Source: Caulochytrium protostelioides
Lineage: Eukaryota > Chytridiomycota > Caulochytriomycetes > Caulochytriales > Caulochytriaceae
Length of the DNA: 64,000 nucleotides
Assembly: GCA_003615045.1 (NCBI GenBank)
Contig: ML014179.1
Location: forward strand, 1 to 64,000
Direction: 5' to 3'
Position 1 is the first letter of the stretch. The number at the start of each line of letters is the position of its first letter. The position numbers and the translations under genes are program-made. Shown here one piece after another: positions 1 through 64,000 of this stretch. The notes beneath the pieces are model-generated. The model saw only the letters and a list, made by a program, of their open reading frames with translations. It was not told where the DNA came from and searched no databases.

Positions 1-1347
1 CGCGCTCCTGAGCTTGAAAATATACGCCAAGAGTTCCATAAGGGCCTCGCCACAGCAGAGCTCCTGTGGCTTTATATCGCTTCCAGCCTTCGTTATCATA
101 GCTCTGACCCCCGCCCAGTCAATTATAAAGGTGTTCAGGTCGAATGGTCCGTTTACAAAGGAAGTGCTCTAACCTCAAAATTGGATAACATGCAGAAGTG
201 CTTCAAACATTTGGTGACGATCGAAACGGTTGTCAGAGATTTGCTGTATGGGATGTATGGCGATACACCTGCAGCCGATCAACCGAAACAGCATGAATCC
301 ATGAAGATACTTCTTCAAAAAGTGCTTGTGCACCTTTCTTCAAAAACTTCGATGAACCTTCTCCAACGACATGATGGGGATGTCCCTGATCTCAGCATTT
401 TCAATCAAGCACTAGACTGGATTTCTGTCGTGCCTGGCTTGAAATACGGACCTGATCGAAACGAGGTCACTCATGGCGATTACTCGTCTATAACAGAGAT
501 CCCTAACAAAGCAGGACTGGAAACTATGATGACAACATTGCAATCTCTTCTCGGCCCAATGATCGGACCCAAATTGCAGGACCGCGACGCAGCCTTAACT
601 CGTACAGTACACGGTAGGGTGGTCTTAACGATTAGAGGATTCGCAACCGGTTCGCGGACTGCCTGGAACAGTCTCTTTGCTCGTAAGGAGGATCGGTTGT
701 ACGAGGTTCTGACGTTTATTTCCGACGATTTGACCGGATCGATTCAATCCACGATGAGCAGCGGAAAGTTATGGCCGTATTTTGAGTTTGGCGTCAATGA
801 GTTCGATCAGCGTGTCGCTCTCTTGAAAAAACTGTCTCCCGATGTGGAAGCGAAACTTCCTCTTTCCACATTCAATTGGAAGCTAGCAGCCCTTATTGGT
901 CCCGAGGACTTCTTCCAGGCCTTTGATCCCCCGATGTCTACCGATGCCAGCAATGTCTACAGCTTTGCCTTTGGAGCGCCTGAGACACCTGCGGCGGAGG
1001 GCACCGGGAGCACACCCGGAGCACCCCCGGGGCGCTCTCCCTCGGTTGATTCTTGGACTGCGGAAAACTTCCCTGGCGTCTATGAGGCGAATGTTCCTGG
1101 GACACCTGCGGCGGAGGGCGCTGGGAGCACACCCAGAGCACACCCGGAGCGCTCTCCCTCGGTTGATCCTTGGCTTGTGGAAAACTTCCCTGACGTCTAT
1201 GGGGCGAATGCTCCTGGGACACCTGTGGCGGAGGGCGCTGGGACACCTGTGGCGGAGGGCGCTGGGAGCACATCCAGAGCACACCCGTTTGTCTTAGAGC
1301 ACACCCCTTTGTCTGGGCTGGGTCACAACGTGATGAGGAATTTTTAA
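1..1347 (+). CDS. Unknown protein with 39-residue C-terminal repeats, 5' end cut off by the window
   Basis: The reading frame is open from the first base of the window, so the true start lies outside it; the first in-window ATG (190) is not necessarily used. I do not recognise the fold. Residues encoded up to about position 960 look globular and mixed in composition. The tail then repeats a Pro/Gly/Ser-rich unit of 39 residues (PGTPAAEG...SPSVDPW...ENFPDVY). The codons are visibly more AT-rich than those of the neighbouring genes, especially before position 900. That suggests a fast-evolving or acquired gene, which is inference. The frame ends at a TAA just before an AT-rich stretch. It faces a TnpB/Fanzor-like relic on the opposite strand. 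No domain assignment is offered. Confidence 0.6.
   Translation, partial: RAPELENIRQEFHKGLATAELLWLYIASSLRYHSSDPRPVNYKGVQVEWSVYKGSALTSKLDNMQKCFKHLVTIETVVRDLLYGMYGDTPAADQPKQHESMKILLQKVLVHLSSKTSMNLLQRHDGDVPDLSIFNQALDWISVVPGLKYGPDRNEVTHGDYSSITEIPNKAGLETMMTTLQSLLGPMIGPKLQDRDAALTRTVHGRVVLTIRGFATGSRTAWNSLFARKEDRLYEVLTFISDDLTGSIQSTMSSGKLWPYFEFGVNEFDQRVALLKKLSPDVEAKLPLSTFNWKLAALIGPEDFFQAFDPPMSTDASNVYSFAFGAPETPAAEGTGSTPGAPPGRSPSVDSWTAENFPGVYEANVPGTPAAEGAGSTPRAHPERSPSVDPWLVENFPDVYGANAPGTPVAEGAGTPVAEGAGSTSRAHPFVLEHTPLSGLGHNVMRNF
984..1290 (+). repeat. 117-bp tandem repeat inside the unknown left-edge gene
   Basis: The motif gacacctg recurs at 984, 1101 and 1218, an exact 117-bp period (39 codons), followed by a truncated 24-bp unit at about 1242. 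The units keep the reading frame and differ by a few substitutions, so this is a coding minisatellite with about 2.5 copies. Confidence 0.85.
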
Positions 1348-1453
1348 CTAATTTTTATCTTGACATGACAACGTATAGGTCCATCCAGCCACAAACATGA
1401 TCGCTTCCTTCGTGCCCCCCAGGGGTCCCCGCGGAGGCAGTTGCGCATTCGGT

Positions 1454-1963
1454 TCATCGTCGGATACGCTTGCCGACCACGGGCTTCCACCTGGCTTGCC
1501 TGGGGATGCGGCACAACGCCATCGGTCTGACCCGTGAGGTCAGGTAGCGTCGGATGTTCAACGCGGCACTGAGATTGTGGTTCACCAACTTGCCGTGGGT
1601 GGCATCACACCACAGCCAACCGGGCCACGGTCCCCTTGCGCTGGCATTGACCGGGTGCCAGGACCACATGCGTCTGGGCATACTCCCGGGTCCTGCGGAT
1701 CCGGTTGACCGCTCTCGGCGCGGTCGGATGGGCGCCCGGACTTGCTGCGGCTCAGTGGGGACTGAGACAAACTGATCGAAGCTTCCGAAACGCTGCGACT
1801 CCGATGGCATAGCTTCCATATGCCTGCGCCATTGCTGCACTATCCCGTCAGCATGGCCGTCTTGCCGTTGAAGGGCACGTGTGGTGGGCAAGGGCAGCTC
1901 GGGCCCTCTCAGGAAGGGGGAATCGCTGTCGATGGACGGGGAGACGGGGGTGGGGACCGCCAT
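1454..1963 (-). pseudogene. Decayed TnpB/Fanzor-like nuclease relic, copy 1 (C-terminal end)
   Basis: Near its end this frame reads HGKLVNHNLSAALNIRRYL, followed by a short Arg-rich tail and a stop. That matches the last RuvC motif and tail of IS605 TnpB and eukaryotic Fanzor proteins (usual form R-D-x-N-A-A-x-N-I). The catalytic Asp is Asn here (NHNLSAALN). Upstream on the same strand (to about 2380) only broken frames are seen, with possible traces of the zinc-finger region, so the copy is not intact. Relics 2 (8.0-8.5 kb) and 3 (23.5 kb) share the motif. Over the core of the motif, 24 of 28 bases match between this copy and copy 3. The family call rests on one motif and could be wrong. Confidence 0.45.
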
Positions 1964-2506
1964 GGACCGGCAAGCGGGGCCGCAGGCGGCTGCGGAAGAC
2001 CCGGCCCCGTGGTGTGAAGCCCTTGAGAGCCGACGCGATCGCTCGATTCAAGCCGCGCTGCAGATCAACCGATGACGGCGACCCCCATCGCCGCATGCCA
2101 AGCGAGCCGAGAGAAAGGTGATTGGACGATAGGAGATGCATGAATGCAATGCGACGTATTGCGCGCACATGACCACTGCCTTCCCGCTCCCTGAGCGAGC
2201 ATTGGGGTGATCAGCTGCCACTGAGCGCCCCTCCATACTGGTCCCGACGTGCTAAACTTGCGCCGTCCCGTTCTGTGGGGCCCGCCATCGCACCTCTTCT
2301 CACGGCCACGGTGTCCTCGAAGGCGCCTGACGATTGGTGACATCCTTGGCGCATCCGATCTCTGACGTCGCTGAATCATCGCTCTTAGCGATCTCTGACG
2401 TCTCTGAGTCTCGGACGTTAGGCCCGAAGCGATAACGCGGTCGGTCCAGCGTACGGTCCACTTCGTGTGTACGAGTGTGTGTGCGACGTCAGGCCGATCT
2501 GTCCAG
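1964..2506. other. Intergenic region between relic 1 and BCKDHB
   Basis: The stretch holds the probable upstream decay of relic 1 on the minus strand and the promoter and 5' UTR of BCKDHB on plus. A short imperfect repeat of gatctctgacgt occurs near 2350-2405. No other gene is supported. Confidence 0.4.
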
Positions 2507-3962
2507 ATGGGCCGACTCGCGCCATATTCACGGCGAGCGCCGTGGCTGCTGCAGCGGCTGTTCCGCCCGACCCCGGCTTCGGCCAGGGAGATGCCGCTGC
2601 GTTCCCGCGGCTACGCGGCCGCGAGCAGCGATGAGCCTCAGTTCATCAATCTGGTCCAGAAATCATCGTTTCTCAACCGCGACGGCGATGCAATCTTCCA
2701 GGACCCCGAATTCTCGAGGATCTCGTCCAGTAAGTGTCGTTGGGGATGATCGACCCATCCCTCAGCCCCCTGTGGATGTCATCCCAACCATGGATCGCTG
2801 CACAGCCGTCTCCCTGGTTCATGAAAGGACGGACCCCTTACCATTTTTTTGATGGCACGCTGTTTCTTTCCCATGATGTCTCTTTCCCATCGGCTTCTTT
2901 CCCATTGGGGGTGACCCCACCGGGCCCCTCCCTGGTATTCTCCGCTGATCCCTTGATCGGTGATGATGATGATCAGAGGAGACCAAAAATGTGAATTACT
3001 ATACGGCCGTGAACGACGCGCTCGCGACGGCGCTTGAGACTGACGAGTCGGCGATCCTCTTTGGCGAGGACGTGGCGTTCGGCGGTGTGTTTCGGTGCTC
3101 GATGGGCCTCGAGTCCCGGTTCGGCAAGGACCGCGTTTTCAACACCCCGCTCTCGGAGCAGGGCCTCGTCGGGTTCGGCATCGGCGTCGCGGCCCAGGGC
3201 GCCACCGCCATAGCCGAGATCCAGTTCGCGGACTACGTGTTTCCCGCTTTCGACCAGATCGTCAATGAGGCGGCGAAGTACCGCTATCGCAGCGGCAACC
3301 AGTTTCACTGCGGCGGACTCACGATCCGCATGCCCGGCATGGCCGTCGGGCACGGCGGCCACTACCACAGCCAGAGCCCCGAAGCCTTCTTTGCCCACGT
3401 GCCGGGCCTCAAATTCGTCGTGCCGCGCAGCCCGGCGCAAGCGAAAGGCCTGTTGCTTGCGGCCATCCGCGACCCCAACCCCGTGATCGTTATGGAGCCC
3501 AAGATCCTGTATCGCGCGGCGACGGAGGACGTGCCTGTCGCGGACTACACGCTACCTCTTGGCAAAGCTGCGGTGCTGCAGGAGGGGCGCGACATGACGA
3601 TTGTCGGTTGGGGCTCGCAGCTGTACACACTCGAAGAAGCCGTGCGCCGCGCCGAGGCGAAGTGGCCCGACCGCTCGTTCGAGCTCATTGATCTCCGTTC
3701 AATCCTGCCGTGGGACGCCGACACAGTGATCCGGTCGGTCAACAAGACCGGGCGGCTGCTGATTGCGCATGAAGCGCCCCTTACGAGCGGATTCGGCGCC
3801 GAAATCGCGGCCACGGTGTCGGAAGCTTGCTTGCTCAAGCTCGAGGCCCCCGTGGCGCGCGTGACGGGCTTCGATACGCCCTTCCCCTTGATCCACGAGA
3901 AATTCTATGTGCCGAGTATCGTGCGCTGCCTGGACAAAATGGAAGCCCTCTTTAACTATTAA
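2507..3962 (+). CDS. BCKDHB: 2-oxoisovalerate (branched-chain 2-oxoacid) dehydrogenase E1 subunit beta
   Basis: This is the beta subunit of the thiamine-diphosphate E1 component of the mitochondrial branched-chain 2-oxoacid dehydrogenase complex, which decarboxylates the 2-oxo acids of Leu, Ile and Val. There are two exons: 2507-2729 and 2977-3962. The 247-nt intron has a perfect GTAAGT donor at 2730 and an ATCAG acceptor ending at 2976; the phases match and the joined sequence reads [19 protein letters not shown], as in other E1-beta proteins. The product is about 402 residues. The N-terminus ([19 protein letters not shown]) is an Arg-rich mitochondrial presequence. Family blocks seen include [51 protein letters not shown] and [12 protein letters not shown]. 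An in-frame GTG at 2465 precedes the start, but the first ATG is at 2507. It converges on acyl-CoA dehydrogenase with about 200 bp between stops. Confidence 0.95.
2730..2976 (+). other. Spliceosomal intron of BCKDHB
   Basis: The donor is GTAAGT and the acceptor ATCAG/AG. Reading through it would hit stop codons in both flanking frames. Removing it joins phase 1 to phase 1 and restores the E1-beta sequence across the junction. Confidence 0.9.
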
Positions 3963-4165
3963 TCACAAGGATGAGTTTTCGTCACAAGCAGAGACTCTGA
4001 GTATATGCAAGAGACGTTGACAAGCGACTCCAAAAGAAAAAAGGGGGAGAGCACTGCGCATGGCATGCCGATGTCGCCCGGCATCCATCCTGTCATAGGG
4101 TCTGCCGTGAGACTGCCATCACGTAGTTGATTTTGGCGGTGATATTCCTCGTTCACATCGCGGCT

Positions 4166-5667
4166 TCAGAGCGCGCTGGCGCCGGCCCTGATCTGGTCTA
4201 GCAGGGAGCGCGAGATGATGAGACGCTGGATCTGGGAAGTGCCCTCGTAGATCATGAAGATCTTGGCGTCCCGCATCAGTTTCTCCACCGGGTACTCGGA
4301 GTTGTAGCCGTTCCCGCCAAAGATCTGGACCGCGTCGGCGGCGTTCTTATTGGCGACTTCCGACGCGAGCGCCTTCGCCATCGCGGCATAGTACGTGTTG
4401 GGCTTGCCCTGGTCGCGCAGCCACGCGGCCTTCCACACGAGCCCGCGCGCTGCTTCGACGCCCATTGCCATATCCGCGAGCATAAATGCGATGGCTTGGT
4501 GATTCGCGATCGCCGTGCCCATCGTCTTGCGCTCCAGCGAGTACTTGGCAGCCTCCTCCAGGGCGCGGCGGCCGAGACCGACCGCAGCCGAGGCCACGAG
4601 AGGCCGGGTGGTATCAAACGCACCCATAGCGATCTTGAAGCCCTTGCCGACCTCGCCGAGCACGTTCGCATGCGGCACCTCGACATTGTCGAAGGTGACG
4701 CCATGTGTAGCGGAGCAACGCTGGCCCATGTTGCGCTCTTTCTTGCCGACAGTGATGCCGGGCGTGTCGGCATCCACGATGAAGCCTGTAAACGCTGAGC
4801 CCGCGCGCGCTTTCGGGTCGGTTTTAGCCAGCACAAAGAACCAGTTGGCGTACTTGCTTCCCGTGATCCAGGACTTGCTGCCATTCAGGACCCACGTGTC
4901 GCCCTTGCGCTCGGCGCGCGTCTGGATGCCTGCGACATCCGAGCCCGCACCGGGCTCGGTCACGCAGTAGGAGCACATGAGCGGCGCCTCCGTCATACGC
5001 GTCAGGTACTTGCGCTTCAGCGCGTCGCTGCCGGCGATAATGAGCGGAGCTTGGGCCAGCCCATTGGCCTCGATGGCTGTCTGCACGCCCGAGCAGCCGT
5101 AGGCGATCTCCTCGGAGACGAGGGCCGAGTCGAACACGCCCAGGCCCAGACCGCCATACGCTTCGGGGATGTGCAGGTTCACGAGGCCGAGTTCCCAGGC
5201 TTTGGAGATGAGATCGACCGGAAACTCGCCGGTCTCGTCGTGGTGAGCCGCCTTCGGGATGACTTCATCCAGCGCGAACTTGCGGGCCAGAAGCTGCATC
5301 TCGTACTGCTCATCGGTCAGCGCGAACCCGGGTGCGCCTGCGGGCTCCGCGGTCGCCGCATGCGCCAAAGCCGGCGCGCGAGTGTTCGCGAAGGTGCGCT
5401 GCGAGTATGCATTTTTATAAGGACCATCCCAACATCAAAACCATATCCTCATAATGGGTGAGACGACATTCGGCATCGACGCGCTCGTGGCAAGAACCGG
5501 CGACAGGGGTGACAGAGAAAAGAGTGCCGTGCCGCGACAGCGCGTCTCGCTATCAAGAAAATATCACGTACCGCTTGAAGAGAAACGAGACCATGAGTCT
5601 GGCTCGTCCATGTCGGACGCAGGGCCGAGCGACCGGCGGCAGCCTGGCGGAGCGCCGCTGCAAGCAT
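4166..5667 (-). CDS. ACADM: Medium-chain acyl-CoA dehydrogenase, mitochondrial
   Basis: This FAD enzyme carries out the first step of mitochondrial beta-oxidation, the alpha,beta-dehydrogenation of medium-chain acyl-CoA, and passes electrons to ETF. Exon 1 is 5667-5572 and exon 2 is 5398-4166. The 173-nt intron has a GTACGT donor and a CGCAG acceptor, both phase 0. The joined N-terminus begins [17 protein letters not shown] and continues LQA|RTFANTR, a typical cleavable presequence. The mature part follows vertebrate MCAD closely: [67 protein letters not shown] and [10 protein letters not shown]. The catalytic base is the Glu of YEGTSQ (residue about 417). The predicted length is 442 residues, close to the family norm. 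Without exon 1 the frame has no ATG at the presequence. MCAD is preferred over short-chain, isobutyryl or isovaleryl enzymes by overall match, but chain-length preference is inferred. Confidence 0.93.
5399..5571 (-). other. Spliceosomal intron of ACADM
   Basis: Read on the minus strand, the donor is GTACGT and the acceptor CGCAG/CG. It separates the short presequence exon from the main body, phase 0 on both sides. Confidence 0.85.
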
Positions 5668-6446
5668 GCTGTTAGCTGATCAGGAAAGATGGATGTCGTC
5701 TGCGGAGGGATCAATATATCGGAAAGAGCGATGGTCCGGATCGGATCTGGTATCAAGGATGGAATGGGTGGGTCGTGTCACCCTATCAAACACAACGATT
5801 AAGCGATCACTCAGCGGACCGATCAGACCAAAGCAAGATGGTTCTGTTGAGGATGGATCTCACCTTATTAATCCGAGGGTGATCCGTCCGTTGCGTGCAC
5901 ACATGATGAGCCTCGTATCGTAAAAATTGCGACCGCGATCTGAGTCGCTGGACGGCGGTGATACATGCGTCGTGGCGGTCGAGACAAGCCTCGGACTCGA
6001 CGAGCGACGACGCGGGCTTCGAGCTGGTTGTTCTCACGTGCCAGCGGGGCCTTCGCTGCCTTCGCTCTCGCGCTTCTGCCGTTTCGGGTGTCGAAGCCGG
6101 CCAAGGCCCGCGAGGTCGGAAGATCTCAGGGCCACCGGTTGGCGCAAGCACCCTACCGCGCACCCGTGAGGCTTAACGCCCCGCAGCTCTCAATGCAGAC
6201 CCCGTTACTCATCAAATCATACCACTGTCCATCGACATCGCGAGCGATGCCCTTGTGATCATTGCGGTCATTATTTCTAAAAGTATGTCACGGCGCTCAC
6301 TTAGAAAAGGCCCGCGCGAGGCGTGTCAAACGAATGTTATGCGGTACATCAGCGATATCGGGTTGTCGATGTTTGTCTGATCACTCTAATCTATCAGGTA
6401 AACGAGATGCACCAAAGAACAGTATCAAAGCTGGTTTCGCCTCGTC
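5668..6446. other. Intergenic region between ACADM and the hydrophobin gene
   Basis: This 0.8-kb stretch holds the ACADM upstream region (minus strand) and the hydrophobin 3' flank. ORFs here are short, lie on both strands and show no recognisable domain. Nothing further is seen. Confidence 0.4.
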
Positions 6447-6932
6447 TTAAAGACCTGGAACGCCGCCGAGGGGCCCTTTCCCGCGCTTGGGCGCGCCCTG
6501 GCCCGGCGGGACGGCAAAGCAGTTTGACGCCGAGGGCCCCGACCCGGCGGCGACGTTGCAGCAGACGATGTTCATGTTGCAGATGTTAGTTTGAGAGGTC
6601 GCGAGAATCGTGATCGAGATGGGCGAGCAGGACGCCGCAATGACAAAGTTGTTGAGGATACCCGTCAGGATGCCCGAGGCCTCGGCGTCGGACTCGATGG
6701 TCTGCTCGCAGCACGCCATGTAGGAGTTGGACGCACACTGCAGGGTCTGCCCATCGTTCTGCAGGCTTCGGACGCGCTCGTGCTCGGGCGGCGCGACCAA
6801 CGGCTTCTGCGCGACGCCCATGGCGCGTGGGATCGCGGGCCGCTGCACGCTGGCAGCGGCGGGCCGCTGCGCGCTGGCCGTGGCGGCCAGGCTGCACGCG
6901 AGCACTGCGCTGAGGAAGGCGCGAGCAAGCAT
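6447..6932 (-). CDS. Class I hydrophobin-like secreted protein
   Basis: The 161-residue protein starts with a signal peptide (MLARAFLSAVLACSLAATASA). A Pro/Ala/Arg-rich linker follows, then a C-terminal domain with exactly eight cysteines outside the signal. Spacing is C-x7-CC-x26-C-x15-C-x5-CC-x12-C, inside the class I hydrophobin range. The hallmark CSPI follows the third cysteine cluster, and the loop before it is hydrophobic (ILTGILNNFVIAAS). Hydrophobins self-assemble at air-water interfaces and coat aerial structures; that role is family knowledge, not shown here. Codon use is GC-rich like the neighbours, with no sign of a foreign insert. The ATG at 6932 is the only start that includes the signal peptide. 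A palindromic TATAAA element lies about 250 bp upstream. Hydrophobins are usually described from Dikarya, which makes this copy notable. Confidence 0.8.
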   Translation of the reverse strand: MLARAFLSAVLACSLAATASAQRPAAASVQRPAIPRAMGVAQKPLVAPPEHERVRSLQNDGQTLQCASNSYMACCEQTIESDAEASGILTGILNNFVIAASCSPISITILATSQTNICNMNIVCCNVAAGSGPSASNCFAVPPGQGAPKRGKGPLGGVPGL

Positions 6933-7749
6933 ATTGCGATGATTAAAAGCGACGAGGAGAAAGAAGACCGCAGAATGGGTCCGAGGTGACGGAGCAACGA
7001 ATCAGCATAAACCGGGGCACGGTGTAGATATTAATGATCAGCAATGCCGTGGGGCGACAAAAGCGTGAGGACAGCAGAAATGATGGTCGAGCTCCCTCTA
7101 TCCTCTAAGGCACGGATTGCAGTTTCCCACGATGTTAGATGAAGCATTCACCCCTTATTCAGCCCTCAGTCCGCGTCCTTTATAAAGGATCGTATCAAAT
7201 GTTCCGCAAGCACGAGCCTGCCGAGTCAGGTCGCGTCTTTCGTCTGGCCGGCTCAAAGAATCTGTGCCGCAGGATGCCATGGCCGAGGAAAGGAGTGACG
7301 CGGCGATCGCTTGTGCCGTGCGTATCCCCTGTCTCCGCTTCTTTCCCTCGCCCTCCATCCACGATGGCGCTCTCACTCACTGTCTTGCTCGCTGCTTGCA
7401 GCACGCGCCTTCTTCCGTTTACTCCGTACTTCCGTTCTCTCTTGGCAGCGCCAATGGGTTCAGCATCGCCAATGACTACTGCTCGTAGTATGCATGATTC
7501 AATTTTCGCGCCACGTCATGGAGTGCCAGAGGAGAGGAAAGGCCAGTCCATGGGAGCTGGACGACGCGAGCATCAGTCCGACCATGCCAGAGACGCCCAT
7601 CGGTTCGCCGCATACGCTTAGATGAAGTTCAAGCCCTGCGAGAGTGGACAGGCCAAAAGATTGGAGGGTCATGTCAAAACTTTTTTTTTTTCGCGAGTCG
7701 ATGCGGACCGCTGAAGAAGGCATTCCGCCTTGACAGAAACCAATCAAGC
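6933..7749. other. Hydrophobin upstream region
   Basis: This 0.8-kb region presumably contains the hydrophobin promoter. A small plus-strand frame around 7364-7621 starts with a hydrophobic MALSLTVLLAACS stretch, but lacks any family signature and is not called as a gene. A run of T/A follows near 7680. Confidence 0.35.
7177..7188. promoter_or_regulatory. Palindromic TATA-like element CCTTTATAAAGG
   Basis: It is a perfect 12-nt palindrome containing TATAAA on both strands, about 250 bp upstream of the hydrophobin ATG on the minus strand. A promoter role is inferred from sequence and distance only. Confidence 0.35.
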
Positions 7750-8538
7750 GTGGTCGAGAGGAATGAACCGGCGAAGGATCATATGAAAATTCGTCTTCGC
7801 GGACTAAGACGCGACTGCAAGGCGTTCCTTCGACGACGATGTGAAAGTATCGCGCGGACCACGGTAGGATGCGTCCCCACGACGAGTAATCAACTAGGCT
7901 GCTCAGAGAAGCTGAACCAATGCAAGGACAAAACGGCGATGATGGTTAAGGCCACGCTGCTGAAGCACCTGCAAGGAGACGACAAAAAGCAGCTCCGGGG
8001 CACCATCCAAGCGCGTGTTAACGTCTTCGCTACCATATCGCCGGTATCGTGCTATCCACCCTGTGGAAGCGATGATTTATCAGCGAAGTGATTATGGCGG
8101 CGCAGCTGTCTGACCTGACGTGCACAGCCTTCTATCGGCAGCTGATACTGGACGTCGCGGGCACCTCTAAGGCAGATCCCGACGTGCTCGACTGCTGTCG
8201 GCAGTACCAGCTGCTGGCAGCCAAGCTGCCCAGGCAGCGCCATTTCGGCCATAGCAGCATTTACACACACGGCGCTACGAAGCACCAGACTATTCTTAGC
8301 AACCATTACGTGCTAAGCTTCGGGACAGGAGTCTTGAAGTATCTGCGTTTCTTCCAGAGGGCCAAGGGCCTGACGGGACCGCTGCATCGGATGGCCGATG
8401 CGCCAGGACTTGGAAACCATGAAGCGGTTGCCTACAGTTAGTGCAGTTATGATTCGCGACCTCAATGTCGCCCTGCATATCCGTCGCTGCCTGACCTTGC
8501 TCGTTAGACTTACTGCGCTATGCCTCGTTGCGGAGTAA
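7750..8538 (+). pseudogene. Decayed TnpB/Fanzor-like nuclease relic, copy 2 (N- and C-terminal remnants)
   Basis: The C-terminal end reads MIRDLNVALHIRRCL in the frame ending at the TAA of 8536-8538, with the Asp codon at 8458-8460. This is the R-D-x-N-A-A-x-N-I RuvC-III motif of TnpB/Fanzor, with the Asp kept. The preceding residues are CIGWPMRQDLETMKRLP. Upstream frames (7750-8091, then 8088-8441) hold Lys/Arg-rich and HYVLSF-type segments that resemble the N-terminal part of fungal Fanzor-like proteins. The frames are broken and the central part is missing, so this looks like an internally deleted dead copy. The N-terminal similarity is an impression from reading and is weaker than the C-terminal motif. 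Confidence 0.45.
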
Positions 8539-8543
8539 GACAA

Positions 8544-8931
8544 GGAGCAGGCCATGATGGGCGAGCCCATTCGATGGTGAACCGGGTCCGAACTGTTTAC
8601 CCGAGGGATGATGTGAGACCATGGCACTCGTGTTGAGTTTTCTCTCCGGACAGCCTATATGTTCTTAATATGATATTAGTAGCGAGGCTGGCTCGACCGC
8701 AGCAGGCGGGAGAACGGTAATGGTCGCCGCCATGGAATCCAAGCTTCAGGAACATTTGATTCGATAACTGCCGAAGTATGAAAGTAAGGATCTTATTTTT
8801 ATATGTGTATCGTGGAACAAAGACGTGCGGTGGCACCGATGGGCTCGAACGTTTCATCATCGCCGCTCTGAGCACGGGGAAGAAATTCAGCCAGTCTTAT
8901 TGTTCGTGGAAGGGAAAGGCCTAAGATGCGT
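8544..8931. other. AT-richer spacer downstream of the His-rich gene
   Basis: About 390 bp lie between relic 2 and the 3' end of the His/Asp-rich gene. No ORF of note is present; the stretch is visibly AT-richer than the coding DNA around it. Confidence 0.4.
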
Positions 8932-11187
8932 TCACTCGTCCTCATCGCCATCCTGGCGGGCCTTGATGTTCTCGAACTGACGGGCCAGCTCCTCTTGATG
9001 CGCCTCCTGGGCCGACCCGGCCTGGTCCTGGCGGTTGGCGCGGCAGCTGTTGTTCTCGTCCTCGTCGTCCTCGTCGTCGTCGCCGTCGCAGTCGACGCCA
9101 CGCTCGCCCTCGACCGTCGGGTCCGCCTCAGCGGTCATCGCGTCCTGCGGCTGCATCGCCTGAGACTGCGCGTCCTGCATCTCCTGCGCTGGGACCTCCT
9201 GAGCCTGGTCCGCCTGAACCTGGGCGGCGCCCGCCGGCGCTGCATCAGCATTCACTTTGGCATCCCCAGCTGCACCGGCAGCCTGATCAGCGGCGTCGCC
9301 GTTCTTGTGGCCGATCTTGCCGATCCAGTTGTGCGCCGTGGCCTTCTGGTCCGCCTGGCCGGCCGCCGGGTGCGCCGCATCGGCTTTGTAGCCCTTGTGG
9401 CCCTTGCGCGCCAGCTGGGTCTTCGTCCACGTCCGGCCGTCGCGGGTGGCGGGATCCTCCTGCTGCCACGGGTGGTCGTCGTGGTCGTGCGCGTCGTGGT
9501 TCGCGTGGTCGTGATCGCGGTCGCGGTGCGCCGGCTGGTCGCCGCGTCGGTTCAAGCGGGGGTCACGGGGGGCCTTCGGGCCCGTGCCGCTGCGAGGGCC
9601 GTAGCCCATGTTGCCGCGCGCATGCAGGCGCTCATTGCCATGCTCGACCATCTCGGCGTCTTCGGCCATCTCGGCACCCTCAGGGTGCACTGCCGTGGCA
9701 TCCTCCGCGGCCGGCGTCTTTGCCTTCCACCCATCGTCGTTCCAGTCACCATGGTGTTCATCACCGTGGTACTCATCACCATGATGTTCGTCACCGTGGT
9801 GCTCATCGCCGTGGTGCTCGTCGCCGTGGTGCTCGTCGCCGTGGTGCTCGTCGCCGTGGTGCTCATCACCATGGTGGTCGTAGCCATGGTGCTCATCACC
9901 GTGGTGCTCGTCACCATGGTGCTCAACACCGTGGTGCTCGTCGCCGTGATGCTCATCACCGTGGTGCTCATCACCATGGTGGTCGTAGCCATGGTGGTCG
10001 TAGCCATGGTGTTTGTCGTCACCATTGCTGGCGCGAGCATGCAGACGGGCGTGGGCTTTCACCGGTGCGGCCTTCTTGGCGGGGGCGGCGCCGTGGCGGC
10101 CCGGCGCGTTCTTCCAGTTGTGCCCGGGGTAGTCGTGGCCATAGCCGTCGTGGCCATAGCCGTCGTGGCCATAGCCGTCGTGGCCATAGCCGTCGTGGCC
10201 ATAGCCGTCGTGACCGTGGCCATCGTGACCGAGGTCGTCGTGGCCGTAGCCATCGTGCCCGTAGCCGTCGTGGCCGTAGCCGTGGTTGTTTTCCCAACCT
10301 TTCCCAGGCCCGTGCCCAGGGACGGGACTGTCATGAGCAATTTCGTCCGCATCCCCCACGTACTTTTGGTCATCGGCCGCCGCCTGCTGGGTCTGGTCGC
10401 GATTGGCATTCTCTTGCGGCGGCGTCGGGCTGCGCCGCAGGCGTGTCAGCTTCTCGGGTTCGCCGCGGAGCGTCTCGCGGAGCTCGTCATCATGCTGCCA
10501 GCCATGATCATGGCCATGGCCATGGTGGTGGTCGTCGTCATCGTAGTCGTGATCGTGGTCGTGGACATAGTCGTGGTGATCGTCATCTAGCCAGCCGTGG
10601 TGATCGTCGTGATGGTCATTGTGCAGGTCGTCGTCATCGTGGTCCTGGTGGTCGTGGTCAAAGTCAGGGCCCAGGTGGTCGTCCCCGTCGTAGTGGCGGT
10701 CAGCATTCTCACCAGCGGCGTCGACGGCGTCAGCAGCAGCGTTGTTGGGCGGCGCCGCCCCGTCCGGCGCCATGGCGCCACGGGCCTCATTTTCGTCGTT
10801 GCCGTCATCAGCCTGCGGCGCATTGTTCGCCGCGGCAGGCGCCGCGGGAGCCTCGGCAGGCGCCGCCACAGCCGCGGGAGCCTCGGCCGCCGCCGGCGCC
10901 AGTATCTTGGCATTGGCCGCCGGCGCCTTGCGCAGGGACGTTTCCTTGTCGTTGACGACGGCCCAATCAAACACATCGTCGTGGGCGACATCGCGGCGGA
11001 CGCGGAAGCTGCGGCGGGAGAGCCCGCCGAGGACCGGGAGGTCGCGAAGGAGGTCGCTGGGCCCGGGCGCCGAGCGAGACGCGTCCGCGCCGGCGTCCGC
11101 CACGGTCTGATGGATGTCGCCGGCCTCCGTCTGGGCGTTGGCCGCCATGGCTAGCATGGACATGGTGATAAACTTCATCCACTGCAT
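8932..11187 (-). CDS. Secreted His/Asp/Gly-rich repeat protein
   Basis: The 751-residue protein begins with a signal peptide (MQWMKFITMSMLAMAANA). An Ala-rich segment follows, then a strongly acidic His/Asp block (DHDHDYDDDDHHHGHGHDH), a tandem block of GYGHD pentapeptides, and a second tandem block of HHGDE/HHGYD pentapeptides. The C-terminal third is Ala/Asp/Gln-rich. Several basic sites (SRRSF, VRRD, LRRSP, LNRRGD) and two LHAR motifs flank the blocks and could be kexin-type processing sites. No enzyme domain is present. The His density suggests metal binding (Zn, Ni or Cu), which is inference. Frame choice is firm: the long ORF on the opposite strand is a low-complexity shadow of the repeats. 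A TATATAAA lies about 400 bp upstream. The hydrophobin, another secreted protein, is the next gene on the same strand. Confidence 0.75.
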   Translation of the reverse strand: MQWMKFITMSMLAMAANAQTEAGDIHQTVADAGADASRSAPGPSDLLRDLPVLGGLSRRSFRVRRDVAHDDVFDWAVVNDKETSLRKAPAANAKILAPAAAEAPAAVAAPAEAPAAPAAANNAPQADDGNDENEARGAMAPDGAAPPNNAAADAVDAAGENADRHYDGDDHLGPDFDHDHQDHDDDDLHNDHHDDHHGWLDDDHHDYVHDHDHDYDDDDHHHGHGHDHGWQHDDELRETLRGEPEKLTRLRRSPTPPQENANRDQTQQAAADDQKYVGDADEIAHDSPVPGHGPGKGWENNHGYGHDGYGHDGYGHDDLGHDGHGHDGYGHDGYGHDGYGHDGYGHDGYGHDYPGHNWKNAPGRHGAAPAKKAAPVKAHARLHARASNGDDKHHGYDHHGYDHHGDEHHGDEHHGDEHHGVEHHGDEHHGDEHHGYDHHGDEHHGDEHHGDEHHGDEHHGDEHHGDEHHGDEYHGDEHHGDWNDDGWKAKTPAAEDATAVHPEGAEMAEDAEMVEHGNERLHARGNMGYGPRSGTGPKAPRDPRLNRRGDQPAHRDRDHDHANHDAHDHDDHPWQQEDPATRDGRTWTKTQLARKGHKGYKADAAHPAAGQADQKATAHNWIGKIGHKNGDAADQAAGAAGDAKVNADAAPAGAAQVQADQAQEVPAQEMQDAQSQAMQPQDAMTAEADPTVEGERGVDCDGDDDEDDEDENNSCRANRQDQAGSAQEAHQEELARQFENIKARQDGDEDE
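9745..10016 (-). repeat. 15-bp coding minisatellite (HHGDE/HHGYD units)
   Basis: A run of 15-bp units encodes His-His-Gly-Asp-Glu with variants (Val, Tyr-Asp). The units are nearly identical in DNA sequence, indicating recent copy-number change. Confidence 0.85.
10128..10290 (-). repeat. 15-bp coding minisatellite (GYGHD units)
   Basis: Nearly identical 15-bp units encode Gly-Tyr-Gly-His-Asp, with a few DLGHD/GHGHD variants. It is separate in sequence from the second pentapeptide block in the same gene. Confidence 0.85.
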
Positions 11188-11585
11188 GATGGCAGATTTA
11201 AGCTCGAGCGGGATAACTGGAAAAAGGGGGGCGGGTGTGCACGAAGGGTGGAGAAGTAAAAAGGTTCCGGCTTACGAAGGCGGGGTGGTGGCACGGGGCA
11301 AGGCTGACCACGTGGTCGGGGCGCGGATCAGATGCAAATCGCGGGTCGACTGGTGACTCGACGGGATATGAACGATGCGCTGAACAAGCGGGTCGGGCGG
11401 CGTTAAACGGCTGGAGGACAGGTAAGCGTCTAAGATAAGAAAGCGCTGGGGCGGGGTAAGCGGCTGCTGCTGGGCGGCGGATCGGCTTCGCTCGGAGGGG
11501 TGTTGGGCGTCGAGCTCTGCAGAACGAGAACTTAATCGTTGCCACATCATGACGAAAACCAAGCGGAAGCAGCGACGATGTGGTG

Positions 11586-11593
11586 TTTATATA
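11586..11593 (-). promoter_or_regulatory. Candidate TATA box (TATATAAA) of the His-rich gene
   Basis: It lies on the minus strand about 400 bp before the ATG at 11187. This is a sequence match only; the distance implies a long 5' UTR or an unseen leader intron. Confidence 0.3.
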
Positions 11594-12891
11594 GTGTAGG
11601 AGCACTGGTACCCGTCGGAGACGATCTGCAATGTGATCCGCAATCGGTCACGCCGTGCGGTGCGGCAAATCGCCGACAGCCAGCGAAATTCTGGCGCGAA
11701 CTCGTTTTTCCTTGACGCTGGTCTGACGCCGAGGACCGCAGGAAAGAAGCGCGACGACAAAAGCAGCGGTATCTCGCCTCGCTGTCTCTGCCTGGGCCGA
11801 TCTCTAGATTGGCCTGTTGCGGCTCTAGTTTTCCCTTTGCTGCTGCGCCTGCATAGAAACGCCCGACCGCTGTCCATCCTTCTTCCACTGCTTGCGCCTG
11901 CATCGCACGCCGGACGCATCATACAACGCGAAAAAAATCAATGGATACAGCCAGCCAACAGGGATGCAATGATGACACGAATACGCTTCCGCAACAGTTG
12001 CGGTTCAGTACGGCCTGAAGGGCCGGAGGCCGCGGCCACGGCAGGCCCCTTGGACCCGCCGTCTGACTGGTGAAGGGGCGGAGCAGGGTTGACGAGCAGC
12101 GATTTTCGCATCCTCGTCGGCTTACTCAGACGACCAGATGGGCCCATGGCAGCTCTGCTGCGGCCTGCCCTTCGCATGATGTGGCCGCTGAAGAGAAGCG
12201 TCTTTGTTGGCTTGACACGACTGCTTTGAGCAGCTTGCGAGAAAAACTTGGTAGACGCAGGGCGGAGCCCAATCGGTCGCCACCACGAGCCGCTGGATGG
12301 CCCGCAGGGCTGCATAAATGTCTGCCATACTTCTTTGCGCCGTCAAGGGTGTCCGTGCATGAGTCTACCTTATCGTCTATCGTTCTTTTTCTCGATGGCG
12401 CGGACAGATTTCCCACGGCGTTTGCCCCACCGTGGCCTTCCGCATCCCTCGCCTCCACCGGAAAGCACTGCTGACGGCTCGCTCGTCGCCGCTGCTGGGC
12501 TCGATGTCGACCCGCTCGACTGCCAGGTCACACACTGAGGGCCAGACGGTCCGTGTCGGCCCCCGCTGCTTTCCCGGCCCCGTCAACCACAGCAGCAACG
12601 GCGGCATTGCCCGGTGGCTTGGACGTGCCGCCCGACATGTCCGGGTATCGCCACGCCGGCTGCGTCGGTGGCCGCTGCGCAACGCGCATGCGCATGCGAT
12701 GCGCCACGTGGCCAGTCGGTTCCCGCGATCCCGCGGTCGATCGGCGGGTGGCACGTTCGGTGGATCGAGCATGCCCTGCGGCCACTTCATGGCCCATCGC
12801 CGGGTTCCCACGGCCCTGCCGTCGTCGACGCCACCAGCCGTCGCCGACGGTATGCCGTTGGCGGGGACAGCGATTCCTGCCGAGCAGCGTC

Positions 12892-12954
12892 AGGTCTGCG
12901 GATAAGTCTGCGAATAGGTCTGCGGAGGGGTCTGCGGAGGGGTCTGCGGAGGGG
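12892..12954. repeat. 12-bp tandem repeat (ggtctgcggagg units)
   Basis: About five units of 12 bp are present; the last three are perfect copies and the first two degenerate. It lies in non-coding DNA. Confidence 0.8.
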
Positions 12955-13485
12955 GTTGTCAAGGTCCGCTCGGCGATCGCCGGTATGGTGGGCGTCGCGA
13001 GGGCGATCCGCCGGTTGACGCGATCGGCTCGGTCCGCGGCCTTCTGACCGCATCACGACGGCGTGAGTGCGTGAGGACCGGTCGGGTCGCCGCCGGCGGC
13101 GACGTGGCGCAGCGGGTCAAATGACGTCGAAACTGAGCCACGCGGCGCGAGGGCCCCCCACCGGAGGCGGACCGAATCCCCGCATCGCCGCGCGTATCCC
13201 CGATCGTCCTGCATCAGCGCGGCAGGACACGCTCGAGCAGGTTTGGGCCGCAGGCCACGGCGACGTCGCCGCTCCTCCGGATGACGCCATGAAGGGGTGC
13301 GTCGGGAGCGGGCCGTCGCGGCGCACCGAGGGCAGCGACGACAGGCGCGAGGACGGCGCACCTGCGACGGCCGGGAGCCGCGCGGCCGGCCGCGGTCGTC
13401 TCCTCGGCGGCGCCGCACTGACCCTCCCCCTTCCAAGGCGGCACGGGCATGACGCGATCTGGTCCGGACGGCGCGTCGTCTGGCC

Positions 13486-13493
13486 TTTATAAA
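13486..13493 (+). promoter_or_regulatory. Candidate TATA box (TTTATAAA) of the 166-aa protein gene
   Basis: It lies about 365 bp upstream of the ATG at 13856, in an otherwise GC-rich stretch. Its role is inferred from sequence alone. Confidence 0.35.
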
Positions 13494-13754
13494 GTGTGAA
13501 CTTCAGGGCAGGTGGCTACTTCCCGCACGTCATTGCAGTTGGGGTGGGCCGGGGGAGAGTAGGCGACGGGATACAGGGGTCACATCGGTGTGGTGTTGAA
13601 CCAACCAGCTTCTTGCACTATCCTCCATCGAATCAATTTTCGTCCTTCATCAGCACCCGTTCCTCAGGATCCTCTGATCCTCTCACACGTTACTTCATTT
13701 CTTTTCATTACTCAACGACGATTATTTTTTTCGTCCCCGAGTCGCTTCTCTTCT

Positions 13755-13828
13755 GTACGTGGATCCTTCCACCGCGACCTACGCATCGATTTCGACCACG
13801 CTGAGCGGGTTGCATTGTTCTTTTTCAG
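13755..13828 (+). other. Possible 5' UTR intron
   Basis: A GTACGT donor at 13755 and a pyrimidine-rich TTTTTCAG acceptor ending at 13828 lie just before the start codon of the 166-aa gene. The donor equals the one used in ACADM. There is no coding evidence, since both ends are in the leader. Confidence 0.35.
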
Positions 13829-13855
13829 ACCCAGCGCACCATCGTCATCGCTATC

Positions 13856-14356
13856 ATGTTCGCACCATCGACCGCTCGCGTCCTGGGGATCGCCTCGTCG
13901 GCCATGCGCCGCCCGGTCGCCTTGATGCCGTCGTCGGCACCGGCATCGATGCTGTCAGGGCGCCGGCTGATCTCTTCCAAAAACAACTCGCAGGACGAGC
14001 TGAGTGACGCGCAGGCCAGCAGTGGCACGCTGAGCAAGATGTACCACCACTCCAAAGCGCACGGCTCGATCGGGCCGCTCGTCGGCATCACCGCCATGGT
14101 CATGGGCTTCATGGCCTGGTGGCTCGTCGACCACCTCGGCGACCACAACCCCGCCGCACCGGGCTTCCGCGAGGCGCAGACGACCCCGCTCAAGAACCAG
14201 CACAAGTTCAACCCGTACCGTACGCCCGAGACCATGCGCCAGGGCTACGAGCAGGCCATCAAGCAGGACGAGACCCCTCGCTTCCTCGAGCTGTTCCATA
14301 CCAAGCGGCCCGATAACGCGCCGGCCACCGACGCCGCCGCCCGCGCAACACTTTAA
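13856..14356 (+). CDS. Small mitochondrial inner-membrane-type protein, unknown function
   Basis: The 166-residue protein has a basic, Ser/Ala-rich N-terminus without acidic residues (MFAPSTARVLGIASSAMRRP), ending near GRRLISSKNN, a plausible matrix presequence. One transmembrane helix follows (about residues 71-92, IGPLVGITAMVMGFMAWWLV). The tail is hydrophilic and Pro/Asp-rich with NPYRTPETMRQGYEQA. The layout recalls single-span accessory subunits of respiratory complexes, but I see no diagnostic motif and give no name. The downstream flank is AT-rich, as expected for a 3' end. Confidence 0.7.
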   Translation: MFAPSTARVLGIASSAMRRPVALMPSSAPASMLSGRRLISSKNNSQDELSDAQASSGTLSKMYHHSKAHGSIGPLVGITAMVMGFMAWWLVDHLGDHNPAAPGFREAQTTPLKNQHKFNPYRTPETMRQGYEQAIKQDETPRFLELFHTKRPDNAPATDAAARATL

Positions 14357-16721
14357 CTCCGTTAGTTGGTTGGAGCCGCGTCCCCCATCCGCTGTCGGAA
14401 CAGGTGCGAGGCTGTTGCGTGTTGATTCCTTGTATGTTATTGCTCTTATTTTATTTTGATAATTTTTTTCGGTCGTTAAGTTGACGGCATCGGCGCTGAA
14501 CCCTTGGACGTGGTTGATGCTTGGTCGAGATCCTTGGCAACACTCACATCGCGGAGTTTGAAGCGTCGGCTGACATCGCCGTGAGCTTGTGTCTTCTGGG
14601 CTTTGTCATGCACTCGCGATGTGGATTGAGCTAATCGCTCATCGAGGCTGTGGCATCGCATCTGCTTCCGTCAGGCTTCATGGATTCTGCAACATCTGTC
14701 AGCCGGTAGTCTTCACCCTGTTTTCATCCTTATCGACTTTTCACGGCATACGCATCGTGCCGTACCGGTCATCTCAGTCATCTCTGGACCCGCGCGCCCC
14801 TCCCCAACCAGCCTCGCAAACAGCCACGAGCCCTTTTTTGAGCCGTGCGGCAGCCTCACGACGATGATGAAAAAAAAAATGAAGTCATGGTCGTCGTCGT
14901 CGCCGCAGTCGGTCCGCCTCCCTCGAACAGGGTAAGGTCTCCGCTGCACCAGCGGTGCCCGCCACGCGTGCTGAGCCGTTGGCGGCCGTCGCCACAGCCG
15001 CATCGAGCGCCTCGCAGCGCCTCGCGTTCTCGACCTGTCTCGAGGGCGCTTACGCGCATGTTCCTGCGCGGCATGCAACACGCGCGACGGCTGACGCCGG
15101 GTGAACTGAGCACCGGCCCGCAACAGGCATCAGCACGGGCTGTCCTCGATGCGGCATCCGCGTCGGCCCTCTGCGCAGCAGCAGCAGCAGCGGCGGTCCC
15201 GATCCGTCCTCCCCCACCGCCATACGAAACGAGGGGCCCGCCATACAGGACAATGGTCTCGACGTCATGCGGCGTGCGGAATCGCCTTCCGATGATGGCG
15301 TGGGATCCCCTCGGAAGCGGATTGCCCCGTCCATGCCACCAGCACAACGTGCTGAGCTGCTGGGGGCTTAGCCGGCCGATCCCCGCGGGCCTTGGCAACG
15401 GGCGATCCCTGCTGACTCAACGCGCTCGCCGACGCCGACGCCGGCCGCTGCTCTCTTTGTCTTCTGCGGGTGGCGGAGTCGGACCCGGGCCCAGCGGCAG
15501 CGGTCCGGCGCCCGGCGGCGTCGTCCCGATTAGGTGAAATTCGTGGGTTCCCGGCTCGTCGGTCGCTGGGCGCCGGCACCACGGCGGCGAAGGAGGCCTC
15601 CCCGCCGGGGCGGCGTGCGCGCCGCCTTCGCTCGCCACGGCCGTCGCAAGCAACCGCGTCGCAGCATGGCGTTGCTCCGCAGCTGCGGAACTCAGGGTCT
15701 TGCGCGACGCGCGTCGGGTCGAGGCCCAGGGGGATCATCGCAGGCGGTGAAGTGCGTAGGCGGGTTGTGTGGCGCGGATGGGGATGCGCGTGGACGCGCT
15801 CAGGACGACGGGATCCCCGCTTCAAGCATTACGCCAGGCACATGTCCGTGCCTGACACATGTCCGCGCCAGCACAGGTCGGACTTGCGCATCGCGGACGG
15901 GGTTCCCCTCGGCCAGGCGGCCACGACTCGGCCATGGCGACCGCTGAATAAAGTCATGACATGGATCATCACGCGACATGGGTTTCAGAAAGGCATGCCC
16001 CTTGATGCTGCTCCTCGTTTCGGACTCCGGAGTCGAAGCCGAGGATGGTTCGTTTGCAGACGTCATTAGATAAGCTCCGGAGAGTCAGACGGACGCCATC
16101 GCGCCATCTGATCCTTCTACAGCAACCGTCCTGCCTGTGAGACAGCAACAACAGCTCCTCTTTAACGCGGCGAGTAAGGTGTCGAGTCAGGCGTCCACCG
16201 ACTGGCCCAGTTGCATTGCTCCTGGCACGCGCCGCTCTGCACCGAACGCCTCGGGCTGGACCCTGAGACGTAGGGGCGCCGACCCAGCTGTCTCTTTTTG
16301 TTTTTTCTCTGCGCTTGTTCCGCTTCAATCCCCGCCGCGCCCCACGGGCTCGTGCGCGGCCCATCGTCCGTTCGACCTGGACGACCTCCACCGCATGGCA
16401 CTTGCGTGATCGGCTTACCCAGTATCCAGCGATCCTCCAATTGCGGCGCGACCCTCCGGTCTCCGCCGCTTTGGTGCGCGTCGCGCCTTCCGCCGGCGGC
16501 CGTGACACGCCCGCTCGCGCTCCTGCGACGACCGGCCCCCCTCGTGATCGGGCTGCGTGCTCCGGTGATTCGAGCGAGGACGACGACAACAACAACAACA
16601 ACAACGACGACGACGACGACGACGACAAAAACGGCGGCGGCGGCGGCGGCGGCAACGTGCGCCATCCTTTGCTTCGACGTGGGCGTGCCGTCCCTCCGCT
16701 GCACCCCGCGCCGCGTCCGCC
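14357..16721. other. Intergenic region upstream of the ferric reductase
   Basis: The first 0.5 kb is AT-rich (3' flank of the 166-aa gene). The rest is GC-rich with Arg/Ala-rich frames open on both strands and no recognisable domain. A trinucleotide block at 16.58-16.65 kb lies just before the next gene and is probably in its leader. Confidence 0.4.
16577..16653. repeat. Compound trinucleotide repeat (GAC/AAC/GGC)
   Basis: Runs of gac, aac, gac and then ggc triplets follow one another for about 75 bp, ending about 70 bp before the ferric reductase ATG. The repeat is probably in the 5' UTR. Confidence 0.85.
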
Positions 16722-18767
16722 ATGCTGTCCAGTGACACGGTGGACATGGCCGCCGACATGGGCGCTGCGGCCTTCGCATCCCTCCGCGGCGTCGCCAGCA
16801 AGGCCGCGGCGACCGTCGCCATCAACGCGACGGCGACGGCGACGGCGACGGCGGCAGCCAGCGCTGCCGCCACCGCCACCGCCACCGTCGACCCTGACAA
16901 GTGGAAGAACGGCTACTATGTGCCGTCCACCGAGGAGCGGCTCGCGGAGATGGCTGGCCGCGACTCGTACATGGACCAGCCGCGACACTCGGTGAACATG
17001 CTCTGGTTCTGCGCGGCGCTGCTGCTGCTCGCGACGCTACGACACATTGCGATCACTGTCGAGCGGCGCGTGCCGTGGGTGCGCGCGCGACTCACGCAGC
17101 CGGGCAGCGCGGCCGTGCGATGGCGTGCGCTGAGTCGCGCCGTCACGATCCGGCGCTACAAGGGCGTCTCGGTCCTCGCTTGGGGGTCCATCATCGCCAT
17201 GAGCCTGTTCGCGACGATCTACTGCTTCGCCATCCAGCCATATTACCGCCCCAACTACATGTACGGCTCGCCGCCGCTCGCCCTGCGGTCCGGCGTCATG
17301 GCCATCGCGCTGCTGCCCGTCTCGATGATCGTCGGCCTCAAGATCACGCCGGTGCCCTGGTTGACGGGGCTCTCGTACGCCGAGCTCAACGTCTACCACC
17401 GGTGGTTCTCGCGCGTTATGCTGTTTTTGTCGGTGGTGCATACCGTGCCCTTCGTGATCCAGTATGGCCAGCAGTCGTTCCTATCGACGTGGTATCATGT
17501 CAGTGCCCACTACATTGTGTGGACCGGTATTGCCTCGCTGGCGCTGCTCATTTGGATCGTTTTCTCGTCGTTCCTGCCGCTCCGCAACCGTGCCTACGAG
17601 TTCTTTGTCGTGCAGCACATTCTGACGTCGGTGCTCTTTGTCTTTTTCATGTACCTGCACTGTGGCCTGCTGATGGACTCGCGCAAGTATGTCTCGGCCA
17701 CGATCTGCATTTGGGCCGGCAGCGTCGCCGCGCGCACCTTTATGCACACGATCCCGCGGCTGATTCGTGGCGAGCGCAAGTTCCGCCGTGCCGCCTACCC
17801 GTCGCTCGTCGAGGCCTTGCCCGGCCTCGTTCGAATCACCGTGCCGGTCGGCCGCGATGTGCTCTGGCACCCGGGTCAGCACGTGTTTCTCCGCTGGGGC
17901 GGCCTCAAGAACGCCCACCAGAACCACCCATACTCGGTCGTCAATGCCAAACTCGATCCCTCCGACGCGATGGTTCTGCTCGTGAAGGTCGAGCAGGGCA
18001 TCTCGCGGTCGCTTCACGACGAAGTGCAACGCCACTGTGTCTCCTACGGGCCCGACGACAGCTTGCTGACGGCCCACGAGAGCGAGTTCCCGAGTATCAC
18101 CAAGCTCATGATTGTCGACGGCCCCTATGGCGCGGCCTTCCCGTACCGTATGTACGACCAGCTCGTGCTGCTGGCCGGCGGCTCGGGCGCAGCGTCCATC
18201 ATTGCGCCCTTCCAAGCCTGGTGCGCCCACCAGGCCGCCAACCTGGCGATTGGCCGCTTGCAGGACGTGCCGCCCCGCGTCACGATGCTGTGGGCGATCC
18301 GCGACCCGAACCACCGCGTGTGGTACGAGCCGCTGCTCCGCGACGCTTACGACCAGTGCGTGTCGCTCGGCATCGAAGTGGATGTGCATATCTACGTCAC
18401 GCGCCAGACGTCGCCCGAGGTGGCCGAGAAGGGCCTCGCGTCGGCGCCCATCGCGTCGGCGCCCATCGCGTCGGCCGAGCTCAAGGACGAGGCGACGGCC
18501 CGCCATCCGTGGATGGCGGAGCACGGCATCGGCCTGGCGACCGTGCCGCAGCCGTCGTTCATGGTGCGCACGGGCCGGCCCAACCTGAGCGCGATCCTCC
18601 CTAATCTCTGGGAACGCAGCCGCGGCCGCGTCGCCTGCCTGGCCTGCGGCAGCGCGCCCTTCATGGGCGATGTCGAGCGGGGCGTCACGCGCCAGCAGCA
18701 GACCATTGCCCGCGGCACCAGCGCCATTACGGACCTCGCGTACATCGCCGAAGCCTACACGTGGTAG
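16722..18767 (+). CDS. Ferric-chelate reductase / NADPH oxidase-family transmembrane oxidoreductase
   Basis: The 681-residue protein has a low-complexity Ala/Thr N-terminus, then about six transmembrane helices carrying the bis-haem ligands. His226 and His240 (YHRWFSRVMLFLSVVH) and His299 and His313 (QHILTSVLFVFFMYLH) are each 14 apart, the classic ferric reductase domain pattern. The cytosolic part has the FAD-binding HPYSVV motif (about residue 402), the DGPYG motif of the family and the NAD(P)H-binding LLAGGSGAAS. A terminal CGSAPFMGDV block is also typical. It would move electrons from NADPH through FAD and two haems to extracellular Fe3+ or Cu2+. The layout resembles fungal FRE proteins rather than NOX, because EF-hands and NOX loops are absent. 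A short SAPIASAPIAS duplication sits in the NAD domain. No intron is needed. Confidence 0.88.
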   Translation: MLSSDTVDMAADMGAAAFASLRGVASKAAATVAINATATATATAAASAAATATATVDPDKWKNGYYVPSTEERLAEMAGRDSYMDQPRHSVNMLWFCAALLLLATLRHIAITVERRVPWVRARLTQPGSAAVRWRALSRAVTIRRYKGVSVLAWGSIIAMSLFATIYCFAIQPYYRPNYMYGSPPLALRSGVMAIALLPVSMIVGLKITPVPWLTGLSYAELNVYHRWFSRVMLFLSVVHTVPFVIQYGQQSFLSTWYHVSAHYIVWTGIASLALLIWIVFSSFLPLRNRAYEFFVVQHILTSVLFVFFMYLHCGLLMDSRKYVSATICIWAGSVAARTFMHTIPRLIRGERKFRRAAYPSLVEALPGLVRITVPVGRDVLWHPGQHVFLRWGGLKNAHQNHPYSVVNAKLDPSDAMVLLVKVEQGISRSLHDEVQRHCVSYGPDDSLLTAHESEFPSITKLMIVDGPYGAAFPYRMYDQLVLLAGGSGAASIIAPFQAWCAHQAANLAIGRLQDVPPRVTMLWAIRDPNHRVWYEPLLRDAYDQCVSLGIEVDVHIYVTRQTSPEVAEKGLASAPIASAPIASAELKDEATARHPWMAEHGIGLATVPQPSFMVRTGRPNLSAILPNLWERSRGRVACLACGSAPFMGDVERGVTRQQQTIARGTSAITDLAYIAEAYTW

Positions 18768-19450
18768 AATGCGGATTCCAGCATCGACCACGTGACACTC
18801 CTTGGATGGATCCCTCCGCCCTTCCCTCCCACTTTCCTCCACGCACCCCTGCTGCCTCATAGCCTCCTGAATTCTCACTTCTCACTTCACGTATCTCATA
18901 CTGTTACCCTCTCGACCGACTTGGTCTGGCCGGCGCATTGGCGCAGTGACCCAACATATCGTCTCAGTCCGAGAGACGTGGCATACGCCCGCCACTTCGA
19001 GGTGTGGCGCAGCTCGATCGACGGGGAGCGGTGGCGCAGCGTCGCGGGCTCCACGGGCGCACCCTGAACCGGCATGCCCGGGGCAGGCCGCAACCGCCGG
19101 GTGCATCGACGATCCACGGTCCCACCCGTCGTAGCGCTACAGAGTCTGCGGAGGGCGGCGCGATCAGGATGGCCCTACGAGCGCCTTCCAGGACGATCTC
19201 CTGCAGCACCTCGTTCCCCGAAGACGCTGATCACGTCGACCCGGCGATAAGCTCTTAGGACGGCGTGGACCGTCGGACGCCGCGCATCGCCCGGGTCTCC
19301 CTCCTCCCTCCTCCGAAGTCCGCGCGTCGGTGGCGGCGCCAGACAGACAGACAGACGAGCGACGCGTATGCTCCTTGGCTGCGTCCACGCGCGCTCCCGG
19401 CCTGCGTCTTCGTGCCTCCCCCCCGACCCCGGCTGCTGCCCCTCGCCACC
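18768..19450. other. Spacer and leader upstream of the Mim1-like gene
   Basis: This 0.7-kb stretch is pyrimidine-rich at first (3' flank of the reductase), then GC-rich. The Mim1 frame extends upstream without a stop but without a better start than 19451. No separate gene is seen. Confidence 0.4.
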
Positions 19451-20437
19451 ATGCCGCGCGACCCCGACCGCGCTCACGCCGTCGCCGCCGCGGCCGCGGC
19501 TGCCGCCTCCGACCACGGCAGCGACACCGTCCACATCCATCACGGCGACCTGAACAGCGACGTCCACGACGACGACGCGATCGCCCTCTCGGCCGGGTCG
19601 GCGCCCACGCCCACGACGCCGCTGTCGGCGGCCGACGCACCGCGGCCCACGCGCGCCCAGCATGCCGGCGAGACCGTCGCCCGCGCCCTCGGCCTTGCGC
19701 CGCACGATCCCGCCGCCGCCGTCGCCCCGGGCGCCGCGCCGCGGACCGACCCCGCCGCCGCGCCGCGGACCGGCGGCACGCTCGTCGCCGCGCCGCGGCA
19801 GGAGGAGCCCTCCCTCTGGGAGCTGCTCTCCAAAGCCTCGCGCTGGGGCAGTCCCGACACGACCGTCGCGATGCTGCTGATCAACTCGTTCGTGCTGCCC
19901 TTCTGCCAGGGGCTTCTGTACGGCCTCGGCGAGGGCGCCGCGCGGCTGCTCGTCGGCCACTATGTCGGCGTCGACGCCATCACCGCGCTCGGTGGCGCGG
20001 TCTACTACGACCCCCGGCAGCAGCGCGGAATTCCGCGTGGATCCGCCGCCGCCGCCGCCGCCATGGCGTCGCCGCCGTCCACGACGGCCGACGCTGGCGC
20101 GCCGCAGCAGCAGCGGGCCCTCGTTCCTGCGTCGTGGCAGCGCGGCGCCGGCTCCGCGTGGTCAACGACAAAGGACTGGGCGGTCGCGGCCATCACGCCG
20201 GCATCGTGGCAGCGCGGGGCAGGCTCGGCGTGGGCAACGACCAAGCACTGGGCCTCGACGGCGCTCACGTATCGTCCATGGGCCGCCGACGCCGACGCTG
20301 GCGCGCTGATCGCCTCCCCGTCGACGCCGCCTGCCCCGTCGCCATCGTGGACCGATGCGGCGCGGAAGGGGTGGCACACGGCGTGGCGATCCTGCCTAGG
20401 CTCGTCGCCCCACCCGACGGAATCTTCGACATCTTGA
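19451..20437 (+). CDS. Mim1-like mitochondrial outer-membrane import factor
   Basis: The 328-residue protein starts at an ATG in a good context (gccaccATG). A long Ala/Pro/Asp/His-rich N-terminus leads to one membrane segment, LINSFVLPFCQGLLYGLGEG (about residues 145-164). This matches the Mim1 signature of yeast (NLLLPF.NG..LGFGE), including the Gly-rich helix-packing motif. Mim1 inserts alpha-helical proteins such as Tom20 and Tom70 into the mitochondrial outer membrane. After the helix, a 24-residue unit (PASWQRGAGSAWSTTKDWA) is present twice in tandem. The family is usually much shorter (about 110 residues in yeast); the extra length is low-complexity. The call depends on one short motif. 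It converges on the next gene with about 100 bp between stops. Confidence 0.6.
   Translation: MPRDPDRAHAVAAAAAAAASDHGSDTVHIHHGDLNSDVHDDDAIALSAGSAPTPTTPLSAADAPRPTRAQHAGETVARALGLAPHDPAAAVAPGAAPRTDPAAAPRTGGTLVAAPRQEEPSLWELLSKASRWGSPDTTVAMLLINSFVLPFCQGLLYGLGEGAARLLVGHYVGVDAITALGGAVYYDPRQQRGIPRGSAAAAAAMASPPSTTADAGAPQQQRALVPASWQRGAGSAWSTTKDWAVAAITPASWQRGAGSAWATTKHWASTALTYRPWAADADAGALIASPSTPPAPSPSWTDAARKGWHTAWRSCLGSSPHPTESSTS
20126..20269 (+). repeat. 72-bp tandem duplication in the Mim1-like gene
   Basis: The block around tcgtggcagcgcgg is present at 20132 and again at 20204, a 72-bp (24-codon) period. It encodes PASWQRGAGSAW twice with a few substitutions. Confidence 0.85.
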
Positions 20438-20538
20438 ACCAATCGTCGCTGACGCCGATGCATCACCGTATGAGCCACAGATTCATAAGAACAGTATCAC
20501 TGTGAAAACAGCTAGGAACTACAGGTGATGGGCGCGTG

Positions 20539-22854
20539 CTAGGGCCCGAGGAATGCCGCAATACTGTCGCACAGCGAGCACTGCTGGTTCTCGGCGGTCC
20601 AGCAGGACGACCAGCGGCCCGACTCGCCGCGCGGGAGGCCCCCGACGCCGTCCCCGGCGCCATGGGCCAGATCGATGCCGCCGGCACTGGGCTTCGCGGG
20701 CATCCGGTGCGCGGGCGCCGCCGCGCGCGTCGACGGCAGCACGAACCGTCCGTTCTGCCGCCAGATCGGCGTCAGGTCCCGCGCGCCGGCGCTGCGTGCG
20801 CGCCGCCGGCCGTCGGGACTCATCGCGCGGCGGTCGCCGATGACCGTCGCCGGGTCGACGCCGCCACCGTCGTCGTCGTCGTCATACGCGCCGTCCTGCG
20901 ACTGGGTCGGCAGCGGCGCCCAGGCGTCATCTAGCGCGGCCGCGGTGGCGGTGGCGTCGAGCTGCATGGCGGTGAGGGAGGTGGCGGACGGCAAGCCGGC
21001 CGAGGGCCAGCGGAGGTCGCGGCCAGAAGAGGGACCGGAGGACCGGCGGCCGGCCGCGAGGGCGGCGAGCGCGTCCGTATGACCGTCCGCGTCGGGGTCG
21101 CGGCTCCCGTGGCAGACGGGCGACACGGACCGGCCGCGCCACGGCGAGGCCGCATAGGCGCTGTCGGTCGGGCTGACGGGCATCCGCGCCCGCGCCGCCG
21201 CCGCCGACGCGGCCTCGCGCGGCGGCGGGGGCGGCGCGCGGTCCGTCGACGCATCCATCCACGCCGGGAACGCCGCGAGCGTCCGGATCCGCATGGACGC
21301 GAACGTCCGCCGCGGCTTGGGCGAGCGCGGCGTGCGAGCGAGCACGACTTCGCTGGCGGCGCGGCCGAGGCGGCCAGCAGGCATGAGTTCCGGCAGCGGG
21401 GCGGAGGCCGCCGGCGAGGGCGCCGGCGGCGGCGGCGAGGACGAGGGCGAGGGCGAGGGCGAGGGCGCCGCCGACGGCGCGATCGGGCGCACGGGACCAG
21501 CGTCGCGGATTCGGAGGGCGTGACCGTCCTCCGAATCTGAGGCGAGAAAGAACTGCGCGGCGACTGGCGACCGGCGGCCGCGGTCGGCCAAGCGCGGCAC
21601 GGACGCCGGCGCGGCGCCGGCGAGACTCACGGTGGACGCCGAGGGCGTCGTGGCGGGGGTCGTCTCGATCGGACGCGGCAGCCCCGCCGGCCTGCGCCGC
21701 GACGTGAACGAGAACCGCGCGAGCCACACCGCTTTCGTCGACGGCGTCGGCGCCGCGGGCGCCGCCGGCAGCGGGCCGTCGCTGTCCGCGTCGAGCCCGA
21801 ACGGGGCGTTCCGGCGCGTCGCCAGTTCAGCGGCTTCGATGGTCTGCGCGCGCCGGCGCAGACGGCGCGGCAGGCGCGGCGCGCTCGGCTCGGTCGCCGT
21901 GCGCGCCGGCGGCGGCGCGGCCGGGGACGGCGGCCGCCGCGGCGGCCCCAGCGGCCACACGTCGAGCGTGTTGTCGGGCTCTAGATCGTCCGGAATCACG
22001 ATGGGCCCGCGCACGGCGGCGGCTTCGGCCGCAGCGGCGATCCACGCGGCGGCGCCGCTGGGGATTCGCGGGCGCGGCGGGACGGCGGGCGTCAGCGACA
22101 CGGCACGGGACCGGGCGGTCGCGACGGCCGCCGAGAGGCTGGTAGCCGAGCGCGCCATCCATGACGGCGACGGCGAGGCCGATGGCGGTGGCGAGGCCGA
22201 GAACGAGAACGACGCGACTTCCGACGGCGCAGGTGGTGACGATAACGACGATAACGACGACACCGACGATGCCGACGACGATGCCGACGTCGACCACGAC
22301 GACGACGCCGCCGCTGGCGGCGACCGCGGCCCGGGCGGGAGGATGGGCGCCGTCGGGAGGTCGGGCCTCGGCGGCGCGGTCGGCGGCGGCGCGAACGGAT
22401 CGAAGGGGAACGGCCACGTCGGGGACAGCGTGATCCGCGACGAGCGCGTGCTGACGGTCGATTCCGAAACGTCGTCGGGGGTGACGACGCCAAGGCCGGC
22501 CGCGGCCGCGGCCGCGGCGCGCTGCTCCTGGTGGATGAGGACCTGCTGGAGCTGACGCGCGGTGGCCGTCAGCGACGAGCGGCGCCGCGGCGGGCGCGGC
22601 CACACGAGAACCGGTTGTTGGGGCGGCGACGGCGTCGTGGCGGTCGCTGGTGGCGGGGTCGGCGCCGACGCGGGTCCCGTCGTGCGGGATGGAGTCGAGA
22701 TCAAGACAGCAGGCGTTGGCGGTTGTGACGGCGTCGCCGTCCCGTCGTCGCGGCGCGTCGCGGCGTCATCGTCAGAAGCCCAGGCGGTGGCCGTGGACGC
22801 CGCCGCCACCGCCCGGAGGCGGGATGGGTGGCGGGCGCGGCCGTCGAGGGGCAT
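20539..22854 (-). CDS. Large disordered Pro/Ala/Ser-rich protein, unknown function
   Basis: The 771-residue frame is open from an ATG at 22854. Composition is dominated by Pro, Ala, Ser and Arg, with acidic patches (DDDDDGGG) and many SP/TP sites (SPKPRR, TPRSPKPR), suggesting phospho-regulated disorder. Short ordered-looking pieces include RRSSLTATARQLQQVLIHQEQRAA (a likely helix) and AQFFLASDSEDGHALRIRD. The C-terminus carries four cysteines (SSCWTAENQQCSLCDSIAAF). No domain is recognised. Plus-strand frames here are also long, because the DNA has few AT-rich stops, so strand choice rests on frame length and the ATG. It could be overcalled. Confidence 0.5.
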   Translation of the reverse strand: MPLDGRARHPSRLRAVAAASTATAWASDDDAATRRDDGTATPSQPPTPAVLISTPSRTTGPASAPTPPPATATTPSPPQQPVLVWPRPPRRRSSLTATARQLQQVLIHQEQRAAAAAAAGLGVVTPDDVSESTVSTRSSRITLSPTWPFPFDPFAPPPTAPPRPDLPTAPILPPGPRSPPAAASSSWSTSASSSASSVSSLSSLSSPPAPSEVASFSFSASPPPSASPSPSWMARSATSLSAAVATARSRAVSLTPAVPPRPRIPSGAAAWIAAAAEAAAVRGPIVIPDDLEPDNTLDVWPLGPPRRPPSPAAPPPARTATEPSAPRLPRRLRRRAQTIEAAELATRRNAPFGLDADSDGPLPAAPAAPTPSTKAVWLARFSFTSRRRPAGLPRPIETTPATTPSASTVSLAGAAPASVPRLADRGRRSPVAAQFFLASDSEDGHALRIRDAGPVRPIAPSAAPSPSPSPSSSPPPPAPSPAASAPLPELMPAGRLGRAASEVVLARTPRSPKPRRTFASMRIRTLAAFPAWMDASTDRAPPPPPREAASAAAARARMPVSPTDSAYAASPWRGRSVSPVCHGSRDPDADGHTDALAALAAGRRSSGPSSGRDLRWPSAGLPSATSLTAMQLDATATAAALDDAWAPLPTQSQDGAYDDDDDGGGVDPATVIGDRRAMSPDGRRRARSAGARDLTPIWRQNGRFVLPSTRAAAPAHRMPAKPSAGGIDLAHGAGDGVGGLPRGESGRWSSCWTAENQQCSLCDSIAAFLGP

Positions 22855-23018
22855 CGGTGCCGGGGCCTAGGCGAGCGCAGCGAACCGCCGAGCGGGAGGA
22901 CGATAGCGAGCCGTGCGCGGGGTCCATCGAGATCGCAGCTGCGGCCTGCGGAACTACCGGCACGTGCGCGCCGGGAGCGGGAGGCCGCTGTCGGGGATCG
23001 GCGGCCGCCGCGATACCG

Positions 23019-23537
23019 TCAAGCAGAGGGGTCGATCACCAGAATCTCTGCGCGACCCGGCGCTCGTCGCAGGAACCCGAGATCACGCTGGAACGCGTCG
23101 TTGCAGAGCACGACCAGAACGCCGCGAGCCGAGCAGACGATCGAGGTGGGGCGATCGGCGCGGACATCCAGTCCCGGATCGGGCCGCGTCGGTAGCAGGA
23201 CGGCAGCCCGAGCAATGTTGGCGCGGCTGCGGCTGCGGCCAGGATGGCGTGCGCCGTCAGGGGCAGAGGCAGGAGGCCGCCGTCGGCACGCGGGAGGGGC
23301 GTCGCGTCGCCGGTCGTAGTAGGAACCGCAGCGACGGCGCAGGAGGAGCACCAGGAGCAACAGCAGCAGGAGCAGCACCAGGTGTTCACGTGACAGGCGT
23401 TGTGAAAGCGCGGTACGGAGGCGTCTCGCCTCGTCAATGCATCGAGCGAGTACAATGGCGTCGTGATAGCGTGCCAGGAGGACCAGTGGCGGGTGAATGG
23501 AGTCGCAGCAAAGCTTGTCAAACGCCTGCCCCTGCAC
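23019..23537 (-). CDS. Hypothetical protein with one Leu-rich helix
   Basis: The 172-residue frame begins at GTG, so the real start is unclear. It has a mixed helical N-terminus (YHDAIVLARCIDEARRLRTALSQRL), one strongly hydrophobic Leu run that could span a membrane, an Arg/Pro-rich middle, and a globular-looking end (GVLVVLCNDAFQRDLGFL). The N-terminus overlaps relic 3 on the other strand, so at least one of the two is not a functional gene. Confidence 0.25.
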   Translation of the reverse strand: MQGQAFDKLCCDSIHPPLVLLARYHDAIVLARCIDEARRLRTALSQRLSREHLVLLLLLLLLVLLLRRRCGSYYDRRRDAPPACRRRPPASAPDGARHPGRSRSRANIARAAVLLPTRPDPGLDVRADRPTSIVCSARGVLVVLCNDAFQRDLGFLRRAPGRAEILVIDPSA

Positions 23538-23657
23538 GCTGCCTTGAGCATCCGACGCTGCCTGGCTTCACCCTGGACGGTAAGGCCCGTCAACACAACA
23601 GCCATCGCTGATGCCGCTTCCCACGCCAGGGTCGATATCAACGCGATGAAGGCATAG
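23463..23657 (+). pseudogene. Decayed TnpB/Fanzor-like nuclease relic, copy 3 (C-terminal end)
   Basis: The frame reads AKLVKRLPLHAALSIRRCL at its core, aligning with copy 1 (GKLVNHNLSAALNIRRYL) and copy 2 (RDLNVALHIRRCL). In DNA, the core shared with copy 1 matches at 24 of 28 bases, and all four differences are transitions. The RuvC-III Asp and Asn are lost. No intact upstream part is seen. The relation among the three copies is better supported than the family name. Confidence 0.4.
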
Positions 23658-24511
23658 CGGGTCCATGCCATGCAACCTCATGAACCCTGGCGAGCCGCCT
23701 TCAGGCGGACCTGTGTCGCATATCGGAGTTTTCCTGGCAGATCGCCCCTTTCTTGTTGACGGTTCCTGCTTTTGCGTCCGCGTTGCCACCCGCCCGCCAC
23801 GCTTCACAACAAACAGGAAAAATCACACTAAAGAATGGCGCTTTGGTTGGTTCGTGCGCAACCGTGCTTGGACGCCGTGCCGGTGCCGACCGCAGCAGAA
23901 GCTAAGCGCTCTTAGCAACCTTTCGTCATTCAAGCAGATGCATCGGCCACCCCGGAACACCTCCGGCAGGATGAGCATTTCCTTCATGGGCAAGGAGACG
24001 CCCGGCGGCCAGACCACCAACGGCGGGAAGCGGGCCCGACCACGATACGATGGAAACCGGCAGCAAAGCAACCCCAAAAGCAGACGGAGGCAAGGTAGTC
24101 CAATTTGCCGCAGTCGCTGCAGCGGCTGCCCAGCGGTGGCCCACTTCGAAGAGGTCGGGGGCAAGACAGGTGGCAACCTCTAGTCGGGACTCTCCGGGTA
24201 CCCGATGATAGGGCACCCTGATGTTCGAGTTGTGTTGTCTCACCGGACAGTCTCTATATCCATTCTATAATCCTTCAAAGGAGGATATGGCAATGCCCAT
24301 ATGCCCATATGCCGCGCTCCCTGCGTCATCACCGGATGCGATCATTTCTCCATCTTGGCTGGCATTCTCATCACGAAGCCACCGATGCATGAGGGGAAGC
24401 ATCGCACGCCCCGCACCCATTCATCATTCTGCTGCAGCGAAGGCCATTCATCATCATGCCCAACATGAGCCGGATGGCGGGCCAGGCTCGAGAGTGCGCG
24501 GCATGCCGCAT

Positions 24512-27500
24512 TCAGCTGAGCCGGTGGGACAGCAGCGTCGCCTCCGTCGTGAGCGGCGGCGCCGGGACAATGCTCTGCGCCGCCGGCCACCGCGACCGGA
24601 TCGCCGCGACGACTTCCTCCACGAGACGGGTGCGCACGGCTTCCTGCGCCAGGACCTGCGCGTTGCCGGCGCTCGACCCGCTCCACTGCCACGCGGCGCG
24701 GCAGCTCCCCGAAGCCGGGGCTGAGGCCGGCGCGTCGGCGTCCGAGTGCGGGGGCACGGCGCGCAGACCGGGCGCCACGTGCGGCGGCACGCCGCGGAGG
24801 AAGACCTGCCAGCGCAGCAGCCGCGCCTGCCGCTTTGTCGCCGACGCCGCGGCCGGCAGCGGCGGCTGCCAGACCCACAGATCGAACTTGGGCAGCGACG
24901 GCGTGTGCGGCAGCGGCCCTACGAGGATGGCCGGCGGCGGGATCACAGCGCGCGCCAGCGCCGCGGCCATCTGCGCCTTCGAGGCCTTCCCGCCCAGCGC
25001 GGAGCCGCCGTCGGCGCCGCCGCCGTGGGCGCGGCCATGGGCCGCAACCGTCTTGGCGGCCGCGGCGGCGCTGGTCTCGGGCGTGCGCTGCAGCACGTGC
25101 GGGTCGGCGGACCAGACGACCAAGTACCGCTTGGCCTCCAGGGGCGCAGGCCCCGACGCGCCGCCCCGGGCCGACGGCCGCGGCCGCGAGACGAGCGCCA
25201 CGACAAAGACGGGGTACCGGGGGTTGCGGCAGTACGTGCCGAGCCGCGCCAGCAGCGACGCGTCGCCGCCCGCCGCCGACTCGGTTTCGGGGTCGAACAC
25301 GGCCTCCAGATAGCCGATGGCGGCGGGCTGCTTGTAACCGCGGCAGACCTGGCCCGGCGCGACGGCGTGCGCGGCGGCCACGGTCGCGGCGTGGCCAGGC
25401 GCCGCCGTCGGGTCGTGCCAGCCGCCGCCGCCGCCGCCGCCGCCGTCGGCGGGCGCGATCGAGATCCGCCGCCGCGCCGCGCCGTTCAGCGTCACCGTCG
25501 ACTGCCGCGCCGTCGCGGCCTCCGCCACCGTCCGCGCCGTTGTCGTCGTCAGCCGCGGCCGCGGCGTGCCGTCGTCCGAGCCCGTGGAGGACGCGTCGGA
25601 CGCGGCGTCGGCCGTCGGCCGCGCCGAGGGCGCTATGGACACGTGCGACGCCGTGCGGGTCGGGCGGTCGTTCCGCACCGACGCCGTCGGCGCGCCGCCG
25701 TAGACGGTGAGCGTGCCGGTCGGCGCCACCGAGGGCCGCGCGCCCGTCTCGAGGAGCGAGTGGCCGCCGAAGGTGGACAGCCGCGGCCGCGGCACGGCGC
25801 CGCTCGCGGCCGACGGGCGCTGCAGGGCCACGCCCTCGGGGTGCGTGGCGGTGCTCGGATTCGGCCGTGGCGACCGCAGAGGCACACTGGGGCACGTCGT
25901 GACAGGGAGGCCGCCGGAGGCGCCCGGCGTGCCGGCGCCGATGCCGCCGATGCCGCCGACGCCGCCGGTGCCGGCGTCCGTAGCGCCAAAGTCGGGGTCG
26001 ACTGGCGGCTCGGTCATGATGAGGTCGCCGTCAAAGAGGTTCGAGAGGGCCTGGCCCTTCAGCAGGAGATTGATGAGCGCGATCGTTGGTCGTCCCCACG
26101 AATCGAGCAACGTCGAGGTGCGGTCGTCGAGGTCTTCGTCCAGCAGCGTTGCGATGCCACGCGAGAGCGCCAACGAGACGAGCAGGTTGATACAGCCGTG
26201 GTTGGTGCGATGCGCATGCGACGGCACCTGCGAACCGGATGTCGACGAGGCGCTCGTGTCGAGGAACTGGTTGAGGTTCTGCAGAACAAACTGGGTGCAG
26301 TCATCGAGGGCCATGAACTCGTGGATCACCATATCTTCCAGCAGCGATGCTGCCGTTAGGCCAATGGCGGGGCTGGGCGGGATGGCGGCTTGCGAGCTGA
26401 TTCGACTGACTGGATGGATGCGCGCCGACAGCGTGCGCAGCGGTCGCGGTTTCGGCATGGACGCTGCCGCCGCACCTGATGATGATGATGATGATGCTGA
26501 TGCTGATGATGACGATGACGATGACGATGCGGATGCCGGGCGCGAGGATGATGTCGCCAGCGCACTTGCCGAAGGCGTATACACGGCAACAATGACTTTG
26601 CGGTGGCGCGTGCCGCCCGCCTGCCAGAGGATCTGCGTGATGGCGTCGGCGAGACAGCGCTCGAGCTCCCGCCCCGAGAGCGCGGACCACCCGTCGCGCA
26701 CGACGCCGGGGTTGTGGTAGGTGATGCGCTGCACGAGGTGGGCCTGCACGGCGGCAATGAACCCGGCGTGCGCGCCGTCGCCGGGCATCAGGCCGCCGCG
26801 GAGCTGCCGCGGGTCGCTGCTGCTGGTCGCGGCGGCGGCGGCGTCCGAGCTGGCAACAGGCGGGAGGGGCGGCGCCAACGCGAGGCCGGCGCCGAGCCAA
26901 TCGGCGGGCCACACGAGCCCCCGCGGCTGCGCGCCGAGCAAGAGCCGCGCGAGCTCCCAGAGCCGTGCGCCGACGGGCAGGCGCCGGCCGCGGGACCCGA
27001 TGGTGGCGCCGCCGTCGAGCGCGCGCGGCGGCGCCATCGCCTGGCCCATGCGCGCGTGCGGGCCAGCGAGCCCAGCCATCACGGCGTCCGCGTCGGCCAC
27101 CGTCGCGATCTGCGGGTCCGACGCGAGCGCTTCGTCGTCCGAATCCGTGTCCCACGCCGAGGCCGCGGCGACGGCGACGGCGGCGGGATCGCTCGGGCGA
27201 CGACACGACGCCGAGGCCGGACGGCGCGGCGCCGTCACGGCGGCGGCGGCGGCGGCGGCGGCGGACGGCGCACGGGCGCCCGCGGTGGCCGGCCGCGTCG
27301 CGCGTGGCGCGTAGGACGGCGTCGTAGGCAGCGATGGGACGGCCAAGGCGAGGGCGCTGGCAGGCGATGCCAGCGGCGTGGTGGCCAGCTCGATGGCGCG
27401 GGCCTGCGGCTGCGCTGCGGCGAGCGAGGTCTGCGCGGCATGCCACAGTGGATCTCGCCGGGGAGCCCCCGGGCCGGGGCTCGCGGACCCGCTGAGCGGA

Positions 27501-28135
27501 CGGACGGGCGTCCGCGGCTCGGCGGCCGTGGCGGCCAGGCGCGCGGGGGAGCCGTGGCCGTGGCCGTGGCAGGACACGGCGCCGGCACCGGCCGCGGCGC
27601 CGTCGGGCTCGGCGCCTGGCACGACGCCGGCCGCGGCGCCGTCGGGCCCAGCGACCATGAGTTGGTGGACGGCCGCCTCGAGCAGCGTGGGCCGCGTGGT
27701 CATGGCGGTCTTGCGGGCGGCGGCGGCCATCGCGGACGAGGCGACGTCGGCGGGCTGCGGGAGCGTCGGCGGCAGGGCGAGCATGGCGCGGTACGCGTGC
27801 TGGCACTGGATCTGGCGCGCGAGTTCCGTCCGCTGCTTGATGTGCCGCGGGCGGTGGGCATGCACGTGGCGGAGGAACCCGTCAAGCACGTCGTGGAACC
27901 CTTTGGTGACGAGGTAGTCCCGGATCAGCGACTGCGTGACCAGCTCGATATCCAGGTTCAACGGCGACACGAGCGAGCTGGTCGACGAGGTGGCGCTCGT
28001 CGCGCTGACGGCGCCCATGGCGCCCATGGCAGGCATCGCACTCGAGCCCGCGTCCGCTGCAAGACCGTCCTGGTAGAGGGAGCGTCGAGGCGGGCTCGTG
28101 GTCTGGATGGGCCGCGGCAGCCCCGACCGCGCCAT
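24512..28135 (-). CDS. MINDY4-like (FAM188 family) protein, probably catalytically inactive
   Basis: The 1207-residue protein has the MINDY4 layout. An N-terminal helical block (about residues 60-100, IELVTQSLIRDYLVTKGFHDVL) matches the start of MINDY4. A disordered region follows, then the MINDY peptidase domain in pieces: LVWPADWLGAGLAL, GAHAGFIAAVQAHLVQ, ELERCLADAITQILWQAGG, NHGCINLLVSLALSRGI, PTIALINLLLKGQALSNLFDGD, VCRGYKQPAAIGYLEAVFDPE and NPRYPVFVVAL. Active members have GGPCG before the helix IAAVQ; here the catalytic Cys position (residue 457) is Ala, and the His expected after the FPIWVV-like strand (near residue 985) is not seen. The Gln preceding the Cys also seems absent. MINDY enzymes cut Lys48-linked ubiquitin chains; this one would at most bind them. 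Large Ala/Pro/Ser inserts lengthen it beyond the human protein. The start is the ATG at 28135. Confidence 0.75.
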   Translation of the reverse strand: MARSGLPRPIQTTSPPRRSLYQDGLAADAGSSAMPAMGAMGAVSATSATSSTSSLVSPLNLDIELVTQSLIRDYLVTKGFHDVLDGFLRHVHAHRPRHIKQRTELARQIQCQHAYRAMLALPPTLPQPADVASSAMAAAARKTAMTTRPTLLEAAVHQLMVAGPDGAAAGVVPGAEPDGAAAGAGAVSCHGHGHGSPARLAATAAEPRTPVRPLSGSASPGPGAPRRDPLWHAAQTSLAAAQPQARAIELATTPLASPASALALAVPSLPTTPSYAPRATRPATAGARAPSAAAAAAAAVTAPRRPASASCRRPSDPAAVAVAAASAWDTDSDDEALASDPQIATVADADAVMAGLAGPHARMGQAMAPPRALDGGATIGSRGRRLPVGARLWELARLLLGAQPRGLVWPADWLGAGLALAPPLPPVASSDAAAAATSSSDPRQLRGGLMPGDGAHAGFIAAVQAHLVQRITYHNPGVVRDGWSALSGRELERCLADAITQILWQAGGTRHRKVIVAVYTPSASALATSSSRPASASSSSSSSSASASSSSSSGAAAASMPKPRPLRTLSARIHPVSRISSQAAIPPSPAIGLTAASLLEDMVIHEFMALDDCTQFVLQNLNQFLDTSASSTSGSQVPSHAHRTNHGCINLLVSLALSRGIATLLDEDLDDRTSTLLDSWGRPTIALINLLLKGQALSNLFDGDLIMTEPPVDPDFGATDAGTGGVGGIGGIGAGTPGASGGLPVTTCPSVPLRSPRPNPSTATHPEGVALQRPSAASGAVPRPRLSTFGGHSLLETGARPSVAPTGTLTVYGGAPTASVRNDRPTRTASHVSIAPSARPTADAASDASSTGSDDGTPRPRLTTTTARTVAEAATARQSTVTLNGAARRRISIAPADGGGGGGGGWHDPTAAPGHAATVAAAHAVAPGQVCRGYKQPAAIGYLEAVFDPETESAAGGDASLLARLGTYCRNPRYPVFVVALVSRPRPSARGGASGPAPLEAKRYLVVWSADPHVLQRTPETSAAAAAKTVAAHGRAHGGGADGGSALGGKASKAQMAAALARAVIPPPAILVGPLPHTPSLPKFDLWVWQPPLPAAASATKRQARLLRWQVFLRGVPPHVAPGLRAVPPHSDADAPASAPASGSCRAAWQWSGSSAGNAQVLAQEAVRTRLVEEVVAAIRSRWPAAQSIVPAPPLTTEATLLSHRLS

Positions 28136-29325
28136 GATGGCGGCGGCGCACGGTCACGTCGAAGCGCCGGTCGTGTGTTTTCGCTAGCCGGAGCCGGGCA
28201 GGGATCACGGCAGCGACGGCGACAGTCGTCGTGGTGGGAGACGGTCAAGTAGCACGATGCATGGTGGTGGGTTTTTTTAGATATCTGGATGGTATCCGGA
28301 AGGCCTTGGCATCCCCATGACCCTGCTACGTGGGGCATGGCGATGATCCATGCGGCCACCGTCTCAGGACGAGCGATTCCGACGTGATCCCTGATATGCC
28401 TCTCTTCGTCATGAGGAGGGGATGGGTCCGCCTAGGGGATGATACAAGGCCCTCGCCGAGAACTCCGCCGCGACGGGTGCGCCCTCGGATGCCGCGACGC
28501 CTCGCACGCGGCGGCTCCGTCTGCGTGCCGATCTGGGGGGCTAGCCGCGACTCTGTCTTCCGCCGTGGCCCATGGGCCCTCCGCGCTCGGCGCCTCACCC
28601 ACCGCTCCCAACAACACGGGTGAAGCGTTGGCGGCGGCGCCGCCAGGCCAAGACAAGCATGATACGATCGCTGTCGTCGTCGGCTGCGTTATCAGGATCT
28701 CGTCCTGGCTGGAGACGTATGAATCCGCGATCCGGGTCGCTGTTGCTTCGGGCCCGCGACCACGATCGGCAAGCGGCCGTGGCGTCGGCCGTGGCGTCGG
28801 CGTCGGCGTCGGTCCCCTTCGTGCCGGCCTTGTTGACGGCGCCGTGAAGGCGACCGCCGCAGGCATCCAGCGCAGCAGCCCGTGGCGCGGGCCTCGGGGT
28901 CCCGGACGAAGCCATGAAAGCGGCCGGCGCCGGCGGCTCCGCCACCACCGTGCCGGTGGTGCCCACGGGTCGTCCTAGGCAGGACTCGCAGGAGGGGGCC
29001 GCAGGACATCGGATCGTGGCGACGGCCCGAGCCCAGCGCAAAGCCGATCGGATCGACGGCGCCGTCACGGGTCCACCTGCGAGCAGCGATGATGCATCAA
29101 TATTCTCCCTCATGGATGATCTGGCGACATCGGCGACCGTCTCGTATCGTGCACCCTTGCGGGTTGGCGGGTTGCGCCTCGTCCGCTTCGCGTGGTGGGC
29201 GTCGCCGACCGACGGGTTCCATGGCCCCGCTGATCTCTGATCGAGCCGGCTGCTGATAGCGATCCTCCATCCGATTCTGATTCTGATTTGTCTTGCCCAC
29301 GCCACCGCCGTTGATAACAGCCCCC
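28136..29325. other. Divergent promoter region between MINDY4-like and CBS genes
   Basis: This 1.2-kb region separates two genes transcribed away from each other. Frames on both strands are short and of biased composition. A T-run near 28270 and AT-richer DNA close to the MINDY4-like start are seen. No gene is supported. Confidence 0.4.
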
Positions 29326-30543
29326 ATGGCTACGCTCGAGAGTGTGCTGACTACGCGTCAGCTCGGCGATGTGATCGAGGCCATGCGCGGGCGGAGCCCC
29401 TCGCCGGCCGCCGCGTCGCAGGCATCGCAGGCGTCGCAGGCGTCGCAAGCGCCGTCCACGGCCTCCCGTGCCTCGCCGGCGCCTGCCCGCGGCCTGTACC
29501 TGCGCACCGACGCCCCGGCGGCGCCCATCGTGCTGGACGGCGACCTGGCGCTGCAGACGGCGTGCGTCCGCCTCGTGGAGGCCAACATCTCGAGCGCACC
29601 CGTCCGCGACACGGCGGCCGACCGCCTCGTCGGGATGCTGGACTTCCGCGACATTGCCACGTACATCGTCGCCGAGCTCAGCCGCTCGTCCGAGCACCTG
29701 AACGACCACGACTTGGACGTCGCGAAGCTCGTCGCGACGGCCAGGACGGCGCCGGCGTCGAGCGGCGTCGTGACGGTCAAGCAGGTCATGAACTTCTCGG
29801 GCCGCGACCCGCTCGTGGCGGTGTCGGCGACGGCGCCGCTCGTGACAGCGCTGCGCCACTTCGTCGAGCAGCGCGTCCAGCGGCTCTGCGTCGTCGACGG
29901 CGCCGTCACGGATGCCGCCGCCGCCGCCGCGCAGCCGCTCGTGGGCGTGTTCAGCCAGTCGACCCTGATCGCGCTGATCGCCAGCGAGTTCGGCCACATG
30001 CCCCGGCTCAACAAGCTGACGGCCGCGAATGCGAGCTGGCCCACGGGCGACCAGACGCTGGAGCAGCTCGGCCTCGCCCATGGCGACGTGATCAGCGTTA
30101 CGTCGGATCATTCCGTGCTGGACGCGCTGCGCGCGATGCTGGACCACGGCATCTCCTCGATCGCCATCGTCGGCAAGACCGAGGCCGAGCGCCACCGCCT
30201 GGTGGGCTCGCTCAGTATGAGCGATGTCAAGCACATCCTCGCCAAGAAGGGCGGTCTGCGGTGCCTCTTCGAGAACGCCTTCGCGTTCTTTGCCCGCATC
30301 CGCTACCAGCAGGGTGTCGAGAGCGGCGCCGACCGCGTCCCCTCGTTCACCGTCAAGGCCACGACCACGCTGATCGCCGCGATCGAGCGCCTCGCTGCGA
30401 CCCGCGTCCACCGCCTCTGGGTCGAGAAGGACGGCCGCCTCACGGGCGTGCTGTCGCTGAGCGATATTCTGCCGCTGTGCGTGCCCAAAGCCGCCGCGGC
30501 TGCCGCGCCGCTCCTGCAGCCGTTGCCATCAGCCACCGCGTAA
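29326..30543 (+). CDS. Four-CBS-domain protein (AMPK-gamma / SDS23 type)
   Basis: The start is the ATG at 29326 (MATLESVLTT); an earlier in-frame TTG is not used. After an Ala/Ser-Gln linker (ASQASQASQ repeats), four CBS modules fill the 405-residue chain. They lie at about residues 60-125 (APVRDTAADRLVGMLDFRDI), 150-220 (RLCVVDG...LVGVFSQSTLI), 255-315 (ISSIAIVG...LVGSLSMSDVKHIL) and 335-390 (VHRLWVEKDGRLTGVLSLSDIL). Each ends in the usual G-x-(L/F)-x-x-x-D/S-(I/L) pattern. Tandem CBS pairs bind adenine nucleotides, and a four-CBS chain is the form of Snf4/AMPK-gamma and SDS23. I cannot separate these by eye. There is no partner gene nearby. Confidence 0.8.
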   Translation: MATLESVLTTRQLGDVIEAMRGRSPSPAAASQASQASQASQAPSTASRASPAPARGLYLRTDAPAAPIVLDGDLALQTACVRLVEANISSAPVRDTAADRLVGMLDFRDIATYIVAELSRSSEHLNDHDLDVAKLVATARTAPASSGVVTVKQVMNFSGRDPLVAVSATAPLVTALRHFVEQRVQRLCVVDGAVTDAAAAAAQPLVGVFSQSTLIALIASEFGHMPRLNKLTAANASWPTGDQTLEQLGLAHGDVISVTSDHSVLDALRAMLDHGISSIAIVGKTEAERHRLVGSLSMSDVKHILAKKGGLRCLFENAFAFFARIRYQQGVESGADRVPSFTVKATTTLIAAIERLAATRVHRLWVEKDGRLTGVLSLSDILPLCVPKAAAAAAPLLQPLPSATA

Positions 30544-31264
30544 ACTTTCTCTCTTCTACTCACCGCGTATCTGGAGTACCATCATGAATCTCTTTCTGCT
30601 CATAGGAACGGTGATCCCGGAGCTGACGGATAGAGGAGAGGGCGGCTGGCTCGAATCGGGCTTCGTGGAGCCTTAAAGCGACCGCCGGTCGATAAGAAGC
30701 TTTGGGGCACGAGCAACGTGGCGTCGGGGCGGTAGCGGCAAAGCCGCGAAAAGGTGGCGGACGGGTCGACCGACAGGCCGCGCTGGCCCTGCCGCCGGCC
30801 GTCCCGTCCCCACGGCCGCCGCTCGGAGGGGCATGCTTGGAAGTCGCGAGCGGCCCGGCGTCGACCGAGCGGACCTCGGCGGAGCCAAGACCCTGAACCG
30901 CCCTCATGGCAACGGCCGTCGGCATCCAGGCCATGACGTGAGGATAGACGTGGCCAGTATCGATAGCGAGCGTCCGTGAAAAGTCGATGTTATGTGACGC
31001 GCTGATCGCTGTCCTGACGGCATCGCGCGTACGTCGATTGCCCGCCCCTCTGACGTGACGGGCTCGGCTGGAGCGAGTCGGTAGCCTCTCGATTGCTTAT
31101 CGCTGCGTATCGCTAGCCAGCGTGACGATTACACACCCCCTATCGTCACCGTCTCCTACCGCCAGCCGCATTTGCCGCTCGCATCGCCCGCGATTCGATA
31201 GCGTGTATCAACGGAGATTGCTGCCGCCGTGGGGAACTCCTCGATTGGGACGTCGCCTAGCACG
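30544..31264. other. Intergenic region upstream of RPA1
   Basis: This 0.7-kb region between two plus-strand genes contains no credible ORF or repeat. It presumably holds the CBS gene 3' end and the RPA1 promoter. Confidence 0.4.
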
Positions 31265-33220
31265 ATGGCCGAGCTCGTCATCCCCGGGTCGATCCGGTAT
31301 GTGTGCTCGCCGGGCGAGCACGAGCCGCGCGTGTTCCAGGTCATTTCGGTCAAGCCCCAGGCGGAGCAGGGCCGCACGCGGCTCATGATCAGCGATGGCC
31401 GCCACTACTGCATCGCCATGACCCGCTCGCAGCAGTCGCCGCTCGTCTACTCCCTGATCCGCATCTTCAAGTCCATCCACCAGACCATCAAGGACCGCCA
31501 CGTTCTCATGCTCGCCACCTGGGAAATCGCCTCCGAGCCGGTCGAAAAAATCGGGTCTCCCGTGGACCTCTCGGAGCCCAAGTCGGAGCCCCCACCGCAG
31601 GTCAACCCGAGCTCCACGAACAGCAGCTATGCCGCCAACAAGCCCGCATCGGGGTATACGCCGCAGAAGGACAGCAACGGCGGTTACGGCGGCGGCATGG
31701 ACGACCCGGCCACGAAGCGCATCACGTCCATCTCGGGGCTGAACCCCTACCAGACCAAGTAAGGATGAACCCATGATCGATGGTGGACACCATCTGGCCC
31801 ACGTGGTCCATGTGGCTGATCAGGCTTGCTTGATCCGCGGATCTGGATCGGCTTCTCGCGGCGTTCCATCGACTCACCCGTCTTTTGTGTGTTTTTTTTT
31901 GTTTTTGAATGGGTTGCTTGCAGATGGATGATCCGCGCCCGCTGCACGCAAAAGTCTGATATCCGCAAGTGGAGCAACGCACGCGGCGAGGGCCAGCTCT
32001 TCAGCTGCACGCTGACCGACGCGACCGGCGAGATCCGCGTGACGGCGTTCAAGGAGTCGGTCAACCAGTTCTACCCGCTGCTGGAGAACGACCAGGTGTA
32101 CTACATCTCGGGCGGGGCGATCAAACCGGCGAACAAGCAGTTCAGCAACGTCCAAAACGAATATGAGCTGGTCTTCGACCACAACACGACGATCCGGCGG
32201 TGCACGGACGGTACGCACACCTCGGTGCCCGGGACGCGCTACCAGGCGATCGACCTGAGCCAGCTCGGCGAGAAGGCCAAGGACGACGTGGTGGACATCG
32301 TGGCGATCGTCAAGGAAGTCGGCGACACCTCGTCGATCACGAGCAAGACGAGCGGCCGCGCGTTCCAGAAGCGCGAACTCGTCGTGGTCGACACGAGCGG
32401 CTACCAGGTGCGGCTGACGCTGTGGGGTGCGGACGCCGAGAACCTGGACGTGCGCGCGGCGCAGGCGAACGCCGTCATTGCGCTGAAGGGCGCGAAGGTC
32501 GGCGACTTTGGCGGGCGCACGCTCTCGCTGCCCATGAGCGGCGCGATGGCGCTCAACCCGGACTTTCAGGAGGCCCACCGCCTGAAGGGCTGGTGGAGCG
32601 CGGAGGGCAGCCGCCAGACCTTTGCGAGCTTCAGCTCGGGCGAGATGGGCCTCGGCGGGTCCGGGATGACTCGCGACGAGCGCGACGCCGCAAGCTTCCG
32701 CTTCCTGGCCGAGGCCAAGGCCGAGAACCTCGGTGGCAATGAGAAGCCCGACTACTTTGGCGCCCGCGCCACCGTGACGTACATCCGCCAGGAGAACTTT
32801 GCGTACCCGGCGTGCTCGTCGGAGGGCTGCCAGAAGAAGGTCATCGACAACGGCGACGGGTGGCGCTGCGAGAAGTGCAACAAGCTCTTTGACGCCCCGA
32901 ACTGGCGCTTTATCTTTGCGCTCAACATCTCGGACGCGACGGGCCAGATCTGGGCCCAGGTGTTCAACGACCAGGCCGAGCTGCTGCTCGGCACCAGCGC
33001 CAACGACCTGATGGCGCTGCGCGACCGTGACCAGGCCGCCATGACGGCCGTCTTCAACAACGTCCTCAACAACACTTATGCGTTCCGCCTGCGCGCCAAG
33101 AGCGAGATCTACCAGGACGAGAACCAGATTCGCTATGCGGCCATGAGCATCCTGCCCGTCGATTATGCCCAGGCGAGCCGCCACGTCATCAAGATGATTG
33201 AGCAGCTCGAGATCGCGTAG
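31265..33220 (+). CDS. RPA1: Replication protein A large subunit (RPA70)
   Basis: This is the large subunit of the trimeric single-strand DNA-binding protein used in replication, repair and recombination. Exons are 31265-31758 and 31924-33220, giving about 596 residues. The intron donor is GTAAGG and the acceptor TTGCAG; the junction reads SGLNPYQTK|WMIRARCTQKSDIRKWSN, the conserved start of DNA-binding domain A. The N-terminal OB fold (MAELVIPGSIRYV...RVFQVISVKP) is followed by a linker, then domains A and B (SNARGEGQLFSCTL, DTSGYQVRLTLWG, KGAKVGDFGGRTLS) and C. The zinc knuckle is C-x4-C-x13-C-x2-C (CSSEGCQ...CEKCNK). The start at 31265 aligns with other RPA1 N-termini; a GTG upstream at 31229 is less likely. 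Confidence 0.95.
31759..31923 (+). other. Spliceosomal intron of RPA1
   Basis: It is 165 nt long, with a GTAAGG donor, a long T-run and a TTGCAG acceptor. Phase 2 joins AA|A to a Lys codon and restores NPYQTKWMIRAR. Confidence 0.93.
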
Positions 33221-34261
33221 TCTGTCGCACCGTCCGTCGCCGAGATACGTCGCCGGGATCGGCCACGAGATGGGTCACCCCCATCGCCGCCATCACCGCC
33301 ATCACCGCCATCACCACCGTCATTCTCTCTTATTATTTCCTGGATTCTCCCTGCATACACTCCTTTGTTTTACACTGGCCTTCGCGTCTGCCAAGCGCCA
33401 TGAGGGTGACTCCGACAGTAAGGCCCCGATAGGGTTGAGAGGCGGACATGTGCTCGTGCCCGCCGTTCGGCGCGACCGGCATGCAGCGGAGCGCTGCGGC
33501 ACGAGGCTGGGCGCGGGGGTCGGTGCCGGCGGCCCGACGGACTCCCGAACCAGAAAGGGTGGGCCAAGCATGCCCACCTGGACCTTGTACTGTCCTGGAA
33601 GCGGCCCTTCTGTTCCTACCCCGCTTCCGGGGGGTCCGCCCGTATGGCCAGCGGCGGCGGCGGCGAGTGGGGCGGGCTTGGCGGGCGTGGCCCACACGGA
33701 GGGCCCAGCGAAGCCCGGCTGCTGGCTTGCCTCACCTGCCCTGCGGACGGGTGACGCTGGGCCGCACCGCGACGCGGCGCGCCAGAGCAAGCGGTCCGCG
33801 ACGCCGTCCGCGGGAGCAGGATACAGCGCCACAGAGGCCATGACGACGCATCCGTGCCGCGTGGCGCTGGCTTCCGCCGCAGGGCGGTGCCGGCAGCCGG
33901 CGCCGGCAGCGCGGTGGCCGTTGCATGGGAGCAACGCGGCGAAAGCAGGGGTGCTGCTCGGCCGCTCGTCGCCCGACGCTTTGGCGGAGAAGCGCGTACT
34001 GGCCCCGTCTCGCTCGCTTTGAAGGCCGCCGCCGCAGTCGCACGTTCTCGGGCCCGCAGGGCTCCACTCGTTTCATACCGGGAAGGAGCGCTTGCTGCCG
34101 CCTCCTGCTGCCACGTGCTGCTGCCCCGCGCTGCTGCCCCGCGCTGCTGCCACGTGCCGCTACCGCGCTCTTTTCCGCGTTCTTGTGACGCGTCTCCGTC
34201 TCTCGTCGGCCCGTCGTTCTCCCCGCTCGCACCCCCCCGCCACCGGCGACGACACGGCACC
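33221..34261. other. Long leader/promoter region upstream of DRG1
   Basis: A 9-bp repeat (atcaccgcc units, 33.28-33.32 kb) follows the RPA1 stop. The DRG1 frame stays open upstream to 33854, but the translation there is Ala/Arg low complexity and unlike the family, so it is taken as 5' UTR. A CGCTGCTGCC-type short repeat lies near 34.09-34.16 kb. Confidence 0.45.
33280..33318. repeat. 9-bp tandem repeat (catcaccgc units)
   Basis: About four units follow one another just downstream of the RPA1 stop codon, the first one degenerate. Confidence 0.75.
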
Positions 34262-35365
34262 ATGTCGACCTTCGACAAAATCAAGGAAATCGAGGCCGAA
34301 ATGGCCCGGACCCAGAAGAACAAAGCCACGTCGGCGCATCTGGGTCTGCTGAAAGCCAAGCTTGCGAAACTCCGCCGCGAGCTGCTCGAGCCGAAGGGCG
34401 GCGGCGGCGGCGGCCCGGGCGTCGGCTTCGACGTGCGCTCGACCGGTGTGGCCCGCGTCGGCCTCGTGGGTTGGCCGTCCGTCGGCAAGTCGAGTCTGCT
34501 GAGCCGGATCACGGGCACCCACAGCGAAGTCGGCGCGTATGAGTTCACGACCCTGACGACCGTGCCCGGCGTGATCCAGTACAAGGGCGCGAAAATCCAG
34601 ATGCTCGACTTGCCCGGGATTATCGAAGGCGCGAAGGACGGCAAGGGTCGTGGTCGCCAGGTCATTGCCGTGGCGCGCACGTGCTCGCTCATCTTCATTG
34701 TGCTGGACGTCCTGAAGCCGCTCGTCGACAAGCGCGTCATCGAGCGCGAACTCGAGGGCTTCGGGATCCGTCTGAACAAGCAGCCGCCAAATATCTACTT
34801 CAAGAAGAAGGACAAGGGCGGCGTCAACATGACGAACAGCGTGCCCATGACGCACATGGACCAGAGCTTCGTCAAGGCCATCCTCAGCGAGTACAAGATC
34901 CACAACGCCGACATCCACTTCAAGTGCGACGCGACGGAGGACGAGCTCATCGACATCCTCGAGGGCAACCGCGTCTACATCCCGTGCGTCTACGTGCTCA
35001 ACAAAATCGACCAGATCTCCATACAGGAGCTGGACATCCTCTACAAGATCCCGCACTCGGTGCCCATCAGTGCCCGCAACTCGTGGAACTTTGATGACCT
35101 GCTCGAGATGATGTGGAAATACCTCGACCTGATCCGCTTGTACACGAAGCCCAAGGGCCAGCTGCCCGACTACGGGTCGCCCGTCGTCATGCGCAACAAG
35201 AACTGCACCGTCGAGGACTTCTGTAACAACATCCACAAGGGCATCCTCAAGAACTTCAAGCACGCGATCGTCTGGGGCTCGTCCGTCAAGCACAACCCGC
35301 AGAAGGTCGGCAAGGACCACGTGCTTTGCGACGAAGACGTCATCCAGATCGTCAAGAAGATCTAA
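34262..35365 (+). CDS. DRG1: Developmentally regulated GTP-binding protein 1 (Rbg1/DRG1)
   Basis: The 367-residue protein starts at an ATG in a good context (caccATG). It opens with the conserved helical domain [20 protein letters not shown], followed by the GTPase domain: G1 GWPSVGKS, the switch region [10 protein letters not shown]3 [18 protein letters not shown] and G4 NKID. The S5D2L and C-terminal TGS domains follow ([70 protein letters not shown]). DRG1 binds ribosomes with its partner DFRP1 and relieves stalled translation. The length and all G motifs match the family, so it should be functional. No intron is present. Confidence 0.97.
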
Positions 35366-35681
35366 ACGCCGGCCGCGTATCGCATCGTCGGGGCTTATCT
35401 ATCTTTCTTGGTTCGGAGCCTGGGGCCCCGCTGGCTTCCCGATGGTCCTGCGTCCATCGCGCGTTGCTGCGATCGATCGTCGACGTTTCTCTTTTTCTCT
35501 CTCCCTCATGCATCCCATCGCGCGTGGGCGCTTTGTTCATGAAGCGCTCATGCCGTGGTCTTTCCCTTTTGGTTCTTACGGTATCTTTGCCAATTACTCT
35601 CTCTTTAGTTTCGTTTTCGATGACCGTTGTTCCGACACGCTCCCTGGACACTTGGTCAGCGACCGCACGGTCGGCTGGAGA
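35366..35681. other. Convergent 3' region of DRG1 and glycerol kinase
   Basis: About 0.3 kb of T-rich DNA between two stop codons on opposite strands, with no gene. Confidence 0.5.
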
Positions 35682-37574
35682 TTAAGTGCGGTTGGCATAA
35701 CCGATACTGGCGCGCAGTCCGGCATCCCAGTCGGCCTGACGCGCAGCGCGGACGGCATCGCTCCAACGGTTGCGGAACACGTGGTGCAGCTCATGCGTCA
35801 GGGACGCGGGCGACGCCGCGGAGGGGCTCGCCGACGCGACGAGCAGCGACTGGATGAGGGCTTCGCCGTCCAGCGCCGCCTGCGGCGCCACGGCGCTCTG
35901 GTACCCGACGGCGGCGGCCAGGGCGGCGCCCAGCGCCGTCACTTCGTGCATCGTCGGCCGGAGCACGTCGCAGCCCAGCGCGTCCGCCTGCAGCTGCATG
36001 GCGACGGTCGCGGTCGAGAGCCCGCCGTCGACGTGGAGCTGCGCGACGGGCGGCATGGCCTCGTGCGTGGCGGCCTCGATCGCGCCCATCATCGCTATCA
36101 GCAGGTCGCGCGTGCTCCATGCGACGCTCTCGAGCACCGCGTAGGCCATGTGGTGGCGCGTCGTGGCCGAGGAGAGGCCCATGAAGGTGCCGCGGGCGCC
36201 GGCGTGCCAGTGCGGCGCGAGCAGGCCCGTCAGCGCGGGGATGAACAGCGGCAGTGGGCCCAGCGGCGGGGCGGCGTTCATCTGCGCGGGGAAGCACGCC
36301 TCGTAGACGGTTTGGGCGAGGGCATTGACTTCGGACGAGTTCTGCGCGAGCCCCATGCCTTCGCAGAGCCAGCGGACGCCCGCGCCCGCCACGGCCACCG
36401 AGCCTTCGAGCGCATACCGCGTCGGGCCGTGCGGGCCCAGGCGGTAAGCGACCGTCGTGAGCAGACGGTAGGCGGGTGGGGAGAACACGGGGTCCGAGCC
36501 GGTGTGGCAGAGCAAGAAACATCCGGTCCCATAGGTGTTCTTGAGGGCGCCCTTCACGATGCCGCCGTGGCCGATGAGGGCGGCCTGCTGGTCGCCGAGC
36601 ATCGCCGTGATGGGCATACCGCCAAGCGTCGTGGCGTCGCGCGGAACGAGGACGGCCACGTGGCCGCGCACGGAAGGCACGGTATACGACCCCGCCATCG
36701 GCTTCGCGGCGGCCAGAAAGGACGGGTCGACGCAGCCGAACAGCTCGGAGGAGCTCCGGATCGTGGGCAGGTTCTCGGGCCGGACGCCAAAGAGCCCCAT
36801 CAAGGCGGGATCCCACGCGCTGGTCTGGATGTCCATCAGGAACGTCCGCGACGCGTTCGTCAGGTCGGTGGCGTAGACGCGGCCCTGCGTCAGGTGCCAC
36901 AGCAGCCAGGTATCCATCGTGCCGAACCGGAGAGTGCCGCGGTCCTGCGCGTCCCGGACCGCCGGGACGTGGTCGAGCAGCCACCGCATCTTGAAGGCCG
37001 AGAAGTACGGACTCACCACGAGTCCCGTACGGGCTTGGAAGGCCGTCATGTCAGGCGGCGTCATGGGCGCGGCATCGTCCGCGGGGAGCAGCCCATCGGA
37101 CGCCGGGTCCGCGGGCAGGCGGCCGTCGCGGACCATCGCATGGATCGTCTCCTGGGTGCGCGCGTCCATCCAGACCAGCGCCGCATGCAAAGCACGGCCC
37201 GTCTCGGCGTCCCACGCGACGACCGTTTCGCGCTGGTTCGTAATGCCCATGGCCTGGATCTGATCGAGCCGCATCGGCGTCCCTGCGCGCGGGGGTGCGA
37301 GTGCGAGGAAGGCGCGCGCGGCGGCATTCATACACGTGATCACCGTGTCGAGGATCTCGTGCGCATCGTGCTCGACCCACCCCGACTGCGGTGTGCGCTG
37401 CGAGAAGGGGCACTGGTGCGAGGCGACGACCTGCAGCTCCGGCAGCGAGAAGATAATGAAGCGGGTCGACGTCGTGCCCTGGTCCAGCGCGGCCAGGTAC
37501 TTCGGATGGCTGCTGACCGCCGTCGCGGCCTCAGCGGCGGCCTCAGCGGCCTTCACGATCAGAGGGTCCGACAT
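35682..37574 (-). CDS. GUT1: Glycerol kinase
   Basis: This FGGY-family kinase phosphorylates glycerol to sn-glycerol 3-phosphate with ATP. The 630-residue chain begins with an Ala-rich leader, then the N-terminal fold: YLAALDQGTTSTRFIIF (phosphate 1 loop), GWVEHDAHEIL, ITNQRETVVAWD, LVWMDARTQ. The C-terminal half carries GDQQAALIGHGG, KNTYGTGCFLL, LEGSVAVAGAGVRWL, FIPALTGLLAPHW, RGTFMGLSSATTRHH and LHVDGGLSTATVAMQLQADALG. It is longer than the usual 500-600 residues because of an Ala/Pro-rich insert around residues 155-180 and a long helical tail. No presequence is evident, so it is probably cytosolic or outer-membrane associated. Confidence 0.93.
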   Translation of the reverse strand: MSDPLIVKAAEAAAEAATAVSSHPKYLAALDQGTTSTRFIIFSLPELQVVASHQCPFSQRTPQSGWVEHDAHEILDTVITCMNAAARAFLALAPPRAGTPMRLDQIQAMGITNQRETVVAWDAETGRALHAALVWMDARTQETIHAMVRDGRLPADPASDGLLPADDAAPMTPPDMTAFQARTGLVVSPYFSAFKMRWLLDHVPAVRDAQDRGTLRFGTMDTWLLWHLTQGRVYATDLTNASRTFLMDIQTSAWDPALMGLFGVRPENLPTIRSSSELFGCVDPSFLAAAKPMAGSYTVPSVRGHVAVLVPRDATTLGGMPITAMLGDQQAALIGHGGIVKGALKNTYGTGCFLLCHTGSDPVFSPPAYRLLTTVAYRLGPHGPTRYALEGSVAVAGAGVRWLCEGMGLAQNSSEVNALAQTVYEACFPAQMNAAPPLGPLPLFIPALTGLLAPHWHAGARGTFMGLSSATTRHHMAYAVLESVAWSTRDLLIAMMGAIEAATHEAMPPVAQLHVDGGLSTATVAMQLQADALGCDVLRPTMHEVTALGAALAAAVGYQSAVAPQAALDGEALIQSLLVASASPSAASPASLTHELHHVFRNRWSDAVRAARQADWDAGLRASIGYANRT

Positions 37575-39967
37575 CGTCGCGGTAGTCGACGTTTCGAGGA
37601 TGCGAAGGGCCGAGGGCGCCCTTCCGCACCGGGGCGATGGGCGGCGACGACACGATCGACTCGACGGCGTCGCGCGAGGCTCGAGTCAGCGGGTCAGCAC
37701 CGGCAGGATCCTGCGCGAAACGTCGTCGATCGCGGCGGCAAAAGAATGCCAGACAGGGCCCCGCGGGGATACGGGAGATACAGCCAGGACCGGGCACGAG
37801 GCATCAAGTCGTCGGGACGGGGTCCATCCACTGACGGCGTCCCACCCTGAGTGGGCGATCGGGCCCACGGTGGGATCCGCGCTCAGAACGGTTCCAGCGA
37901 GGGGCCGAGTTGTCGTCGTTTCGACCCGTGCCGATCCGCGGGCTGGCGTCCCTCCGTTCGGTCGTCCGTCCCGCTGGACGCTGGGATCGGCACACCCGCC
38001 GGACTCCCCGCTTCCCGCCACAACCGAGCGGGTCCCGCTGACGGCCTTGGCGGTGGGATCGTCCGCGCACCAGTATGCGGAAGCGCGCGCAGGGCTGCCG
38101 TTCTCCCTCCAGCCTTCGCACTCCGCGAAGGCGTCCATCCGAGGGCCGTGACTCAAGCGCCCCGGCCTCCGGTGGCCGGGCCTTCGGATGCCGCGCCGTG
38201 CTGCGCCGCGGTCGTCACATGTCCATCGGGGGGACGAAGGCGACCGGCGGATGCCGCCGCTCCGTCGGTCATGTGATTCCCCGCGGGCACGAGGCCGCCT
38301 GCCGCTGCCCTGGCGCAGGCACCGCGTCCATCCGTACGGCAGAACGATCGGAATTTCGGCGCAGCCACATCGGGGGCTGCGGCATCAGGTCGCCGTAAAG
38401 GTAGTGCAAGTCAGTGATGAGCACGTCCTGATGAATCCTGCCGAGTGCTAGAGGATGAATGCTGTTGGAGAGCAGAGTTCATCCTGATCATCATACAAGA
38501 AGCGGCCATAGCGCCCATACCGTCATGTCGCCTCCTGTCGGGTCAGATCGTTGCCTGGTCGTTGAGACCTCCTTTGTCGACGCCATGTAGGTTTCGACAT
38601 GACGTCCACGGACGCCTGCGATCGAAACTACCCTGTTTCGTACAATAGCCAACGGCCTTCCGAGTCCTATCATGCAGAGGTCCTTCAGTCATGCAGTCAT
38701 GCAGGGCAAGTCCCCCAGACCATCCTGACGGGAAAGCCGCTGCAGACGGAGAAGCTATCAGCCGCGAGGAAGACATGATGCGGTCGGTGGTCTCTCATGC
38801 GGTCTCTCATCTTTACGGTGTTCTGTATTCTCGCGACAGCGGCATCATCCAGACCTCGTCGCATAGAATGGGTGAAAGGCTGCTTTCTCTTGCTCATTCG
38901 GGCCCCGTGCCAGGGATCCTGCAGGGCGGATGTCCCTTCGTCGCCGCGGGTCGAGCTGATCGACCTGGAGAGGTGACGCGGCGACGGCCCGCGGCCACAG
39001 ATGGGGGCGCCGCGAGCGGAGAAACAATCCGTGCCGAGCAGGTGTCCAACAACACCGCTCGAGAAGATCAGCGGCGCCCGCGGCCCTGACGGGAGGGCCG
39101 ACGACGGCGACGACGTGCCGAGATCGCTTTCGCTGTTGCTGTTGCTGTTGCCTTCGCTGGATCTCGATGGCGCGGTGACCGCCCTCCTGCAAGTGCGCTT
39201 CGCGTGAGAGCGCTGATCCCATCACCGAAGCGACTCACCTGCGCGGTGCTCACCTGCGTGTGGACTCTGAAGCGCCTGAGCGGGTGAAGCACTCCGCTTC
39301 GCGGCGGGTCGCGCGTGCGTGGTGCGCGGTTGCCCCGCGTCGGAGCGGAGAATGGATATCGGCAAACGGCAGACGGCAGAGGGGGCCGAGGGCCGGCAGG
39401 GATGCCGGATGGATCGCTCGGGGGAGCGGATCGGCGCCGGGCGCAGAGCCCGCTGCGGTCGGAGATGCGCGTGCATGCTGCAGCCGTGTAGCGGTGCTGT
39501 GGTATAGCGGCATCGCCCGCGGACACGGATCGGCCACAAGGGTGCATCGCATGGCCAGGATGGACTCGACGGCGGCCTCAGCGTCTCGAATCTTTCGCCT
39601 GCTTGCAGGCTGGCGTCGTGCTTGGGGAGACCCACAGAAGTGGGTCTACATCCGTGGCTGAACGTCGCCGGACCCATGCCCGACCCAAGCAGGCGAGGTG
39701 ACCGACCGAGGTGACCGAAAGCCGAGAGTCGAGACTGAGAACTCATCCTGCCGAGACGGCGGCTCGTTCTTCTCGCTGGATTTCCTGCGCGCATCTTCGG
39801 CTCGGCGTGCCTCCGGGGTCACTTATCCCATCAAATCTCGTCCTTGTAGCGTTCCACGTGCACGACCACGTGGCGGATCTGATCGCAGCGAGACCGGCGA
39901 ATCTCCGCCACGGGCCTGCCTTTCTATCTTCCGTGACCCCACGCGACCCCGCTGTCGATCGGCCATC
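37575..39967. other. Divergent intergenic region between glycerol kinase and ODAD2
   Basis: This 2.4-kb region is GC-rich at both ends and AT-richer around 38.4-38.9 kb. ORFs on both strands lack domains. A plus-strand peptide near 39.56 kb (RMDSTAASASRIF) faintly resembles the relic motif but was not accepted. Confidence 0.4.
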
Positions 39968-42900
39968 ATGGGCGCGTCGCTCTCGACCCGGTTCGCCGAA
40001 GCGGCGCCGCCCGAGACCTCGGCGGTTCAGAAGGCGCTGCTGCAGGATCTGATTGCCGCTGTGCAGTCCATTGCCACGGAGCACCTGAGTGCAGCGCGCG
40101 CCGAGTTCGTCAAGCCCCTGCAGTGGCCGACGACCCTGCGTCCGACGCACTTTGCCGCCGGCACCGAGTGGAAGACCGATACCAAGTAAGCGGCATGCTC
40201 GACACCCGGCTGGGTCCATGAGCACAAACCAAAATCGATGGCACTCACCCAACCATGATGTGTATGGCGTGGACGGTATGGATGATGGATGATATGATCT
40301 CGATTCGAGTAGAAACCCGAAACTCCCCGTGGTCTCGCAAGCGCTGCGCACCGATGGCAGTCCACTGCTCGCGCTGGAACAGATCGTCGCCGGCGAAAAG
40401 TATCACCTGCGCGTGAGCTCCTTCGAGTACCTACACCATGCGCTGCAGCTCGCGGACACCGCCAAGATGGGCGAGATCCAGGCGCTCTGCCGCGTCAACA
40501 CGACGCCCCTGGATACCATCTTTGGCCACAGCGGCACCAACGCCCTCGCGGATCTGTTTGACCGCTTCAACCACGAGGCCGACCCCGTCCAAAAAGAGAT
40601 GGCCGGCCGTCTCTACCGCCTGTTACTGCTCATCAACTCGTTCGATATTCAGATGCTCGCGACCAACGTCGACAAGGCCCAGAACGCGCAGCACCTGACC
40701 GTCGACGCGGTACGCGACGAGCTGGTGCTCCTGCAGGAGTTTGCGGGCGCCGCGGCGCAGCAGCCGCTCGCGGCGATCGACTGGAGCAATTCCGCAGCGT
40801 TCAAGAACGGCTACCACGCGCCGCCGTGGCGCCAGATCCAGGGCGAGCTCGGCTACATCACCGTCGCGACCCGGGAAGGCGAGCGCCTCGTCGTCACGGC
40901 CCACCGCAGTGGCTACTTCGTCAACAAGGGCTTTTATACCGACGAGCAGGGCAGCACCCAGCTCAACTACGAGCCCGCGGGGACCACGACGTACCCGACG
41001 CTCGTGGCGCTGATGAAGGCCCAGTCACCGCACTTTGCCCGCACGATCGACGCCCAGCCCTACGGATGGAACGCGCAGTACCACAACGCGAGCTTCGACG
41101 TCGCGCCCTCGGGCGCCGCCTACGCGGCCTCCGCGGCCGCGGGCAAACACTCGGACCCGTCGGACCTCTCGGACGCTGCGGGCCTCGCCTCGGGCATCGG
41201 GGCAGGCGGCCGCGGCAAGAACACCGTGAACGCGAACGACGACGCCTCCAACGCCAACGGCGGCAAAGCTGCGCTCTCGGGTCGCCGCAAGCTTGGCGGC
41301 GCGGCCAAGAAGGAGGGCGGGATGGCCGCGTCCGCGGCGGCCGCCGGTATCGGCGCCGCCAAGGACAAGGACGGCCTGTCCTTGAAGTGGCGTGCGCTCG
41401 AATCGAACCGTGGGGAAGCCAGCCCCGGCGGCGCCGCCAAGACGGCTGGCAGCAAGGGTGCCTCGGTGACGGGCGTGCATCTGCCGCCGCTGCCGGGCAA
41501 GCCGCGCGCGGTCCAGCGTCAGGGCAGCCTGCGCGATACTAAAGCTGCGGCTGCGGTTGCTGCGGGCCAGACTGCCAACGAAGCGCCGGCATCGACGTCG
41601 GCGGGATCGGCTGCGTCCGCGTCCGACGCGGTAGACCCGCAAGCATATGATAGTGAAGACGAGGACAGCACGCCCGAAGAAGAGGGCTCGGACAAGCGCC
41701 ACGAGGCTGCGTACCTCCCCGCCGAGTATTACCAGATCCAGAAGCTGGTCAAGTATATGCGCTGCGGCAACCCGACGGCGACGATCATTGCGATCTGCAG
41801 CCTGCGTGACTTTGACCTGAACCACGAACCGTGCCAGCTCGCAATCCGCGATGTGGGCGGCTTGGACACGCTGGTGAATCTGCTGGACACCGAGAACATC
41901 AAGTGCAAGCTGAGCTCGCTGAAGGTGTTGCGCGATGTGACACAGAACATGAGTATCCGCGCGGCGATGGCGCAGCTGGGCGGCATGCAGGCGCTCGTGG
42001 GGCTGTTAGACGATGACGGCGCTGAGACCGAAGTCCACTGCCTCGCCGCCGAGACGATCGCCCACTGCGCACGCAACAAGGTCAACCGCCGTGCGATCCG
42101 TCTGTACGGCGGCATCGACAAACTTGTCAAATTGCTGAAGGCGCATGTGAGCAAGCAGTCGCAGCAGCCGTCGCAGTCGCCGTCATCGCAGTCGCAGCAA
42201 CAGCAGCCGTTGTCGTCGTTCCAACAGGGCGCGGCGAACGATGAAAGCGTTGCGGTCTCGGTGGTTCAGGCGCTCGTGAGCTGCTGCAAGAGCGCCAAGA
42301 ACAAGCGGGCGATCCTGGCCGCGGGCGCGATGCCGCTGCTCGCGCAGCTGCTCGCGTCGTCCAACGAGCGCCTGCTGATCCCGGTCGTCGCGATCCTTCA
42401 GGAGTGCGCCGTCGACGAGAGCTACCGCACGCTGATCCGGTCGTCGGGCATGCTCCAGTTCCTGGTGACGAACCTCTCGACCAAGAACATGGAGCTCCAG
42501 ACGAACTGTGCGAGCGCCATCTTCCGCTGCGCCGAGGACGCCGAGGCCCGCTCGCTCGTCCGCTCGTACGGCGTCCTGACACCGCTCGTCTCGCTGCTCG
42601 AGACCACCGCCCACAAGGACCTGCTCGCGGCCGTGACGGGGGCGATCTGGAAGTGTGCGCTTGACCCGCAGAACGCCGTCGCGTTTTCCAAGTGCACCCG
42701 CAAGCTCGTCATGCTCCTCGACAATCAGCCCGAAGACGTGCTCATCAACGTCGTTGGCGCGCTCGGTGCCGCCGCACAGACGCCGGAGGGCCGTCAAGCC
42801 ATCCGTGAGGCGAACGGAATTACGAGCCTCGTCGGGCTGCTTAAGGGCACCAACCAGGCGCTGCTCGTCAACGTCACCACGGCGGTGGGCGCGTGTGCGC

Positions 42901-43559
42901 ACGACCCCGAGTGTATGGCCGTCATCGACCGCCTCGACGGCGTGCGGCTGCTGTGGTCGCTGCTGAAGAGCCCGAGCTCGGCGGTGCAGGCCTCGGCCGC
43001 GTGGGCCATCAGCCCCTGCATCGAGAACGCCAAGGAGGCCGGCGAAATGGTCCGCTCCTTTGTCGGCGGCCTCGAGCTGATCGTCAGCCTGCTGAAGAGC
43101 GACGACCCCGAGGTACTCGCCAGCGTCTGCGCCGCGATCGCCAACATCGCCAAGGACGAGGAGAACCTGGCCGTGATTACGGACCACGCCGTCGTGCCCA
43201 TGCTTGCCAAGCTCACCACGACGCGCAGCGACCGCCTCCGCCGCCACCTCGCGGAAGCCATTGCCCGCTGCTGCCGGTGGGGCAACAACTCCGTCGCCTT
43301 CGGCGCAGCCGGCGCCGTCGCCCCGCTCGTCAAGTACCTGCGCAGCCGCGATGAAGCCGTGCACCAGAGCACCGCCCGTGCCCTCCACCAGCTCTCGGCC
43401 GACCCGGACAACTGCATCACGATGCACGAGAACGGTGTCGTCCAGCTCCTGCTCGGCATGGTCGGATCCAGCGACCCCGCGCTCCAGGAGGCTAGTGCGG
43501 GCACGATCGGCAATATCCGTCGTCTCGCGCTTGCTAGCGAGAAGAGCAGCTTGCACTAA
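39968..43559 (+). CDS. ODAD2: Outer dynein arm docking complex subunit 2 (ARMC4)
   Basis: Exon 1 (39968-40185) encodes MGASLSTRFAEAA and EFVKPLQWPTTLRPTHF, matching the vertebrate ARMC4 start. Exon 2 (40313-43559) completes a protein of about 1154 residues. The intron has a GTAAGC donor and a GTAG acceptor; the junction reads TDTK|NPKLPVV. The N-terminal domain contains HAPPWRQIQGELGYI, as in ARMC4. A disordered Ala/Gly/Lys-rich insert follows, then LPAEYYQIQKLVKYM and about ten armadillo repeats. The C-terminal repeats are very conserved: DRLDGVRLLWSLLKS, AGEMVRSFVGGLELIVSLLKS, VCAAIANIAKDEENLAVITDH and NCITMHENGVVQLLLGMVGS. ODAD2 anchors outer dynein arms on ciliary doublets, so its presence implies a motile flagellum. 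A Ser/Gln-rich loop interrupts one repeat. It converges on the transporter gene. Confidence 0.95.
40186..40312 (+). other. Spliceosomal intron of ODAD2
   Basis: It is 127 nt long, with a GTAAGC donor and a GTAG/AA acceptor, phase 2. A TAA spans the donor in the unspliced frame. A GAG acceptor three bases upstream would also keep frame. Confidence 0.85.
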
Positions 43560-43880
43560 AGCCGACGCCTGAGCCGGGGCCTGGTCTTGGCATGAGTCTC
43601 AGATGCTGAGCTGACGAGGCCCCGAAACGCCTAATTCGATATTCACCCATTCCATCCGATGTCAATCCCCTTTCCACGATGATGTGTGTAGATCCGATCA
43701 GAAAAAAAAAACGGATCGATTCGCTGAACCGCGTCAAGTCGCGTCTATCTAACGAGCTAGGGTTGGTCGTTACTTTGATTGTTGGTGTTTGTACGGAACC
43801 ACATGAGGTCACAGCAAGGTGTAGAAGCGAAGGGCATCGGGCAGGATCAAGAGGAAGTGGTTATGGTATCAAGCCATCGC
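43560..43880. other. Convergent 3' region of ODAD2 and the transporter
   Basis: About 0.3 kb between opposing stops, AT-richer than the genes, with an A-run near 43705. No gene is seen. Confidence 0.5.
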
Positions 43881-46800
43881 TTAACCAAGCGCACTGCCAA
43901 AGATGCGGTGCACCCAGGGGTTGTGGCACGCACCCGTCTCCAGATCAATGAGGTAGCAGACCCACATGACCGAGACCGCTGACTGCCACAGATTGGCCAC
44001 AAGGCGCAGCAGGTAGAAGGGCAGAACAAAAGCGATCCCGCCGGCGATCCAGGCATAGGCGACGTCAGCCGCCGCCAGGGGCGACCCGTACTGGGAATGC
44101 GCGCCGTCGGTCAGCACCACGTAAAACACGACTGAGCCAGCGATGGCCGAGATGACGCCAATGCCGGCAAGGAAAATGGCCCGGACCATGCGCGCCGTGG
44201 TTTGCCCCATCACAAAGTGGCGGCGGAAGAAGTGCGAACACGTCTGCGCGGCCGAAAAGTAGTTCAGACCCGTGATACCGCAGAAGATGAGCGTGTACGC
44301 ATTCACGTCTTCCAACTTAGCCAGCAGCGTATGCGCCAAGTACAGGAGCGGCGCTTGGATCAAGGTCCGCAAGGCCGAGCCGCTCAGCCCGAGTAGGCGC
44401 ACTGCCGGGTTGTAACTCTCGTGAGAGCCGGATGAGGCGGCGGTCGCCATGCGCAGGGAGTGACGAAGACGGCGCTCGAGCCAGGTCGAAAGGACGAGCA
44501 CGGCGCGCGCCGTCTGAGCGAGACCCAGGAGCACGGCTGCCGCAAGAACCGAGCCGAAGGACGAGCCGACGGCCATCTTGATGGCCGACTGGAGCGGCGA
44601 GAGCGGCCGCGGGGCGGTGCCATCCGCGAGATGTCGACCGCCCGTCGTGGCTGAGGGCGCGAATCCGTGGGAGGACACAGAACCATGACCGAACACGGTA
44701 TGACCGCGGAAGTACCACGTGGAGATCAGACCCGTCAGGGTCATGCGCTCAATTTGGGAAAGCACGGCGCCCTGGAAAAAGTACGTGAACAAGAAGAGCG
44801 CCGCCCACACCCAGAGGGTGACGCCGCTGCCACCCAGCTCGCCCGAGAACCCGCCGCCAATCAGATGCGACGGACTGTACGAGAGGAAGAGCTGGGTAAA
44901 GCCCCAGAGCCAGGCCGCGGTCCATACGACATGCAGCACCATCAGGCCGATACTGAAGCTGACGATACTGGCGTTCGAGCGGAGCACATCGCCCGCCAGC
45001 TGCATGATCGCTGATGCAGCGTGCAAATGACTGTTCGCCGTGACGCCGCGCGACTTGCCGTTGCGGCGGCCTGACGAGGTCATACTCTCATCGGGTGGCA
45101 CCGTCCCGGGCGCGGCGCGGTCGGCACCCAGCAAGTTGTTCCAAAAATACCACACAAAGCTGCCGGCCGAGATCAGGCAGACCAACCCGGCGCCCAGCAG
45201 GAAACCATACATGCGATGACCCTCGACGCCGCCGTCCCGCGTGCCGTGGTCGAGGTGCATGCTGGCCACGATAACGAGAACGAGCCCCAACGTCGCGCCG
45301 GCCAGCGGGAGCGCGAAGGCAGTCATGGCGATGACGGTGGGCATGAGATAGGCACGCAGGGCACGAAGCCACAGGATGCCCGTCACGATGGCCAGCGTGG
45401 CGGCGCCGAGGATAAGAGGCGCATGGCTCGTCAGGACTGTAAGCAAAGTGGCCGGCAGATAACCGCCGGAAGAGCGGCCTTTCTCGTCTAGCCCAGCTCG
45501 GATCTGCATGATATGGTAGCCGCTGAGTATCACAAATCCCACGCAGTAGGCCGTGTAGCCCATGACAAAGCCGCGGTCGACCGAGGGCCGCGGTTGTAGG
45601 TCGCGGTACGTGCACACGGTGGCCGACGTTGACGACAGCGACACTGATGACGAGACGCCCGGGAGCAGCGCGGCAAAAAGTGTGTTTAGACGGCTCTGAG
45701 TCGCGCCAGGCAGGTGGGATCGCGAATGGCGAGACGACGCGTGCTTGTCTGTCAGAGGCACCGCAGCTGAATCGCCGTCCAGACGGGTTCGGGTCGCTGA
45801 CCATGGCATTTCCGGGTCCTCGCTCGGTTCCCGTCCGGCCGGTGCCCCAGCCCCGCGCAGGGGTCGGCTATGAGACGACGGCCCAGCTCGCGTGTGGCGC
45901 TGCTCAAACGGTGCATACATGCCACTCCGACGCGACGATGACGACATGATCTGCGCATGAACATTCCCACCAAGGAGCGGCTGGTAAAGCTGTGCAGGAG
46001 CCTCGAAGGTTTGCTCATCCAGAAAATCATCATCATCGGGTAGTTCTTCAGTATCAGCGGGGTGGCCCTGATCGGGTGCGAGTATGGAGGCCGAGGGACC
46101 ACCACGATACCCAGTCGATGCGGTTAGCTCGCCCGGGTGGCTGAACATGCGCTGTTTCTGCTGGTGGGGAGGCTGATCTCCGGAGACGGAGTGACCGAGA
46201 TGTGCGCTTGAAGCGGTTTGAGGCAGTGTCGACGTTGGGGCGCTGCCGGGTCCTGTGGTCACAGCCGAGGCGGCCATGGAAGCAGAAGACGCTGCGAACA
46301 AGCGCGGGAAGCCCATACTGGGAAGACCCATAATGCTGGCACTTAAACCGCCCGACGGCGGCGGAGCAGGGGAATCATAGCGTGCAGCAGGCCTTCCACG
46401 ACTAGCGGCGGTCGCCGACGCATGGGGCGACGGGAAAGCATGCGTAGTCCGATGCTGGGCCGGTGGATCGTGTCCTGACAGATCGAAGGGTGGCGAAAGC
46501 GCTCGGGAGGGCGGGTACGCACGTTCATAGGCGGAGGACCGCCGACCGCTGTCGTTGGGATAACGGGAGACAGCCACATGGTCGGCCGAGTCGTGATAAA
46601 CATCGTCGTCATCATCACTAAGCTCCTCGTCCTCCATAGGAAATGGGTCGAAAGGCGCTGCCCGATGCGATGGTGGTGATCTGGGTGCCCTGGTGACCTG
46701 GCGATCTATAGGCGAAACGTCCGACTGTAAGGAGGACGCCGCGAGGGGTGGCATGACATGAGACGGCTGTGGCGAAACGTACGGATACGCATACTCATGT

Positions 46801-46949
46801 GTATACTGAGGTGCGTCCGACTGCAGATCGTGCTGCATGTCGGTCGTATTCGAGGCAGCCATGGCTGAAACATCGATCAAGGCCGGCTGGTCGCCCGCCC
46901 GCAAAGTCGATGGCCGCCTGGGTGGACCGTCCCGGGGCAACCGACTCAT
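43881..46949 (-). CDS. Choline-transporter-like (CTL/Pns1, SLC44 family) membrane protein
   Basis: The first ATG of the frame is at 46949; a second at 46862 has a better context (agccATGg), giving 1022 or 993 residues. The N-terminal 400 residues are hydrophilic, Ser/Pro/His-rich and disordered. About ten to eleven transmembrane helices follow, starting near VMGYTAYCVGFVILSGYHI. CTL family marks are the NAYTLIFCGITGLNYFSAAQ helix and the terminal MWVCYLIDLETGACHNPWVH, whose CY.ID.(E/D)TG pattern is diagnostic. SLC44 members transport choline and related compounds; the fungal Pns1 role is poorly known, so substrate is not claimed. The N-terminal tail is far longer than usual for the family and could be regulatory. 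Confidence 0.85.
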   Translation of the reverse strand: MSRLPRDGPPRRPSTLRAGDQPALIDVSAMAASNTTDMQHDLQSDAPQYTHEYAYPYVSPQPSHVMPPLAASSLQSDVSPIDRQVTRAPRSPPSHRAAPFDPFPMEDEELSDDDDDVYHDSADHVAVSRYPNDSGRRSSAYERAYPPSRALSPPFDLSGHDPPAQHRTTHAFPSPHASATAASRGRPAARYDSPAPPPSGGLSASIMGLPSMGFPRLFAASSASMAASAVTTGPGSAPTSTLPQTASSAHLGHSVSGDQPPHQQKQRMFSHPGELTASTGYRGGPSASILAPDQGHPADTEELPDDDDFLDEQTFEAPAQLYQPLLGGNVHAQIMSSSSRRSGMYAPFEQRHTRAGPSSHSRPLRGAGAPAGREPSEDPEMPWSATRTRLDGDSAAVPLTDKHASSRHSRSHLPGATQSRLNTLFAALLPGVSSSVSLSSTSATVCTYRDLQPRPSVDRGFVMGYTAYCVGFVILSGYHIMQIRAGLDEKGRSSGGYLPATLLTVLTSHAPLILGAATLAIVTGILWLRALRAYLMPTVIAMTAFALPLAGATLGLVLVIVASMHLDHGTRDGGVEGHRMYGFLLGAGLVCLISAGSFVWYFWNNLLGADRAAPGTVPPDESMTSSGRRNGKSRGVTANSHLHAASAIMQLAGDVLRSNASIVSFSIGLMVLHVVWTAAWLWGFTQLFLSYSPSHLIGGGFSGELGGSGVTLWVWAALFLFTYFFQGAVLSQIERMTLTGLISTWYFRGHTVFGHGSVSSHGFAPSATTGGRHLADGTAPRPLSPLQSAIKMAVGSSFGSVLAAAVLLGLAQTARAVLVLSTWLERRLRHSLRMATAASSGSHESYNPAVRLLGLSGSALRTLIQAPLLYLAHTLLAKLEDVNAYTLIFCGITGLNYFSAAQTCSHFFRRHFVMGQTTARMVRAIFLAGIGVISAIAGSVVFYVVLTDGAHSQYGSPLAAADVAYAWIAGGIAFVLPFYLLRLVANLWQSAVSVMWVCYLIDLETGACHNPWVHRIFGSALG

Positions 46950-47517
46950 GCTGCGCGGTCGTCCGCAGCGATGCGTCCGATGCGAGACACGACGCACAAG
47001 TCAGGAGGGACGATGAATGAGTCAGGAGATACGTGGACTCTTCTGGTCGGAGAAAGCAGGACCATCGACGGAAGAGTCTACACTCGCTAAGCAGTGATCG
47101 ATCACACTTCAGAGATCAAGCCACCCAGACACGCATACCCTCTAAGCCAAAGGAGTATGGAGGATGGGGTGCTCGATCCCAACAGGACGTCAGCGGCAGG
47201 TTGAGGCGGCGTCAGGTCAGGAAGCCCCTTCTGCCGCGGGCGGGCGGGCGGAAGGAAGGACCCAAGAAGGAGTGGGGCGGGCAAACAAGGGACACGTCGC
47301 CCACGTCCGTGACTAGAATGAAGAACGAAGTATTGTCACTCAGTTGGTATCCGCTCGATCCGGATTCGCTGCTTCTGATGAGGCTGAAGCAGAACAGCCG
47401 CCGAGTCGTTTCGGTCAGAGGAATCGCAGTATATCGGATATGGGTGAGATCGGCAATTCGCTTGAGAATGTCGACAGGATCGAGTCCAGCGTCAGTGTCA
47501 GCGTCAGCGACTAGTCA

Positions 47518-47539
47518 ATCAAGCGATCGATCGCTTGAT
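47518..47539. repeat. 22-bp perfect palindrome
   Basis: The core TCAAGCGATCGATCGCTTGA reads the same on both strands, and one more complementary base pair extends it at each side. It lies in non-coding DNA. It could form a cruciform or bind a dimeric protein; neither is shown. Confidence 0.85.
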
Positions 47540-48476
47540 CGATCCGGCGGGGGTGGGACGAGATATCAATGGAGCAGGTGGAAAAGGCAAAAAAAAAGGC
47601 GGGGGTATGGTATGGCAGCGAATCGTGGCGAGTGATCGACGTTTGAAGGCGAAGCAAACCGTCAGCGAGCCTCCACGTTCAGGCAATGGCACAACCGTAA
47701 AAAAAAAAACGGGATAAGCTCAGCGCCAGTATGAAATTCTGGAACCGGTATCGGTTGGCCCTGAGGAGTCTCTGACAAAGTCAGGTGACGATCTGATTTG
47801 AGGACGGGTTTGAGGCCACGATCATGGCTCGCCATCCCGCTTCGAGCCGCCTCCGCTTTGACCGGTCTCCTTCTTCCTCGGCCGGTTCCCGGCGGGGCGG
47901 CCAAGGCCGGAAGCTGGGGGCGCGGGCGGGGGCCTCCGGTAAAAAAAAAAGGCTGCGGCAGCAAAATCTCCTTCGGCCCAAGTCGTCCACCCATGCTCCA
48001 CGGCACCGGACGCCCCCGCATGGCTCAGCTCGCACGTGGCTCAGCGCCGTGGTAGCAGATTGCCATCATCGAAATCTGAGACTCGGGACTTCCGCAACAG
48101 CTCCGTGAACACAGGGAAAGGGTTGGACGGCGTGAAGCTGATACGAGAGACAGACACGACGTCCTTCCTGCAGGATGACGATCGGATTCTGGCTTCGGGT
48201 GTCATTATGGTTGTCCGCACCGAAAGTTCGCCTCGTGATCAAAAGCAAAAACTTCAAGTAAAACATGGAATCAAACTCTACTGTCGATCCTCAGATGGCA
48301 AGAGAAGCCCTCTTGTCGAACCATACAGATTGAACTCGGTTACGGCAAATCGGAGCAGCATAGGAGGATCAGACCGGTATATGTCTTCGCAGGGTTCTGT
48401 CGCACCGTCACTTTTGTTGGACTGAGAAGAAAATTTAGCAGGTCGGCTCACACGCGGGGATTCGCGGCGGCACTGG

Positions 48477-48842
48477 GTGCCACCTCATCGTCTCGCATGG
48501 AATCTCGAGTGCATATTATCTGATGCGCTGACCGTCTCGGTGATGATGATCGTGACGAATGACCTGGCATGCGGCGGCAGGTGGACAGCGAGCATCATCA
48601 TTCTTCAGCCACCTGCACGACGAGCATGCTCTTTCAACGAGGACGGCGTCATGCTCATTGATGCGGGGCGGAACGTGCCGCGTTTCGCTGTGCTTGAGAC
48701 GCTGAAGCGGCATGCGAGAGCAACGCATAACCTGTATCGTGCAGAAACCAGGGGACCTGGACGTTCCGCCTGGCGCACGATGGTCCAAAAGGGCTACCCC
48801 GTCTTCATCTCGCACGACATTGATATGCAAAGCACAGTATGA
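48477..48842 (+). CDS. Short hypothetical ORF
   Basis: The 121-codon frame is preceded by AT-richer DNA and has a balanced composition (LSDALTVSVMMIVTNDLACGG; NEDGVMLIDAGRNVPRFAVLETLKRH). No family is recognised. The minus strand has an equally long frame, so coding status is unproven. Confidence 0.15.
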   Translation: MPPHRLAWNLECILSDALTVSVMMIVTNDLACGGRWTASIIILQPPARRACSFNEDGVMLIDAGRNVPRFAVLETLKRHARATHNLYRAETRGPGRSAWRTMVQKGYPVFISHDIDMQSTV

Positions 48843-49101
48843 ACTGATGCGAATGAACCGATAATGGCAAGCACATGGGAGACTGTCTACAGGGAGCTCC
48901 TGGGTCGACACTTTACACCACCCCTGCCGCATCCTCACCACTTTGAGCGACCTTACCAAGCGCATCCTTCTCGCTGCACATATTCCTTTTACAGAACACA
49001 CAGGCGCCCCCTCCACGACCTAACATCAACGATTTCCAGCGATTTCCCAATCCGACAGAGCGCCGCTCCACGTCGCGCCGTCTGGCGGTACATCGGCCAC
49101 C

Positions 49102-49938
49102 ATGTATCGCTACGGCTCGGCGAGTATCTCCAAGGCGGACCCGCTGCGCCTCACGGCGGCCGCGGCCATCCTGTCGATCGTTGAGGGCCTGCTGCTGCTC
49201 ACGCTCGCGATCTGGTATGGGATCCTCCTTCCGCGGCGGCAGCGCCGCCGCCTCCGCAAACGCTCGGAGGAAGTCCAGCAAACCCTCGCTCAATGCGGCT
49301 TGCTGAAAGCTTACTACCACCCCGACCAGCCGGCGCATCCGCACGCATGGACGGTGCCGGAGCCGCCGATCACGAAGTCCACCCTAGCGCCGGCCTCCGG
49401 CCTCGCCGCACCGCCGGCGGTCCTGCCGCTGCCGCTGCCGCCGCCGCCGCCGCCGCCGCCGCTCGACATGACCACGGCCGTGCCGCCCGCCTCCGCCATG
49501 ACGACCGCCGTCGCCCCGGCGTCTGGCATGGCCGTCGTGAGTGCGGTCCCGCTGCGCATCTCGGCGCTCGCGGGGCACAGGACCCCGCCCAACCTGCCCT
49601 TACCCCAGTCGCCGTCCGGCGATCTCGCGCCGTCCTCGCTGCACGGCGGCCTGCCGGACATCGATACCGCGGGCACGGCCCGGGGTCTCTACGACCCGCC
49701 CGAGGTCATAAGCACCGCCCGGGCGTGGGCCGACGACCTGAGCGCTCCCAGCGATCTAGCCGCGGCTGGCGTCGGCATGAGTATGAGCCGGGGCGGTCCG
49801 GCGCGGCCCGCGCCGCTCGCCAGCGTCGGCGCCGCCGCCCTCGCCGCGGGCCCCACGACGTCCCCGGAAGCCGAGCATCAGCCGGCGTTCACCGCGCCGA
49901 GCCCCATGACCAAGTACCTGGGCGTGCAGCACCCGGAT

Positions 49939-49978
<40 letters not shown>

Positions 49979-50739
49979 AGCCGGTGCTCGTGGCGCCCGG
50001 CGCGAAGCAGGACGCGCTCGACCGCAAGCGCGAGATCACGGAGGCGTTCCGTGCGACGCGGTCGTGGCGCCGCCGCCTCTGCGCGCTGCTGGCCCTGGTG
50101 CTCGGTCTGCTGGTGCTCATCAGCGGCATCGTGGAAGCCGCGATTCCGAGCCGCGGGCTGCCGTTCGGGATGGTCGTCCAGGTCCTGGCGCTCGCCATGG
50201 TGCTGTTCCTGCGGTGGTGGACCCTGCGCATCCCCCGGGCGCGCTGTGCGTCCGAGGAAGCCGCCGGCGGCAAGCCCAAGCGCCGCCGCGTGATGAGCCG
50301 GATCGGATGGAACCTCGCCGTCGTGGTCACGGCGGCCGCTGTGGCCCTCACGATGATGGCCTGGGTCAGCCACGTCAGCACCCGCCAGGCCAACACGGAG
50401 ATCAACGAACTCTACCAGGACCCACAGATGCAGCAGACCCTGCTCGCCAGCGACGTCCCGACGGCCACCGACGCCTCGTCCGTGGCGCTGCCGACCCCGT
50501 CGTCGACACTGTCGGTCTCGCCCGTGGCGGCGGCGGCGGCGGCGCGGTCCACGACCGACGCGAGTCAGAACGTCGAGGATTTAGCGGCCACGGAGGAAGG
50601 GACCGACAACAGCGAGAGCGGCCAACACCAACACCAACACCAACACCATACGGCGCGCTTCCGCCGCTCGCTGCCCGCGGACACGCCGAGCGATGCCATG
50701 CGCCGGTCCGGGGGATACCGCGGCGGACCGGCCGTCTGA
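49102..50739 (+). CDS. Unknown protein with four transmembrane helices
   Basis: The ATG at 49102 lies in a strong context (gccaccATG). The 545-residue chain has one helix near the N-terminus (about residues 18-42, AAAAILSIVEGLLLLTLAIWYGI) and a basic stop-transfer stretch. A 250-residue Pro/Ala/Ser-rich loop follows, with a poly-Pro run and a poly-Gly run. Three closely spaced helices come next, at about 330-350 (LCALLALVLGLLVLISGIV), 355-372 (GMVVQVLALAMVLFL) and 396-416 (NLAVVVTAAAVALTMMAWV). The tail is disordered and includes HQHQHQHQHH from a caacac microsatellite. No family is recognised. Pairing with the next gene is not implied. Confidence 0.65.
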
Positions 50740-51223
50740 ACCCACGATGGCTGCGCCACTTGGCATGGCACCGCCATCGATCCGGCGTGGCAGTGATCCC
50801 CGCGTGTTCTCTCGTTTCGTGTGGCGTGTGGCCGTCGCTCGGGCTCCTCTTCCTCCTTTCCGATCTCGCCGCACGAAGGCGAGATCACCCGACGCTCGCA
50901 CATCACCGGACGCTATCGTGTATCTCTCGCAGCGTTCTCTCCTTCATCACGTAGCCCTCTGCTGTATCTCTTTTTTTTGGTACTGTCTTCCACCCACCTG
51001 TCTGTATCCCCTTCTCTCTTTATATTGGCCATCGGAGCTATTCCGGTTGACGGGCCACCCACATCGGTACCTCGCTGCAGCGGAATCTTGCTTCTCGTTA
51101 CCTATAATTAGTTTTCTTCAGTGGTGACCACGGTACCAGGACCACCACTCCCGTCCACTGCGAACCTGCGACAGCGACTCGTGTGTCTGCCCGATTTCGA
51201 GGACCCCGATCGCCTTCGTCACC
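50740..51223. other. Intergenic region upstream of PPT1
   Basis: About 0.5 kb of pyrimidine-rich DNA (TCTCTT runs near 50.97 and 51.02 kb), typical of a promoter and leader. No ORF of note is present. Confidence 0.45.
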
Positions 51224-51710
51224 ATGCCGCGCCATCACGGTGGCGGCGTCCTGCGGGCCTCGGCCCTGATGGCCGTCAGCCTCATCCTGATGGCCCTTGC
51301 CCCGTCGAGAATGGCCGCCACGGAGGTTGTCCGTGAGCGGTCACGTGTGGACCCACGTGCCGCAAAGCCGTTTGATCCGCCGGTGCCGGTGGTGATCTAC
51401 CACGGGATGGGCGACGCCTGCGGCGATCCAGAGCGCATGGGCCTGGTGACGGTCACCGTCCAGGAGATCTTGGGCCCCGACACGCCCGTGCACTGCGTCA
51501 CCGTCGGCGACGGCTCCGTCAAGGACGACCGCCTCAAGTCCTACCTGGACAACATGGCCCTGCAGATCGACCGCGTCTGCGACGAGTTGCGCGCCCTGCC
51601 TGCCATCCGCGCCCACCCGGACGGCGCGTTCCACGCCATCGGCTTCTCCCAGGGTGGCCTTTTCCTCCGCGGCATCCTGCAGCGCTGCACAACCCTTGAG
51701 TCGAGCGAGA

Positions 51711-51773
<63 letters not shown>

Positions 51774-52756
51774 CACGATCGCTGACCTCGGCTCCGCAGC
51801 AGCCGTTGCGCATGCGGACGCTGCTTACGTTTGGCACGCCGCATCTAGGCGTCACGTCAATCCCGCGGTGCGGCAACGACAGCAACTTCGCGGCGCCCGG
51901 TCCGGGGCACCAGGGCCGCAGCCCCGGGTGCCGCCTCTCGCGGAGCCTGCTCGAGATCGGCGTGTACCACCCGTGGATCCAAGCACGCGTCGTGCAAGCG
52001 CAGTTCTTCCGCGACGCCACGTCGCAATACCGCTACCTGAAGGGCAACTGGTTTCTGCCGCGGCTGAACAACGAGCACGGCGACGACGGGCTCCCGCAGG
52101 ATGGCCCGGGCGCTGCCGACCGCATCGCGGCGTTGGATCGGTTTGTCGCGTACCAGTTCGCGAACGACTCGGTCGTGACCCCCCGTGAATCGTCCTGGTT
52201 TGAAATGATTGATGCCGGGGGCGCGATCGTGCCGCTCGAACAGTCCGTGCTGTGGACGGAAGACCGTCTGGGGCTGCGCCGTCTGGCGGCCCGCACCATT
52301 CCGACGGGTGGCGACGACGGCGACGACCGCGGCCGCAGCGCGTTCGTGCGCGTGCTCCTGGAGGGCGAGCACATGAACTTCTCGCTGGAGACGCTGCGCG
52401 CCGAAGTTACGCGCTACCTCTCGCCGTCGGCGACCGCGGCCGCGCGTGGCGCCGCGGTGCGGGCGGCGGCCGCGCCTGGAGCCAAGCCCGCTCGGGCTGC
52501 GTTTGCAGTCGCCCTGGCCGCGCCTCCAGCCCTGATAGCTGAGTCACCGGCTGTGGCGCCGGCCATCCGTGGCATCGCGCCGCTGTCTGCTTCATCGACA
52601 GCGGACCCCGAGAAAGGTGACTCATCGCGCGGCGCCAACAGCGCCAACGAGGAGCCACCGCAGCGCTCCTTTGCAGACGTGTTCGACCCACTGACCGAGT
52701 CGATGTGGCAACGGGTGGCGCGCGCCTGGGTGTGGGCATGGCCGCGCGTCGTCTAG
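51224..52756 (+). CDS. PPT1: Palmitoyl-protein thioesterase 1, lysosomal/vacuolar
   Basis: This alpha/beta hydrolase removes fatty acyl groups from S-acylated proteins in the lysosome or vacuole. The 510-residue protein has an N-terminal signal segment (ASALMAVSLILMALAPS). The core follows PPT1: PVPVVIYHGMGDACGDPERMG, the nucleophile GFSQGG (Ser142), RTLLTFGTPHLGV, the acid NDSVVTPRESSWF (Asp315), VLWTEDRLGLRRL and the base EGEHMNFS (His383). All three catalytic residues are present. A run of about 20 serines from a TCG microsatellite interrupts the domain after residue 160, between ILQRC and the next strand. A 110-residue Ala/Pro-rich extension follows the normal C-terminus and ends WVWAWPRVV. 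The family is usually about 300 residues. Confidence 0.93.
51713..51772 (+). repeat. TCG microsatellite encoding poly-Ser in PPT1
   Basis: Nineteen consecutive TCG codons and one TCA occur in frame. The purity of the run points to recent slippage and likely length polymorphism. Confidence 0.95.
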
Positions 52757-55360
52757 CCCGTTCACGGTCGATGCCACCGGCGCCCACGGCCCTCGCAAGC
52801 CGCCGGTGACGGCCACTATTTTTTTTTCATGCACCTACGCTCGGGCGTCGACGCCCGGGATCACGGCCATGGCCAAGGGCACGATGCCTTCGACACCTTA
52901 AAGACGATGGTGGGTGGTCCTTGGGAGGGCCGATGGGGCCCACCCTACGATGGATGTGCCCCCGCGTCGGGTGGTCCTTTCCTTGGTCGTTCGCATCGGC
53001 GCTGGATCTCTCGTTGCATTCCATTATTTGTCTTCTATTTTTTTATTGTTCTTCGAACCCGACCAGCCCGTTGCCCGCTGGGAAAGCCCGCACGGCCCAG
53101 CACTTTTTCCAGCGGAGACCGGGCACGGGTCGGGCCCACCCGGAGGTGCCTGGAGTGGCGCGGGCCGCGCAGTATGGCGACGCCGCGGTGCCTGGAGCGG
53201 CGGTCCCCGCAGCCTCCCGCGCGGAGACTGTGGCGGTCGGCGGTCGGCGGTCGGCCCACCGCCCTGGGGCCCGGGGCCTGCGCGGCCTTCACTGGGAGTT
53301 CTGCCGCGTCAGACCAGCTTCACTCCGCCCTTGATCCCTTTCTGATGCACAGGGGGCGGCCGTCCCTTCGCCTCGCCTCTCGGTTCGCCCCGGTGGTGTG
53401 GGGCACCCTGGCCGTCCTCGGTGCCGTTGGCGCCGTGACTGCGACGCGGCACGATGGCGTGCTTGCGGCACCGCGGAGCCGGGCCGAGCGCCCGCCGTGT
53501 CGCGTGGGGCGACGCCGGCGACGCGGTGGGTGCCGTGTGCCGGCTCGGCCGCGAACTGCGAGGTGCCCGGCCGCGGCGCCGGCCACCGCCCGGCGCCGGT
53601 CGGCGCGACCAGATCCTCCGTCGATTGGTTCGCCGGCTTGGGGCGGCTCCGTCCCCATCGGATGCGGCCGTGCCAGGGATCAGTGTCGGGTCGGCAGCCG
53701 CGGCGAGACGGCCCGAGGGACGGACGCACGGACGAAGGACGGGCGTCCCCAGGAGCCGCGACGGGAGCGCGCCGCGACGCTGCCCCTGGTGGTGCAGGGC
53801 AGGGGCGATACCGGACGGCGGTATCGCCCCCGGGGACGGCGGGTCTCGCCGCGGCCGCCGCGGCCGCCGCGGCGAACCGGCTTCCCCGGTCACGCGTCGT
53901 CACGCGAAGCGAGCATCGCCCCATCAGGACGAGCGGCATGGGTCTCCGGAGCCTCGTCGTAGATGGGACGTCGATGGGTGGCCGAGGAGCCCACCGCACG
54001 ATGCCTGCGCTTCCCGGGGGAACGCGTGGTCCTTGGATGGCCGCGCCGCGGCGTCGGCGCCCATGTCCATCGCCCCCCAAGGGCGGGGCGATGGGCACCG
54101 GGGGTCGGGCGATGGCATTCGGCGTTCGCGGCGCGCACGTCGGCCCGCGGCGCGCCTCGGACGGCCTCGAACGCCCGCGCGCGGGTCATGGACATGGCCG
54201 GCGATCGCGCGCGCGTCGGCCACGTCGGGCCTCGCGTCCGGCTCGAGGTCGACGCGCTTGCGGACGGCGCGGCGGTGGATCCTCCCCGCCGACGCGGAGG
54301 GGGTACCGACGGAACCGCCTTCGGCACCACCCCGACGGCGTGTCGCCGCGGGGCCCCGCGGTGGCGACGAAGGCGCTGTCGCCGCCTCTCTCGCGGTCGC
54401 TGAAGCGCCGCCGTCGCCGGCCTCCGAGGGCGCCGGTGGCCGGTGGCCGGTGGTCGGTGGTCGGTCATGCCGGCCCCCTCGCGCCTCGGCCTCCCTCCCC
54501 GGAGGCGTGCGGGGGCTGCTGGATGGCGACACGCATGGGGTCGAAGGATCCGACGTGGCAATGCCGCGGTCTCTCCGACGGACGCTGGGCGCTGGGGCCG
54601 CCGTCCCCGGTCCCGGCGGGCGGCTGCCGGCTTGTCTCGTCGCGCCGTCCCGTCGCAGGCCTGCGGGGGGCGGGTATGAACCGACAGCGCGACCATCGCG
54701 TCCGCCGCACGGCGTCGCGGCGTGTCACACCGACGGCTTCCCCGGGCGTCGTGGTCGAGGCCCGTGGTCGCGGCCGTGGTCGGAGGCCGCCCGAGGCCGT
54801 GCACGCACGCGACGGCGCTCGCCTCCCCGAGAGACGCCATGCATACCCACTCCTCCGAGCGAGCGACCGCCGGCGCCTCAGGCCGTGCCGTCTGCCTGCT
54901 TCGTGGCAGCACCCGGCGGGAGGGGCGGCCGGGCGGCCCATCGGTGCGCGCCCGTGGCGCCGACAACGACCCCAGGAAACGGGACACAGGACACGGAACG
55001 CGGAACGGGCTGCCTGCTGCCTGCTGCCGCGGTGTTGTGCGTGGTCCCTTCCGGGAAGCGCGATGGGGCCATCCCTCGTCGGGGTGGCGATGCCGCCGGC
55101 CTCACGGACCGGCCGGCGCGCGCCGGGCCTCGCCACGGCGACCTGTCGGACCGCCGCGTCCTGGCCGCTCCGCCGTGGCCGACGGGTATCAGCGCGAGGG
55201 CGACGCGGAGGCCCGCCGCCACACCGGCCGCGTGGCCAGCGAGCCAGTCAGCATCGCCCGTCCTGGTGGCGAATCACTGATGGTCAAGGTACCCGCGGTG
55301 GTCTAAAGCGCGGGCCCGCGTCCCCGCGGGCCCGCTCTTGAGACCACCTCCCCTGGGCTG

Positions 55361-55420
55361 GACGACGCTGGACGACGCTAGGCGACGCTGGGCGACGCTG
55401 GGCGACGCTGGGCGACGCTG
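55361..55420. repeat. 10-bp tandem repeat (ggcgacgctg units)
   Basis: Six 10-bp units lie in perfect register; four are identical and the first two carry a single change. The period is not a multiple of three, which argues against coding. Confidence 0.9.
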
Positions 55421-55889
55421 GGCCCGATGGCGGTTGGCGGCGGGCCCGTCGCCACGTTTCATGAATGCTCATACGGGACGGTGGGCCAACCACCCGTTTC
55501 CTCCCCCCAGAGCGCTGCGCGAGCCCAGTATCGAGATCGCCGCGGACGCTCGTGTTTCGTGTGACACCGACGATACCCCTGGTCCGGTCGCAGCGCTTCT
55601 GCGCTCTCACCCCTGCTCTTGTGCCTGCTCGTGCGCCTGCACGCGCACTGGCCCCCGCTTCCCACTCGCCATCGTACCCTTTTTTTTTCTGCGTTGGAGG
55701 AGGCGAGTCTCGTCGTCGACAGCTTCTCGGAGCTGTTTCCCACCACGGTGGCGCCGACGCCGTCGACGGAGTTGCGCCTGCTTGGCAACGCTTTGAGACT
55801 TTCGGATCGCCGTCGCCCGATTTCCCGTCGTTGCGCGGATTGTTCTGACGGATGGACGTGGTCGGACCGAATGCCACGTTCCTGCTCCG

Positions 55890-55982
55890 AAGCTGCTGCT
55901 AGTGCTAGTGCTGGTGCTGGTGCTGCTACGGCTACTACTGCTACTGCTGCTACTGCTACTGCTGCTGCTGCTGCTGCTGCGA
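55890..55982. repeat. CTG/CTA trinucleotide repeat
   Basis: About 30 triplets of ctg, cta and gtg type, ending in an uninterrupted run of ctg. It lies about 1.2 kb before the histidine kinase ATG. Confidence 0.85.
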
Positions 55983-57146
55983 CTGAGGCGGACAACCGGC
56001 GGCCGAGGTGGATTTCAAGTGCGGTACCGCGTTGTCATCCTTCAGGGACACAGGCGGCCCGCCTCCGCCCCCGTTTTCTTTCCGCTTAACGCGGCGCAAC
56101 CGTCGCCCTTCCGTGTTGCGCGCCTCGTGGCGTCATTTCGTCCCGAACGCTGCCGACGACGTCGCGCCGGGGCCGCCACCGCCACCGCCGCCACCGCCGC
56201 CACGAGTCGCCATCCAGGGTTTCCCTCGAGCCCTTTCCCGGCTCGCGCTGACCCCGCACCTCCACGGGGAGGCCACTCACCCCCGCACCCACACGGAGCA
56301 GCGACGCGCATTAACGAGTCGGGTCACGGCTCGCCGTCGTCGTCTCCACGGCCTCGGTCGCGCCAGCGTCCGTCGTCGCCTGATTCGCGGCGCCTATCGT
56401 TTCTCGGGGTCCAGGTCATCCAGCGCGGCAGCTCGTCTTCGGCGCTCCTGGCACGCGCGAAGCTCACACTGCGCCCGGCCACGCGCGCCTCGGCATTGCA
56501 TTCATCGCCACGGTCCCGGCCATCGCCACAAAAAAAGACGGTTGCTTCGTCGCTGCGCGTGCCCGCGTGCATTCCTTGCCTGCCAGCCCGTTCGCGGCCG
56601 ACCCTGGCCGCTCGTCCTCGCCACCGGCGCTGCGAAGCTGAGAGCGCGCCGTCGCTTCGTCTCGCTGTCTGCTGGAGGTCCTGCCGCCCGGTGCCTCGGG
56701 GGCCGTGCATGCGTCTGCCGCTTCATCCTCCTCGTCCTCTGAGTCTCTCCGAGTCGCTCCGAGTCTCCCCGCGGCTCCCGCTCTCGCTGCAGATACGCCT
56801 CGCTTTCCTGCGCGTGCATGCGACCCACGCGTCGGCATCCTCGCAGGCGTCACAACGCCAATCCGTGTCCGGTGCGTGGGGTATCGCCCTCCCGAGGTGT
56901 GGGCGCGTGGCCGCCGCCGGCAGCCATCGCCTGCCACCGCCTGCGACACCGCGATCGACATTCTTGGCAGCCGCTCAGTTCATACCGGGACCCGGCCAGC
57001 GCCAGCCTGGGGCCTGGCAAGCGCGCGCTTGCGCACCCGACGTCGTTGGGGCGGGGCGGGCGCCGTGCCTGCCGTACTGAGCAGGTCGCGCCACGACGAC
57101 GCCTTTCCCGCTTCGTCATCCCCCATCTGGGGAACCTCTGCATTCG

Positions 57147-60100
57147 ATGGCCGACCGAGGTTTCGGTCCGGCCTGCTGTTCTTCCAGCGCTTCGTCGACG
57201 CGCTCCCGTGCCGTCCGCCACCGCTCGGCGTCGGCTTCCTTGACCACGACGACGCAGCCGCGTCACCACGAGACGGAGACGTCGGAAACGTCGACCCCGC
57301 ATCGGCCCGCTTATCCGTCCTATCCGGCGTACCCGTCCTCGCCACGGACCTCGTCGCCGCTGGTGTCCCCTTCGGCGTATATGCATCGCGCAACGCGTAC
57401 CAACGACGTCGCGAGATCCACCCAGTTGGACGACGCCGAGACCAGCGACTCATCCGGTGATTCGTACTTTCCCGACGGCGGCAACGATTACGGTTTCGGA
57501 TCCGGCACCGCCAACGGTGCGTATGATCCTACGATCGACGATCCCGTAGCGGACTTCGACCTGAACGCCGTCTCCATGGCGTCGCTACTCGCCGCGCCTG
57601 GCGCGAAGCAGCCGTCGTCGTCGTCGTCGGCCATGCTGTCCCATTCGATGCGGGTGTCCCGTACGCGGACCCAGACCGAGACTCAGGGCGGTGAGTCGAT
57701 GCCAATGCAGCGCCCAGGGCTCGCCCGCCAGGCCAGCTCATCGTGCTACATCACGCCGCAGCCGCCGCACCTCCCACGGGCAGGCGCGCCGCCACGCTGG
57801 CGCCAGCGCCACCTCTTCCGGCTCGGCGTCTGCTGCTGCGTGCTCAGCCTCGTGCCCACCCTCACCACCCTCTTCCATCACCACCACCAGCAGGTCGTGG
57901 CGCCGTGGTGGTGGTCGACCTTGTGGGCCTGGCTCGCATGGACCCCGCCCGCCGTTTCGGTCAGCGTCGGCGATCTGCTCGCCAGGCCTATGGCACTGCC
58001 CATCGAGCACCAGCAGGTCGCGACGCTCGTGCTGACCTTGATCGGCATCCTGTGTCTCTTGCTCGACCAGGCCCAGTGGACCCGGTTCAGCCCGGCCGCC
58101 GCCGCCGAGGCCGCGGCCATGCGCCGTCGCTTGACGACCCAGGCCACACAGACCATGTCGACCCCCGCTTACTCCTCCAGCGTGCTGGCGCCGGTGCCCA
58201 CGGCGACGCCTGCCTCAGTGCCTGCGTCAATGCCCGCGTCAGCGCCCGCGGTCATGCACGGCGCACCAGATTTGACCGTGACGGCGCCGTCGCCGCCGGC
58301 AACCGTGTCGGAATCCGCCACGGCCGTCGCCGACTCGGCCAAAGACGTGGCGCCGTCGGCGCCGACGCGGGCCCCGACACCGTCGCCGACGCGGGCCCCC
58401 GCCACGTTCATAGCAGCTGACGGCGAGACGGCGACCACTGCCCCCGACGCCGAGCACTACCATGCCATCCGGCACGTGCTCAGCTCCATCTTCTCCATGA
58501 CGTGGGACATGGGGCTCCCACGCAGCGCCACGGCGCCCTCGAGTCGGAGTGGCGCTAGCCGCAGCGGGCCCGGCTCGCCGCGCGCCGCCGGCCATGGCGC
58601 CGCCACCGCCGCCGCCGGGTCCACGGCCTTCGATGCCGATGGCGCCGCCGAAGCCCACGATGCGCTGCCCGGCGCTGCGGCCGGCGCCGACTTGCCCATG
58701 AATGACCAGGCCGGCGGCGTGGACGCGGACGCGGATGACGACGATCCCGAAATTGCCTGCAGCCCCGCCGTCGCGCACCAGCTCGGCTACCCCGAGATCC
58801 ACGAGACCACGCGACTGCGCACGCTTCTGCGGCCCGACGATTATGCGCGCTACCGCGATGCGCTGATGGGGCCGAACGACCTTCATGCGCCCGTCTGGGA
58901 GGCCTCGCAGCCCGCGACGGCCGCCGCGACGGCCGCCATGTCGGCCATGGGCGTCACGGACCCGTCGCTCGCGGGCGCCACGCCGTCGGCGACGGGCACA
59001 TCATCGACAACCACGCCGTCGGCGGCAGCGGCGGCCATGCCGGCGGAACTGAAGACCGAGCGCCGGCACGACCACATCCTGCACGTGCATACGCGTGCCG
59101 GCCACCGTCTCGTGTGGCGGGTGCTGGGTGCGCGCATCGTCCCCTCAGCGCCGCGTTCACCCGCGGATCCGGCGTCGCACTCCGAGCATTCGCACTCGTC
59201 GCTCCCGATGGCTCAGAACCCTTTCGACGCCCTAGACGCCGACGGGGTGCCACAGCTGCACCACCAGGCGGCGCCGGAAGACCCGCGGAGCGCGTTCGGC
59301 ATTATCCTGGATCTGACCGAGGCCGGGCGCCAGGAGAGCCAGCTCCGCGCCGCCGAAGCAGTGACGCGCCACGTGCTGGATATCGTGCCATGCACGATCT
59401 TTGCGCTCAATGACGCCAACGACCTCGTGTTCCTCAACCGCACGGGCCAGCGGCTGTTTTCGATCCCGCCGGACCGCTTGCAGGACTACGACCTGCTCGA
59501 CTTTGTCCACCCGGACGACCGCGAGGCCGTCGCTGCCGCGCGCCAGCGCTGCTCCGAGCACAACGAGACCATCACGCTCGATACTTTCCGCTTGCACGTG
59601 CCGCCCGACCAGCGCGAGCTCTGGGTCGCGCTCTCCTTCTCACGCTTCACGCCGCCCCGGCTCACGGCCGACGGCCACCGCACCGCCTCCTCGATCGCCT
59701 CCTCGTCGGCGGCGGGCTCGACGAGCGGCTCAGCAGCGTCCCCGCTTTCGAACGCGTCGTCACTGTCGTCCACGTCGCCGCCGCCCGCGTCGTTGCCACC
59801 ACCCCCGGCGGGCGGGCACCCGGCCTCCTCGTGGCGGCGGCCCCCCGGCGCCCCTGCCCCGCACCACCACCACCACGGCTTGTTCGAAATGGCGGACCAC
59901 GGGATGGTGATTGGCACGATCGCTGATGTGACCGACAGCCATCTGGCGCAGAGCAAGCTGGCCGAGAACAACCAGGCGCTTGATCTGGCGGTCCAACAGG
60001 CCGAGAATGCTGTCGCGGCCAAAGCGGCGTGGGTCTCGACCACGAGCCACGAGGTCCGCACCCCGCTCGGCGGCATTCTGGGTCTGCTCGGGATGCTGGC

Positions 60101-63100
60101 CGAGACGACCATGACGGACGAGCAGGAAGAACTGATCGCCGGCATTCGCGACTGCTCTGAGGGGCTGCTGCTCATCGTCAACGACATCCTCGATTTCAGC
60201 CGCGTCGAGTCAGGCAAGCTCCAGCTTGAGGACTGGCCCTTCTCCATCGAGCAGTGCCTCCAGAACGCGCTGTACCTACTCGATATCAAAGCCTCACAGA
60301 AGGGGCTCAGCCTGACCTACGAGATCGCCGACGGCACGCCCACGATGCTGCTGGGCGACGCGAACCGCATCCGCCAGATCATTCTCAACCTCGCTGGCAA
60401 CGCGGTGCGCTTTACCGACTCCGGCTTCATCACCATCCGCGTGCGCACCAAGACCCCTGAGGACGAGCGTCGCGGACTCGCGGCGCGTCGTCGCGTCGAA
60501 GAAGCCATCGCCCAGGCCAACTGCGACGCCCAGCCGTCCTCCGCCAAACCGACGACGCCGGGTGGCCTCCATGGTGTACCCGCAGGAACCCCGCCACCGC
60601 CGCCGATATTGCCAGTTGGTTCGCAGTCCACCCTGCCGCCTGCAGTGGCCGGCCGCAGTGGCGCCCTCGCCGCCCCCGCGCCCACGCTTTCCGCGGGAAG
60701 CGACGGCGGCGCGTCCGCTTCATCGTCGTCGTCGTCGTCGTCGTTGGCGGCGGCGGTCGACTTGGCCGAACAGCATGCGACGCCGCTCCGCCTTCCGCCG
60801 CGCCGCCCCGCGCCGCCGCTCTCGCCACAGCGCGCCTTCACGCCGTCGAGTGCCCAGACTTCGCCCTCCCCGACGTCCTCGACGGCGGTGCAGGGCCCGC
60901 TCGCCAGCAGCGCCAGCGCCACGGGCAGCGTGCGCAGTCATGTGAAGCCGTTCGCCTCCAGTGGCAGCGTCAGCAGCGAATACCCGCACGCAGGCGATTC
61001 ACACGACACGTGGCATTCGCACGTGGCGCTGCCCTCGCCCGACACGCCGACGGCGCCGGTCGAGCTGCTCTTCGAGGTCGCCGACAGTGGTTGCGGGATC
61101 CCCGAGTCGGCGATCCCGCGGCTCTTCCAGAGCTTCTCCCAAGTCGACAATTCGATCAGCCGCAAGTACGGTGGCACGGGTCTCGGGCTCGCGATCTGCA
61201 AGAGCCTCGTGGAGATGATGCACGGTCAGATCTGGGTCGAGAGCGAGGTCGGGGCCGGGTCCACCTTCTTCTTCACCATCCGCCTCGCCGCCTTCCAGAC
61301 GGTCCCGACGACCGAGCGCTCGCCGGAGGGCAAGCGCGCCGGCGGTGTGGCCTCGCATCGCGCCAGCACCGCGACGGCTGCGTTGGCGCACGGCAGCGGG
61401 TCCCTGAGCGCCGATGCGGCGACTACGCCGGCCGGCTCGATCGCGGCGGCGGCCGCGGCGCCATCGACGGGCGACCCTGCGACGGCGCGAGCAACCATGA
61501 CCGACCCCGTGGCCCCGTCGACGGGCTTCTTGGCCACGGGCGCGCGGTCGACGCCGACGGGATCGACGGCCGCGGACGGGACGACGGTGCCGCCGCAGCA
61601 CGTGCCGCGGGCCCAGATCAAGCAGCTGATGGATCAGCGTCGCGAGGAGCGCGCCAAATTCGGGAGCCGCTACCCGCTGCGCGTGCTGCTGGCCGAAGAC
61701 AACCAGATTAACACGAAACTATGCGTGCGCTTCCTGCAGCGCTTGGGCCTCACGTGCGACCTGGCGAGCAACGGCCTCGAAGCCTACCAAGCCGCGATCA
61801 CCCGCGACTACGACATTATCCTGATGGACGTGATCATGCCCTCGGTGTCCGGGCTCGAAGCCTCGCAGATGATCCGCGCCTACGTGCCCCCCGAGCGCCA
61901 GCCCCTCATCGTCGCCCTGACCGCCAACGCGCTCGAGATGGACCGTGAGAAGTGCTTCATGTCCGGTATGGACGCCCACGTGTCGAAACCCATCAAAGCC
62001 GAGAACATGTTCCGCGTGCTGCATATCCTGGGCCGCGAAGTCATGGCCCGACGCCACTACCGTGCGGCCAATCCTGCGCACTACCGCCACATGATGCCGC
62101 GCTACCCGCCGCACGAGTCGATCGAGGTGCGGCGGCGCCGCTGGAAGCGCTACTGCGACGATGACGATGTGTCCTCGTCCTCGTCGTCCGGCGCATCCGA
62201 TGCCGTAGGATCCGAGATCGGCATCAACGCCGCGGGCGCCGACGGCCTCGCAGCGCCTGCCGCCGTCGCCGCTCCCTCCGTTGGCAGCGCCATGGCGTCG
62301 CCGCTCTCCTCGGGCGCCGGTTCGGCGTCCCAGCGGTCGCACACGCAGCGCCAACGGCCGCCGCTGCATAGCCTTGGCACCGTGGACCTCCCGCCACGGC
62401 CGGCCTCCTCAACGGTGAGCGCCGCGACCGGGTCGACCGCGGGCTCGACGACGCCCAGCACGCGGTTCACGCCGCACGCCCGGCTGGACGCCGTCTGGAT
62501 CGAACTGATGGGGGCCGACTTCCCGAGCCCGGTCCTAGATGCGGATGCCGTCGACGGCCCGAACGGCAGCGCCCTCGGCGGCGGCGGCTTCATCGACGCG
62601 AACGGCGCGGCACTGAGTGTCGTATCGCCGACGGGTGAGCCGCCTCGTGAGCCCCCTACGTTCCCCGTGCTGTCCTCGTCTGCGCCGGCGCCCAGCGCCG
62701 CGCACGTCGTGGTGCCTTCGGCGGCAGCGACGTCCGCTGCTACGATGGCCACGCCGCCGACCGTTTCCACGGTGGCCGCTGCAGCGCCCTCGTCCACACC
62801 GATTCAGCTCTCACCCCTGCAGTCCTTCACGCCTTTGTCGACGCCACCGGCCGTGGCCGAGGCCGATGGCTCCGCGCTACCGGACGCCACAGCCAGCTTC
62901 CACGCCGCGGCCGCTTCGTCAGACGTCGCAGGTGGGCCCACCAAAGCCGTTTCCCACCCAACCACCATGGCCAGTGTTCCCCGCCCGCCGACCGCCGGCT
63001 CGACCGGCTCGGTGTCCCGCGCATCGGACGCCGTCTTGGCCCAGAACGTGGCTGCGGCAGTGATCAAAGACGATAAGGCGCGTTTCCTGGACGCTGCGCC

Positions 63101-63128
63101 TGATGGCATTACGACCCCGCCGCTATAA
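57147..63128 (+). CDS. Hybrid sensor histidine kinase with PAS and receiver domains
   Basis: The 1993-residue protein starts at ATG 57147. The order is: a disordered N-terminus; two or three hydrophobic segments (about residues 220-310); a long Ala/Ser/Pro region; a PAS domain (about 740-850, VLDIVPCTIFALNDANDLVFLN); HisKA with the phospho-acceptor His968 (TTSHEVRTPLGGILG); and HATPase with N box DANRIRQIILNLAGNAVRFT, G1 VADSGCGIP (about 1311) and G2 YGGTGLGLAICK. A receiver domain follows with LLAEDNQ, the phospho-acceptor Asp1561 (IILMDVIMP) and the Lys of VSKPI. A disordered tail of about 350 residues ends the chain. About 200 residues of Ala/Ser/Pro-rich sequence are inserted in the ATPase domain between the N box and G1. 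All catalytic motifs are kept, so it should feed a His-to-Asp phosphorelay; the signal is unknown. Confidence 0.93.
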   Translation: MADRGFGPACCSSSASSTRSRAVRHRSASASLTTTTQPRHHETETSETSTPHRPAYPSYPAYPSSPRTSSPLVSPSAYMHRATRTNDVARSTQLDDAETSDSSGDSYFPDGGNDYGFGSGTANGAYDPTIDDPVADFDLNAVSMASLLAAPGAKQPSSSSSAMLSHSMRVSRTRTQTETQGGESMPMQRPGLARQASSSCYITPQPPHLPRAGAPPRWRQRHLFRLGVCCCVLSLVPTLTTLFHHHHQQVVAPWWWSTLWAWLAWTPPAVSVSVGDLLARPMALPIEHQQVATLVLTLIGILCLLLDQAQWTRFSPAAAAEAAAMRRRLTTQATQTMSTPAYSSSVLAPVPTATPASVPASMPASAPAVMHGAPDLTVTAPSPPATVSESATAVADSAKDVAPSAPTRAPTPSPTRAPATFIAADGETATTAPDAEHYHAIRHVLSSIFSMTWDMGLPRSATAPSSRSGASRSGPGSPRAAGHGAATAAAGSTAFDADGAAEAHDALPGAAAGADLPMNDQAGGVDADADDDDPEIACSPAVAHQLGYPEIHETTRLRTLLRPDDYARYRDALMGPNDLHAPVWEASQPATAAATAAMSAMGVTDPSLAGATPSATGTSSTTTPSAAAAAMPAELKTERRHDHILHVHTRAGHRLVWRVLGARIVPSAPRSPADPASHSEHSHSSLPMAQNPFDALDADGVPQLHHQAAPEDPRSAFGIILDLTEAGRQESQLRAAEAVTRHVLDIVPCTIFALNDANDLVFLNRTGQRLFSIPPDRLQDYDLLDFVHPDDREAVAAARQRCSEHNETITLDTFRLHVPPDQRELWVALSFSRFTPPRLTADGHRTASSIASSSAAGSTSGSAASPLSNASSLSSTSPPPASLPPPPAGGHPASSWRRPPGAPAPHHHHHGLFEMADHGMVIGTIADVTDSHLAQSKLAENNQALDLAVQQAENAVAAKAAWVSTTSHEVRTPLGGILGLLGMLAETTMTDEQEELIAGIRDCSEGLLLIVNDILDFSRVESGKLQLEDWPFSIEQCLQNALYLLDIKASQKGLSLTYEIADGTPTMLLGDANRIRQIILNLAGNAVRFTDSGFITIRVRTKTPEDERRGLAARRRVEEAIAQANCDAQPSSAKPTTPGGLHGVPAGTPPPPPILPVGSQSTLPPAVAGRSGALAAPAPTLSAGSDGGASASSSSSSSSLAAAVDLAEQHATPLRLPPRRPAPPLSPQRAFTPSSAQTSPSPTSSTAVQGPLASSASATGSVRSHVKPFASSGSVSSEYPHAGDSHDTWHSHVALPSPDTPTAPVELLFEVADSGCGIPESAIPRLFQSFSQVDNSISRKYGGTGLGLAICKSLVEMMHGQIWVESEVGAGSTFFFTIRLAAFQTVPTTERSPEGKRAGGVASHRASTATAALAHGSGSLSADAATTPAGSIAAAAAAPSTGDPATARATMTDPVAPSTGFLATGARSTPTGSTAADGTTVPPQHVPRAQIKQLMDQRREERAKFGSRYPLRVLLAEDNQINTKLCVRFLQRLGLTCDLASNGLEAYQAAITRDYDIILMDVIMPSVSGLEASQMIRAYVPPERQPLIVALTANALEMDREKCFMSGMDAHVSKPIKAENMFRVLHILGREVMARRHYRAANPAHYRHMMPRYPPHESIEVRRRRWKRYCDDDDVSSSSSSGASDAVGSEIGINAAGADGLAAPAAVAAPSVGSAMASPLSSGAGSASQRSHTQRQRPPLHSLGTVDLPPRPASSTVSAATGSTAGSTTPSTRFTPHARLDAVWIELMGADFPSPVLDADAVDGPNGSALGGGGFIDANGAALSVVSPTGEPPREPPTFPVLSSSAPAPSAAHVVVPSAAATSAATMATPPTVSTVAAAAPSSTPIQLSPLQSFTPLSTPPAVAEADGSALPDATASFHAAAASSDVAGGPTKAVSHPTTMASVPRPPTAGSTGSVSRASDAVLAQNVAAAVIKDDKARFLDAAPDGITTPPL

Positions 63129-64000
63129 GCGGCACCCCTTTTCTATTGCATCCTTTGCCTGATTCTTCTTTTTTTTTTTTTTTTACATGCATGTTTCCTC
63201 CCCAGACTACCGTGTGCCTCCACCCCTTCGCTTCATTCCCACCCACTAATGCTTTTCTCTCTTCCCTTGACTTGGCGCCGAACATGGTTCCATACTGAAT
63301 CGTGATCGGCCCTGTCGAAGGGCCTGCCCTACTTTCATCTCGTTTCGAGGCGCGATTGCTGCCATTCTGTTCATTATCGTTGTTCGTGGCCGAGTGGCGT
63401 GGTTGACGCTGCTCGTGCCGCTCCGGTCTTCTACCTCCTCACGCCTGTTGCCTTCTTTCACGTTACTGCACTTTTTTTGTTTTCGTTTCCACACTTCGAC
63501 CTTTGCGTGAATTTCCCCTTTCTCTTCAAACTTTTATATGTTTGCTTTTACACCCTGCCCACTTGCCCCGATCCTGATGGCGCCGTCCACGATTTCTTAG
63601 TGTAGTGGATTAACCTTTCATTTTATAGCCTAGCAATTGATCAAGGAAAGAAACTCATTCCAGAGTATCAAAAGACTCAGACTTTTGCGTCGGAGAGTCG
63701 ATGCCCGACGCCCGGACATCCGGGGTCACGGTGGAGCGTCTCAGGCTCGAGCAATATTGGTCAATATCGGGCAAACTAGCACGCGTTTGTTCCAACACGT
63801 GCGAGCCCCAGTAAACCAAACAAATGTCGAGTCCACGAGCGACCGCCTGCACCGTCATCTGTCATTGTGTGATGGTTCTTTCCGTCTCATACAGCTAGTA
63901 AATGTCGATCGTTCCTGACGCGCGATACCGGGAGAGGGGAGACGGTGGAAGGGAAGGGAGGGACAAGGGGGAAGCGGCTTAGCGCTCGCTGTAGGTGGGC
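63129..64000. other. 3' flank of the histidine kinase and right edge
   Basis: Pyrimidine-rich DNA with a run of about 17 T near 63170 is followed by AT-richer sequence. Short frames on both strands have no domain. The last 80 bp are purine-rich. No gene is recognised. Confidence 0.45.

Follow-up and report, generated by a model that had tools for sequence, protein, structure and literature searches.

A divergent class I-type hydrophobin in the flagellated mycoparasite Caulochytrium protostelioides belongs to a family of about twenty

The window analysed here, a stretch of 64,000 nucleotides, is part of contig C69 (92,065 bases) of the Caulochytrium protostelioides assembly, which comprises 20,945,662 bases in 337 contigs. 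Near its beginning lies a hydrophobin frame on the minus strand, with the ATG at 6932, the last codon ending at 6450 and the stop at 6447-6449, and all 161 codons are readable without an intron (Table 1). A ninth cysteine, outside the core, sits in the hydrophobic leader, and a similar hydrophobic N-terminus was recognized by eye in the 19 other copies found in the genome. The remaining eight cysteines are spaced C-x7-CC-x26-C-x15-C-x5-CC-x12-C, exactly the 7-26-15-5-12 arrangement given by a previous sequence-only reading of this DNA, and the CSPI motif named there is present at the fourth cysteine in the alignment. The tail beyond the eighth cysteine measures 23 aa, and the glycine preceding that cysteine, which is nearly invariant in the aligned relatives, is missing from the window copy. 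A TATA-like TTTATAAA lies on the minus strand at window positions 7179-7186, some 247 bases upstream of the start codon.

Table 1. Features of the window discussed in the text
Feature	Position	Strand	Description and basis
Hydrophobin CDS	6447..6932	minus	161 aa + stop, single exon; match to PF01185 and to the paralogue profile
Putative signal peptide, residues 1-22	6867..6932	minus	hydrophobic N-terminus, judged by eye
Eight-cysteine hydrophobin core, residues 66-138	6519..6737	minus	spacing and alignment
ODAD2 (ARMC4) stop-to-stop frame	40293..43556	plus	Armadillo repeats; E 9.4e-252 to outer dynein arm-docking complex subunit 2 (solved chain)

When all six reading frames of the window were cut into stop-to-stop frames, 604 had 60 aa or more, and among these the hydrophobin frame alone shows the class I spacing pattern. 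When the protein was shuffled with its first 22 residues kept, none of 2000 shuffles fitted even a slightly widened version of the pattern, which rules out a chance arrangement of cysteines. All five loops of the window copy fall inside the class I consensus C-X5-7-CC-X19-39-C-X8-23-C-X5-CC-X6-18-C-X2-13 given in PMC3879219, and the tail alone is too long (23 against 2-13 residues). Since tails of at least 14 residues also occur in 8 of the 19 other copies, we take tail length as a loose feature of the class. The class II spacing described in the same source (x9, x11, x14-16, x8, x10; PMC3879219) is absent, as 26 residues separate the third and fourth cysteines. The Pfam profile PF01185 matches the window protein at E 5.8e-4 with 20.9 bits, under the curated cut-off of 23. 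The earlier claim that the protein fits class I exactly thus holds for the five loops, and has to be given up for the tail and for the Pfam cut-off.

The relatives within the genome carry the assignment further. A profile built from the 19 other copies scores the window protein at 65.4 bits, while the best shuffle reaches 10.6 (1991 of the 2000 shuffles scored). The window sequence by itself matched no solved structure; a profile built from 18 copies, the two longest of the 20 being left out, matches solved hydrophobins, the best being 2nbh at 6.5e-07. At E 0.01, PF01185 and Eas (PF22354) are the only families matched among 18 copies, and PF01185 is the only one in the other two, with no class II profile among them. 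As far as sequence comparison can tell, the genome family settles the membership of the window gene among class I-type hydrophobins.

A search of the assembly with PF01185 gave 19 places, all above the cut-off, and the window copy was not among them. The window protein used as the query also gave 19 places including itself, covering 18 of the 19 PF01185 places at E 3e-15 to 1e-4. The search for further copies thus ended with a union of at least 20 hydrophobin places on 14 contigs, 13 of them besides C69, and these counts are lower bounds. The eight-cysteine core is present in 20 of 20 copies and the class I spacing pattern fits 19, the exception being the copy on C25, with 60 residues between the third and fourth cysteines. 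The copies form two sub-types, one with the spacing x7-26-15-5-12/13 (14 copies, the window copy included) and one with x6-26-15-5-13 (5 copies, plus the C25 copy with other loop lengths). The core identity between the window copy and its closest relative is 42%, the minimum among the 20 copies. Clusters of three copies at C40:39512-42174, two at C60:24957-27811 and two at C177:6650-10201 were observed, suggesting local duplication. Three hydrophobins (L012:1483-2682 and L009:1105-1746 on C177, L014:559-1824 on C25) have long N-terminal regions rich in proline, threonine and alanine, with 132-319 residues ahead of the first core cysteine; one C60 copy has 121, and the C25 protein contains a poly-threonine run.

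Hydrophobins in C. protostelioides are a correct finding that has been known since 2018. Ahrendt et al. reported 14 putative hydrophobins in this species and one in Mortierella elongata, and presented them as the first outside Dikarya (PMC6784888), so the novelty implied by the sequence-only reading falls. Their proteins belong to the same species and family and are described as group 1-like with eight cysteines; the 14 came from a single-cell proteome and a 10.6 Mb co-assembly, against 20 places in a 20.9 Mb assembly here (PMC6784888). No other report of chytrid hydrophobins appeared among the matches listed in the openly licensed literature, judged by title or by the start of the abstract. 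The present analysis makes small additions, namely the 20 places, the two cysteine-spacing sub-types and a window copy too divergent for the Pfam cut-off. Among database proteins of C. protostelioides, P0004 is identical to the C24 copy and P0002 reads as a C177 copy with a later start. Another protein, P0003 (CAUPRSCDRAFT_11043, on an 8,804-base contig of the single-cell assembly), differs by eye from every copy translated here; the true number of hydrophobins may therefore exceed 20, or the assemblies may differ.

The ODAD2 gene that had been noticed on the same contig was confirmed at the E value in Table 1, and a Vac8-like Armadillo protein was ruled out as the identity of this frame (65 bits against 841 to ODAD2). 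Further flagellar genes were found elsewhere in the assembly, i.e., radial spoke protein 3 on C156, IFT46 on C15 and a PF04712 Radial_spoke family protein on C51, and together with ODAD2 they support the proposed flagellated fungus. On contig C15, IFT46 lies at 36 kb and one of the hydrophobins at 211 kb, a second physical link between a flagellar gene and the hydrophobins, which makes contamination very unlikely. The published C. protostelioides material was raised in dual culture with Sordaria, from which the hydrophobin could have come, and a mis-joined contig would have the same effect; the GC content of the window's first 10 kb (0.56-0.62, against 0.60-0.76 for most of the rest) would agree with such an origin. 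The hydrophobin GC3 of 0.86, however, lies within the 0.71-0.89 of ten other window frames measured, as the earlier remark on codons resembling those of the neighbours had it, the 19 diverged relatives are spread over 13 other contigs, the window contains no N, and protein searches gave only the window protein itself and proteins named Caulochytrium. Given the GC3, the diverged paralogues, the C15 linkage and the gap-free window, we reject contamination from the Sordaria host and regard a foreign or mis-joined hydrophobin as extremely improbable. Three frames measured within positions 1-10000 do not differ in GC3 despite the lower overall GC of this part, which probably reflects longer intergenic stretches.

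The family itself could have reached Caulochytrium in more than one way. A recent transfer was ruled out because the protein searches gave no close Dikarya match, and the strong divergence among the paralogues likewise indicates that any transfer was not recent. One search gave a single match among 118 candidates, the protein itself, a second gave two matches among 61 candidates, both from Caulochytrium, and a further search, in which the 8000 candidates sharing most words were scored, gave four matches, namely the protein itself and three named Caulochytrium. As these searches need shared five-residue words, they would overlook remote Dikarya hydrophobins, and finding none of those is no evidence. 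We lean slightly toward an old transfer with a Dikarya fungus as donor and later expansion, an origin compatible with the main reading given below. It is favoured by the account of Ahrendt et al., which knew no early-diverging hydrophobin besides the one Mortierella protein (PMC6784888). Three of the five loops of the 6-26-15-5-13 sub-type (6, 26 and 13) agree with the basidiomycete class I row of PMC3879219 (6, 26-33, 12-13, 6, 13), which is a further point in its favour, and the two middle loops differ. The mycoparasitic life would also offer an opportunity for such an exchange. The failure of the word-based searches to return a Dikarya relative, within the reach just described, the divergence of the paralogues and the presence of only four Dikarya sequences in the tree weigh on the other side.

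Comparison with solved hydrophobins bears on the same question. Within the 6-26-15-5-13 sub-type, one copy matches 2nbh at E 3e-09, which also speaks for an old transfer. The structure 2nbh, which we take to be SC16 of Schizophyllum commune, has the eight-cysteine core in common with the window copy, with a core identity of 30%. SC16 of S. commune is placed in class IB (PMC5385502). The ascomycete class I protein MPG1 (PDB 2n4o) likewise has the eight cysteines and the hydrophobin family in common with the window copy, at 27% core identity. The spacing between the fourth and fifth cysteines is 15 in the window copy, compared with 18-21 in the table for ascomycete class I (PMC3879219).

The family could alternatively go back to the ancestor shared by chytrids and Dikarya, with later loss in most lines that form no aerial structures. 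This would also be compatible with the main reading, and we consider it possible but rather less than probable. The two Caulochytrium sub-types are deeply diverged, a Mortierella protein has been published (PMC6784888), and in the unconstrained tree the four Dikarya sequences join the x6-26-15-5-13 sub-type, with support of 82 on the branch parting them from the x7 sub-type, all of which favours such an ancestry. Many losses would be required, however, and a tree with a single Caulochytrium clade is equally good (log-likelihood difference 0.00006, AU p 0.465 against the unconstrained tree). Because the tree was built on cores of about 73 residues with four outside sequences, all from Dikarya, it does not separate transfer from old inheritance. 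It is an unlikely extension of the ancestral origin that the x7-26-15-5-12/13 lineage, with 14 of the 20 copies and the divergent window copy among them, split very early from Dikarya class I; if true, this would make the family older than Dikarya and retained only in builders of aerial structures. The hydrophobins of Caulochytrium may thus go back to a single transfer, to several, or to old inheritance.

Whatever the origin, the main reading is that the window gene belongs to a set of some 20 class I-type hydrophobins in a zoosporic mycoparasite, with a stalk-coating role that we infer from the family; we give it a probability of roughly 0.88. Hydrophobins of class I leave the cell and form amphipathic films, and insoluble rodlet films at interfaces are a mark of the class. 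By analogy with the family, the Caulochytrium protein would be secreted and folded around four disulfides, and would assemble as an amphipathic film at the air-water or wall surface. Such a film would make the aerial stalk and the sporangium water-repellent and let both rise from the water film, and a film on the aerial stalks and sporangia is likely the role of the Caulochytrium hydrophobins. The window copy itself may see little use, or its role may have changed. The flagellum is required by the zoospore and the hydrophobins by the aerial stage, so that each gene set would act at its own stage of a single life cycle. Of the options offered by the sequence-only reading, that of a fungus which forms zoospores as well as aerial structures and uses its hydrophobin is thereby supported, since flagellar genes were found and the aerial stalks of C. 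protostelioides have been described (PMC6784888). The presence of hydrophobins in a still-swimming fungus links the family to aerial growth and not to Dikarya as a group, a point made already in 2018.

Scans of the window for tRNA and Rfam families found nothing. A 5.8S rRNA search of the assembly found none among the 39 of 640 candidates scored; the rDNA may be missing from the assembly. At the far end of the window, positions 57081-63125 of the plus strand hold an open frame of 2015 aa with PAS, histidine kinase and receiver domains, i.e., a hybrid histidine kinase.
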